Below, piece by piece: positions 1-50,417 of a stretch of 50,417 nucleotides of DNA (position 1 is its first letter; each line of letters starts with the position of its first letter). This stretch comes from Deltaproteobacteria bacterium. GTDB taxonomy: Bacteria; Desulfobacterota; Desulfobacteria; Desulfobacterales; Desulfosarcinaceae. The position numbers and the translations under genes are program-made. The notes beneath the pieces were generated by a model. It was not told the origin of the DNA. It did no database searches and was given only the letters and a program-made list of their open reading frames with translations. The stretch lies in NCBI GenBank assembly GCA_020444075.1, contig JAHLLR010000036.1:1-50417 (forward strand), read 5' to 3'.

Positions 1-121
1 TCAGCAACCGGGCAAAGTCCGGTGCGATATCTTTCAGGCTGTCGACGACCCTTTCGCCGGCTTTTCCGTCAACTTCTTTAAGTTTTTCCCAGCCTCGCTG
101 GTAGCGATCCGGCTGATCCAT
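1..121 (-). CDS. Carboxymuconolactone decarboxylase-family protein (partial, N-terminus only)
   Basis: The visible product starts MDQPDRYQRGWEKLKEVDG and continues through a stretch ending in DIAPDFARLL, after which the window ends. This opening resembles the N-terminus of small gamma-carboxymuconolactone decarboxylase/AhpD-like proteins, which are all-helical and often carry a redox-active CxxC further on. That part is outside the window, so enzyme and redox roles cannot be told apart. The start is supported by a GGAGGAG ribosome-binding site 6 bases upstream of the ATG. About 40 codons are present. The assignment rests on the opening residues alone. Confidence 0.6.
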   Translation of the reverse strand, partial: MDQPDRYQRGWEKLKEVDGKAGERVVDSLKDIAPDFARLL

Positions 122-439
122 TTCTCTCCTCCAGGTAAGGACTAAGCTGAGCGCCAGGGAACGATAAGCAAGGGCATGCACAAAGCCCCGTAATTCACTG
201 AAATATAATTAATTTTCCGGCTGGCCGGCAGTGGCTGCCTTTCAGAATAAGGGCCTGTCCCTTCGCATGCCTTGTGATGAACAGCATACGGTATTCATCA
301 GAAGACGACGAATAACCGGCTTGGTTGAAATCAAGGTTGCCCATCTAGTTTGAAAAACGTTGCTTATTTGAAACCCCATCCCCTTTTTCTATCATATCCC
401 ACTGATAAATAATAGGAAGTGTGAATTTGGTGCCTGATT
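122..439. other. Intergenic stretch without a recognisable gene
   Basis: This separates two minus-strand genes and must hold the leader of the carboxymuconolactone decarboxylase-like gene. I see no ORF with coding character, no clear sigma70 promoter and no convincing terminator. It is more AT-rich at its high-coordinate end, near the stop of the diguanylate cyclase-like gene. Confidence 0.6.
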
Positions 440-1936
440 TTAAAACTGGCCGATAGCGTCTTTGCCGGCCTCCTTGATGGCGAACAGGGCATGGTCGGCG
501 GCGGCAATCAGACCGTTCAAGTCCGTGGCATGTTGCGGAAAGGTCGCTATCCCGAAGCTGGCCCGCAGCCGGACCTCGATGCCCTGGTCCAGGACATAGA
601 CCGTATTTCTCACCCTGGCACGGATCTCGGCCGCTTTTTGCCGCGCCCGGGACTGATCCAGCCCCGGCAGGACCACCACAAACTCGTCCCCCGCATAAGC
701 CACGGCAAAAGCGGGTTCTTCCAGGCAGTTGCCGATTGTCCCGGCTACTTTCCGGATGGCCCGGCTGCCGTTGAGGTGGCCATGGGTGTCCACGATCTTT
801 TTGAAATGGTCCAGGTCCATGAATATTATTGAAATCGGGATGTCGGTGGTTTGCGCGCGTTCAATCCATTCGGCGAGAGACTGGTACAGGTAGCGCTGGT
901 TGTAGAGGCCGGTCAAGCCGTCCCGAAAGGCCTGATCCCTGAATCGCCGTTCGCTCTCCCGCAAGGCCTCTTCCGCCTTTTTGCGCTGAGAGATGTCCAC
1001 CATGGCAATCGCCACCCGTCCCAGGGTATCTTCGTGGCCGGAGACAACCAATGATTTTCCCAAAACGATTTTGGGCTCGCCGGTTGTCGTCACGATTGTC
1101 TCTTCCCGCTCTTCCGCCGTGTTCCCTGCCGCAGCCACCAGGATGATCTCCCGGGCCATCCTCAAAAAGCCCTTTGCGTCCGTTGGAATAAAAGCATCGA
1201 TCGGCCCGTCGCTGTCGCTGACACCCATCAGTTTTAAAAAGGCCTGATTATAGTCGACGGTCTTTATCAACGACCAGCAGTGGTGCACCTGCTGGGGATT
1301 TTGTCCCAGATATTCTCTGAAGTCGGAGACGTCGGATGTGCGCAGTTTTTCAAGATAGGCTTTCAGACGGGAAACATCCCATTCGATCAGGGCGAAGGGT
1401 GCCGATTGAAACAACTGGCGATAGCGTTTCTCGCTTTCCCTGAGTGCCTCCTCCGTCCTTTTCAGGTCGGTATTGTCTTCGACAATGGCCATGACACCGC
1501 TGGCGGCGACATCGTTTCCGGGTATGGGGCTGAGATAGTAGCGCAAATGGATGCAGGACCCCTGGGGGTCGATGTAGGGATGTTCGGCGACCACCGATTT
1601 CTGTTGGGCGATGCAGCGCTGAATATCGGCAACAATCCCTGATCCAGCCAAGGAATGACCATCGAACAGATTCATCGATGTCGGGTCGTCGGCCATCGTC
1701 CAGGAAAACATGTCCAGCATTTTGCGGTTGATACCGGTGATCCTGCCCTGGTTATCGATGGTGAATATCCCCAGCGGGGCGCTGTCGCCCAGGAGCCGGT
1801 TTCTTTCTTCAATGGCCTTGAGTGCCGCCTCGGCCTGATTGCAGCGCTGCTCGATGCCTTTCAATCGGGCGACCTGTCGGCGCAGTGCTTCAATTTCAGA
1901 CATGATCGGTCCGGTGCTGTCAGATTCCTTTGGCAT
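440..1936 (-). CDS. PAS-PAS-GGDEF protein, probable cyclic dinucleotide synthase (Hypr-like active site)
   Basis: This 498-residue soluble protein opens with a short coiled coil (about 10-50). Two PAS sensor domains follow (about 45-160 and 165-325), then a GGDEF domain (about 335-498). GGDEF domains make c-di-GMP from two GTP; some make cGAMP or c-di-AMP. The signature is AGDEF at 415-419. The inhibitory RxxD site is absent, because the segment before the signature reads EEPA. Two guanine-contacting residues of classical cyclases are changed: the Asn of the 'ND' pair is Val382 and the Asp of 'GHxxGD' is Ser391. The Ser change is the hallmark reported for Hypr GGDEF enzymes of Geobacter. There is no membrane segment, so the PAS domains probably sense a cytoplasmic signal. 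The gene is divergent from the photolyase. Domain calls are secure; the nucleotide product is inference. Confidence 0.9.
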   Translation of the reverse strand: MPKESDSTGPIMSEIEALRRQVARLKGIEQRCNQAEAALKAIEERNRLLGDSAPLGIFTIDNQGRITGINRKMLDMFSWTMADDPTSMNLFDGHSLAGSGIVADIQRCIAQQKSVVAEHPYIDPQGSCIHLRYYLSPIPGNDVAASGVMAIVEDNTDLKRTEEALRESEKRYRQLFQSAPFALIEWDVSRLKAYLEKLRTSDVSDFREYLGQNPQQVHHCWSLIKTVDYNQAFLKLMGVSDSDGPIDAFIPTDAKGFLRMAREIILVAAAGNTAEEREETIVTTTGEPKIVLGKSLVVSGHEDTLGRVAIAMVDISQRKKAEEALRESERRFRDQAFRDGLTGLYNQRYLYQSLAEWIERAQTTDIPISIIFMDLDHFKKIVDTHGHLNGSRAIRKVAGTIGNCLEEPAFAVAYAGDEFVVVLPGLDQSRARQKAAEIRARVRNTVYVLDQGIEVRLRASFGIATFPQHATDLNGLIAAADHALFAIKEAGKDAIGQF

Positions 1937-2337
1937 GGGTGAATCCTTCGGATGGTTAGGCTTATCTGATCAATTAGTGAATCTACCGGTAATGCGTCTG
2001 CGATTCAACTCTGCTGCCAGCCTTTAACTCACGCAGAATCCCTGATGAGTGGACGGAAGCTGGTTGCGTTCCGGATCTCCCGGCTATTTTTAATCGAAGG
2101 ACCGTTCCATTCGAGTCCCGGAAAACTTAGGGGGTTGTTCGATATCAGAATTTCCCTTGTAGTTTCATCAATGATCCGAATATCATAGGATTACCTTGGC
2201 CTCAGCCCCCATGTCAAACCCATTCACATAAGGGGGGCCATGAACGCGGCAAAGCAGGAGGTATGCCGGTCGGAAACCTTCAAATGCATTCGCCCGTTTT
2301 ACCGGCAAACCAGAGCAGGGAAAGGAATTCAAGACCC
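1937..2337. other. Divergent intergenic region between the GGDEF gene and photolyase
   Basis: It should carry both promoters, but none stands out. Two upstream ATGs lie near the photolyase. The one at 2263 is in frame, but its AGGAGG is only two to three bases away, and the 25 residues it would add do not resemble photolyases. An imperfect inverted repeat (GATATC...GATCCGAATATC) lies around 2138-2184. Confidence 0.45.
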
Positions 2338-3720
2338 ATGGGCATTGAACCGGAGCGCATCAGCATTCTCAACCGGAATGCCGTACAAAAAGGAGCGTGG
2401 GTGCTCTACTGGATGCAGCAGTCCCAGCGGGCCCATGACAACCCGGCCCTGGAATACGCCATCTCCCGGGCCAACCGTCTGGACCTGCCCGTTCTGGTGG
2501 CTTTTGCGCTGACCGACAGCTACCCGGAGGCCAACCTGCGCCATTACCGCTTTATGCTGGAGGGGCTGGCTGAAACCCGTCGCCAGTTGGCCGGACGCCA
2601 CATCGGCATGGTGGTGCGCAAGGGCGATCCCGCCACGGCGATCGGCCCGCTGATGGACCGGTCGGCCCTGCTGGTCTGCGATGTGGGCTACACCCGCCAT
2701 CAGCGCGGATGGCGCCAGGCGTTGGCAGCATCCGCCCCTTGCCGGGCCATCGCCGTGGAAGGTGATGTGGTGGTGCCTGTGGCTACCGTATCCCCCAAGG
2801 CCGAGTATGCGGCCCGCACCATTCGCCCCAGGATCCACAAGCACCTGGAGCGGTTCCTGGTGCCCTGTCCCCGGTACCGGCCTAAACGCGCATCCATCGC
2901 TATCGGAATGGAAAGCCTGGACCTTGGCGCCATCGACCCGATCCTGGAAGGTCTCGCGATAAACAGGACGGTCCCGGCCGTGACACCATTTTTCAAGGGC
3001 GGCCCGGGGGAAGCCAAGAAGCGGCTGCGCCGATTCATCGCCCGGCACCTGCACCGTTATGAAGCCAATCGTAACCAGCCCCAGACCGACGACATCTCCC
3101 ACATGAGCCCCTACCTGCACTTCGGCCAGATCTCGCCGGTGTTCCTGGCCCTGCAGATCGCCAATGCACCCGCTGGCTCACCAGCGGACCGCGCCGCTTA
3201 TCTGGAGGAGTTGATCGTACGCCGTGAACTGGCGGCCAATTTCGTCCACTACACGCCGGACTATGACCAGTACCACTGCCTGCCCGCCTGGGCGCAAAAA
3301 ACGTTGGCGGAACACGCCGCCGACCGGCGCGAGATCATTTACGACCGGCAAACGCTGGAGGCGGCCAACACCCACGATCCATACTGGAATGCCGCCATGG
3401 CGGAAATGCGCGACACCGGTTTCATGCACAGCTATATGCGCATGTACTGGGGCAAGAAGATCATCGAGTGGTCGCCGTCGCCGGAACAGGCGTTTGAAAG
3501 GGCACTCGCGCTGAACAACCGATACTTCCTCGATGGCCGGGACCCGAACTCATACGCCGGCGTGGGCTGGGTCTTCGGCCTGCACGACCGGGCATGGTTC
3601 GAGCGTGGGATTTTCGGCAAGGTGCGTTACATGGCGGCATCCGGTCTCGAACGCAAATGCGACATCCGCGCTTACATTGAAAAGGTTGCGGCGCTCAGCC
3701 GCAGGGTCGGCGGAAGGTAA
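2338..3720 (+). CDS. phrB: Class II deoxyribodipyrimidine (CPD) photolyase
   Basis: This enzyme uses light and FAD to split cyclobutane pyrimidine dimers. The N-terminal alpha/beta antenna domain contains YWMQQSQRAHDN, typical of class II enzymes. The C-terminal helical FAD domain contains FMHSYMRMYWGKKIIEWS and ALNNRYFLDGRDPNSYAGVGW, class II landmarks, followed by GRDPNSYAGVGWVFGLHDR. From the ATG at 2338 the product is 460 residues, normal for the class. An in-frame ATG at 2263 would add 25 residues without family resemblance. Its AGGAGG sits too close to be ideal, whereas an AAGGAA lies about 11 bases before 2338. The gene stands alone on the plus strand and converges on the octahaem cytochrome gene. 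Photolyase in an anaerobe suggests a habitat at times exposed to light. Confidence 0.93.
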   Translation: MGIEPERISILNRNAVQKGAWVLYWMQQSQRAHDNPALEYAISRANRLDLPVLVAFALTDSYPEANLRHYRFMLEGLAETRRQLAGRHIGMVVRKGDPATAIGPLMDRSALLVCDVGYTRHQRGWRQALAASAPCRAIAVEGDVVVPVATVSPKAEYAARTIRPRIHKHLERFLVPCPRYRPKRASIAIGMESLDLGAIDPILEGLAINRTVPAVTPFFKGGPGEAKKRLRRFIARHLHRYEANRNQPQTDDISHMSPYLHFGQISPVFLALQIANAPAGSPADRAAYLEELIVRRELAANFVHYTPDYDQYHCLPAWAQKTLAEHAADRREIIYDRQTLEAANTHDPYWNAAMAEMRDTGFMHSYMRMYWGKKIIEWSPSPEQAFERALALNNRYFLDGRDPNSYAGVGWVFGLHDRAWFERGIFGKVRYMAASGLERKCDIRAYIEKVAALSRRVGGR

Positions 3721-3785
3721 TTACTTCAGGACCAAGGGCCTTGCCACGGTTACCCTCGGTTTCCAGGGCAAAGACCCGGTTGAAC

Positions 3786-5288
3786 CTATCGTTTTTTCAT
3801 GATCAGATCGCGGGTCTGCTGCCAGTCCTTCATCTCCATGATGGCCTTGGTCAGGTGGTAGCGGCCGTCTTCAAATACACCGTAATCCCCGCCGCCGGCC
3901 ATGGCCGACACAAACCGGATGTTGTTGGCGTAGAGCAGCCAGATGTCGCTCCAGCGGCGTTCGATGTACTCGTCGAAAATGCTGCCGTTGGCTGCCAGAC
4001 CGTGGGCGTAGTCTTTTCCCCAGATTGATGCCATCACCTGTGTGGCCGTCTGCACGGCCTGGTTGGATGTGGCGATGGTGTTGTCCAGGCGTTGAAAATA
4101 GCCCTGCACCCATGAGGTGTCGTGACACGCCAGGCAGGTGCGCTGCATGGTTGCCCGCCGGGCGGCGGCCTCGTCTGCGGATATCAGGTAATCGGCGGCA
4201 AAACCGCCGTCCAGGTCGGTGGGCAGGGGCAGTCCGGCCTTGTTTCGAATAAGGGTGGTGTCCGGCGATTTGGGCTGGGGGTGGGCGTAGACCAGGCCAA
4301 AGATCCGCCAGCCCAGCCGATCGCTCATCTGATGGGTGCGCGGGTTGACCACGTCGCCGTCGGTATTCACCGTCAGACTGATGTGGCAGGTCGCGCAGGT
4401 GGGTGCCTGGATGTCTTCTCCGATGACCCACGGGACCTTGTTGAAGTCCCACCCGTTATTCATGGAAGAGAAGATATTGCCGTGCTTGCTGGCGGAATAG
4501 ACCTTGAACGCCGGTACATCCGGACCCACATGGCACTCCTTGCAGGTATAAGGCTTTCGGGCCATTTCGATGGAAAACCGGTGGCGGGTGTGACAGGCCG
4601 AGCAGGCGCCCCGGCTGCCGTCTAAATTGACGCGGCCCACGCCCTGGTTGGGCCATCCGGCGATCACGGGGAATTCCAGTTCTCCGGCATCGGTGTCGCG
4701 GGTTTCGGTACCGGTCACCTGCAACCGGGTGCCATGGCAGTAGTAACAGGCATCCGCCCGGGTCATGTCATTGGCCGGTGTAAAATGAACCCGATCCGGT
4801 TTTACTTCCGCCGCCCCTAAGATGCTGCGCTGCAGATCGTTGTAAAGCGTGTTTTCAGACAGGTTCTTCTCGGCCATGGCCATGATGTTTTTGGAATACT
4901 GCTCGCGCTCGGTGGTGTGACAGGTGGCGCAGTCGTCCGGGCTGACCGCCACATGGATTTCGTAGCCGTTGTGTTCGAAGGTGTCTGCATGGGCCCCGCC
5001 CCTCAGGGTATGGCACTCGGCACACCCCACGCTGGTTGCCTGGAGCGCCTCGGGCACGTTGCTGCCGGACATGCGTCGCTGCATTTCGTCGACGGTCATG
5101 GCTGTTTTGGGCGTGATCATCGCATGGCGGCTCTTCTGCCAGTCGGCAACGATGCCCGGATGATAGATGGCGTGGCAACCCAGGCACTCCTGCGTGGCAT
5201 CGCTGACGGGTGCTGCGTCGCCGAAGGCGGTGCCGACGGTAAACAAAACCAACACGTTTACGATTACGAGAAAACAGGTTTGTCGCAT
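3786..5288 (-). CDS. Periplasmic octahaem c-type cytochrome, hydroxylamine oxidoreductase-like
   Basis: The 500-residue product has a signal peptide (about 1-24) and eight CxxCH haem motifs. Their first cysteines are at about 35, 89, 120, 181, 229, 249, 298 and 385. Eight motifs in about 350 residues with a long haem-free helical C-terminus match octahaem hydroxylamine oxidoreductase-like cytochromes. Members either oxidise hydroxylamine or, in anaerobes, probably reduce nitrite or hydroxylamine. I cannot decide whether the tyrosine that crosslinks the P460 haem is present, so direction and substrate are open. The ATG has a GGAGG 5-6 bases upstream. The gene begins 32 bases after the stop of the transglutaminase gene on the same strand, so it may be the last gene of the amidoligase operon. 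An independent stress role (NO, hydroxylamine) is equally possible. Confidence 0.85.
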   Translation of the reverse strand: MRQTCFLVIVNVLVLFTVGTAFGDAAPVSDATQECLGCHAIYHPGIVADWQKSRHAMITPKTAMTVDEMQRRMSGSNVPEALQATSVGCAECHTLRGGAHADTFEHNGYEIHVAVSPDDCATCHTTEREQYSKNIMAMAEKNLSENTLYNDLQRSILGAAEVKPDRVHFTPANDMTRADACYYCHGTRLQVTGTETRDTDAGELEFPVIAGWPNQGVGRVNLDGSRGACSACHTRHRFSIEMARKPYTCKECHVGPDVPAFKVYSASKHGNIFSSMNNGWDFNKVPWVIGEDIQAPTCATCHISLTVNTDGDVVNPRTHQMSDRLGWRIFGLVYAHPQPKSPDTTLIRNKAGLPLPTDLDGGFAADYLISADEAAARRATMQRTCLACHDTSWVQGYFQRLDNTIATSNQAVQTATQVMASIWGKDYAHGLAANGSIFDEYIERRWSDIWLLYANNIRFVSAMAGGGDYGVFEDGRYHLTKAIMEMKDWQQTRDLIMKKR

Positions 5289-5320
5289 GAGGTCCTCCGT
5301 GGTTGTTGGATTTCAGCCGG

Positions 5321-6196
5321 TTAGGCTTGCACCGCCACGTCAACCGTCACGGACAGCGAGTGCACGCCGCCGCCCATGACCACTCCTTTGACCGGGGTGA
5401 CGTCGCCGTAGTCCCGCCCCCAGGCAACGGTGATGTGGCTTTCACCGGCAATCAGGTTGTTGGTGGGATCCAGGTCCACCCAGCCCGCATCCGGAACGAA
5501 CAGGGAGATCCAGGCATGGGAGGCGTCTGCGCCGACCAGCCTGGGTTTTCCCGGCGGCGGTTTCGTTTCCAGATAGCCGCTGACGTAGCGGGCCGCCAGC
5601 CCCAGGGCACGCAGGCAACTGATGGCCACATGGGCGAAATCCTGGCAGACTCCTTTACGGTCGGCCAGCACCTGGTCCACGGTGGTGTCCACGGTGGTGG
5701 CCGACTTGTCGTAGGTGAACTCCGTGAAGATTCGATGCACCAGGTCCAGGGCTCCTGTCAGCACGGGTGTGCCCGGGGGGAAGGATGGGTGCGCATAGGC
5801 TGCCGCCGCGGGGCTGATCGCGATCAACGGACTGACAAAGACGAATTGGTTGGCCTCGAGTTCTGCCGGCGATTCATGGGCGGCCAGTCGCCGGGCCACA
5901 GTTTCCCAAGGGGGCGTACCTGCCGCTGCCGGTGTGACCGGCAGGGATGTTTCCACCCTGCTGACGGTGCTCATGGCCAACTCCTCGTGGGGCTGCTGCA
6001 CCATGAATACATGGGCGATGTTGCCGAAGTAGTCCATTCGCTGGTGCAGGTATTGGGGCTCCGGCACGATGGTCAATCGGCTTTGAATCACCCGCTGGGT
6101 GACGGTCTCGCGAGGGTGCAGGAACAGCTCGTTCTGGGACAGGGAGGCCGGTTCCGAATAGCGGTAGGCCGTTTTGTGGGTGATGCAATACCTCAT
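5321..6196 (-). CDS. Transglutaminase-like cysteine protease-fold protein (amidoligase cluster, set two)
   Basis: The 291-residue cytoplasmic protein has a bacterial transglutaminase N-terminal beta domain (about 1-90) and a transglutaminase core (about 145-260). The catalytic triad is visible: Cys184 in GVCQDFAH, His227 in SHAWISLF and Asp243 in DLDPTNN. Such proteins cleave or transfer amide bonds; in this conserved cluster they have been proposed to act as peptidases that reverse or edit ligase products. The start is fixed by an ATGA overlap with the stop of the ATP-grasp/alpha-E fusion gene, a sign of translational coupling. A longer frame reaching 6715 exists but lies inside the upstream gene. 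A second transglutaminase is fused to DUF2126 in this operon. Confidence 0.92.
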   Translation of the reverse strand: MRYCITHKTAYRYSEPASLSQNELFLHPRETVTQRVIQSRLTIVPEPQYLHQRMDYFGNIAHVFMVQQPHEELAMSTVSRVETSLPVTPAAAGTPPWETVARRLAAHESPAELEANQFVFVSPLIAISPAAAAYAHPSFPPGTPVLTGALDLVHRIFTEFTYDKSATTVDTTVDQVLADRKGVCQDFAHVAISCLRALGLAARYVSGYLETKPPPGKPRLVGADASHAWISLFVPDAGWVDLDPTNNLIAGESHITVAWGRDYGDVTPVKGVVMGGGVHSLSVTVDVAVQA

Positions 6197-8718
6197 GGCT
6201 GGCGATCGCCGGGGATCGTGGAGTAATGGGGTGTTGCCTGAACCCGGGTCAAGTAGTGGGCGCTGATCTGCCGGGTAAAATCCTTGAGGCGGACATCCAC
6301 GAGATCGAGAAAATCCGCCAACCCCTCGGTTTGGGCAACCCCTTTGCTGCAGCGCAGGCCGGAAAGATCCAGCAGCCGAACGGCGGTGAGCATCTCCAGC
6401 GCCAAACGCTCTTCCGGGCTGGCGAAGCGGCGGTCGCTCTGTCGGGGCAGGTGCTCCACGTGGGCAACCAGCTGGCTGAACTGGAAGGCCAGGGATTTGG
6501 GGTTGCTTTCGTCCACGATCAACAGGTCCAGCACCGGCGCCAACTGATAGGCCGACCGGTACCGCGCCCGGTAGGTCATGATGCTGTCGGCCACTTCCAG
6601 CAGCGCCTCCAGAGCGCTGCGAAATTCGCCGCACACCTGGGGCAGGCCGATACGGATCAGGCCGGCCTGGTTCATGGCACGCTCCACCCGCCGTCCCATG
6701 TCCATGAAGCGCCACCCCAGCCCGCGGGTCATACTCTCCATGGCCAGTCCGCTGAAGGCGCTCAGCGTAAACAGCGTGTCGTCCAGCAGCTCCAGCGGGT
6801 CGCTGGCCGGATTGTCGGCAAAGTCTTCCAACCGGTTGATCACGCGCCAGGAATCCAGGGATAGCCGGTCGCGTACGTTGCGGGCGGCGTCCTGCACCCG
6901 CTTGAGGATGGCGACCACGCTTTCGGGCCGGTCCTTATCGTAAAGAGCGGCATTCAGGTGGGCCGACAATTCCCGATAACGCGGGATATCGAAACCATCG
7001 TCGGGAACCGGGGGAAAGATGCGGTCCGCCCTGAGCAGGTTCAACAGAAACGGCAGTTCGGGGATATCTCCCGGCCGGGCTTCACCGGAAAGCCGGCGGA
7101 AGACGGATCGCAGGAGCCGGACCAGGCCCTCGGCCCGTTCCAGGTAGCGCCCCAGCCACAGCAGGTGGTCGGCCACCCGGCTGGGCAGATCGCTGCTGCG
7201 CCGGAACTCGGCCACTGCCTGGAGTCCGCCCATCAGGCTGAATGGCTCCACCGGCTGGTCGGACAATACCCAGATATCTTTGCTCTGCTGATGTTCCGGA
7301 CTCCCGCTGATCAGGGTATCCACATCCGCAGCGGTGATGGCCAGGCCGCCGGGCATGACGGTGAACCCTTCGTCGGTGGCGCAGGCAAAGACCCGCAACA
7401 GCGTGTTGCGGGAATTGACGCTGCTGCGGTCCCAGGCCGGGACCACCGACGGGCGGACCGGCTCCCGGGCCATGAAGGTATGGGGCGAGGCCTGGATCGC
7501 GGCCATCCGTTCGTCCGGCAGGGGGGGGGGCGTCGAGCGGTCCATGGCCGGACCCACGATCAATTGTTCCAGATTGGCCAAAACATAATCCCGCCCATCG
7601 GCGGTCCCGCACCACCACGCCGGGTGGTTTTCCAACAGCAGGTTTTCTCCCGTCAGCTGTTGGCAGAGCGCGGGCAGGAAAACCGACAGGACCGGCGTGT
7701 CCACGAATCCGCTGCCGATGGGGTTGACGATGTCGATATTCTGCTCCCGGGAGACCTGGATGAGTCCGGCCACCCCGGTCGCCGTCTCCCGCCGCAGGGC
7801 GAAGGGATCGCTGCTGTCGTCCGAGGTAAGCCGGATGATCGCCTCCACCGGCTCCAGTCCGGCCAGTTTTTTGAGGAACACCTTGCCGTTGCGCACGGTC
7901 AGATCCTGGCCTTCCACCAGCGGGTAGCCCAGGTACCGGGAAAGCAGGGCGTGCTCGAAGTAGATGCGGCTGTCCGGCCCCGGAGAGAGCAGGACGATGC
8001 CGGGGTCATCGCGCCGGAGGGAGGCCCGCTGAATCAGGCTGTGGTGAAAGCTGTGGAAGAAAGGCGCCAACCGCCGAATCTGGGTCTGGTGGTACAACTC
8101 GGGAAAGACCCGTGAGATGACGATGCGGTTTTCCAGGGCATAGCCCAGGCCGGCCGGGTTGCCGCCGTAATCCCGAAATACCCGGAAGCGCCCGTCCGCT
8201 CCCCGGTAGAGGTCGGCCGCGTAATAGGTCAGAAACCGGCCGCCGGCGGGTTGAATGCCATGGCACGGCCGCAGGAAATGGGGGTTGGCAAAAACCAGCT
8301 CGGAGGGAATCCGTCCCTCCTTGAGCAGGTGCTGGGGGCCGTAGGTGTCCGCCAGAATCTTTTCGAGCAGCCGCGCCCGCTGGATCAGGCCGGCTTCCAG
8401 TCCGGCCCATTCTCCTGCGGTGATGGGCAGCGGGATCATTTCCAGGGACCAGGGGGTTCCCTTCCCGGTGGGGTCGTCGAAGGGGTTGTAGGTGGCCCCG
8501 TCCTCATGGCGCATGCGCCTGACCCGGTCCTGTCTGAGGTTGAGCGTCTCGGCCCCCGTCGCGTCCAGCGCCGTGACCAGGGGCTGCCAGTGCTCGCGGG
8601 GTCGTGCCGGCGAGGAAAACGCCTCACAATGGGCATCGCCGGGAAAGACAACCGTGCCGAACAGGGATGCCGGCGCAGCCTGGGATGCCGCCGGGCGGTT
8701 GAGTTCCGGGTCGATCAT
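6193..8718 (-). CDS. Circularly permuted ATP-grasp / alpha-E fusion protein with degenerate ligase site
   Basis: Residues about 20-490 match the circularly permuted type 2 ATP-grasp family (DUF404/DUF407), and about 505-841 the all-helical alpha-E domain (DUF403). ATP-grasp proteins of this group are predicted to form amide or peptide bonds using ATP. Compared with the stand-alone paralogue at 13096-14526, this copy has lost key residues. LEDNLRCPSG is replaced by FRDYGGNPAG (181-190). The lysine plus GGYG loop is replaced by LIVGPAMDRSTPPP (386-399). QGGGSKD is replaced by EHQQSKD (475-481). It may therefore be a regulatory or scaffold form. The alpha-E part starts with a DHLLWLGRYLERAE motif, as in the stand-alone alpha-E protein. 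The gene is 67 bases after the DUF2126 gene and overlaps the next gene by 4 bases. Confidence 0.9.
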   Translation of the reverse strand: MIDPELNRPAASQAAPASLFGTVVFPGDAHCEAFSSPARPREHWQPLVTALDATGAETLNLRQDRVRRMRHEDGATYNPFDDPTGKGTPWSLEMIPLPITAGEWAGLEAGLIQRARLLEKILADTYGPQHLLKEGRIPSELVFANPHFLRPCHGIQPAGGRFLTYYAADLYRGADGRFRVFRDYGGNPAGLGYALENRIVISRVFPELYHQTQIRRLAPFFHSFHHSLIQRASLRRDDPGIVLLSPGPDSRIYFEHALLSRYLGYPLVEGQDLTVRNGKVFLKKLAGLEPVEAIIRLTSDDSSDPFALRRETATGVAGLIQVSREQNIDIVNPIGSGFVDTPVLSVFLPALCQQLTGENLLLENHPAWWCGTADGRDYVLANLEQLIVGPAMDRSTPPPLPDERMAAIQASPHTFMAREPVRPSVVPAWDRSSVNSRNTLLRVFACATDEGFTVMPGGLAITAADVDTLISGSPEHQQSKDIWVLSDQPVEPFSLMGGLQAVAEFRRSSDLPSRVADHLLWLGRYLERAEGLVRLLRSVFRRLSGEARPGDIPELPFLLNLLRADRIFPPVPDDGFDIPRYRELSAHLNAALYDKDRPESVVAILKRVQDAARNVRDRLSLDSWRVINRLEDFADNPASDPLELLDDTLFTLSAFSGLAMESMTRGLGWRFMDMGRRVERAMNQAGLIRIGLPQVCGEFRSALEALLEVADSIMTYRARYRSAYQLAPVLDLLIVDESNPKSLAFQFSQLVAHVEHLPRQSDRRFASPEERLALEMLTAVRLLDLSGLRCSKGVAQTEGLADFLDLVDVRLKDFTRQISAHYLTRVQATPHYSTIPGDRQP

Positions 8719-8785
8719 TCAATTCATGCCTCGTGTTGCGGTTCACGGGCGTCGCCATAGGCCGCCCGGAGCCGATTTACTCCGT

Positions 8786-11700
8786 TCACCGACGCAAATC
8801 AAGAGTATACGGAAAATATGGATTGGCTTCCTCGACCGGCACCTCAGCCAGTATGCCGGGGGTGTGGCCGCCGGGAACGAAGCGAGCGTTACGCCGTCCT
8901 TCGGCTTCGTAAGCGTTAACCGGAAACACGTCATAGTGGCGCCCTCCCGGATGGCCCACATGGTAGGTGCAGCCGCCGACGGACCGACCGGACCAGGTGT
9001 CGAAAAGATCGATGGTCAGGGGGGTGTGCACGCCGATAGTAGGGTGCAGGCAGGATGGCGGCTGCCAGGCCCGATAACGGATGCCGGCCACGAAAACGCC
9101 TTCCATGCGGGTCGGCTTCAGGGGTACGCGCCTCCCGTTGCAGACCACGATATGGCGTTTTCCGGTCATGCCGGAAACCTTGATCTGAAGCCGTTCGACC
9201 GACGAGTCCACATAGCGGGCGGTCCCCCCGCCGCCGGGCTCCTCGCCCAGCACATGCCAGGGCTCCAGGGCCTGGCGCAGCTCGATCTCCATGCCCTGGC
9301 AATCCACTTTTCCGTGGATCGGGAAGCGAAACTCGAAATGGGGGTGGAAAAAATCCATGGATACCGGAAAGCCGGCCCGGTTCAGCGTCTTCAGTACGTC
9401 TGCGAAATCGTCGTTCAGCGGCTGGGGCAGCATGAAACGGTCGTGGAGCCGGGTGCCCCAGCGCACCAGCTCCCGGCGGTAGGGGGTTTGCCAGAACCAG
9501 GCCACAAACGTCCGCAGGAGCAGCTGCTGGGCCAGGCTCATGCGGGCGTGTGGCGGCATCTCAAAGGCACGGAATTCCAGCAGCCCCAACCTGCCGGCGG
9601 CGCTGTCCGGTGAATAGAGCTTGTCGATGCAGAACTCGGCGCGGTGGGTGTTGCCGGTGACGTCCACCAGCAGGTGGCGGAACAGGCGGTCCACCAGCCA
9701 CGGCGGACATGAACGGTCCGGACCCGTTTGCCGGTCCAGCTCGGCAAAGGCGATCTCCAGTTCATAGAGGCTGTCGTTCCGGGCTTCGTCGATACGCGGC
9801 TGCTGGCTGGTGGGTCCGATGAAAAGGCCGGAAAAAAGAAACGAAAGGGACGGGTGGTTGTTCCAGAAGGAAACGAAGCTGCGCAGCAGGTCCGGCCGGC
9901 GCAGAAAGGGGCTGTCCGCCGGGGTTGCACCGCCGAGGACGATGTGGTTGCCGCCGCCGGTGCCGGTGTGGCGGCCGTCGACCAAAAACTTTTCGGTGCC
10001 CAGGCGGGTCTGGCGGGCTGTTTCGTAAAGCGCGGTGGTGCTGTCGACCATCTCCCGCCAGCTGTGCATGGGCTGGATGTTCACCTCGATGACCCCGGGG
10101 TCGGGCGTGATCTTGAAACTGTCCAGGCGCGGGTCATAGGGCGGGGTGTAGCCTTCGATCAGCACCGGCAATCCCGTCTTTGCCGCGGTGGCCTCAATGG
10201 CGGCCACCAGCTCCAGGTACCCTTCCAGGGAGACAATCGGCGGCATGAACACATACAGCCGGCCCTCGCGGGGTTGAACGCACAAGGCCGTACGGACCAC
10301 CCAGGCGGCGGATTCGCCGACCGCCGGGGCCGGTTCGGTAAAAGGCTTGGGCTGGGTGCGCACGCCTTCACCCACCCGTTCCGGCGGATGTCCTTGCAAA
10401 GCCTGTTGGCCCCTGTGAAGCTCGGGCAGCGGTCCCCGGTCGGCCATGGGATCCAGGGGGTGGTCATAGGGGAAATCCGCCTTGGAAACCCAGGGCAGAG
10501 ATTCCAGAGGCAGGCGCAGCCCGGCCGGGGAATCGCCGGGCAGCAGGAACATGTGCCCTCCCCGCAACGGCCAGGGGCCGCTCTTCCAGGAGCCGTGCTG
10601 CAGGGGCAGGACGTAACCCACCACCGCCCCCAGCCCCCGCTGGAAGGCGCCCGCCATACGGCTCCGGGCCTCGGGATCGTCCAGCCGGGGGTCGGTGGGA
10701 TCCACATTCACCGGCAGCCGCTGCTCCTTGTGCAGGTAATACAGGACGTCCTCGTAGCCTTCGCGGATGTATCGCCGGCTCACCGACAGCGTGTCGGCCA
10801 GGGTGTCGATGAAAATCTTGGCCTCGACGATGCCGAAGCCATAGTCTTTGGACACGTCGGCGATCCAGCGGTCGTCGGTCCACACCGGTCGGCCGTCCCG
10901 GCGCCAGTAGCACCCCAGGGCCCAGCGGGGCAGGGATTCCCCCGGGTACCATTTCCCCTGTCCGTAGTGCAGCAGTCCGCCGGGGGCCCACTGCTGCCGC
11001 AGCCGTTTGAGCAGGGCCTCGGCCAGCTGCTGCTTTTCCTCCCCCAGGGCTCCGGTGTTCCACTGGTCGCCATCCATGTCGTCGATGGAAACGAAGGTGG
11101 GCTCTCCCCCCATGGTCAGGCGCACATCCGCCTCGGTCAGCTGACGATCCACCCGGTCCCCCAGTTCAACGACGGCCGCCCAGACCTCCTCCGGGTAGGG
11201 TTTTGTGGAACGGGGTGCTTCGCGAATGCGTTGAACGCTCATGCTGTGGCTGAAATCCACCTCGCATTTGTCCAGGGCGCCGGTGATGGGGGCCGCGCTA
11301 CGGGGCTGCGGTGAACAGGCCAATGGAATATGTCCTTCGCCGGCAAAGAGTCCCGACGTGGGGTCCATGCCCACCCATCCGGCCCCGGGGAGATAGACCT
11401 CGGTCCAGGCATGCAGGTCGGTGAAGTCGGCTTCCGGACCGGAGGGTCCGTCCAGGGATTTGACGTCCTGGGCAAGCTGGATCAGATAGCCGGACACGAA
11501 GCGGGCGGCCAGTCCCAGATGACGCAGGATGTTGACCAGCAGCCAGGCCGAGTCCCGGCACGACCCGCTGCCCAGGGTCAGGGTCTGTTCGCAGCTCTGC
11601 ACGTTGGGCTCCATGCGGATCAGATAGCGGATGTCGCGGCTCAGCCGCTGGTTCAGATCCACCATAAAATTGTTGGTCGGTCTGGCGCTGCGGTCGATCC

Positions 11701-12097
11701 CGGCCAGGTAGGCTTTGAGTTCCTTGCCCGCCGGTTCTTTGGCCAGATAGGGTCCCAGTTCCGCCTTAAGCGTCGGCTCATAGTAGAAGGGGAAGGTTTC
11801 GGCATCGGGTTCCAGGAAAAAATCGAAGGGGTTGATGATGATCATCTCCGCCACCAGATCCACTTCCACCTGCAACTCGGTCGTTTTTTCCGGAAACACC
11901 AGGCGGCCCAGATAGTTGCTGAAAGGGTCCTGCTGCCAGTTGATGAAATGGTTTTTGGGGGTCACCGTCATGGAGTAGCTCAGAATCGGCGTCCGGCAAT
12001 GGGGCGCCGGCCGCAGCCTGACGATGTGGGGGGAGAGGGAGATGCGCCGGTCATAACGGTACGAGGTCTTGTGGTTCAGGGCAACATGGATTCCCAC
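8786..12097 (-). CDS. Transglutaminase fused to DUF2126 putative amidoligase (set one)
   Basis: This 1103-residue protein has a transglutaminase N-terminal domain and core (about 1-270) with the triad Cys180 (GSGSCRDSA), His229 (LHAWTEVYL) and Asp245 (GMDPTSG). A large DUF2126 region (about 300-1100) follows. Pfam names DUF2126 a putative amidoligase related to glutamine-synthetase-type COOH-NH2 ligases. Features here include MGGEPTFVSIDD, GGGNHIVLGG and LLEFRAFEMPPHARMS. A protein with both a probable amide hydrolase/transferase and a probable ligase suggests making and editing of peptide tags or small peptides; the substrate is unknown. The gene lies 12 bases after the alpha-E gene. Length and domain order are normal for this family. 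Confidence 0.92.
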   Translation of the reverse strand: MGIHVALNHKTSYRYDRRISLSPHIVRLRPAPHCRTPILSYSMTVTPKNHFINWQQDPFSNYLGRLVFPEKTTELQVEVDLVAEMIIINPFDFFLEPDAETFPFYYEPTLKAELGPYLAKEPAGKELKAYLAGIDRSARPTNNFMVDLNQRLSRDIRYLIRMEPNVQSCEQTLTLGSGSCRDSAWLLVNILRHLGLAARFVSGYLIQLAQDVKSLDGPSGPEADFTDLHAWTEVYLPGAGWVGMDPTSGLFAGEGHIPLACSPQPRSAAPITGALDKCEVDFSHSMSVQRIREAPRSTKPYPEEVWAAVVELGDRVDRQLTEADVRLTMGGEPTFVSIDDMDGDQWNTGALGEEKQQLAEALLKRLRQQWAPGGLLHYGQGKWYPGESLPRWALGCYWRRDGRPVWTDDRWIADVSKDYGFGIVEAKIFIDTLADTLSVSRRYIREGYEDVLYYLHKEQRLPVNVDPTDPRLDDPEARSRMAGAFQRGLGAVVGYVLPLQHGSWKSGPWPLRGGHMFLLPGDSPAGLRLPLESLPWVSKADFPYDHPLDPMADRGPLPELHRGQQALQGHPPERVGEGVRTQPKPFTEPAPAVGESAAWVVRTALCVQPREGRLYVFMPPIVSLEGYLELVAAIEATAAKTGLPVLIEGYTPPYDPRLDSFKITPDPGVIEVNIQPMHSWREMVDSTTALYETARQTRLGTEKFLVDGRHTGTGGGNHIVLGGATPADSPFLRRPDLLRSFVSFWNNHPSLSFLFSGLFIGPTSQQPRIDEARNDSLYELEIAFAELDRQTGPDRSCPPWLVDRLFRHLLVDVTGNTHRAEFCIDKLYSPDSAAGRLGLLEFRAFEMPPHARMSLAQQLLLRTFVAWFWQTPYRRELVRWGTRLHDRFMLPQPLNDDFADVLKTLNRAGFPVSMDFFHPHFEFRFPIHGKVDCQGMEIELRQALEPWHVLGEEPGGGGTARYVDSSVERLQIKVSGMTGKRHIVVCNGRRVPLKPTRMEGVFVAGIRYRAWQPPSCLHPTIGVHTPLTIDLFDTWSGRSVGGCTYHVGHPGGRHYDVFPVNAYEAEGRRNARFVPGGHTPGILAEVPVEEANPYFPYTLDLRR

Positions 12098-12109
12098 GGA
12101 CTGTCCTTT

Positions 12110-13084
12110 CTACTGCTCGTTGGTGGATGTCTCGATCAGGGGCGTGAGGTTGAAGAAGGTCGTTCCGATAGCCCCGTCCACCTGATTGAGGCGGGTTTGC
12201 AGACCGTCCAGGTACTCGTGCAAACCGTGATCGACCACTTCATCGATGTCGGTGTATTCCAGATCCGCCTTGAGGCGGCCCAGCCGTTTCTCGGCAAGGT
12301 TGTTGGCCGATCCGGGCGGCGAGCCGCTGATACGGTGCAGGCAGGTCTGGGCCTTGGCGATGCAATGGCGGATGGAGCGGGGAAACTGGCTGTCGAAAAT
12401 CAGAAAACCGGCCACCTTGCGAGGGGTGATATGGTGATGTTCCTTACGGTACATCTCGAAGGCGCTGGCGGATTTAAGCACCGCCGTCCACTGGATGTTG
12501 TCGATGGGGGTGTTTACCAGGTCCGCCTGGGGCAGCAGCATGAAGTATTTGACGTCCAGTATCCGGGACGTTTTGTCGGCCCGTTCCATCATCATGCCGA
12601 TACGGGCGAAGTTCCAGGCCTCGCCGTGGCTCATGGTGGAGTCCATCAGGCCGGTGAACAGGTGGCTGCGCATCTGGATGATCTTGAAGAAGCGGTGGGG
12701 GTCCTCAAGGGCCATGGTCAGGCTCCCGTTGCCGGCCAGTTCCAGGTAGAAATTGTTCAGATGCTCCCACATTTCCGAAGAGATGATTTCGCGGATGGAC
12801 CGGCCGTTTTCCCGAGCGGCCGCCAGGCAGGAAAGAATGGAATTGGGGTATGTCCGGTCAAAGGTCAGGAACCGGATCACCGCCTCCTGGTTGTAATCCG
12901 GGGAACTTTTTTCGAACCGGTCCTGGTCGCCGGTGATCATTACCAACGGCTCCCAGTGCTTGCCTTTTTCCGACGGCATGTCCAGCAGCAGGTTGAGGTT
13001 GACACTGATGAAACGGGCCACATTTTCGGCGCGTTCGATATAGCGGCACATCCAGTAGATTGAGTTGGCTACGCGGCTGAGCAT
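12110..13084 (-). CDS. Alpha-E domain protein (DUF403, set one)
   Basis: The 324-residue protein begins MLSRVANSIYWMCRYIERAENVAR, the hallmark of DUF403/alpha-E proteins, and is predicted to be almost entirely helical. It keeps the family's repeated charged motifs, including HGEAWNFARIGMMMERADKTSRILDVKY. Its biochemical function is unknown. It always travels with circularly permuted ATP-grasp ligases and transglutaminases and may be a substrate-holding partner. Spacing to both neighbours is 11-12 bases, so it is co-transcribed with them. Its start has the AGGAGG of the short junction with the ATP-grasp gene. Confidence 0.92.
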   Translation of the reverse strand: MLSRVANSIYWMCRYIERAENVARFISVNLNLLLDMPSEKGKHWEPLVMITGDQDRFEKSSPDYNQEAVIRFLTFDRTYPNSILSCLAAARENGRSIREIISSEMWEHLNNFYLELAGNGSLTMALEDPHRFFKIIQMRSHLFTGLMDSTMSHGEAWNFARIGMMMERADKTSRILDVKYFMLLPQADLVNTPIDNIQWTAVLKSASAFEMYRKEHHHITPRKVAGFLIFDSQFPRSIRHCIAKAQTCLHRISGSPPGSANNLAEKRLGRLKADLEYTDIDEVVDHGLHEYLDGLQTRLNQVDGAIGTTFFNLTPLIETSTNEQ

Positions 13085-13095
13085 CGATCTTCCTC

Positions 13096-14526
13096 CTATA
13101 GCACCCAGGTGTCCTTGCTCCCCCCGCCCTGGGAAGAGTTGACCACCAGGGAGCCCCTGGTCAGGGCCACCCGGGTCAACCCGCCGGGCTGTACGTAGAT
13201 TTCCTCGCCAAAGAGCACGTAGGGTCGCAGATCAACATGGCGCCCCTCAATGCGGTCGCCCACGATGGTGGGCACCCGGGACAGGGAGATGGTGGGCTGG
13301 GCCATGTAGTTGCGCGGTTCGGCAGCTATTTTCCCGGCAAAGGCCGCCCGCTCCGTTTCAGAGGCATGGGGGCCCACCAGCATGCCGTATCCGCCGGATT
13401 CGTTGGCGGCCTTGACCACCAGCTGATCCAGGTGCGCCAGCACATATGCCCGGTCTTGGTCGTTCCGGCAGATGTAGGTGGGCACGTTGGGCAGGATAGC
13501 CTCCTCGCCGGTGTAGTATTTGATTATCTTGGGCACATAGGCGTAGATTACCTTGTCGTCGGCGATGCCGGTGCCCGGTGCGTTGGCCATGGCGATGCGT
13601 CCCGCCTTGTAGACGCCGATGAGCCCCTTGACGCCCAGCAAGGAATCCGGACGGAACACCTCCGGGTCGATAAAATCGTCGTCGATACGCCGGTAGAGGA
13701 CGTCCACGCGCTTGAGGCCCTTGGTGGTGAGCATGTGAACGAATCCGTCGGACACCACGAGATCCCGGCCCTCCACCAGTTCCACGCCCATCTGCTGAGA
13801 GAGGAAAGAGTGTTCGAAGTAGGCGCTGTTATAGATGCCGGGGGTCAGTACACCGATGGTGGGCGATTGGACGTGATCCGGTGCCAGGTGCTCAAGAACC
13901 TTCAGCAGGTTGGAGGGGTAATCGTCCACCGGACGCACCCGGGAGGCCTCGAAAACCTGGGGAAAGGTGCGCTTGAGCACCTGGCGGTTTTCCAGCACAT
14001 AGGAGACGCCCGAGGGGCAGCGCAGATTGTCTTCGAGCACATAAAAGCGCCCGTCGCGGTCCCGCACCAGGTCGGTGCCGGTCACATGGCACCAGATTCC
14101 CCGGGGCGGAGTGAACCCCTCGCACTCCCGGCGGTAGGTGCGGCTGGTGAGGACCAGGTCTTCGGGAACCACCTTATCCTTGAGAATCTTCTTGTCGTTG
14201 TATACGTCCTGAATAAATTCATTGAGGGCGAAGATGCGCTGCTTCAACCCGCTTTCGATCTGCTGCCAGTCGCTGCCGGAGACGATGCGGGGGATGATGT
14301 CGAATGGCATGATCTTTTCGGTGCCTTCATCGCGGCCGTAGACATTGAAGGTGATGCCCATTTTGAGCAGCATGGCTTCGGCTGCGCTCTGGCGCATGGC
14401 CAGATCCCCTGGGGGCAGCGACTCGATTTTGTCCACCAGCAATTGGGACCCGGGGCGGGGATTGCCGTTGGCATCGATCAGTTCATCGTAATAATCACCC
14501 GGATCGTACGTCCTGAATGTCTCCAT
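13096..14526 (-). CDS. Circularly permuted type 2 ATP-grasp protein (set one, intact ligase)
   Basis: This 476-residue protein spans DUF404 and DUF407 and is predicted to activate a carboxylate with ATP and join it to an amine. It keeps the expected conserved residues: LEDNLRCPSG (164-173), a VEGRDLVV segment, YRRIDDDFIDP (278-288), Lys372 followed by a GGYG loop (378-381), VQPGGLTR, and NSSQGGGSKD near the C-terminus. The frame extends upstream to 14706, but the ATG at 14526 starts the family-like sequence (METFRTYDPGDYYDEL) and has GGAGG about 10 bases before it. It is the first gene of the operon, about 170 bases downstream of a strong promoter. Substrates are unknown. Confidence 0.93.
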   Translation of the reverse strand: METFRTYDPGDYYDELIDANGNPRPGSQLLVDKIESLPPGDLAMRQSAAEAMLLKMGITFNVYGRDEGTEKIMPFDIIPRIVSGSDWQQIESGLKQRIFALNEFIQDVYNDKKILKDKVVPEDLVLTSRTYRRECEGFTPPRGIWCHVTGTDLVRDRDGRFYVLEDNLRCPSGVSYVLENRQVLKRTFPQVFEASRVRPVDDYPSNLLKVLEHLAPDHVQSPTIGVLTPGIYNSAYFEHSFLSQQMGVELVEGRDLVVSDGFVHMLTTKGLKRVDVLYRRIDDDFIDPEVFRPDSLLGVKGLIGVYKAGRIAMANAPGTGIADDKVIYAYVPKIIKYYTGEEAILPNVPTYICRNDQDRAYVLAHLDQLVVKAANESGGYGMLVGPHASETERAAFAGKIAAEPRNYMAQPTISLSRVPTIVGDRIEGRHVDLRPYVLFGEEIYVQPGGLTRVALTRGSLVVNSSQGGGSKDTWVL

Positions 14527-14905
14527 CGGGCCTTTTCCTCCATGGTCTGAATTGTGACTGCGTAGGGTTCTATCGCATATCGATCGGACGAATTTCCATC
14601 GGGCAGCAAGCGTGGTGGCGGTTTGACATATCGGCTGTCTCAGAGCTGCCTGGGTGTCTTTTGTCGAAAGGTCGACCCCCTGATTATTCGCATGCGAGTA
14701 TGTCAAGAAGGCGCCGGCGTGTCAATCCATAGGTCAATACAGCAGGTTGCCTCCATGTCGGCAAGCCACCGCTTGCATTTCCTTGATTGCGGCAGGGTTT
14801 CATGACAAGGTGATAATCGTTTCTGCTAAGCCGGCATCCGATGGATACCTCCGTTTCACTTCGAGGCGATAGATCTTTTTATTGTTACCCTTTCAAGAGG
14901 ATATC
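14527..14905. other. Divergent intergenic region, amidoligase operon / mgtE
   Basis: It contains the minus-strand promoter described separately. I looked for an M-box-like Mg2+ leader before mgtE and recognise none. No convincing gene is present; the short ORFs here lack coding character. Confidence 0.55.
14697..14725 (-). promoter_or_regulatory. Sigma70-like promoter of the amidoligase operon
   Basis: On the minus strand there is a perfect TTGACA (14725-14720), a 17-base spacer and CATACT (14702-14697; 4 of 6 to TATAAT). This places transcription start about 165 bases before the ATP-grasp ATG at 14526. It is the best promoter match in this gap. It suggests constitutive or moderately regulated expression; I see no clear operator over it. 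Confidence 0.6.
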
Positions 14906-16270
14906 ATGATGGATTCAGCTTCCCCCTGGGAAACCCTCAGCCAACGGATCGCTGCGAAAAACAGCGTTGAACTGACCGCATTTATTGACACCCTCAGCCC
15001 GCAGGAGACGGCCAGGGCTATCTCCCGGCTGACCGAGGAAGAACAGCATCGTCTGTTCACCCTTCTCAGCCCCGAGGATGCCGCCGACGTGATTGAGGAC
15101 ATCCCGGAAGCCCAGGCCGCGGATCTGGTGGAAGATATGCCATCGGCACAGGCGGCGGCGATCATGGAGGAACTGACCAGCGATCACCTGGTGGATGTGC
15201 TGGGCGAAATGGATGAGGATGCGAGCCGGGCGATTTTAGCGAAAATGGGGCGCAAAGATGCCGAAGAAGCCAGAATGCTGCTGGATTACGCACCGGACTG
15301 CGCCGGTGGCCTCATGATTTCCGAATTCCTTGCCTATAAAACCGACCATACGATCCAGGATGTGCTCGATGACCTGCAGGCCAATCGGAGTAAATACGTC
15401 GATTATCATGTTCAGTATTTTTATGTAGTTGACCGGGAAGGGAAGCTGGCCGGTGTGCTTCGTATGCACGACCTGCTTTTTCCCGCCCGGGAGACCCGGC
15501 TCACCCAGGTGATGATCCCTTCCCCGCTCAGTGTGTCGGACAAGGCTTCGCTTCGCGCGTTGGAAGAATTTTTCGAAGAGCATCACCTGTTCGGTGTGCC
15601 GGTTGTGGACGATGGGCGGCGGCTGGTCGGCGTGGTGCTGCCGGAAGCCATCGAGGAGGCGGTCAATAAGCGCAAGACAAAAACGTTTCTGCGGTTGAGC
15701 GGCATCATTGGCGGTGAGGAATTCCGGACCATGCCGCTGCTTTCCCGTTCCGGACGCCGTCTCTCCTGGTTGACCATGAATATCGTCCTCAATATCGTTG
15801 CCGCCAGCGTCATCGCCCTGTATCAGGATACCCTCGCCGCCGCCATCACCCTGGCGGTTTTTCTGCCCATGGTCAGCGATATGAGCGGCTGTTCGGGGAA
15901 CCAGGCCGTGGCGGTTTCCATGCGGGAGCTCTCCCTGGGCCTGGTCCGGCCGGGCGAACTGCTCTGGGTTATGGCAAAAGAGGTCCGGGTCGGCATCATC
16001 AACGGTCTGGTGTTGGGCCTGCTGCTTGGCGGGGTTGCTTTTTTCTGGAAAGGGAACCCGTGGCTCGGGGTCGTGGTCGGCGGGGCATTGGCGGCCAATA
16101 CGCTGGTTTCCGTCCTTCTCGGCGGGGTGCTGCCCCTTGTGCTCAAGCGGTTGAAACTGGATCCTGCCCTGGTTTCGAGCCCGCTGCTGACAACGGCCAC
16201 CGACATGTGCGGCTTCTTTTTCGTTTTAAGTTTTGCCGCGGCGGTTCTGCCTAAACTCGAAGGCATGTAA
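14906..16270 (+). CDS. mgtE: MgtE-family magnesium transporter
   Basis: The 454-residue protein has the three MgtE parts: a helical N domain (about 1-130) with the repeated LSPEDAADVIEDIPEAQAAD motif, a tandem CBS module (about 135-255), and a five-helix membrane domain (about 285-450). MgtE is an inner-membrane Mg2+ channel gated by Mg2+ in the N and CBS domains. The membrane aspartate expected in the last helices is present (TATDMCGFFFVL). The usual GGNAGTQ loop reads MSGCSGNQAVAVSMREL here, a variant that may mark a subfamily. I chose the ATG at 14906 because an AAGAGG lies 5 bases before it; an upstream TTG at 14882 would add eight residues. Confidence 0.92.
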   Translation: MMDSASPWETLSQRIAAKNSVELTAFIDTLSPQETARAISRLTEEEQHRLFTLLSPEDAADVIEDIPEAQAADLVEDMPSAQAAAIMEELTSDHLVDVLGEMDEDASRAILAKMGRKDAEEARMLLDYAPDCAGGLMISEFLAYKTDHTIQDVLDDLQANRSKYVDYHVQYFYVVDREGKLAGVLRMHDLLFPARETRLTQVMIPSPLSVSDKASLRALEEFFEEHHLFGVPVVDDGRRLVGVVLPEAIEEAVNKRKTKTFLRLSGIIGGEEFRTMPLLSRSGRRLSWLTMNIVLNIVAASVIALYQDTLAAAITLAVFLPMVSDMSGCSGNQAVAVSMRELSLGLVRPGELLWVMAKEVRVGIINGLVLGLLLGGVAFFWKGNPWLGVVVGGALAANTLVSVLLGGVLPLVLKRLKLDPALVSSPLLTTATDMCGFFFVLSFAAAVLPKLEGM

Positions 16271-16337
16271 TCATAGACCCTATCCACTAACTGCCAAAGT
16301 CCAGGACATCAATAACCCAAGTCAAACGGTTATTCAT

Positions 16338-16826
16338 TCAGTTGGCGCCTCCCATGATGCCGGCCTCTCTCATTTCCACCTTGTCTCCGGCTTTTATTCC
16401 ATGCAATCGATACCACCCCTGATTGACTTCAAGCGCAAATAAGGCCGGTCGATTCGAGCGGTATCTGTTTTGGGTTTGGTCGGGTGACATGTCCTCAATG
16501 TTGATTATGGTTCCCGAGTCGTCCAGAAATGCGATGGAAAGCGGGATCCACGTATCTTTCATCCAGAAGGTCCTCGGGCCGGATCGTGGATACACGAACA
16601 GCATGCCATGATTTTCATCGAGGGCGAAGCGCCTGGACAAGCCACACGCACGTGATGGGGGTGTCGCCGCCAATTCCACAACCAGGTCATGCCCGTTGAT
16701 CGATAGGACGGTCGTGGGCAATTCGAGCGGGCAGGCGCTGATCGTTCCCGTCAGGGGCGATGAAATGAGGAGGGCCAGGAGAAAGATTCTCCGGAACCCG
16801 CCGGCATTGATCCTATCTGCAATCAT
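16338..16826 (-). CDS. DUF192 family exported protein
   Basis: The product has an N-terminal signal sequence (RRIFLLALLISSPLTGTISA) and a DUF192 beta-barrel domain with GLSRRF, GMLFVYP, TFWMKDTWIPLSIAFLDDSG and ALEVNQGW, all typical of the family. The family's function is unknown. I prefer the ATG at 16826 because it puts the signal peptide at the N-terminus. A GTG at 16862 would add 12 residues, and neither start has a strong ribosome-binding site. The gene follows a 59-residue protein gene and larB on the same strand, so the three may be co-transcribed. Confidence 0.88.
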   Translation of the reverse strand: MIADRINAGGFRRIFLLALLISSPLTGTISACPLELPTTVLSINGHDLVVELAATPPSRACGLSRRFALDENHGMLFVYPRSGPRTFWMKDTWIPLSIAFLDDSGTIINIEDMSPDQTQNRYRSNRPALFALEVNQGWYRLHGIKAGDKVEMREAGIMGGAN

Positions 16827-16875
16827 AAGCGACGGGGACCGATATGACTTCCCCGTGTCCACTCAGGTCGAATGT

Positions 16876-17055
16876 TCATTCTTCGGTAATCCGGTAGGTG
16901 CCATCCAGGCGGGTCATCATCTCGTCGTACCGGTCCATGAGCCTGTCTTTGCGCTCCTCGTACTCCGATTCTTCCAGCCGGCCGGCCTTGAACGCTGACT
17001 CGAGAACCGCCAGTTCGTTGTCGTACCAGCGGTCCGGGTCGAAGTTGTAGGTCAT
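16876..17055 (-). CDS. Small 59-residue charged protein of unknown function
   Basis: The frame encodes MTYNFDPDRWYDNELAVLES and then a highly charged helical stretch that ends DGTYRITEE. The opening motif of aromatic residues and the regular E/R/K spacing suggest a two-helix or coiled-coil small protein. An AAAGGG about 8 bases before the ATG could serve as ribosome-binding site. It lies 36 bases after the larB stop and 49 bases before the DUF192 start, filling the gap neatly. Codons favour G/C in third position, like its neighbours. I know no function for it. It is probably real rather than chance because its composition is protein-like and it is well placed. Confidence 0.68.
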   Translation of the reverse strand: MTYNFDPDRWYDNELAVLESAFKAGRLEESEYEERKDRLMDRYDEMMTRLDGTYRITEE

Positions 17056-17091
17056 CGGAGGCCCTTTCCCCGGGGACGGTGGATTTTTCGG

Positions 17092-17862
17092 TTACCGACC
17101 ATCAGTTCCCCGATTGGCGATGCGGTTGATCATGGATGCGGCGTATCCGGCACCGTAGCCGTTGTCGATGTTGACCACGGTGACGCCGTTGGCACAGGAG
17201 TTCAGCATGGTCAACAGGGCCGCCAGACCGCCGAAACTGGCACCGTAGCCGATGCTGGTGGGCACGGCGATTACCGGCTTGTCGGTAAGGCCGGCCGCCA
17301 CGCTGGGCAGGGCCCCGTCCATGCCGGCCACCACCACCAGCACGCTGGCCGCCTCGATTTTTTCCCGGTTGGAGAGCAGCCGGTGAATACCCGCCACACC
17401 CACATCGGTCAGCCGTTCCACACGGTTGCCCATCACCTCGGCGGTAACGGCCGCCTCTTCGGCCACCGGGATGTCCGAGGTGCCGGCACACATGACCAGG
17501 ATCGTCGTTTGCGTGGGTGTGACCGGCTTGCGGTTCATCACCACGATACGGGCCGCCGGGTGGTATTCCACCGAGTCGCAGATGCTTTTCAGCGCCTCGT
17601 AGACCGGGCGTTCAGCCCGGGTAGCCATGATGTTGGCGTCCTTTTCCAGCAGCCGCCGGGCAATGCCGACGATCTGCGTCACCGTCTTGCCCGGGCTGAA
17701 AATAGTTTCCGGATGACCGCTGCGAAGGGCCCGGTGATGGTCCACCATGGCATAGCCCAAGTCCGCATAAGGAAGATCCTTCAGGGTGCCCAGGGCCCGC
17801 TCCACAGGCATCTGACCGTTTTTCACCTTTTCCAACAGTGCTTTTAATGCATCGGCATTCAT
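17092..17862 (-). CDS. larB: LarB, pyridinium-3,5-biscarboxylic acid mononucleotide synthase
   Basis: LarB carboxylates and hydrolyses nicotinic acid adenine dinucleotide in the first step of making the nickel-pincer nucleotide cofactor of lactate racemase and related enzymes. The 256-residue protein has a family N-terminus and a PurE-like (AIR carboxylase) domain from about 115. The expected cysteine is present in NSCANGVTVVNIDNGYGAG (Cys223). SIGYGASFGG and AGMDGALPSVAAG are typical glycine-rich loops. larC, larE and a larA-like racemase are not in the window, so the cofactor user lies elsewhere. The next two genes (59-residue protein and DUF192) follow closely on the same strand. Confidence 0.93.
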   Translation of the reverse strand: MNADALKALLEKVKNGQMPVERALGTLKDLPYADLGYAMVDHHRALRSGHPETIFSPGKTVTQIVGIARRLLEKDANIMATRAERPVYEALKSICDSVEYHPAARIVVMNRKPVTPTQTTILVMCAGTSDIPVAEEAAVTAEVMGNRVERLTDVGVAGIHRLLSNREKIEAASVLVVVAGMDGALPSVAAGLTDKPVIAVPTSIGYGASFGGLAALLTMLNSCANGVTVVNIDNGYGAGYAASMINRIANRGTDGR

Positions 17863-18057
17863 ATTGCTGCGTTCCTTCTTCGGCGTTGGCCATTTTTTCT
17901 GACAGACTCGTTTTATGCCGACCTGCCGTCATATTCCGCCGCCCAGGCAGCCGAATGATACCGGAAGAGGCCAACCCTTCCCGTCTACCGGCCTTAACCG
18001 ATACCTGTCAACGAATTAATCCTTTCCGCATGGATGGACCCGCCAAGCAGACATAAA

Positions 18058-18091
18058 AAGGGCCGGCCACCCGGCGGGTGACACGGCCCTT
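18058..18091 (-). terminator. Rho-independent terminator after the PFOR gene
   Basis: On the minus strand, AAGGGCCG pairs with CGGCCCTT around a GC-rich loop that also pairs internally (CACCCGCCGGGTG). It is followed by five T. It sits about 25 bases past the PFOR stop and ends that transcript before larB. Confidence 0.85.
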
Positions 18092-18118
18092 CTGGTATAC
18101 AAGTTTTCGGACGTGGTG

Positions 18119-21820
<3,702 letters not shown>

Positions 21821-21956
21821 TCAGGGGAACCGCCACAGAAAACCAGTGATAGACAGCCAAGCGGGTGAGGTGCGGAATTTGGTTTCGCATCGGTGTTGCT
21901 GTCTTTTATATGCAAAAGAGAATATTTAAATCACATTGAATTCGACTTGACAAGGA

Positions 21957-23168
21957 TTAATTGGCCTCGGCATGGTTATGAGTAACATCAGGATTTAATT
22001 TAAAATTTGATTTATTGCGGCTGTTGAGAGTCACCTGCATGCCCAGCGCGATGGCCCCGCAGGCCATCAGCCCGCCGATTCCCCACAAGACCGGGGAAAA
22101 GCTTCCCAGATGATCAAACGCAATACCGGCAATGATCGGGGACGCCGCAGCCGGGATATTGGCCGAAAACAACCAGCCGTAAATCTGGCTGAGCCGCTCG
22201 CTTCCCCAACGTTCAGCCGCCGCTGAGGCATAGAGCACAAGAATTCCGCCGTAATTGAAGCCCGCCAGGGCGGCAAACGCCGCCAGACCGGTTTCGGAAC
22301 GCAGGATGAAGCCATGCAACAGCAGCAGCGCCGCTTGAAACAGCAGATTGGTCTGAAGGATAACGACGGATCGACCGCGGTCGAAGATCCAGCCCCAGGT
22401 GATACGACCGGCGGCATTGGCCAGGGCAAAGGCAGCCACCGCTTTCACCCCTGCCTGGACGCCGGTGCCGGAATAGAGTTCTTTCATATTGGCATTGACA
22501 GCAAATCCCGCCGCGAGACCGGCGAACATCGCCAGGTAAAGGAAAACGAACGCCCGGTCCCTGAGTATACCGGTCACGGGCAACCGCTGCAGGACAGCCC
22601 TGTCACTTTCCGGAGGATTTTCCATCACCGCCCCGGCCAGGGCAACCAGCAGCAGGAAGAGGACACCCAAGAGACCGAAGGTGGTGAATGGGCTCATGCC
22701 GGCGGTTTCCATGAGGGAGCCGGCCGCGTAGCTGACCAGGGCTGCGCCACCGCCGAAGCCGGCCACCGCCACGCCGGTGACCAGCCCTTTTTGCAGGGGA
22801 AACCAGCGCACACAGGTAGCGATGGGAACGATGTAGGCAAACCCCACCCCGATACCGGCCATCAGGCCGATCCCCAGGATCGTGAAGGCAAAATGAAACC
22901 GCCCCATCGACGCCAGCATCCAGCCGCCGCCGAAAAGCAGGCCGCCGACGACCGCGCAACGGCGCGGGCCGATTTTGGGAAGCAGTGTGCCGGTTAGGAT
23001 CATCGTTGCCGGAAATGCAAAATAAAACAGCGAAAAGGGCAACTGGGCCGTACTTTGAAGGATCGCGGTGACCTGCTTGAGCGGCAGCACAAAGACCGAC
23101 CAGGCATAGGTGGCCCCCAGGCACATCTGCATCGCCACGGCGGCAAGGAGAATCCGATAACGTTTCAC
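21957..23168 (-). CDS. MFS transporter, OFA (oxalate/formate antiporter) family
   Basis: The 403-residue protein has 12 predicted membrane helices. Its start MKRYRILLAAVAMQMCLGATYAWSVF is typical of the OFA subgroup, as is the second-helix region with PLKQVTAI. OFA carriers exchange small organic acids such as oxalate, formate, pyruvate or lactate. The gene starts 14 bases after the stop of the CoA-transferase/GNAT gene and so shares its transcript. With PFOR and ADP-forming acyl-CoA synthetase nearby, a monocarboxylate such as acetate, pyruvate or lactate is a reasonable guess, but the residues do not settle it. Confidence 0.87.
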   Translation of the reverse strand: MKRYRILLAAVAMQMCLGATYAWSVFVLPLKQVTAILQSTAQLPFSLFYFAFPATMILTGTLLPKIGPRRCAVVGGLLFGGGWMLASMGRFHFAFTILGIGLMAGIGVGFAYIVPIATCVRWFPLQKGLVTGVAVAGFGGGAALVSYAAGSLMETAGMSPFTTFGLLGVLFLLLVALAGAVMENPPESDRAVLQRLPVTGILRDRAFVFLYLAMFAGLAAGFAVNANMKELYSGTGVQAGVKAVAAFALANAAGRITWGWIFDRGRSVVILQTNLLFQAALLLLHGFILRSETGLAAFAALAGFNYGGILVLYASAAAERWGSERLSQIYGWLFSANIPAAASPIIAGIAFDHLGSFSPVLWGIGGLMACGAIALGMQVTLNSRNKSNFKLNPDVTHNHAEAN

Positions 23169-23182
23169 GGCAGGCGCTTCTC

Positions 23183-25069
23183 CTATTGCGGTTTTTCCGC
23201 CAATTCATCGAACCTGCACTTGAGTATCAGAGAATCCCCATCAAAAGCGGTCTTCACCTTGTAGGGAAGCGTTTTGAACAGACCCACCATGGCTTTGTTC
23301 TGAGGAGAGGTGTATGCCACCAGACCTGAAATACCGTTTTCACGGGCGGCCCGGGCCAGCTTCCGGATAAACAGCTTACCCAGCCCTTTGCCCTGATACT
23401 CCTTGGAGATGGAAAACGCCACCTCCGCGGTGTTGCTTTCGAGGAGCAGCAGGTATTCACCCACCCCCACCACCTTGCCGAAGCCGAATTCCCCCACTAC
23501 CGCCACCAGGGTGAGGTCTTTGATGTAGTCGATCTGGGAGCGCGTTTCCACATCGCTGCGGTCGAAACTGAGCTTCTCGTGGAAAAAGCGCAGCTGCACA
23601 TCCTTTTTGTCCAGGCTGTAGTAGTGCTCCTGAATGCGGCGCTCATCCACCGGCTTTGACGGTCGGATGGTGATCTCCTCACCGTCGCAAACGATGGTCT
23701 CTTCCAGGTGGATGGGATAGATACCCTTGGTGGCCTCTCCCAGTTGGCGCTCGCTGCCGATGAGCCTCGCCTCCTTGGCGGCATCGAACAAGCGGTCGCG
23801 GTGGTCCGGGTGGGCGATGCCGATCATGGCCAGCACCCGCTCCTGAAGGCTTTTGCCGAACAGGTTCACCGCACCGTACTCGGTGACCACGTAATGCACA
23901 TCGCCTCGGGGGACGACCACGGCGGGACCGTCCAGGGTCGGAACGATATTGCTGCGCTTGCCGTCCTGTGAGGTGGAGTAAAGCATGAGGATGGACTTTC
24001 CCCCCTTGGACCGCTTGGCACCCCGGACAAAATCGGGGATGCCGGAAACGCCGGCGAAAAACGTGTGCTCGGAGGCCTCGGCCGCCACCTGCCCCGTGAG
24101 GTCGATGGTGTGGGCCACGTTCATGGAGATCATGCGGTTGTGCTGGGCGATGATGAAGGGGTCGTTGACATAGTCCGAGGGCCGGAAATCAATCCCCGGG
24201 TTGTCATGCAGAAACTCATACAGGTTCTGGCTGCCGATGGCGCAGGACGCCACCAGCTTGCCTTCATTGAGTCCCTTTTTGCGGTTGGTAATCACTCCCG
24301 AGGCATACAGGTGCATCACGTCGTCGGTGATGTACTGGGAGTGAAACCCCAGATCGTTTTTACCGGCCAGGGCTTTGACCGTGGCCTGGGAGGCGGCGTC
24401 CAGGCCGATCTGGAGCGTCGAGCCGTCGTCCACGAATCGGGCGATGTGTTTGCCGATCCATTCGGCCGCCCCGGATCGCTTGCGCAGGTTGACGGACAAA
24501 ATGGGTTCTTCGTGCTCCACCAGCACATGGACGTTGTTGACGTGAATGAAGCTCTGCCCCATGGTGCGGGGCATTCTCGGATTCACCTGGGCGATCACCA
24601 GATCGGCGCTCTGGGCGGCGGCCAGGGTCACGTCCACGGAAACCCCCAGGCTCATCCAGCCGAAATCGTCCGGCGGGGACACCTGGACCAGGGCCACGTG
24701 GATAGGCAGTTTCCGGGAGAGGAAAAGTCCGGGTACCTCGGACATGTTGATGGGCGTGATGAAGCGCATGTAGCGGGCGATGGCTTCCGTATCCGCCGAA
24801 CCCAGATAGATGGTCCGGATGTTGAGGCTGTGGTCGCGGGTCTTGTCGGCAATTTCGGACAGGGAGGTGGTCTCCCGGCTCATGAGCCGGACGATTTCCA
24901 GCCCGCTGATCCTGACCGCGGCGGCCGACAGTGCCCGGACCAGCGCCTGGGGTTCGCCACTGGCACTGCCGATGAACACCCGTTTGCCGGGGCGGATCAT
25001 GGCAATGGCCTCCTCTGCCGTTCGCTGTTTCTCTACATAACTGTCAGCCCAGTATAGTGACCGTGCCAT
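23183..25069 (-). CDS. Acetyl-CoA hydrolase/CoA-transferase-like protein fused to a GNAT domain
   Basis: Residues about 10-430 match the acetyl-CoA hydrolase/4-hydroxybutyrate CoA-transferase family, with VTEYGAVNLFGKSLQERVLAM near the end of that part. Residues about 460-620 form a GNAT acetyltransferase domain with the acetyl-CoA loop EYQGKGLGK (557-565). Family enzymes move CoA between short-chain acids through a glutamyl-CoA intermediate; the catalytic Glu normally sits in a motif like 'LGIHSEMFSDG'. Here the same place reads LGFHSQYITDD, so Gln245 replaces Glu. The transferase part may therefore sense or bind acyl-CoA rather than turn it over, with the GNAT domain as effector. It lies between the acyl-CoA synthetase and MFS genes; both are plausible targets or partners. 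Confidence 0.88.
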   Translation of the reverse strand: MARSLYWADSYVEKQRTAEEAIAMIRPGKRVFIGSASGEPQALVRALSAAAVRISGLEIVRLMSRETTSLSEIADKTRDHSLNIRTIYLGSADTEAIARYMRFITPINMSEVPGLFLSRKLPIHVALVQVSPPDDFGWMSLGVSVDVTLAAAQSADLVIAQVNPRMPRTMGQSFIHVNNVHVLVEHEEPILSVNLRKRSGAAEWIGKHIARFVDDGSTLQIGLDAASQATVKALAGKNDLGFHSQYITDDVMHLYASGVITNRKKGLNEGKLVASCAIGSQNLYEFLHDNPGIDFRPSDYVNDPFIIAQHNRMISMNVAHTIDLTGQVAAEASEHTFFAGVSGIPDFVRGAKRSKGGKSILMLYSTSQDGKRSNIVPTLDGPAVVVPRGDVHYVVTEYGAVNLFGKSLQERVLAMIGIAHPDHRDRLFDAAKEARLIGSERQLGEATKGIYPIHLEETIVCDGEEITIRPSKPVDERRIQEHYYSLDKKDVQLRFFHEKLSFDRSDVETRSQIDYIKDLTLVAVVGEFGFGKVVGVGEYLLLLESNTAEVAFSISKEYQGKGLGKLFIRKLARAARENGISGLVAYTSPQNKAMVGLFKTLPYKVKTAFDGDSLILKCRFDELAEKPQ

Positions 25070-25213
25070 GACCTGCCTCCTCTTGATTGGGGTGGATTGT
25101 CCGGCCTGACGCTACCGTTCATGCACCTTGAATACGATCCGAACGCCCGCGATATTTTTGCGCTGTCTATTCCGTTGCCACTGTTGACGAAAGGCGATCG
25201 ACCGCCTTGCAGC

Positions 25214-27364
25214 CTATTTCGCCTTTTCGAGAATGAATCGGCAGTCCGCCACGGTGACGCCTTCGCCTTCGGGGTGAACCAGCAGCGGATTGATGTCCAG
25301 TTCCTTGATTTCCGGATGGTCCAACACGAGATCGGACAGTCCCACCAGCATCCGTTCGATGGTGCCGATATCGGTCTTCGGCGCTCCGCGAAATCCGGAA
25401 AGCAGTTTGTGCCCCTTGATGCTGCGCACCATGTTCCGGGCGCCGTTACGGGTCAGCGGCGCCAGCCGGAAAGCGACGTCCTGAAATACCTCCACGAAGA
25501 TGCCGCCGAAACCGAACATGATCAGGGGGCCGAAAATGGGGTAGCGGGTCATGCCCAGAATCACCTCCTGGCCTTTGGGTGCCAGCCGCTGAATCAGCAC
25601 GCCGTCGATTTCCGCCTCCGGGTTGAATTTTCTGGCGTTGTCCACAATGGTGGTAAATGCGCCGGTCACCGCCTCCCGGCTGTCCGGTCCGACAATGACC
25701 CCGCCGGCATCGGACTTGTGGATGATCTGGGGCGACACGATCTTCATGACTACGGGATAGCCCATCTGATCGGCGGCATCCCCGGCCTCGGCGTCGCTGG
25801 TGGCCAGCACCGTGGGCAGTACGTTGAATCCATAGCACTTGAGCAATTCGGTGCCGCCGATCTCGCCCAGGTAGCTTTTGTTCCGGTCCAATGCCTCGGC
25901 AATGATCTGTCCTGCCCGCTTTTTATCGTGCTTGACCGGAAAAGGCGCCAGTTGCTGGCGATTGAGCCAGCGGGAGTAGCGGTAAAGCGCCCCGAAGGTC
26001 TTGGCTGCGCTTTCGGGGAACCGATAAACAGGGACACCGTTTTCCTGAAGGTGCTTCACCCCGGCGGACACGTCGATGATACCCATGAAGCAACATAAAA
26101 TCGGCTTGTGGGAACGCCGGGCGATGCGCACGATGGCCTCGGCGGTACCGATGGCATTGGTCATGCTCTGGGGGGTGAGGATGACCAGCGCCCCGTCCAC
26201 GCCTTCGTCCTTGATCACGGCCGAGAGCGCATTTTCGTAGCGGTCCTGGGCCGCGTCGCCGATGACGTCAACCGGGTTGTTCACATTGGCGGTCAGGGGC
26301 AGGTGGCTTTTGAGCACCTCGATGGTGTCCCGGCTGAAGGTGGCCAGCTCCAGTCCGGATGAAACGGTCATATCCGTGGCCACGATGCCGGGGCCGCCGG
26401 CATTGGTGACGATGGCCACCCGGTTGCCCAGCGGCACCTTGCGCCGCATCTTGCCCAGGGCGCTTTCATTTTTATAGGCAAAGGCGATCCCGAAATCGAA
26501 CAGTTCATTGATCGAGTCCACCCGGATGATGCCGCTCTGGGCAAAAATGGCATCGTAGACCGCTTCGCTGCCCGCCAGCGATCCTGTGTGGGAGGCGGCT
26601 GCCTGGGCTCCGGCGCTGGTTCGACCGGATTTGATGGCCAGCACCGGCGTGGGCCGATCCCCGCCGGTAATCTCTTTGACGACCTCGATGAACTCGGGCC
26701 CCCTCTGCAACTCTTCGATGTAGAGCATGATCACCTCGGTTTCCGGATCGGCGTGAAAATATCGCAGCAGATCCAGTTCATCCACATCTGCCTTGTTGCC
26801 GATGGAGACGAATTTGGAAAATCCGAAATCCTTGTCCGCGGCGAAATCCAGCACCGCCGTGCACAGGGCGCCGCTCTGGGAGATGAAGGAGATATTGCCG
26901 GCCGCCGGCATCCGTGCCGAAAAGCTGGCATTGAGCTTCACATCGGCCATGGGGTTGATCACCCCCAGGCAGTTGGGACCGACCACCCGTACGCCGGCTT
27001 CGCGGCACATGGCCACAATTCGCCGTTCGATCTCAAGGCCTTCGCCGCCGACTTCCTTGAACCCGGCGGAAACAATGACGATGGCCTTGACCCCCTTGTC
27101 GATGGCATGTCTGATGGCGGTTTCCGCATGAACCGGCGGTAGAATGATGATGGCCAGGTCGATGGGGTCCGGAATGTTCTGGATATCCGGATAGGCGCGC
27201 ACACTGGCGATGGATTTGGCTTTGGGGTTTACCGGGTATAGGGTGCCGGTAAAGCCTCCTCTCAAAATGTTGACAAAGATATCGTGCCCGACTTTTCCCG
27301 GGCTGCTGGAGGCGCCGACCACCGCTACGGATGACGGGTTGAATAACGCATCAAGACCTTCCAT
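25214..27364 (-). CDS. ADP-forming acyl-CoA synthetase, fused alpha-beta (acetate-CoA ligase, ADP-forming, type)
   Basis: This family converts acyl-CoA, ADP and phosphate into acid, CoA and ATP, and can run the other way. The 716-residue chain has a CoA-binding domain (about 1-130; SSVAVVGASS), succinyl-CoA ligase-like domains with the phospho-accepting His259 in ASHTGSLAGS, and an ATP-grasp domain from about 490 (KIVSPQIIHKSDAGGV). The fused order is that of NDP-forming acetyl-CoA synthetases. Substrate could be acetate or another short-chain acid. A promoter and operator lie about 480 bases upstream, facing a divergent GntR gene, so the gene is probably under its control. The next gene begins 144 bases downstream. 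Confidence 0.92.
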   Translation of the reverse strand: MEGLDALFNPSSVAVVGASSSPGKVGHDIFVNILRGGFTGTLYPVNPKAKSIASVRAYPDIQNIPDPIDLAIIILPPVHAETAIRHAIDKGVKAIVIVSAGFKEVGGEGLEIERRIVAMCREAGVRVVGPNCLGVINPMADVKLNASFSARMPAAGNISFISQSGALCTAVLDFAADKDFGFSKFVSIGNKADVDELDLLRYFHADPETEVIMLYIEELQRGPEFIEVVKEITGGDRPTPVLAIKSGRTSAGAQAAASHTGSLAGSEAVYDAIFAQSGIIRVDSINELFDFGIAFAYKNESALGKMRRKVPLGNRVAIVTNAGGPGIVATDMTVSSGLELATFSRDTIEVLKSHLPLTANVNNPVDVIGDAAQDRYENALSAVIKDEGVDGALVILTPQSMTNAIGTAEAIVRIARRSHKPILCCFMGIIDVSAGVKHLQENGVPVYRFPESAAKTFGALYRYSRWLNRQQLAPFPVKHDKKRAGQIIAEALDRNKSYLGEIGGTELLKCYGFNVLPTVLATSDAEAGDAADQMGYPVVMKIVSPQIIHKSDAGGVIVGPDSREAVTGAFTTIVDNARKFNPEAEIDGVLIQRLAPKGQEVILGMTRYPIFGPLIMFGFGGIFVEVFQDVAFRLAPLTRNGARNMVRSIKGHKLLSGFRGAPKTDIGTIERMLVGLSDLVLDHPEIKELDINPLLVHPEGEGVTVADCRFILEKAK

Positions 27365-27761
27365 GGGTTAACACCTGCTTTCATGAGTTGGTAGGTTAGG
27401 GTCGCGGCAAGAAATAATTGCGCAAGATTGCGCCGGATGCTGGTTTGTCTGCAGGGCACACCCGCCAGTGCGAATCAGGAGTCGTGCCATTGATTGTGAC
27501 CCGGTTGGCTGGCCACAAGGCACAAGACGAGCCGGATGTTCAATTGTTTCTTGGCGAGGCCTTTATGCTGCTATAGAAATTAAAAAAGGGATCGCGCCGG
27601 TTCCAGGCCAACGGGAATCCCGATTCAATCGGCAATTTTTTAAACCGCCAGCGGTTTCATCAGGGCGACCGCTTCAATGTTCCTTTATCCGTTTTTTTAA
27701 GGTCCGATGCAACTCTCTTTTTGCTCTGCATCGGTCACTATTCCTGAAACATAACCTTTTT

Positions 27762-27779
27762 TACCGGTGGCCACCGGTA
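27762..27779. promoter_or_regulatory. Perfect 18-base palindrome in the synthetase leader
   Basis: TACCGGTGGCCACCGGTA is fully self-complementary with no spacer. It lies in the transcribed leader of the synthetase about 70 bases downstream of its predicted start site. It could be a dimer-binding site or simply a restriction-like palindrome. It is not followed by a T run, so it is not a simple terminator. Confidence 0.45.
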
Positions 27780-27834
27780 CCTGGATTCGCAGGAGGAGGA
27801 TCGGTTCCTGGTAGACCGGATACCCCGTCCTAAA

Positions 27835-27849
27835 TAGGTATTACCATTA
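27835..27849. promoter_or_regulatory. Predicted GntR/FCD operator 1 (over the synthetase promoter)
   Basis: The site reads TAGGTATTACCATTA, with core GGT-N3-ACC, the layout of PdhR/LldR-type operators. It begins at the last base of the predicted minus-strand -10 element and covers the start site, an ideal place for repression. The same GGT-N3-ACCATT core recurs at 27986-27997. Confidence 0.6.
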
Positions 27850-27876
27850 ATATCGAAGGATAATATCCACTGTCAA
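27849..27876 (-). promoter_or_regulatory. Sigma70-like promoter for acyl-CoA synthetase
   Basis: The minus strand has a perfect TTGACA (27876-27871), a 16-base spacer and GATATT (27854-27849; 4 of 6). A TATTAA two bases further on is an alternative -10. Operator 1 abuts it directly. Confidence 0.55.
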
Positions 27877-27895
27877 GCCCAAAGAATCAAATCCC

Positions 27896-27924
27896 TTGAG
27901 TTACTATTGGACGCATGCTATTAA
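27896..27924 (+). promoter_or_regulatory. Possible promoter for gntR
   Basis: TTGAGT, a 17-base spacer and TATTAA (4 of 6 each) point toward the regulator gene. Operator 2 lies about 60 bases downstream, which would allow autoregulation. The match is modest. Confidence 0.35.
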
Positions 27925-27982
27925 TTAGTCTGCTAATAGTCTGGTCAGCTGGCGGGAGGACATTCAAAATTCCAGAAATTAA

Positions 27983-27997
27983 CTTGGTAAGACCATT
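27983..27997. promoter_or_regulatory. Predicted GntR/FCD operator 2 (gntR side)
   Basis: The site reads CTTGGTAAGACCATT, with the arms TTGGT and ACCA around a 3-base centre. This is close to the known PdhR consensus ATTGGT-N3-ACCAAT. It lies about 60 bases before the gntR ATG and shares GGT-N3-ACCATT with operator 1. Confidence 0.62.
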
Positions 27998-28056
27998 GTC
28001 ACTCGTTGGCCCCCATCGCATGCCGTCATCAATCCAAGCGGAGCCTTGATTCGATC

Positions 28057-28767
28057 ATGCCACCCAAACTCAAGCCCATCAAACCCAAGCGCATATCCGA
28101 CCAGGTGTTTGATCAGTTGCGGGAACTGATCTTCCGCGGTGAATTCAAAGCCGGCGAGAAAATCCTCACCGAGCGGGAACTGGCCGAAGCTTTTGGTGTC
28201 AGCCGTACCTCGGTGAGAGATGCGGTCAACAAACTGGTGGTCATGGGACTGCTGGACCAGAAGCAGGGTCAGGGCACCTTTGTCCGGTTACCGGAATCCA
28301 AGGAAAAAAGCATTCTGGCTACAATGGTGGAAAGCCAGGACGCCTCGATTACCGACCTTTTGGAAGTCCGCATGGGACTGGAGTGCAATGCCGCAGCCAT
28401 GGCCGCCAGCCGGGCAGTGGAAAAGGATTTTCAGTTCATGGAGAAAAGCATCGAGGAGATGCAAAGGGAAGTCAAATCCGGGAGACTGGGCTCGGAGGCC
28501 GATGCCTCGTTTCATATGGCCATCGCTTACGCAACCAACAATCCCCTCCAGGTCTTCATCATGAAGAACTTTTACGATTTTCTGTTTACCGGCATCAAGG
28601 TCAACCTGGAGGGCCTTTACAAAATACCGGGCAATATCGATACCATCCTGGAACAGCACACCGCCATCTACCAGGCCATCCGGAAAGGCAATCCCGAAGG
28701 CGCCTACCGGGCCATGAAGCAGCATATCGATTTTGTTTACGATTTCTTCGAAGGGCAGGGGAAATAA
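28057..28767 (+). CDS. FadR-subfamily GntR transcriptional regulator (FCD domain)
   Basis: The 236-residue protein has an N-terminal winged helix (about 10-80) with TERELAEAFGVSRTSVRDAV. A helical FCD ligand domain follows (about 95-230). The FCD metal-site pattern is present: Asp and His in EADASFHMAIA, His in LEQHTAIYQAI, and His in AMKQHIDFVY. Such domains bind small carboxylates such as lactate, pyruvate, citrate or glycolate. I chose the ATG at 28057; a TTG-initiated extension to 28006 is possible, but neither has a strong ribosome-binding site. It faces away from the acyl-CoA synthetase, and the GGT-N3-ACC sites between them suggest it represses both. The gene ends at a short 7-base tandem repeat and a terminator. 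Confidence 0.93.
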   Translation: MPPKLKPIKPKRISDQVFDQLRELIFRGEFKAGEKILTERELAEAFGVSRTSVRDAVNKLVVMGLLDQKQGQGTFVRLPESKEKSILATMVESQDASITDLLEVRMGLECNAAAMAASRAVEKDFQFMEKSIEEMQREVKSGRLGSEADASFHMAIAYATNNPLQVFIMKNFYDFLFTGIKVNLEGLYKIPGNIDTILEQHTAIYQAIRKGNPEGAYRAMKQHIDFVYDFFEGQGK

Positions 28768-28769
28768 TG

Positions 28770-28797
28770 GTGAAGGGTGAAGGGTGAAGGGTGAAAA
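28770..28797 (+). repeat. Short tandem repeat, GTGAAGG x3 plus a partial copy
   Basis: Three exact 7-base units GTGAAGG are followed by GTGAAAA, immediately after the gntR stop codon. Copy number is likely variable. The repeat is outside the coding region, and I see no function. Confidence 0.85.
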
Positions 28798-28848
28798 CGA
28801 ATAGGCCGATTTGGCGATCGTCACAGGGATATGTGTCATCAGAATGGA

Positions 28849-28881
28849 AAAGGGGCAGCTTTCCAGCAAGCCCCTTTTTTT
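28849..28881 (+). terminator. Terminator between gntR and fumarase genes (likely bidirectional)
   Basis: AAGGGGC pairs with GCCCCTT around a 14-base loop and is followed by seven T on the plus strand, ending gntR. On the minus strand the hairpin is followed by TTTTCC and could also serve the converging fumarase gene, whose stop is at 28904. Confidence 0.8.
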
Positions 28882-28903
28882 ATCGGCTTCCCGATCAATC
28901 CCT

Positions 28904-30511
28904 CTACAGCAGGTTTTCGAAAAAGTCATTTCCCTTGTCGTCCACCAGAATGAACGCCGGGAAATCCTTGACGGTAATCATGTAAACTGCCTCCATGCCC
29001 AGTTCCGGGTATTCCAGCACCTCCACCGAAGTGATGCACTCCTTGCCCAGCCGAGCGGCCGGTCCACCGATGGAGCCAAGGTAGAAGCCGCCGTATTTTT
29101 TGCAGGACTCCGTTACTCCCCTGGAGCGGTTGCCCTTGGCCAGCATCACCATGGAAGCACCCCGGGCCTGGAAGATCGGCACATAGGAATCCATGCGGCC
29201 GGCCGTGGTGGGGCCGAAAGAACCGGATGCATAACCTTCAGGCGTCTTGGCCGGACCGGCGTAGTAGATGATGTGATCTTTCAGGTACTGGGGCAGACCC
29301 TCGCCGCTGTCCAGCCGGTCCTTGAGTTTGGCGTGGGCGATATCCCGGCCCACGATGATCTTGCCGGACAGTTTGAGACGGGTGGCCACCGGATATTGGG
29401 TGAGGATAGCCCGGATTTTGTCCATGGACTGGTTCAGGTCGATGGCCACGGCGACATCGTCGGAGCCTTGAGGTTCGGGGAGAAATCGTGCAGGCTCGGT
29501 TTCCAGCTGCTCCAGAAAGATGCCCTCGGCGGTGATTTTGGCCTTGATGTTGCGATCCGCACTGCAGCTGACACCGATGCCGATGGGGCAGGAGGCGCCA
29601 TGGCGCGGCAGGCGTACCACGCGAATATCGTGGCAGAAGTACTTGCCGCCGAACTGGGCGCCGATACCCAACTCCCCGGCCCGTTTCAGCAGTTCCTTTT
29701 CCAGGTTCAGGTCACGGAAGCCGTGGCCGGTTTCGTTGCCGGCGGTTGGCAGGCCATCCAGGTAGCCGGCTGAGGCCAGCTTGACGGTCTTCAGGTTGAA
29801 TTCCGCCGACGTTCCACCCACCACGAAAGCCAGGTGGTAGGGAGGGCAGGCGGCGGTGCCCAGGGTCTTCATTTTGGCCGTGAGGAAATCCACCAGCGTG
29901 CCGGGGTTCAGCACCGCTTTGGTCTCCTGGAAAAGGTAGGTTTTGTTGGCCGATCCGCCGCCTTTGGCAATGAACAGGAACTTGTAGGCATCACCCGGAG
30001 TGGCATAGATTTCAACCTGGGCCGGCAGGTTGCAGCCGGTGTTCTTCTCTTCATACATGGTCAGCGGCGCATTCTGGGAATAGCGCAGGTTGGTTTGGGT
30101 GTAGGCGTTGAACACCCCTTTGGAAAGCGCCTGTTCATCGTTGAAGCCGGTCCACACCTGCTGACCTTTCTTCCCCATGACGATGGCGGTGCCGGTGTCC
30201 TGGCACATGGGAAATTCCATTTCGGCGGAGATGACGGCGTTTTTGAGCATTTCCAGGGCCACATAACGGTCGTTGTCCGAGCTGTCCGGGTCCTTGAATA
30301 TTTTTGCCAACTGAGCCAGGTGGGTCGGCCGCAGCAGGTGGGAAACATCCTTGAAGGCAGATTCGGCCAGCAGTTCCAGCCCTTCGGGTGCGACCTTCAG
30401 CACGGTTTGTCCTTCGAACCGGGCGGTGGAAACGTGCTCGGCGGTGAGCAGCCGGTAACGGGTGTCGTCTTTGCCCAGGGGCAGCAGTTCTTCATACTTG
30501 AATTCGACCAT
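28904..30511 (-). CDS. fumA: Fumarate hydratase, class I (iron-sulfur, single chain)
   Basis: This enzyme interconverts fumarate and L-malate using an oxygen-sensitive [4Fe-4S] cluster. The 535-residue chain is collinear with E. coli FumA/FumB. Cluster cysteines are Cys103 (MCQDTGTA), Cys222 ([11 protein letters not shown]) and Cys316 (IGVSCSADR), each two residues before the E. coli FumA numbers. The C-terminal beta part contains the TTAGRMDSY loop (residues [16 protein letters not shown]). It serves the oxidative or reductive citric acid cycle. The gene is monocistronic by position: the acyltransferase gene ends 153 bases upstream on the same strand, and a terminator follows. The start has AAGGAG about 7 bases before the ATG. 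Confidence 0.96.
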
Positions 30512-30664
30512 GATTCATCTCCTTATCCGCTTGAAGGATGGGGAACAATGCTTTAACCCGACGTTGGAACCATCAGCCGCATCGCCGATGTACTGAAAAA
30601 GGAAGAAGCGAGTCAACTTAATGGGCGGGATTGGAAAATGTCAAGGCGTTTCATGGAGCTGACT

Positions 30665-31555
30665 TCAGCGGGCCAGCAGGCGGGCCAGATCACGATCTTT
30701 TTCGTGCCACAAACTGTTGAGCCAGTTCTGAAAATTCCGCTTGAACTGCGGGTCCTGAAGGTAGTCGCCCATCATTTCGCTGTTGATGGGCAGGGTTTTC
30801 ACCCTGACTTTGATCTCTTTGACACGACCGCAGACGAAATCCCAGAAACTGGCCGCACCCTGGGGATAAGCGATGGTTACGTCCACAATGTGCTGAAGCT
30901 TGTCGCCCATGGCCGCCAGTACGAAAGCCATGCCGCCGGCCTTGGTGCGCAGCAGATGGGTGTAAGGCGACCGTTGGCGGGAGTGTTTTTCCCGGGTAAA
31001 CCGGGTTCCTTCGACAAAATTCATCACCGACACGGGAATGTTCCTGAATTTATCGCAGGCCCGTTTGGTGATTTCCAGATCTTTACCGATCAGGTGGGGG
31101 TTCTTTTTGAGAAACTGTCGGGAGTAGCGTTTCATGAATGGAAAATCCAAGGCCCACCATGCCTGCCCCAGAAAAGGGAACCAGAACAGCTCTTTTTTCA
31201 GAAAAAATTTAAGGAATGGAATCTTGCGATAAAAGACAGTCTGGAGCACCAGGATGTCCACCCAGGACTGATGGTTGGCCACCACCATGTACCAGCCTTT
31301 GGGATTGAGATTGTCCAGACCGCGCACATCCCAGCGTACGCCGTTAAAAAGCTTCTGGTTCAGCTTGTTCACCGCGATCCAGCCGTTGGCAATGGCGGTC
31401 AGGATCATGCGGCAACCGGTCTGGACCGGCTTGACGGGAATCATCAGTTTGATCAATGCCACAACAAAAATGGGAATACAGCAGACTATCGTATTAAGGG
31501 CGTAAAGCAGAAGGGAAATTACGCCTCGGATCCCATGAAACAATGATTTATGCAT
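30665..31555 (-). CDS. LPLAT-family acyltransferase (PlsC-like, YihG type)
   Basis: The 296-residue inner-membrane protein has an N-terminal membrane segment (about 12-40) and the glycerolipid acyltransferase motifs NHQSWVD (His95, Asp100), FPFMKRY and VEGTRFT (Glu182). These belong to enzymes that add an acyl chain to lysophosphatidate or similar lipids. The length and the ADKLNQKLF-like region before the active site resemble E. coli YihG more than the shorter PlsC. Substrate cannot be read from the sequence. The gene has no close partner: a 150-base gap separates it from the dihaem cytochrome gene upstream, and 153 bases from fumarase downstream. Confidence 0.88.
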   Translation of the reverse strand: MHKSLFHGIRGVISLLLYALNTIVCCIPIFVVALIKLMIPVKPVQTGCRMILTAIANGWIAVNKLNQKLFNGVRWDVRGLDNLNPKGWYMVVANHQSWVDILVLQTVFYRKIPFLKFFLKKELFWFPFLGQAWWALDFPFMKRYSRQFLKKNPHLIGKDLEITKRACDKFRNIPVSVMNFVEGTRFTREKHSRQRSPYTHLLRTKAGGMAFVLAAMGDKLQHIVDVTIAYPQGAASFWDFVCGRVKEIKVRVKTLPINSEMMGDYLQDPQFKRNFQNWLNSLWHEKDRDLARLLAR

Positions 31556-31707
31556 ATGAATCCTTCAATCCTGGCAAGTGAAAACATCATTGGACAGTAT
31601 TTTTAAATAAAATGCGGGAGGGTGACAAGAAGGGCGCGGCCGGTTGACAAAAGTTTTACAAACAACGACGCGCTGATCGGTCCGGCGTGGAGGTACCTGA
31701 TGAGCAA

Positions 31708-32199
31708 TCAGTTGCCGAACATGGGACCGGATGGCCCCAGGTGGCAGGAGTAACAGCCGAATCCGCGGCGGGTGATGATGCTGAAAGACTTTTTGCCCAG
31801 CGCATCAGCCATCAGGGGCACCAGCCGGTCCAGCTTCAGTTGGGTGGTCTCCGGATATTTTTCGAATTCAGGGCCCAGGAGCAATTCTCCGCTGAGCCGG
31901 GGAAGATAAGCGGTGGGCATCTTGAAGTTGCCGGTCCTGGGCCCCTGGCCGTGACACAGGCTGCAGTCCACCATGGCAAAGCGCTCGGGGCGCCAAGTCT
32001 GGAAGAGTTCCGCCGCACGGGGCAAAACCACGCTTTTCATGTGCGCCTTGCGCTGGTCGAGGTTCATTTCGGTCCAGGTCAGCTGTTTCCCGTTGCTGCC
32101 GACCGGTCCCACTCGCTTGGGATAGCAGCTCCAGAGCGTCATTACCAAGAGGAACGCCACCACGAAGGTTGCAGTGGATTGACGAGCAGCGGTGCGCAT
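31708..32199 (-). CDS. Dihaem c-type cytochrome lipoprotein
   Basis: The 163-residue product has an N-terminal membrane segment ending in LWSC (Cys25), a good lipobox, so it is probably anchored to a membrane facing the periplasm. Two haem motifs are seen: CSLCH (79-83) and CYSCH (149-153), the latter close to the C-terminus (HLGPSGPMFGN). Between them is a mostly helical segment. It should carry electrons in the periplasm; partners are not evident from neighbours. The start is the ATG at 32199. Two overlapping short reading frames lie immediately upstream on the same strand. Confidence 0.82.
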   Translation of the reverse strand: MRTAARQSTATFVVAFLLVMTLWSCYPKRVGPVGSNGKQLTWTEMNLDQRKAHMKSVVLPRAAELFQTWRPERFAMVDCSLCHGQGPRTGNFKMPTAYLPRLSGELLLGPEFEKYPETTQLKLDRLVPLMADALGKKSFSIITRRGFGCYSCHLGPSGPMFGN

Positions 32200-32205
32200 G
32201 TTTGG

Positions 32206-32364
32206 TCACCGATCCTTTCTTGTGCAGGCAATCATGCGACCCCGGGGGGTGGTGATCGCCTTTTCGAAGTCGAGAGCAGCCTGGCCGATGGTGGCGATGA
32301 AGCGGTCGGCATAATTGATTACCGCCGACCGGAGCTCTTCCTGAGGTTCACAAAGACTCTTCAA
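32206..32364 (-). CDS. Short 52-residue protein or C-terminal half of a frameshifted gene
   Basis: The frame encodes LKSLCEPQEELRSAVINYAD followed by a helical stretch, AALDFEKAITTP and a basic end (CTRKDR). It is protein-like with G/C-rich third positions. The only start is a TTG that overlaps the stop of the preceding short frame (TTGA), with no clear ribosome-binding site. It ends 6 bases before the cytochrome ATG. Either it is a small gene co-transcribed with the cytochrome, or it and the preceding frame are halves of one broken gene. I recognise no family. Confidence 0.4.
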   Translation of the reverse strand: MKSLCEPQEELRSAVINYADRFIATIGQAALDFEKAITTPRGRMIACTRKDR

Positions 32365-32453
32365 TCGTCGAAACGGCCCGGATCAGGTTTGTATTTTTCT
32401 GGTGCCGCCCGGAAGATTCCGTGGCGGGAATCGGCCTCCAAACGGTCAAACAA
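32361..32453 (-). pseudogene. Possible N-terminal half of the same short gene
   Basis: From a TTG at 32453 the frame reads LFDRLEADSRHGIFRAAP, then EKYKPDPGRFDD and stop. It looks coding but lacks a good start: an ATG four bases upstream is out of frame and closes after three codons. That, and the overlap with the following frame, suggest one or two single-base shifts in an original gene of about 85 codons. Confidence 0.35.
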
Positions 32454-32529
32454 CCATTTTAGGCAAGTAACGGTATGATTCAGGATAAAAAATTGGCAAC
32501 AGATTATAATGGTCATGATAATTTTGCAA

Positions 32530-32550
32530 GATCAGCGTCAGATCAGCGTC
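32530..32550 (+). repeat. Direct repeat GATCAGCGTC x2
   Basis: Two identical 10-base units separated by one A lie in the gap between the GAF protein gene and the short frames before the dihaem cytochrome. Otherwise I see nothing between 32454 and 32636. Confidence 0.8.
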
Positions 32551-32636
32551 GTGGTTTTTCCGGATCATTCTCGTTTCCATCTTTACCAGCCAGCATGACT
32601 GAAAAAACGCCGGGATGGCTTCTGACGGGTTGCAGA

Positions 32637-34985
32637 CTACCCGGCCATCCGTTCGATACCTCTTGCAGCGGCTCCGGCTTCCAGGTTTACGCTGACGCGA
32701 AGTGCCTTGAGTCCCCTAATGCCGGGTAGATCCTCCAGGTCGATGGCCTCCAGATCTCCCAAGAGGTCTCCACGGCCTTGCAAGTATTCGATGTGTCGCC
32801 GAATTTCCCGGCCTTCCTTCGGATGAGAATAGACAACCGCGATCTGGCCCGGCTGGGTGAGACGTTCCCGCCCGCCCTTGACCATGGCCTTGTCCAGGCG
32901 AGATTTGATAATCTCATGGCGCACGTCATAGGCGCCATCTACATCGAAGCGCTTTTCGTCGTAGCGGAAGCGAATGGAGAGGGGCGCGTGATTGATTAAT
33001 ATCAGGTGACAGGTGTCCAATGGGATTTTCAACTCCGGCTGGATCTGCCGGGTATGCCAGGCCAGTCCGCAAGCGATCTTGAATTGCCACAGGGCCAGGT
33101 TTTTATGAAAAAACGAATGGTGTTTCCCTTCCGGGTGCATGGACGCCCCAAGATAAATCACGTAGTCGATGCCATCGGTCTGGTGCTTTTCGAAATAGTG
33201 CGGAAACACCTGCTGGGCCTCTGCCTGCTGCTGGTCCATATAACCCGATAGCCGCTCGTTGAGTTTGGAGACGCTCTCTTCAAAGGCTTTTCGTTTCCGA
33301 TAGACAACGCCCATCACCGGGTCCACCGCCTGATTGTAAACATCGATGGCATGACTGACGCCGGGTCCGATGGCGCGCAGTTCGGTAAAGCCGGGCTCCA
33401 CTTCCTGTTGCAGAAAGGATGCGACCGCACTTTCCTCTTCGGTAGATAGACCGCTATTGATATTGGCGATGCGCTGATCAATGCGGTAACTGAATTCGTC
33501 GATCAGCGGCCAGGATTTGATTTCGGCGGCACGTCGCATGATGGTTCCGGCCAGGGTCAACTGCTCAATCAGGTCGGCCTGGATGCTTTGCACCCTGGCC
33601 TCTGAAGATCCCCGAATGTCTGACTGGCCGAAGAGGGGGATCACTTCCTTGAAAATGATCGGTTCCATTTCCGAGGAGGTCCCCTGGCGCAATCGTTCCA
33701 TGTGGTCCATGGCGGCTCTGCGGAAGCGCCACTCCACGGACGGATGCACGGCGGTGCATTTTTCCTTGATGACGGCCTGAACCTCGTTGTTCATGTCCTC
33801 CAGTCCCCGCTTGAGGGCCATGGAAAACAGGGGGACGATGTGACGCATTTTTTCGATATCCACGGCGCCCAACCCATGGGGCCGGTTGGATTTGACCCAG
33901 AATGTGCCGATCGCTTTGCCGCCATAATACAAGGGAGCGATGAGCAGGGATCGCACGCCATGATCGACGGCATCCTGTTCGGCCGGGCACAGATTGGGTT
34001 CTTTGCGCAGGTCGGGAATGCGCAAAATTTCTTTGTGATCGATAGCTTGCAACCAGACCGAGTTTTTTAAATCACTCAGGGGAATATGGCTGGAATTGGT
34101 GAACAGGCAGTTGGCTTCAGAGGTGTGGCCATCATTGAGAATCAGGACCTTATCCTGCTGGAGGGCCGCTAAGCTGGCTTTGAGATCAGATTGGCCGAAG
34201 AGGGTGCGCAGCCGGCTCTGCAGGCGCTTAAAGCCTTCGGCGGAGAAGATGGACTGCTGGTCGATAAGGTCGCGTTCGAGCGCCGAGGTGATCTCCGATT
34301 CGGTGACATCCACCGCCCTTACGACGGTGAACCCCCGGAAAACAAAGTTTTTGGGAGGCAGCAGGGCGGTCAGCACCTCCGGGTCGGCAATGTGACCGAT
34401 CACCTGTTCCCGCTTCTGGTCGTTCAGCTCCGGCGGCTTGCCCACGGTTCCCACCTGGACGAACTGAAAATCGGGAGTGATCTGGAAATGGCGCTCCAGG
34501 CCCGTGGCTGGATCCGTTACGATCCGGATAAGGGGGCTGTCCAGGCCCTGTTCAATTCCGTAGATCCGTTTAAGAATCAGGGCATAGGCGCGAAGGAGGC
34601 GCTGAAAATCCAGCGTATTGTTCTCGCCCTTGAGTCGGCCGGCGATCGTTCCCTGGTCGTCGAAAAGGAGCTTCCGGTAGGCCGGGGTGCAGTAAAGGGC
34701 ATGGTGCTGGAAAGGGGTGAATGCACCGGTGATTTCCGTTTCCCAGGTGGACGATGGAAAGGCGACGGTCATCAAGGGGGCCAGGATGTCCGTGTGGCGG
34801 GCGGCCAAATCCGGGCGGTCGATATCCCCCTGCAAGTCGGGGGTCTCCCGGACCCGTTTTTCAAAGACCTCAAACATTGCGGCCATATGCCGGCATTTGG
34901 GGGCAACCTGTTTCCTCCAGAAATCCAGCAGGGGGTCGATGCTGAGAACGGTTCTGAAATCATCGGCGGCAGATTGATCCGTCAT
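32637..34985 (-). CDS. Large GAF domain protein of unknown function
   Basis: The 782-residue soluble protein has a helical N-terminal region, a GAF domain at about 300-420 (ending near ALKRGLEDMNNEV), a long helical middle (about 420-590, with a coiled-coil-like stretch) and a distinct C-terminal domain (about 600-782). The last contains FPHYFEKHQTDGIDYVIYLG, LWQFKIACGLAW and RFDVDGAYDVRHEIIKSRLDKA. I recall similar uncharacterised GAF proteins in Bacteroidota, which suggests a shared module of unknown role. There is no kinase, GGDEF, EAL, HD or helix-turn-helix output. I chose the ATG at 34985 (MTDQSAADD) because AAGGA lies about 8 bases upstream; an earlier start at 35054 would add 23 residues. 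The gene stands alone. Confidence 0.72.
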   Translation of the reverse strand: MTDQSAADDFRTVLSIDPLLDFWRKQVAPKCRHMAAMFEVFEKRVRETPDLQGDIDRPDLAARHTDILAPLMTVAFPSSTWETEITGAFTPFQHHALYCTPAYRKLLFDDQGTIAGRLKGENNTLDFQRLLRAYALILKRIYGIEQGLDSPLIRIVTDPATGLERHFQITPDFQFVQVGTVGKPPELNDQKREQVIGHIADPEVLTALLPPKNFVFRGFTVVRAVDVTESEITSALERDLIDQQSIFSAEGFKRLQSRLRTLFGQSDLKASLAALQQDKVLILNDGHTSEANCLFTNSSHIPLSDLKNSVWLQAIDHKEILRIPDLRKEPNLCPAEQDAVDHGVRSLLIAPLYYGGKAIGTFWVKSNRPHGLGAVDIEKMRHIVPLFSMALKRGLEDMNNEVQAVIKEKCTAVHPSVEWRFRRAAMDHMERLRQGTSSEMEPIIFKEVIPLFGQSDIRGSSEARVQSIQADLIEQLTLAGTIMRRAAEIKSWPLIDEFSYRIDQRIANINSGLSTEEESAVASFLQQEVEPGFTELRAIGPGVSHAIDVYNQAVDPVMGVVYRKRKAFEESVSKLNERLSGYMDQQQAEAQQVFPHYFEKHQTDGIDYVIYLGASMHPEGKHHSFFHKNLALWQFKIACGLAWHTRQIQPELKIPLDTCHLILINHAPLSIRFRYDEKRFDVDGAYDVRHEIIKSRLDKAMVKGGRERLTQPGQIAVVYSHPKEGREIRRHIEYLQGRGDLLGDLEAIDLEDLPGIRGLKALRVSVNLEAGAAARGIERMAG

Positions 34986-35178
34986 GGGCATTATCCTTTC
35001 GAACACCGCGGGTTTTAGGCGGCGCTTGGCGTTATGAGGTGTGGCGCTTAACACCTATCCGGATATGATAATCACCAAACAACCAAACGCCAACCCCGTT
35101 CAGGGGCTGAAAGGGGATCCCTTCGCAGCCCAACGACCCAACCTTTTAACGGAGCAGGAGCGATGCCACGGGGAAAAT

Positions 35179-35226
35179 AAAAAGCGCTTCCTCCATGAAC
35201 CGCAGTCCGGAAGAAGCGCTTTTTTT
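35179..35226 (-). terminator. Strong terminator after the qrc operon (bidirectional shape)
   Basis: AAAAGCGCTTC pairs with GAAGCGCTTTT, and inner bases (CTCC/GGAA region) extend the stem. On the minus strand it is followed by TTTTTATTTT, closing the qrc transcript about 35 bases after the small membrane protein gene. Confidence 0.87.
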
Positions 35227-35260
35227 ATCGATTTTGTCTATTGGGCCGGGTTTTAAGTTT

Positions 35261-35422
35261 TCAATGGTGGCCGTGGCCGCCCTTTCCTTTGGAGGTGTCG
35301 ATGACGGCTTTGATGATGCAGTAGGTCATGCCTATCCCGATGATATTCAGGGCATACCAGAGTCCGCCGTGAAATACGATGTGGCCGGCGTCCCAGAGCC
35401 ATTCAAAACTGAAAGGAAACAT
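35261..35422 (-). CDS. Small membrane protein at the end of the qrc operon
   Basis: The 53-residue product begins MFPFSFEWLWDAGHIVFHGG, has one membrane helix (about residues 18-41, LWYALNIIGIGMTYCIIKAVI) and a Gly/His/Lys tail (SKGKGGHGHH). A strong ribosome-binding site (GGAGGAG) lies 6 bases before the ATG. The start is 20 bases after the qrcD stop, and the operon terminator follows about 35 bases after its stop, so it is almost surely translated with qrcD. It could be a small structural subunit or assembly factor of the Qrc complex, comparable to small single-helix subunits of other respiratory complexes. I know no description of it; the published complex is QrcABCD. Confidence 0.8.
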   Translation of the reverse strand: MFPFSFEWLWDAGHIVFHGGLWYALNIIGIGMTYCIIKAVIDTSKGKGGHGHH

Positions 35423-35442
35423 GTTTTCTCCTCCTCAACCGG

Positions 35443-36747
35443 CTAGGCTTTAGCCGGTTCCAGATCCGGTGCGGATTTCGTGTGTGCTTCCACTGCTGTG
35501 GACGTCTCTTCCTCAATGGGGTTCAGCTCCGCCTCCTGGGGAAAGATCGGCAGGTAGCGGTACGAGATCATGATCAGGATGATGCCGTAGGCCACGGGCA
35601 GAAGGGTGGTGGCGACTTCCTGCCAGCTGGGATAGTACAGCGCCCAGGTGTCAAAGGGCAGGATCGGAACGGCCATGACCTGAAGCACCATGACCCAGCG
35701 GTTCAGCGATACGCCCATAACCCCCAGGAAAAAGGCGACGACCCGCCAGGTGGGGTGCTTTCTCAGTCCTGCGCTGATCAGGATAATGGCCGGCACCACA
35801 CCGCCCAGAACGATTTCGGCAAACAGGATCCAGTAGCCGTAAAAGGCGTTGCCGGTGTAAAAGTCTGCCAGGTTCTGACCCAGGCCCGGTGCCGTGATAT
35901 TGGCCCAGCGGGTCGTATCGCAGATTTTGGCGATGGTGTAAGTAAAAATCATCCACCCCGAAATCTTGGCCAGCAGTTCAATCACGTTGTCCTTGACCAG
36001 CTTCTTGCGGGTTACTTTTTCGGTGATCCAGGTGATCAGCAGGGTGAAGCAGGGGCCGTAGGCCGCAGCGGACCACGTGAAGAGAAAAAAGGTCCAGGGC
36101 CAGATGAGCAGTCCTTCCCGGAAGGCAAAGGGACGACCGAAGAGCACACCGGCCACGCCTCCCAGGGACCCCTGGTGGAAAAAGGAGAGAAAGGCGCCGG
36201 TGGCGGCAAAGACCGCCATGATTTCATGCATGTTGTGGCTCAGGTTGTGAAAGAAGGGCACCTTGTCCAGCTGGCGGTTTTCCAGGATCAAGGGGATGTA
36301 CTCGATGGTCAGCACCGCGAAGTAGCACGACAGGCAGAAGGCCACCTCGGTGAGCATGGAATGAACATTGGCGTGCCAGAAGATGAACCACCCGCGCAAC
36401 GGCTGGCCGATGTCGATGGCCAGGATCAACAGGGCCGAACTGTAGCAGATGAAGCCGATGAGCACGGCATAATTGATGATGTGCTTGAGTTCATCCTTGC
36501 CGATGATGTATCTGAGCAGTCCGCTGAAAAAGGCGCCACCGCCCAGGGCGATAACCGCCAGGTCGGCCCAGATCCACAAGGCGAATCCGTAATAGTCGTT
36601 CATGTTGGTCTGGTTCAGCCCCTTGAACCAGCACAGCAGCATGGCATAAACGCCCCACAAAAGGACGGCGCCCACGATGCCCAGTCCCAGGAGGAACTGC
36701 CACATGGGGCAACGCTTGACTCCTTTGGGTATTAACGCAGTATCCAT
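35443..36747 (-). CDS. qrcD: QrcD, NrfD/PsrC-type membrane subunit of the menaquinone reductase complex
   Basis: QrcD is the integral membrane quinone-binding subunit of Qrc, which takes electrons from periplasmic cytochrome c3 and reduces menaquinone. The 434-residue protein has about ten predicted helices and ends in a hydrophilic tail (EEETSTAVEAHTKSAPDLEPAKA). NrfD/PsrC traits include FHNLSHNMHEIMAVFAATGAFLS and YIPLILENRQLD. The ATG is preceded by AAGGAG at about 10 bases. It lies 95 bases after qrcC, and a small membrane protein gene follows 20 bases after its stop. Confidence 0.93.
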   Translation of the reverse strand: MDTALIPKGVKRCPMWQFLLGLGIVGAVLLWGVYAMLLCWFKGLNQTNMNDYYGFALWIWADLAVIALGGGAFFSGLLRYIIGKDELKHIINYAVLIGFICYSSALLILAIDIGQPLRGWFIFWHANVHSMLTEVAFCLSCYFAVLTIEYIPLILENRQLDKVPFFHNLSHNMHEIMAVFAATGAFLSFFHQGSLGGVAGVLFGRPFAFREGLLIWPWTFFLFTWSAAAYGPCFTLLITWITEKVTRKKLVKDNVIELLAKISGWMIFTYTIAKICDTTRWANITAPGLGQNLADFYTGNAFYGYWILFAEIVLGGVVPAIILISAGLRKHPTWRVVAFFLGVMGVSLNRWVMVLQVMAVPILPFDTWALYYPSWQEVATTLLPVAYGIILIMISYRYLPIFPQEAELNPIEEETSTAVEAHTKSAPDLEPAKA

Positions 36748-36842
36748 AGGGTAAGTACTCCTTGATCTGTACGGTTTGCCGTTCTTATCTATCTATCTGG
36801 CTTTAAGCATTCGGTGCAATAGCCTTTAGCGCAAACCCGCAT

Positions 36843-37670
36843 TTAATGATGCGGTTTGGAAACCTGCCCGGTTTTTTCGTGGGCGAGATAGTTGTCTCCG
36901 GCACGCCGCACCCATTCCCGATTCGACAGGTAGTAGACCTTGGTGTTGGTGCCCAGCCGCTCCAGCAGCCGGAATGCCCTTGGGTTTCTGGATTTGTTGC
37001 CATTTTCGGAGTCTGGTTTGACGATCTGGTGAACCTGGTGCTCCGGATTGTTAAGATCGCCGAAGACGATGGCACCGGCCGGACAAGCCTGGGTGCAGGC
37101 GGTCTGGTAATCGGCCTCGGGAACTTTCCGTTCTCCGTCAAGATAGACCTGATTTTTGGCCAGCTGATAGCGATGGAAGCAGAAACTGCATTTTTCCACC
37201 ACGCCCCGCATGCGCACAGACACATTGGGACTGAGGTATTTTTCCATGCCGTCGGGCCAGACCGGATCCCACCAGTTGAAATACCGGGCATGGTAGGGGC
37301 AGGCACCCATGCAGTATCGGCAGCCGAAGCAGCGGGTATAGATCTGGCTGACGATGCCCGTTTCCTGGCTGTAGTCGGTGGCCGTTGCCGGACAGACCGA
37401 CACGCAGGGACTGTGGCCCCCGTGGCCTTCGCAGTGCTGACAGGGCCGCGGGAGATAGCAGATGTCCGTATCCGGAAAAGCTTTGCCGTTGTTCAGTTCG
37501 AAAATGCGCATCCAGGTAATGCTGACCAGCTTGTCCGACTCATCTTCTTTAAAGGGAACGTTGTTCTCGGCCATGCAGGCCGTCATGCAGGCGCCGCAGC
37601 CGGTGCATTTATCCAGATCGATGGCCATTCCGTATCTCATGGGCGTGGTGTGATTCTGCTCGTGTTTCAT
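36843..37670 (-). CDS. qrcC: QrcC, iron-sulfur protein of the Qrc complex
   Basis: The 275-residue protein is a four-cluster ferredoxin-like electron transfer subunit. It has sixteen cysteines in groups at 22/25/28/32, 77/80/89/93, 114/117/120/124 and 161/164/192/196. The pattern CTGCGACMTAC, CQHCEGHGGHSPC, CFGCRYCMGAC and CSFCF...CTQACP is that of the DMSO reductase/PsrB beta subunits. It has no signal peptide, so export would depend on its Tat-type partner QrcB. It should bridge QrcA/QrcB to QrcD. qrcB ends 21 bases before it. Confidence 0.93.
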   Translation of the reverse strand: MKHEQNHTTPMRYGMAIDLDKCTGCGACMTACMAENNVPFKEDESDKLVSITWMRIFELNNGKAFPDTDICYLPRPCQHCEGHGGHSPCVSVCPATATDYSQETGIVSQIYTRCFGCRYCMGACPYHARYFNWWDPVWPDGMEKYLSPNVSVRMRGVVEKCSFCFHRYQLAKNQVYLDGERKVPEADYQTACTQACPAGAIVFGDLNNPEHQVHQIVKPDSENGNKSRNPRAFRLLERLGTNTKVYYLSNREWVRRAGDNYLAHEKTGQVSKPHH

Positions 37671-37691
37671 CTGAACCTCGTGTCAGGTTGG

Positions 37692-39860
37692 TTAGGCTTT
37701 GGCCAGTTTAGCCCGGATTCCCCAGGCGGCATCATGACCGGAGGACGGGTCCTCGACCGGTCCGATGAGTTCGTTGACGTTGACCCCCTTGCCGGCCAGG
37801 TAGCCGTCATAGGCGGTATGTCCAAGCCCCCTGGCCATGGCCACCACGCCGGGTTGGATGCCTTCAAACAGGTGGACGCGCACACGGGCTTCTCCGCGGG
37901 GGGTGGTCAGCGTTGCCACAGATCCTTCGGATAGTCCAGTGGCGCTGGCGGTCTGGGGATTGATTTCGATGAAACCGTCCTTGCCTTTAACCACCGTGCC
38001 GGAAACGGTCTTGATCATGAAGGGGGGATCACCGATGTAGCCGCTTGAGAGGCGAATGGAGTCGTAGGGAATCAGCAGCAATGGAAAGCTGTTCACATCG
38101 CCCTCGGCCTGAACGGCCGGTGCATCCGTCACGGCCAGGCGAACCGTGTCGGCAACGGGGGCGATATCGGCTTCCACCCATATCCCCTCTTCGATGAGGG
38201 CATCCCATTTTTCCGCCAGGGTTTCCTCCAGGCAGGTTTCATAGTTGTCCCAGGGAAACGCGTCTGCCGTAGCACCGCCCATGGTCCTGGCCGCCACGAT
38301 CAGCGTTTCGCCCAGGTGCCGGGTGTTGAACTGGGGGGACACCACCGGTTTGCTCAGCCCGATCACCTGCTGGGCAAGGCCGGCGCCCACGGGGACATCG
38401 CCGTAGCGTTCCAGGTAGACATGATCGGGGAGCAACAGGTCGGCCATGGCTGCGGTTTCGTCGTTGAATGACGAGAAGCTGACAATAAACGGGATGCGCT
38501 CCAACGCCATCCTTACGCTCCGGGTGTCCGGCAGGTCGTAACAGGGGTTGGCGCCGGCTACCAAAAGTGCCTGCAATGGATAGGGTCCGCCGCCGTTGAC
38601 AGCGTCGGCCAGGCGGTTGAGCAAGTGCCTGGCACCGGCGTAGCGGCCGGTACCGGCGCCGTCGAGACGCGGCTGAGCAAGGCCGGCTGAAGCCAGTTCG
38701 TCGCTGGCCACATCAGGCCATCGGATGTAGTCCGCTTCAGGGATGGCCCACATCCCGCCTTCCTGGTTGATGTTACCGGTCAGGGCGTTGAGGGCATAGA
38801 CAGCGGCGGTTTCCCTCAGGCTTTCCGCCACCAGACCTTTGCCCCGACCACACAGGGCCAGCGGTCGATTGGCTTTGGCAAAGCCCTTGGCCAGTTCGAG
38901 GATCACACCAGCATCCACGCCGGTGACCTGGGAGACCTTTTTCGTTCCATAGTTGGCCAGCAGTTGGTTTTCCCAACCGCCGGCTCCTGCGACAGCGCCG
39001 GGGTCCACCATGTTCTGCGCAATCATCACGGCGGCAATTCCCAAGGCCAGGTCGGCTTCGGTACCCGGGTTGACGGGGATCCATCGGGTGGCTTTGGCGG
39101 CGCTGTTGGACAGACGCGGCTCCACTTGGACCACGGTGACGTTTTTTTCTTTCCAGAGGCTGCTGGCCCTGAACATGCGAACCGGCGATCCCCAGCCGTC
39201 CACGATGCCGCTGCCGAAACTGAGAATATAATCGGCGTTTTCCAGATCGAAACCGGTTCTGCCGCTGGCGCCGAAAAGGGTTTTTACGGCCAGTTCATCG
39301 GCATCCTGATGGGATGGTGTGCGGATGAAATTGGGAGATCCGTAGGCGGTCATGAACCGTTGAAGGAGCGCCGGCACCGTTCCCCCTTCCGTCCCGGCGA
39401 TGGCGGCTACGGTATGGGCTTCGCCTTTGTTGCGGATGTCGCTGAGTTTTTCCGTCAGGATGGCCATGGCCTCGTCCCAGGAAATTTTCTGCCACTTGCC
39501 CTGGCCCCGCTCGCCGATGCGCTTCATGGGCGATTTGATGCGGGTGGGGCCGTAAAGCAACTGCAGGCCGGACAGCCCCAGAATGCAAATGCCCCCGTCG
39601 TTGACGGGATGGCCTTTTTTACCCTCGATCTTAACGGCCCGGTGGTCGACCTTGCGAACGGAGATGCCGCATCCGCCCGGACACAAGGTGCAGGTCGAGT
39701 CTTCATAGACGACCTCCCCGTCCGGCGGCACCGGCGTCCAGGGCCACATCTGTGACCAGATGGAAGAGTCATCCATCAGTTTCCACGGCAATGGCGACAG
39801 GGCCGTGCCCGCTGCTCCGCCGATGACGAACGATAAGAAACTTCTTCTGTCAACTTTCAT
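37692..39860 (-). CDS. qrcB: QrcB, molybdopterin oxidoreductase-like subunit of the Qrc complex
   Basis: The 722-residue protein carries a Tat signal (RRSFL, residues 5-9, then a hydrophobic stretch). A molybdopterin oxidoreductase-type domain has cluster cysteines 57, 60, 64 and 92 (CTLCPGGC ... GGICILG). In Desulfovibrio this subunit has no molybdenum and acts as structural protein with a [4Fe-4S] cluster. The fold-typical DLLLPDHVYLERYGD and GANPCYDLPD segments are visible. It is exported with QrcC and should dock QrcA. It lies 72 bases after qrcA. Confidence 0.93.
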   Translation of the reverse strand: MKVDRRSFLSFVIGGAAGTALSPLPWKLMDDSSIWSQMWPWTPVPPDGEVVYEDSTCTLCPGGCGISVRKVDHRAVKIEGKKGHPVNDGGICILGLSGLQLLYGPTRIKSPMKRIGERGQGKWQKISWDEAMAILTEKLSDIRNKGEAHTVAAIAGTEGGTVPALLQRFMTAYGSPNFIRTPSHQDADELAVKTLFGASGRTGFDLENADYILSFGSGIVDGWGSPVRMFRASSLWKEKNVTVVQVEPRLSNSAAKATRWIPVNPGTEADLALGIAAVMIAQNMVDPGAVAGAGGWENQLLANYGTKKVSQVTGVDAGVILELAKGFAKANRPLALCGRGKGLVAESLRETAAVYALNALTGNINQEGGMWAIPEADYIRWPDVASDELASAGLAQPRLDGAGTGRYAGARHLLNRLADAVNGGGPYPLQALLVAGANPCYDLPDTRSVRMALERIPFIVSFSSFNDETAAMADLLLPDHVYLERYGDVPVGAGLAQQVIGLSKPVVSPQFNTRHLGETLIVAARTMGGATADAFPWDNYETCLEETLAEKWDALIEEGIWVEADIAPVADTVRLAVTDAPAVQAEGDVNSFPLLLIPYDSIRLSSGYIGDPPFMIKTVSGTVVKGKDGFIEINPQTASATGLSEGSVATLTTPRGEARVRVHLFEGIQPGVVAMARGLGHTAYDGYLAGKGVNVNELIGPVEDPSSGHDAAWGIRAKLAKA

Positions 39861-39932
39861 CTATTTTCCCCTCACCTTGAATACAAGACAGACGCTGCAA
39901 TCGTTAACCCGGTCGTGAGTTCTCGCCATCCG

Positions 39933-40622
39933 TTATTTATGACAGACGAAACAAGCATCCCGCTGGGTCTGAACACTGGAGGTGTGAATGATTCCCGCTT
40001 CCTTGTGGCATTGGGCGCAGTCATCCATTTTCATGCGATCCCAGCTGTTATTCTTAAATCCGGCGATGTTTTTGCCCCAGATGTCCCGGCTGTAGCCGGT
40101 TAAGCGGTTGTATTCGTAGGGGCGGGATCTTTCTGATTCACCGATGTGGCCGTGGCAGGCGACGCAGTCCATTTTGGCGCCGACCACGTGGGCGGCATGG
40201 GAAAAGAACACGCAGTCCGGCTGGCGGGAGTAGGAGAACCAGGGTACTTCCCGTTCCTTGGCAACATACTGTTCGACGAAAATGGCTTCGTCTTCGGTCT
40301 CGCCCATGGGTTCTTCATGGCAGTCCGTACATTGGGCAAGCTTGGGAATGCCGGAGAAGCTTCCGTCTTCCCTGAAGAAATGGCAACTTTCGCAGCCTTC
40401 GTCCACCTCCCCCACGTGCAGGGCGTGGTTGAAGCTGAACGGCTGCTGCTTCTGTGAGTAGAGGAGTTTGGGAAAGACCACCCATCCCAACACCATGCTG
40501 GCTGCAAAACCGATGATGAAGAACAGAATTATAAATCCGCCGGCGCCATTGTCCCCGCCGCCGCTGGCATGTGCCGTGTCATCATCCATCGCCTCTTTGG
40601 CCTTTTTGTCTAAGGTACTCAT
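39933..40622 (-). CDS. qrcA: QrcA, membrane-anchored multihaem cytochrome c of the Qrc complex
   Basis: The 229-residue protein has an N-terminal membrane anchor (about 28-50) and a periplasmic haem domain. I count five CxxCH motifs, with first cysteines at 77, 98, 153, 202 and 224. One further single-cysteine region is CVFFSHAAH at 137-145. QrcA of Desulfovibrio vulgaris is described as hexahaem, so this copy has one canonical motif fewer or an unusual site. It is the entry point for electrons from the type I cytochrome c3. It is the first gene of the operon, with a promoter about 215 bases upstream. Confidence 0.92.
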   Translation of the reverse strand: MSTLDKKAKEAMDDDTAHASGGGDNGAGGFIILFFIIGFAASMVLGWVVFPKLLYSQKQQPFSFNHALHVGEVDEGCESCHFFREDGSFSGIPKLAQCTDCHEEPMGETEDEAIFVEQYVAKEREVPWFSYSRQPDCVFFSHAAHVVGAKMDCVACHGHIGESERSRPYEYNRLTGYSRDIWGKNIAGFKNNSWDRMKMDDCAQCHKEAGIIHTSSVQTQRDACFVCHK

Positions 40623-40836
40623 GGACTCTCCGTCAACCGCTGTGTGATGATTTCTGTTGTGAAACCATTCTCGATTAAACCAAAAACCCCTGCGCCAGTC
40701 GCCGCATCAATCGATAGCCCATGCGGTTCCATTCCCGAACACGCCGACTTCGTTGCCGATGCTTTCATATCTTTAAATTCGGGCGGGATCCGGTCCCGTC
40801 CACGGGTGAAAAAAAACGGAAGGTAGAGCTTGCGAC

Positions 40837-40865
40837 TTACTATCGGCAGTCGGCCGTTTTGTCAA
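40837..40865 (-). promoter_or_regulatory. Probable promoter of the qrc operon
   Basis: On the minus strand there is a perfect TTGACA (40865-40860), a 17-base spacer and TAGTAA (40842-40837). The -10 is only partly conserved, but position (about 215 bases before qrcA) and spacing fit a sigma70 promoter. Confidence 0.48.
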
Positions 40866-41035
40866 GAAAAAATCCTTGAAAACAGGCCGTTGACCGGACT
40901 CCGTTGGCTGTTGCAAACAGGGGCGGGGAGTCGATTTGTTCCGCATGTGGGGCACCCGGTCGGCATTGCCTGGACCTACCGGGAAACAGGCCATCATCCT
41001 CGAGGCATCGGCACGGGCATCCGGCAATAATGGAC

Positions 41036-41063
41036 TTGACATGCGAGTTTCCAATATTATTAT
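41036..41063 (+). promoter_or_regulatory. Probable promoter of the ABC exporter operon
   Basis: On the plus strand there is a perfect TTGACA (41036-41041), a 16-base spacer and TATTAT (5 of 6). It lies about 200 bases before the ABC ATPase start and is the best plus-strand match in the gap. Confidence 0.6.
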
Positions 41064-41262
41064 TCTCCAGCTTTTGCAGGCCGCTTTTAAAACTTGGGTG
41101 CGTATGCCCGCTATGTTCCGACCTGCCTTTACCCTACAATGCATCACCCCCCGTCATTCTGCCGAGCCGCCACCGGCCGTTTGTGCTCGAAGCGGAAACG
41201 ACAGCGACCGGGTGTTGCCGTTTTGAACCCGTTAATTCGAAAGCCAAGGAGACCGCACATCC

Positions 41263-42201
41263 ATGATTGAGGTAAGGCATCTGACCAAGCAGTTCGGCAA
41301 TCATCTGGCGGTGGACGACATCTCCTTTACCGCCCAGAAGGGGGAAATACTGGGTTTTTTAGGACCCAACGGCGCGGGAAAGTCCACCACCATGCGGATG
41401 ATCACCGGGTTTTTCCCACCCACCCGCGGTACGGTAATCATCGGTGGCAGTGACATCTTGAGCCAATCCCTGGCCGCCCGCGGAAAAATCGGTTACCTGC
41501 CTGAAAACGCTCCGGTATATCCGGATATGACGGTCGGCCGGTATCTGAATTTCTGTGCCGAGATCCGCGGATTTTCGGGAACCGCCAAGACGCAGCGGGT
41601 GGACGAGACCCTGGATCGATGTTTTCTTGCCGGTGTCCGTAATCAGATGGTGAACACCCTGTCCAAGGGATACAAACAGCGGGTCTGCTTTGCCCAAAGC
41701 ATTCTGCATGACCCCGAATATCTGATCCTCGACGAACCTACCGACGGTCTGGACCCCAACCAGAAACATGAAGTGCGCCTGATGATCCGGGAGATGAGCG
41801 CCACTAAGGCCATTATCTTTTCCACCCATATCTTGGACGAGGTCGACTCTGTCTGCAGCCGGGCCATCATTATTGCCGACGGCAAGGTGGTGGCCGACGA
41901 CACGCCCGACGGGCTCCGGCGTCGGTCCGCCTTTCACGGGTCCGTTGTCCTGACCGTCACGGGTGCGGCGACTGATGGCGCGCGGAAGCGAATAGCGGAA
42001 CTGCAAGGGATCGCCTCGGTGTCGGTTGTGGAATCCGATGGCGATCGGACGACCTTGCGCATTTTTCCTGACGATCCGGCGGTTTCCGTTGCCGATCGGG
42101 TGATCGCTTCGGTAAGCCGGGACGGGGTTGGCATTGACGAGGTGTTCGTTGAGCAGGGCCGGCTGGAAGATGTGTTTCGAGAGATCACCACCGGCAAATG
42201 A
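41263..42201 (+). CDS. ABC transporter ATPase, GldA-like
   Basis: The 312-residue ATPase has Walker A GPNGAGKST, a Q-loop region, signature LSKGYKQRV (variant of LSGGQ, common in ABC-2/GldA types), Walker B YLILDEPTDGLDP and switch His in STHILDE. A C-terminal regulatory segment follows. With the permease and auxiliary genes downstream it forms a Gld-type (GldA-GldF-GldG) ABC-2 exporter. In Flavobacterium that system is needed for gliding, but such clusters occur widely in non-gliding bacteria. Substrate is unknown. Confidence 0.92.
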   Translation: MIEVRHLTKQFGNHLAVDDISFTAQKGEILGFLGPNGAGKSTTMRMITGFFPPTRGTVIIGGSDILSQSLAARGKIGYLPENAPVYPDMTVGRYLNFCAEIRGFSGTAKTQRVDETLDRCFLAGVRNQMVNTLSKGYKQRVCFAQSILHDPEYLILDEPTDGLDPNQKHEVRLMIREMSATKAIIFSTHILDEVDSVCSRAIIIADGKVVADDTPDGLRRRSAFHGSVVLTVTGAATDGARKRIAELQGIASVSVVESDGDRTTLRIFPDDPAVSVADRVIASVSRDGVGIDEVFVEQGRLEDVFREITTGK

Positions 42202-42301
42202 TCTTTATTTATTGGTGAATTTTATCCCCCGGAAGACCCTGGGCGCGTTACGGATTTACCCTTACCAAGCAGCAAGACACCCAAATCCAATGGAGCGGCT
42301 C

Positions 42302-43054
42302 ATGCAAAACGGTAATTTTTTGAGAAACATATGGATCATCATGAAGCGCGAATTTGCCGGATACTTCGGTTCTCCGGTGGCCTATGTCTTCATCGTGATC
42401 TTTCTCCTTCTGACCGGTTTTTTCACTTTTTACATCAGCAACTTTTTCGAAGCGGGGCAGGCGGACCTGAAAGGATTTTTTCAGTGGCACCCATGGCTGT
42501 TCATGTTTCTGGTGCCGGCCGTTGCCATGCGGCTGTGGGCCGAGGAGCGCCGGCTGGGGACCATCGAACTGCTGTTGACCCTGCCTGTGACCGTTACCGA
42601 TGTGGTTCTGGGCAAATTTCTGGCCGCCTGGTGCTTTATCGGCATCGCGCTGGCCCTAACCTTTCCGTTGGTACTGACCGTCGTATATTTGGGCAACCCC
42701 GATCTGGGTGTGATTTTTTGCGCCTATCTGGGCTCCTTTCTCATGGCCGGCACGTTTTTGAGTGTGGGTAGCATGACTTCGGCGCTTACCCGCAGCCAGG
42801 TGGTCAGCTTCATCCTGGCCGTGGTGGCCTGCCTGTTTCTTATTCTGGCCGGTTTTGCACCGGTGACGGCCGTGCTGTCCGGGTGGGCACCGATGTGGCT
42901 GGTGGATCTGGTCTCCTCGACCAGTGTTCTCTCGCATTTTGCCTCTATTGCCAGAGGGGTGCTGGACGTGAGGGATCTGCTCTACTACCTGTCGGTGATG
43001 ATCTTCATGATCTTCGTCAACGGCGTTATCCTGCAAAACCGCGAATCGGCATAA
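42302..43054 (+). CDS. ABC-2 type permease, GldF-like
   Basis: The 250-residue protein has six predicted membrane helices and an N-terminal segment (IMKREFAGYFGSPVAYVF) typical of GldF-like permeases, followed by LPVTVTDVVLGKFLAAW. I chose the ATG at 42302 because a GGAG lies 6 bases upstream; earlier starts at 42290 or 42128 lack one. The ATPase gene ends 100 bases before, an unusually wide gap for the unit. It pairs with the ATPase to form the transporter core. Confidence 0.9.
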   Translation: MQNGNFLRNIWIIMKREFAGYFGSPVAYVFIVIFLLLTGFFTFYISNFFEAGQADLKGFFQWHPWLFMFLVPAVAMRLWAEERRLGTIELLLTLPVTVTDVVLGKFLAAWCFIGIALALTFPLVLTVVYLGNPDLGVIFCAYLGSFLMAGTFLSVGSMTSALTRSQVVSFILAVVACLFLILAGFAPVTAVLSGWAPMWLVDLVSSTSVLSHFASIARGVLDVRDLLYYLSVMIFMIFVNGVILQNRESA

Positions 43055-43069
43055 AGGAGGCCTGAATCC

Positions 43070-44944
43070 ATGAGCAATGGAAAAAGACGCATTGGAAAAA
43101 CCGCATTCTCGGCCGGCAGCGCCGTACTGGTACTCGTTATCGTGGTGCTGGTGAACATTCTGATGTCCCACACCACCTTGCGCTGGGACGCTACCGAAGA
43201 CAATCTTTACTCTTTGTCCCAGGGAACCCGGACCATCCTTGCCGACCTGAATCAGGATGTGGTTGTCAAGGTGTTCTACAGCAAACACGTGGTCAACATC
43301 CCCTCCCATATCAAAACTTTTGCCCAGCGGGTGATCGATTTTCTTTCCGAGTACGAGCAGTACGGAAAAGGCCGCATCTCAGTGGAAATATACGACCCCA
43401 AACCCGATTCCGAGGAGGAGGAGTGGGCCATCAAGTACGGCATGAAAGGCATCAGTCTGCCGACCGGAGAGCAGGTCTATCTGGGTCTGGTGGCCCTATC
43501 CGCCGATCAGGAGGCGGCTATTCCCTTCATCGATCCCACCCAGGAGACGCGGTTGGAGTATGACCTGACCCGTATCATCTCCCGGGTACAGACCACGAAG
43601 CGAATGAAGATTGCCGTGTTCAGCAGCCTGCCGGTGTTCGGAAATGCTTCCATGAGCATGGGCGGACCCCGTTCCGGCTCGGAATCGTGGTTTTTTATTC
43701 AGGACCTTAGCAAAACCTACGATCTGATCAACGTGCAGCCCGATGCCGACCGCATCGATCCGGAGGCAAATCTGCTGGTGCTGTTTCACCCCAGAAATAT
43801 GTCCGATACGATGGCCTTTGCGGTGGATCAATACGTTCTGGGCGGCGGCAACGTCATTGTCTTTGCAGATCCGCTTTCCCTGATGGACGATCCGCGTATG
43901 GGCGCCGGTGATTCGATCCCCGAGAATCTGTTCAAGGCATGGGGCATCACCATGGCACCGGGAAAGGCCGTTGCCGACTATTCCTACGCCACACGGTTGA
44001 GGAATCGCAACAACCAGGTGGAAACCAATCCGCTGTGGCTCTCCGTTCCATCCGGTGGATTCAACGCGGACAACCTGATCACCGCCAACCTGGAATCCAT
44101 GTTGCTGCCGGTTGCCGGTGCCATCGAGACGCTGCCGGACAGCCCCTACACCGTCGACCCCCTGATTCAGTCCAGCCCCAACAACGAGATGGTGGACGCT
44201 GTCGCCCACAATATGGATGTGGAGGCCCTGCGGCGGGATTTCAAATCGTCGGGGACGGTGCGCAATCTGGCGGTGCGCATTTCGGGTACATTTAAAACGG
44301 CCTTTCCCAACGGGAAACCGGAGGCTGAACCCAAAGCCGGTAAGCCCGCGTCGGAAACCGACACCACAGGTACGGAAGAACCCCTGAAAGAGGGGAAAGC
44401 TGCCGCGGTCATCGTGGTGGTTGCGGACAGCGACCTGCTGTATGACGGCTATTACCTGAGTCAGCAGAACCTGTTGGGCTATACCATCTCGAACATCTTC
44501 AACGACAACCTGAATTTCATGCTCAATACCAGCGAGATGCTGACCGGCAATCCTGCCTTGATCAGCATTCGTTCCCGGGGCACCTTCGACCGACCTTTTA
44601 CACGGGTGCAGGAATTGGAGCGCAAGGCCCAGGACCGCTGGCTGAACCAGGAACAGGTGCTGGTTCGCCAGGTGGAGGAAACCAATCAGAAACTGAGTAT
44701 GCTCGAGCAGCAAAAGGATGCCTCCCAGCGTGCGATCCTCAGCGAAGAGCAGGAGAAAGAGATCGCCCGTTTCCAGGAAGAAAAGCTCAAGATCAACAAG
44801 GAACTCAAGGTCGTGCGGCGCAACCTGCGCGCCGACATCGAACAGCTGGGCACCATGGTCAAGTTTGTCAATATCTTCCTTGTTCCGCTGCTTATCGGCA
44901 TTGGTGGGATCATTTACGCAATCACTCGAAGAAGAAAGGCATAG
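43070..44944 (+). CDS. GldG-like ABC transporter auxiliary protein
   Basis: The 624-residue protein has an N-terminal membrane helix (about 15-34), a large extracytoplasmic domain with the family pattern LYSLSQGTRTILADLNQDV and VEIYDPKPDSEEEEW, a variable linker (about 415-455, rich in Glu/Pro/Lys), a long coiled coil (about 505-590) and a C-terminal membrane helix (about 597-618). This layout matches GldG/ABC-type auxiliary proteins that extend the exporter outside the membrane. It begins 15 bases after the permease, with AAGGAGG nearby. Function on the transport side is unproven. Confidence 0.9.
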   Translation: MSNGKRRIGKTAFSAGSAVLVLVIVVLVNILMSHTTLRWDATEDNLYSLSQGTRTILADLNQDVVVKVFYSKHVVNIPSHIKTFAQRVIDFLSEYEQYGKGRISVEIYDPKPDSEEEEWAIKYGMKGISLPTGEQVYLGLVALSADQEAAIPFIDPTQETRLEYDLTRIISRVQTTKRMKIAVFSSLPVFGNASMSMGGPRSGSESWFFIQDLSKTYDLINVQPDADRIDPEANLLVLFHPRNMSDTMAFAVDQYVLGGGNVIVFADPLSLMDDPRMGAGDSIPENLFKAWGITMAPGKAVADYSYATRLRNRNNQVETNPLWLSVPSGGFNADNLITANLESMLLPVAGAIETLPDSPYTVDPLIQSSPNNEMVDAVAHNMDVEALRRDFKSSGTVRNLAVRISGTFKTAFPNGKPEAEPKAGKPASETDTTGTEEPLKEGKAAAVIVVVADSDLLYDGYYLSQQNLLGYTISNIFNDNLNFMLNTSEMLTGNPALISIRSRGTFDRPFTRVQELERKAQDRWLNQEQVLVRQVEETNQKLSMLEQQKDASQRAILSEEQEKEIARFQEEKLKINKELKVVRRNLRADIEQLGTMVKFVNIFLVPLLIGIGGIIYAITRRRKA

Positions 44945-44947
44945 TCG

Positions 44948-46072
44948 ATGAAGGGCAAGACGTTTCTGATACTGCTGGCGGCGACCGGCCTTCTGGTTGC
45001 CCTATGGTTTTTTCGCTTCGCCGACGACAAGCAGACCGGTGCGGTGAAAATGGGGGGGAAACTATTTGACGATCTGCCGGTGAACGCGGTGGCCAGTGTG
45101 ACTATCTCCGATTCTGAAAACAGCGTAACCCTGGTCAAGGGTGACAAGGTGTGGCAGGTAGAAGCGCGCAGCGGCTATCCGGCCAATTTCGATGAACTCA
45201 GGGAATTGGTGATCAAACTCTCCCGGTTGAAGATCGGTCGCAGTTTTGCCGGTTCAACCGAGAGCCTGGCCCGCCTCTCGCTGATGGCCCCTTCCGCTCC
45301 GGATGCGTCGACCCGAGGCAAGCAGATTACCTTGAAAGACCCATCGGGAAAGATCCTTGCCGATGTCATCGTGGGTCAGAGCCGGAAGACCGACGGTGGG
45401 GAAAGCGGTGGACAATACCTTAAAAAGGCTGACTCCGACACCGTATTTCTCGTGGACGACAATTTCCGCTTCCTGAAAACAGCGCCGGCCCAGTGGCTGA
45501 AAAAAGAAATCCTGAACATCAAAGCCGAGGACGTGGCGTCGGTGGCCTGTTACTCAGGCGGTCAACCGGCCCCGGTTTACACCCTTTCCCGACCGGAGAA
45601 GGGGGAAGCGGCCCGGATGGCACCTGTTCCGCCGGGAAGAACTGCCGATTCGGCAAAAATTGACCAGGTTTTAGACGCCCTGGCACCCTTGACCCTGGAC
45701 GATGTGCAGCCTGGCGACGGAAAGCCCCCGGCGGAGGAATCCGAGCAACCCCGCCTGGTTTACCACCTTTACGACGGCCGGCAGATTTCCATATTTCCCG
45801 ATGCCGGCGTAAAGGACAGCACTACCTTGCGGGTAACCGTTGCAGATTCAAAAGCGGAAATGCCAGCCGCCGATGCACCCGCGCCACAACCCGTAGACGG
45901 AAAAACACCTGCGGGGGAGAAGACTCCGCCTGCCTCTAAAACGGCCCGACAACTCAACGAGGAGTTGAGCCCGTGGGTATTTTCAGTGAAGAAATGGCAG
46001 TTTGACAGCTTCATCACCCAGCCGGAGTCGCTGCTGGAAGAAGTGAAAAAGCAAGCAGGCAGTTCGTCCTGA
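44948..46072 (+). CDS. DUF4340 protein, partner of the ABC exporter
   Basis: The 374-residue protein has a short N-terminal membrane anchor (about 3-18, TFLILLAATGLLVALWFF) and a repetitive beta-rich DUF4340 region (about 35-310; VTISDSENSVTLVKGDKVWQV). A Pro/Ala/Lys-rich linker (about 295-330) precedes the end. DUF4340 proteins are regularly found with GldG-like exporters, probably as a periplasmic accessory. It starts 3 bases after the previous stop and ends at a shared terminator. Confidence 0.9.
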   Translation: MKGKTFLILLAATGLLVALWFFRFADDKQTGAVKMGGKLFDDLPVNAVASVTISDSENSVTLVKGDKVWQVEARSGYPANFDELRELVIKLSRLKIGRSFAGSTESLARLSLMAPSAPDASTRGKQITLKDPSGKILADVIVGQSRKTDGGESGGQYLKKADSDTVFLVDDNFRFLKTAPAQWLKKEILNIKAEDVASVACYSGGQPAPVYTLSRPEKGEAARMAPVPPGRTADSAKIDQVLDALAPLTLDDVQPGDGKPPAEESEQPRLVYHLYDGRQISIFPDAGVKDSTTLRVTVADSKAEMPAADAPAPQPVDGKTPAGEKTPPASKTARQLNEELSPWVFSVKKWQFDSFITQPESLLEEVKKQAGSSS

Positions 46073-46181
46073 TGGAGGCAGAGGACCGAGAAAAGAAAGA
46101 GATGCTTGGGAAGTGCCGGGAATTGGGGAGTTGAGGAATTAATAGTGCGGCTATCACGGCAATCAGCTGCGGGCAATTTAA

Positions 46182-46222
46182 AAAAGCAAACGGCCGGGAG
46201 ATTCTCTCGGCCGTTTGCTTTT
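46182..46222 (+). terminator. Very strong bidirectional terminator
   Basis: A 19-base-pair stem (AAAAGCAAACGGCCG..., one G:U pair) with a 3-base loop is flanked by A on the left and T on the right, so it can act in both directions. It closes the ABC exporter operon and the converging M16 protease gene. Confidence 0.93.
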
Positions 46223-46296
46223 ATGAGGAAGACCCTGTCGGCGGGTTGCCTCAATTCCAAAACCCCTGGGCCCCTCAATCCCCAATTGCCGATATC

Positions 46297-49248
46297 TCAG
46301 TCTGCCGACTGCTTTCCCGGCTGTATGATGATGGCCGCCGCCCGCTGGTCGGTCAGGTAGGCGGCCGCCAGCGTGGCAAGCTCTTCGGCGGTCACCGATG
46401 CATAGTCTTCCTGGAAGTTTCTTGCCCATTCGAATTGCTGGGCGTGCCGATCGGATTCGGTCATCACACTGTTGAGCCAATATCCGTTGGTTTGCCGCAG
46501 CTCTTTGATCGAGGTGAGAATCGGATCGACCGCCCGCGCCAGTTCATCGGCCGAAATTTGATTTCGAGCCAGATCGCCGGCAATGGTTTTGACTTCCTTG
46601 AGCACCGTCTCTGTCTGATCAGGGGCCACATTGACGTAGGCCTGAAATACACCGTAGCCTGTGTAAGCCCGGCTGGCACGGTTAAACGCATATGGAGAGT
46701 AGGAGGCTCCCAGTTTTTCCCGGATCCGTTGCCTGAGACGGTCGGAAAAGACATCGGCAAGAACGGAAAGCCGTCGGGTCCGGCTGATGTCCCAGAAGTC
46801 TCCCGTCTGCCAGGCGGCAACGACCATGGCCTTGGGGATTTGGGTCTCCACATCGATTTGTTTGGCGGTTCCCGTGGGAAGATAGGGCAGATCGGCTCTG
46901 GGATTCTTCGGGTTGCGTGTTCTATCGGGCAGGGAACCCAAATAGCGCCTGGCCAGTTCGATGACTTCGTCTTCGTCAAAGTCGCCGACGATAGACAGCT
47001 CCAACGGAGCGCTGTCCAACTGGGGGGCGATCCAGTCCCGGATGTCATCCAGACCAATGGCCTGGATTTTCTCATACGGCGGCATGCCGAAGCGGCTGTC
47101 GCCCCCGGCCAGAAAACGCAGCCCCTTGATTCTCATCATGCCTTCGATGGAGCGGGAAAAGGACTGATAATCCTGTCGCAACCTTTCCCGGGCCAGTGTC
47201 AGGGCGTCATCGCGGAAGCCGGGATCCATTATGTGGGCGTAAATCAACTGAAAAAGCAGCGGCACTTCCCCGGAGACGGTTTCTCCGAACAAATTGAAAT
47301 AGGTTTCCGTAATTCTGAAATCGATATAGGTGCTTTTGCCGGCCAGCGCACGCTCTATCTCATTGGTGTCCATGGTGCCTAAGCCGCTTTCATTGACCGT
47401 CGCTTCGGCCAGCAGGGAGATGCCCGGAAGGGTCTCTGGCTCTGCGGATGTACCATGGCCGAAAATCAGGTTGGCCAGAACCTCATTGGTTTTGTAATTG
47501 GTGCGTTTCAAATTAACCTGTATGCCGTTGCCCAGTCGAATACGGGTTATGCCCAGGTCTTTGATGACTTCCCGCGAGGCGATAGTGCCGGTCTTTTCCG
47601 GTTCCGGCAGATAGGGAAAGGAGCTAATGGCTTCGACCTCGGGCCGATGGACCACGGTGCTTGCCGATGACAGATAGATATCGCGAATCAGCGATTCCGG
47701 GGATTTCGGTGATAATTGCTCCAAATCGGCGTTGCCAGAAATCATGACCAGTCGGTGATCGTCGGGCCAATTCTCGCTAAATGCCTGGTGGACCTCTGCC
47801 AGGGTAACGGCTTCCACCATGGGCGCCAGAATGGATTTCTCCTGATCGGGGGACTGGAAAACCCGGTCATCGGCAAGATCCCGGATGATGGTTCTGGCCA
47901 ACGTCGTGCTGTTTCGGGTGGGCGCTTCCCTGACCGCGTTCTCCAACATCTTCAACCTGTCTTTCCGGACCCGCGCCAGTTCGGCTTCGGTAAACCCATA
48001 GAGCCTGGCCCGTCGCAACTCCTGCTCCAGGACTGCCAGCGTCTGCTGCCAGGTTTCAGTCCTGCTGTCCGCAGAAATTTCTGCATAGCGGATGCGATTC
48101 AGGTGGATGCCGGAACCAACGGCGGCAGAGGTAAAGGGTGCATCCGGTTCTTTCAGTCGGGCATCCAGGCGATTCTGAACGATCCGGTCCGCCAGCTCCT
48201 CCACCATGTGCCGGCGCCGAAGGGCCAGTGAATCCGGAACATGATCGTGGGAACGGATGACTTCTATGCTGACCGTCGTTCCACCCATTTCAGGTTCAAA
48301 ATGGTGAAAGATCTCCAATCCCTTGTGGTTGACCGTGCCCGGTTCCGGCAGGGCGACGGCCGCTGCCCGAGGCGTTAATCCGCTGAACTGCGCCTTGATC
48401 AACTGTTCTGCCAGAGGGACGGAAAAGTCTCCTACCAGGACCAGGACCATATTGTCCGGCCGGTACCACGCATCATAAAACCTTTTAAGGCGTGCCCGGT
48501 TCGCATTTTCGATAACCTCCGTCTTGCCGATAGGCAGCCGCTTGGACATCAGGTGATCTGGAAGCTCAAAGCGAAGCGATGCTTTGAACGTTCGGTAATC
48601 GGCTGAATCGCGGGAGCGCATTTCTGCAAGAATAACTCCGCTTTCCCGTTTGACCTCCTTTTCCAGAAGCAGCGCACCCGAGGCATAATCGTGCATCACC
48701 AGAAGGCCCTTTTTAAGATTTTCCTCATCTCCTGCCGGTAGGATGATGTCATAAACGGTTTCGTCGAACCCCGTGTGGGCGTTGGCGTCGTTACCGAACT
48801 GCATGCCGATGCTTTGGAAATAGCGGACCAGTTCACCCGGTGGGAAATGGGTCGACCCGTTGAACAGCATGTGTTCGAGGAAATGAGCCAAACCCCGCTG
48901 TTCTTCCGTCTCGTTCAAGCTGCCGGCCCGGATGTAAAGATGGACGCTGACCCTGTCTTCAGGTCTTTTGTTTTCCATCAGCACATATTGGAACCCGTTG
49001 GAAAGCCGACCGAAGGTGACGGCTGGATCCGCGGCCAGGTCACTCTTTTCTTGCGGCCATGGCGGGTAGGGTCGCTCATTGCTTGCCGACGGTTCGTCCA
49101 CAGTAGGAGAAGGCGACGGTATTGATGCAGACAGGGCTGTGTCCAGGACCGGACACAACCATTCTATCAGCACCAGCAGCATTAACCCGGTTGCGATGTT
49201 CTGCCAGGCGCTTTTTCTTTTTGTCCCGACCCTCCGCAGGTGAATCAT
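46297..49248 (-). CDS. M16 family zinc metallopeptidase (pitrilysin-like), exported
   Basis: The 983-residue protein has an N-terminal signal sequence (about 15-40). The first M16 domain has the inverted zinc motif HFLEH (122-126) and the distal ligand Glu202 in VKRESGVILAEM. The second half is an inactive M16 repeat (about 530-980), making the usual clam-shaped two-half enzyme. Length matches PqqL-like/pitrilysin-type peptidases that degrade peptides in the periplasm. Signal-peptide cleavage site is unclear because several Ala residues follow the hydrophobic stretch. There is no operon partner: the histone-like gene starts about 700 bases upstream and a terminator lies between. Confidence 0.93.
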   Translation of the reverse strand: MIHLRRVGTKRKSAWQNIATGLMLLVLIEWLCPVLDTALSASIPSPSPTVDEPSASNERPYPPWPQEKSDLAADPAVTFGRLSNGFQYVLMENKRPEDRVSVHLYIRAGSLNETEEQRGLAHFLEHMLFNGSTHFPPGELVRYFQSIGMQFGNDANAHTGFDETVYDIILPAGDEENLKKGLLVMHDYASGALLLEKEVKRESGVILAEMRSRDSADYRTFKASLRFELPDHLMSKRLPIGKTEVIENANRARLKRFYDAWYRPDNMVLVLVGDFSVPLAEQLIKAQFSGLTPRAAAVALPEPGTVNHKGLEIFHHFEPEMGGTTVSIEVIRSHDHVPDSLALRRRHMVEELADRIVQNRLDARLKEPDAPFTSAAVGSGIHLNRIRYAEISADSRTETWQQTLAVLEQELRRARLYGFTEAELARVRKDRLKMLENAVREAPTRNSTTLARTIIRDLADDRVFQSPDQEKSILAPMVEAVTLAEVHQAFSENWPDDHRLVMISGNADLEQLSPKSPESLIRDIYLSSASTVVHRPEVEAISSFPYLPEPEKTGTIASREVIKDLGITRIRLGNGIQVNLKRTNYKTNEVLANLIFGHGTSAEPETLPGISLLAEATVNESGLGTMDTNEIERALAGKSTYIDFRITETYFNLFGETVSGEVPLLFQLIYAHIMDPGFRDDALTLARERLRQDYQSFSRSIEGMMRIKGLRFLAGGDSRFGMPPYEKIQAIGLDDIRDWIAPQLDSAPLELSIVGDFDEDEVIELARRYLGSLPDRTRNPKNPRADLPYLPTGTAKQIDVETQIPKAMVVAAWQTGDFWDISRTRRLSVLADVFSDRLRQRIREKLGASYSPYAFNRASRAYTGYGVFQAYVNVAPDQTETVLKEVKTIAGDLARNQISADELARAVDPILTSIKELRQTNGYWLNSVMTESDRHAQQFEWARNFQEDYASVTAEELATLAAAYLTDQRAAAIIIQPGKQSAD

Positions 49249-49366
49249 TTTTATTCCTTTTTATCTGTTCGCTTCAATTTAACGATCCAGCTCTTCCGAT
49301 AACTCTCAGATATTAATACAGCACTGAAGAAAGGCAATCCTATGAAACCATAGCCCATAAAGAGAA

Positions 49367-49410
49367 AAGCCTTCCGAGCCCATCTGTCAGATGGTGCAAC
49401 CGGAAGGCTT
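49367..49410 (-). terminator. Terminator after the histone-like gene
   Basis: AAGCCTTCCG pairs with CGGAAGGCTT; the loop contains a second small stem (CCATCTGTCAGATGG). On the minus strand it is followed by TTCTCTTT. It lies about 50 bases past the stop of the histone-like gene. Confidence 0.78.
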
Positions 49411-49462
49411 CTTCCATAAAATAGATGATCCTGTCGCGCGAAGCGTTCTGGATCGATGACAA

Positions 49463-49924
49463 TTATTTCTTTTTAACGTAAACGCCGCGGGAGAGGGTTT
49501 CGATTTTACCTTTTTGGGTCAGTTTATACAGCGCGTTGCTCACCTGACGGGCCTCAAGTCCCGCTCTTTTTTTAAGCTTTTCTACGGTGATTCCCCCACG
49601 ACTTCTGCTGATCATCCCGAAGATATTGTCGAGCATGGTTGGTGCGTCCGCAGCAGCGGGGGAAGGAGTTTGAGCTGTGGCTGGCGCTGATTTTTTAGCC
49701 GCCTTTTTTTTAACTGTTTTTTTGGGAGAGGCCGATTTGGTTTTTTTAGCCGATGCTGTGGTCTTCTTGGCAGGTGCTTTTGCTTTCTTGGCTGGTTTCG
49801 CCTTCATTTTCGGTGCTGCCATCCCACTTCCTTTTTCAATGGCCTCAGCCATTTTCTCCATCTGCTGAACAAGAGAAGACAGTGTAGTGGAAATCGCTAT
49901 TAGTTCCTTTTGAACATCTTTCAT
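49463..49924 (-). CDS. Histone H1-like protein with coiled coil and winged helix
   Basis: The 153-residue protein has three parts: a helical N-terminal segment that may form a coiled coil (about 1-34, MKDVQKELIAISTTLSSLVQQ), a Lys/Ala/Pro-rich linker (about 38-90, repeats such as PAKKAKAPAKKTT) and a C-terminal winged-helix-like domain (about 95-153, TVEKLKKRAGLEARQVSNALYKLTQKGKIETL). The linker resembles eukaryotic histone H1 tails. It is expected to bind DNA and may compact the nucleoid. The start is supported by a GGAGGCTCGAG region just upstream of the ATG. No neighbours share its strand closely. Confidence 0.82.
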   Translation of the reverse strand: MKDVQKELIAISTTLSSLVQQMEKMAEAIEKGSGMAAPKMKAKPAKKAKAPAKKTTASAKKTKSASPKKTVKKKAAKKSAPATAQTPSPAAADAPTMLDNIFGMISRSRGGITVEKLKKRAGLEARQVSNALYKLTQKGKIETLSRGVYVKKK

Positions 49925-50268
49925 CAGCTCGAGCCTCCTTATTATAGCGGTTTTGGCTAAGAATTTAGCTAGTTATTTTGAGCCCTAATATATTTCTCTT
50001 TTGTTGTCAACCCTGTTTTGCCTGGTTTTGAGCAATTCTTCCTCCACAGGGGCAGTAGAGGATTACCATTCAATCAGATTCCCGGACGCATCCTTTTTCC
50101 AGCAGTAAAAAAGGATATCCGGATGGCAGTTTTTGGTGTGCTTGGGATAGGGTAACGAGATGGGAATAGGGGTGCTGAAGCCAGTTTGTGGGAAGCAGTG
50201 CGCGGCGGCCGAGAACCAACCGGAAGCAATAAAAAATGTTACGGGAAAGGCGCCTGCCAGACCCTCCG
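49925..50268. other. Intergenic stretch with no supported gene
   Basis: Two frames on the minus strand (to 50063 and 50070) are open but overlap the zinc-ribbon protein at their starts and have no ribosome-binding sites or recognisable domains. The low-coordinate part (49940-50010) is AT-rich and probably holds the promoter of the histone-like gene. Confidence 0.5.
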
Positions 50269-50417
50269 TCAAGTCTCCCTGATAAATGCCCACCAGATGT
50301 AAAAGAAGAAGAATAACCATGCCGCGATAGCCGTCGCATATGCTTTCCAATCCGTTTTACGCAGAGCCATCCCGTTTTTGTTGATTTTCCCGACGGGGAG
50401 TTTGCAAGACGGACAGA
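50269..50417 (-). CDS. Zinc-ribbon membrane protein (partial, C-terminus only)
   Basis: The visible 48 residues begin with CPSC, the second half of a zinc ribbon, then KLPVGKINKNG and a membrane helix (AIAAWLFFFFYIWWAFI), ending RET. The N-terminus lies beyond the window. This is the common layout of small membrane proteins with a CxxC...CxxC zinc ribbon, function unknown. It is recognised from the short motif only. Confidence 0.55.
   Translation of the reverse strand, partial: CPSCKLPVGKINKNGMALRKTDWKAYATAIAAWLFFFFYIWWAFIRET

Follow-up and report, generated by a model that had tools for sequence, protein, structure and literature searches.

The gene families considered here, and the prediction that they take part in peptide synthesis or tagging, are already known. 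According to the accessible parts of later papers (PMC6376114, PMC5666114, PMC3597751), Iyer et al. 2009 assigned ATP-grasp, alpha-E and transglutaminase proteins to a system predicted to act in peptide synthesis or tagging. One described relative is the Anbu operon, which encodes an ATP-grasp protein, an alpha-E protein, a transglutaminase and Anbu, and the ATP-grasp protein of Yersinia bercovieri was reported to release phosphate from ATP (PMC6376114, accessible text). The same text describes pull-downs in Y. bercovieri that gave no specific interactions among the Anbu-operon proteins, in a four-gene operon without a fusion protein. A second relative is the Burkholderia cenocepacia cluster I35_5080-5083, which encodes a DUF404/407 protein, a DUF403 protein, a transglutaminase-like protein and a large transglutaminase-like protein, and whose expression is NtrC/sigma54-dependent according to the part of the source available (PMC5491218). 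In Pseudomonas putida, PP_2685 and PP_2688 were higher on nitrate than on ammonium (PMC8050072, available excerpt). The Rlo/Rim systems combine an ATP-grasp protein with a retropepsin, a RimB-like aspartic peptidase partner (PMC12239564, in the portion accessible). A metagenomic clone, jj117, with ATP-grasp, alpha-E, transglutaminase and protease genes is tabled among antinematode sources in the accessible part of PMC7764037, a possible hint of a bioactive product. A previous sequence-only reading of the present locus had stated that no product is known, and none was found in the literature searched either.

In this work, the window (the whole stretch of DNA analysed, 50,417 nucleotides) was found to carry a run of five genes on the minus strand, from 14526 to 5321, in the order AG, alpha-E, transglutaminase-DUF2126, ATP-grasp/alpha-E fusion and second transglutaminase. 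The features are as follows.

14697..14725, minus strand: promoter-like site preceding AG, the first gene; a consensus match only, in a count of such sites not above that in shuffled sequence

13096..14526, minus strand: stand-alone circularly permuted ATP-grasp protein (AG), 476 aa; PF14403 E=5e-166, 552.7 bits; keeps E165, N167, K325 and K372

12110..13084, minus strand: stand-alone alpha-E protein, 324 aa; PF04168 E=6e-105; ER motif present

8786..12097, minus strand: transglutaminase-DUF2126 protein (TG1), 1103 aa; PF08379, PF01841 and PF09899 (PF09899 1337.6 bits); Cys180, His229, Asp245

6193..8718, minus strand: ATP-grasp/alpha-E fusion, 841 aa; PF14403 over residues 96-460 (407.6 bits), alpha-E over 511-823

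7339..8433, minus strand: ATP-grasp domain within the fusion, degenerate (pseudo), by PF14403 match; R182, Y184, P342 and G389 replace E, N, K and K

6250..7188, minus strand: alpha-E domain of the fusion; PF04168 E=4e-75; ER motif present

5321..6196, minus strand: second transglutaminase-like protein (TG2), 291 aa; PF08379 and PF01841; Cys184, His227, Asp243

The window operon resembles the Anbu operon in having AG and alpha-E proteins of the same kinds together with a transglutaminase-like protein, but no Anbu was found in its genome, and it possesses in addition DUF2126, the fusion and TG2. It also contains the same core protein types as B. cenocepacia I35_5080-5083, and in a B. multivorans record (L195) the AG, alpha-E, a weak TG match, TG-DUF2126, the fusion and TG2 occur together. 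Unlike the B. cenocepacia cluster, the window operon showed no upstream sigma54-like site when up to 2 mismatches were allowed, and control by nitrogen limitation through sigma54 was therefore dropped as a candidate here. The evidence for a link to nitrogen limitation comes from other bacteria, and the lack of such a site at the window operon argues against it here.

The surrounding genome comprises 5.59 Mb in 173 contigs, and both of its PF14403 matches and both of its PF04168 matches fall in this operon. Five genes with junctions of 4-67 bases had been described before, and these junctions and the domain assignments were borne out by the profile matches and coordinates. Along the operon the junctions measure 11, 12 and 67 bases, followed by a 4-base overlap in which the start of TG2 lies over the stop of the fusion. 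Of the 85 distinct fusion loci read, 26 have the same five-gene order on one strand, so the arrangement is not due to chance, and together with the short junctions this upholds an operon-like arrangement. For this locus-order listing, as for the ATP-grasp alignment and the motif counts below, duplicates (identical across the compared part) were collapsed into a single entry. In 8 of the 26 same-order loci an extra small transglutaminase gene lies upstream. Such a gene, upstream of AG, is seen in Desulfopila/Desulforhopalus-type loci (L041, L044, L048, L049, L050 and L056; 272-314 aa), and L036 and L046 also show one in the order listing. The site at 14725..14697 is the sole promoter-like site on the operon strand within 3700..15000, where promoter-like sites (2 found, 2.5 expected) and terminator-like sites (8 found, 9.3 expected) both stand at the shuffled level. 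On visual inspection, the surrounding bases look similar to those in a near relative (G002, locus L031). Divergent from the operon is an mgtE-type divalent cation transporter gene (14882-16270, plus strand). A multihaem cytochrome c gene (3786-5288, minus strand) begins 32 bases downstream of TG2, and its product has a weak likeness to hydrazine dehydrogenase (68.5 bits against a cut-off of 900). This cytochrome (5288..3786) was considered as a sixth operon member and rejected, since of all the loci examined just those of one relative, G002 (L032 and L033), have a homologue after TG2.

The two ATP-grasp domains of the operon differ at the positions which we take to be the ATP/Mg site. The assignment of these E/N/K/K positions is by likeness to glutathionylspermidine synthetase (GspS) and its residues 330, 332, 498 and 533, whose letters were verified in E. 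coli gss. A profile alignment (hhalign) of AG to GspS was not significant, and the equivalence is drawn from motif likeness, a fold match and the GspS residue numbers. For the comparison, 172 distinct ATP-grasp domains were aligned (91 stand-alone and 81 fused, stretches under about 330 residues being excluded). Glu165, Asn167, Lys325 and Lys372 are each present in 91/91 stand-alone AG proteins, whereas in the fusions they are present in 1/81, 0/81, 1/81 and 15/81, respectively. At least three of the four are gone in 81/81 fusions, and all four are gone in 64. The fusion of the window has none of them, with Arg182, Tyr184, Pro342 and Gly389 instead. Six additional fusions (four from plasmid records, two from Desulfobacterota) are also without the Glu, the Asn and the first Lys. 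Lys372 is kept in 0/29 Desulfobacterota-like fusions, the window's among them, and in 15/52 of the rest. Most of the 29 have also lost the glycine-loop positions. AG has 111 near-invariant columns; both fusion groups retain 34 of them and both have lost 22, with E165, N167, K325, G378 and G381 among the lost. One sequence, a single 857-aa frame that scores as an intact ATP-grasp (G264), was considered as a counter-example; it is really a stand-alone AG with a separate alpha-E, TG and Anbu.

Judged from these residues, the fusion very probably does not have an ordinary ATP-dependent ligase in its ATP-grasp domain. The sequence-only reading had seen two versions of the same system, and this description does not fit a fusion family with such losses throughout. 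The presence of two domain sets in one apparent operon could still suggest two parallel ligases forming a two-step pathway, with one ATP-dependent ligation by each ATP-grasp. The residue loss in the second ATP-grasp makes such parallel ligations very unlikely. Another explanation is that the fusion ATP-grasp remains catalytic, either via a changed metal site (a DRTQ- or RDY-like stretch) or by ATP-independent chemistry. The Asp beside the lost Glu (77/81), D152 (76/81) and R279 (80/81) are indeed kept, as is the second Lys in 15/81. A DRTQ-like stretch recurs in fusions outside the Desulfobacterota-like group, and the replacement stretch recurs across phyla. Since fusions outside that group sometimes keep the second Lys (15 of 52) and carry the DRTQ-like stretch, a changed rather than a dead site is possible. 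However, the Asn is lost in all 81 fusions and the Glu and the first Lys in 80 each, and the 29 Desulfobacterota-like members have lost the second Lys without exception and mostly the glycine-loop positions. We regard a changed catalyst as improbable. Conserved loss of the ATP site in this bacterial ATP-grasp family was not found in the literature searched, which covered few subscription papers and Iyer et al. 2009 through citations only. Human TTLL12, in the accessible pseudoenzyme and ATP-grasp literature, may offer a parallel in another ligase family.

At the level of fold, AG is related to the solved chain 3n6x (E=1.5e-160). An AlphaFold2 model of the fusion (pLDDT 81.2, pTM 0.73) gave the same chain as its best Foldseek match (E=5.7e-29), and also matched glutathione synthetases and E. 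coli GspS 2io8 (E=1e-6). The fusion thus shares a fold with the glutathione and glutathionylspermidine synthetases, which are ATP-grasp ligases, but it is without their Glu-x-Asn and lysine positions. No solved relative of the stand-alone alpha-E protein was found by sequence up to E=1. The model of the DUF2126 protein is poor (pLDDT 62.6), with convincing fold matches for its transglutaminase part only. The Pfam name of DUF2126 is putative amidoligase, and its fold may be glutamine-synthetase-like. Iyer and co-workers in 2009 are also said to have treated DUF2126 as a ligase.

The fusion appears to be an old paralogue conserved across phyla. The 81 fused ATP-grasp domains form one clade with a support of 1.0, and the result is the same when the motif columns are removed. 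In a separate tree of 183 alpha-E domains, the 83 fused ones likewise form one clade. Searching with the fusion alignment gave 39 named loci, which by their titles come from Desulfobacterota and relatives, Planctomycetes, Acidobacteria, a Polyangiaceae bacterium, Methylomonas and SAR324. The dN/dS values in three pairs of related loci were 0.18-0.27 for the ATP-grasp domain of the fusion and 0.05-0.11 for AG, which indicates purifying selection on the former domain. The faster evolution of the fusion relative to AG could be taken as a sign of a redundant duplicate in decay. Against this stand the single clade across phyla, a dN/dS well under 1, the 34 AG-invariant positions kept, and the retained motifs of the alpha-E domain and of TG2, which leave decay a highly implausible explanation. 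The ER pair of alpha-E is present in the stand-alone proteins (Glu 91/92, Arg 90/92) and in the fusions (Glu 78/81, Arg 81/81). In TG2 the Cys and His of the triad are kept in 87/87 homologues and the Asp in 86/87, and the Cys-His-Asp triad of TG1 is intact in 75/75. These triads are compatible with the transglutaminase-based editing that had been put forward for the locus. Two minor observations concern single genomes. The SAR324 genome G076 has two fusions (L131 and L052), one less degenerate and in a five-gene operon, the other Desulfobacterota-like and located elsewhere, which hints at transfer. In an Acidobacteria MAG (L067) the fusion is split across two frames.

The distribution of the genes indicates how they may belong together. 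Within the window's own genome and 59 relatives, PF14403 was found in 9/60, with exactly two matches in each. The genes are common beyond this group, PF14403 being above its cut-off in 90/160 sampled Pseudomonadota genomes; matches to AG in phage records amounted to 4/50,697. Synechococcus elongatus, one of the control genomes, matched PF14403, PF04168 and PF09899. A fusion-length copy, defined in the Pseudomonadota survey as a frame of at least 800 aa, occurs in 49 genomes (42 confirmed as fusions by profile and 7 counted on length), and AG is also present in 49/49 of them. Full-length fusion is missing from 41 of the 90 AG-bearing Pseudomonadota, one of which (G171) carries an incomplete fusion next to a contig end in addition to AG. 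Among 31 genomes behind the named fusion loci (drawn from 32 of the 39, with L065 left out), 30 have AG, some as fragments only. In the exception (G067), a 2.4-Mb assembly with the contig starting inside TG-DUF2126, the fusion alone was seen. The PF14403 cut-off was exceeded in 12 of 247 Desulfobacterota genomes (the window's included); of these 12, 4 have fusion and AG, 7 have AG alone (6 of these were fetched) and 1 has a marginal match of 34.6 bits. The genome sets behind the three counts of fusion with AG (49/49, 30/31 and 4/4) overlap in part, and the last includes the window's genome. Within the fetched stretches of the 85 fusion loci, AG was found in 52/85 and TG-DUF2126 in 75/85, and absences there mean little because some stretches stop at contig ends.

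By comparing genomes with and without the fusion, DUF2126 was found in 46/49 of the former and 3/31 of the latter (Fisher p=6e-15, ignoring relatedness), whereas Anbu was found in 28/49 and 21/31 (p=0.48, ignoring relatedness). These tests covered 80 of the 90 Pseudomonadota with PF14403; ten fusion-free AG genomes were left out, one of which (G166) has DUF2126 and no fusion-length copy. In the window's genome no Anbu peptidase was found, and the sole proteasome-family match reads by eye as HslV beside HslU. None was found at E<=1e-8 in 28 fusion-bearing Desulfobacterota genomes either (29 entries, G024 and G063 giving the same places), and three AG-only genomes chosen as positive controls for having Anbu all matched. 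This co-occurrence pattern suggests a core of AG and alpha-E, often accompanied by TG and Anbu, and a dependent module of TG-DUF2126, fusion and TG2, the two of which are joined in the window operon. The genes had previously been divided into AG, alpha-E and TG-DUF2126 on one side and fusion and TG2 on the other, and other genomes contradict this division by placing TG-DUF2126 with the fusion and TG2.

The constant company of AG and the fusion in the 49 genomes, their common fold family and the 52 of 85 fusion loci whose fetched stretch includes AG would agree with a heteromer in which the fusion would act on AG as an allosteric or scaffolding subunit, like active/pseudo-enzyme pairs. However, the 41 AG-bearing Pseudomonadota that have no full-length fusion imply that AG does not need it, and the fusion tracks DUF2126 (46/49 versus 3/31), so that such a heteromer is possible and rather doubtful. 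We lean slightly towards the fusion serving the DUF2126 module. That it was recruited to DUF2126, and not to AG, is argued from co-occurrence, and 3/49 fusion genomes without DUF2126, 3/31 fusion-free genomes with it and G166 are points against. The earlier hint of a heteromeric enzyme gains support in the form of a non-catalytic-partner or heteromeric arrangement, from the presence of AG with the fusion (49/49 and 30/31) and the tracking of DUF2126. The hint of a two-step pathway could survive if the second ligation were carried out by DUF2126, and not with the second ATP-grasp as the second ligase.

We hypothesize that the operon encodes one amide- or peptide-ligating system, in which a catalytic ATP-grasp works beside a non-catalytic twin serving the DUF2126 module; for the full mechanism, predicted from the genes, we see close to an even chance. 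AG with alpha-E would activate a carboxylate using ATP and Mg and join it to an amine, and such catalytic ligation is supported by the phosphate release from ATP described for a relative of AG in the accessible text of PMC6376114. The fusion, without the expected ATP/Mg residues and with its alpha-E domain and numerous other conserved positions kept, may bind the product or an intermediate of AG and so act in the DUF2126 module as an obligate subunit on the substrate side, without catalysis of its own. An additional bond would then be made by DUF2126, and amide bonds may be cleaved, transferred or edited by the two transglutaminase-like domains. In its broadest form, that a single old ATP-grasp paralogue, fused to alpha-E and deprived of its ATP chemistry, persisted in several bacterial phyla as an obligate substrate-handling pseudoenzyme which passes the AG product to the unrelated ligase DUF2126, so that both modules build one, possibly nitrogen-linked, amide polymer or protein tag, the proposal is tentative. 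If the second ATP-grasp is non-catalytic and part of the DUF2126 module, this tells which protein to assay for ATP use and which to employ as bait, and which gene removals should yield differing intermediates.

Elsewhere in the window, a gene at 23183-25069 (minus strand) encodes a fusion of an acetyl-CoA hydrolase/transferase with a GNAT acetyltransferase domain, and a CoA-ligase-type ATP-grasp protein is encoded near it at 25214-27364. Two ORFs of 805 aa (32637-35054) and 434 aa (35443-36747), both on the minus strand, have no Pfam match at E<=1e-8.
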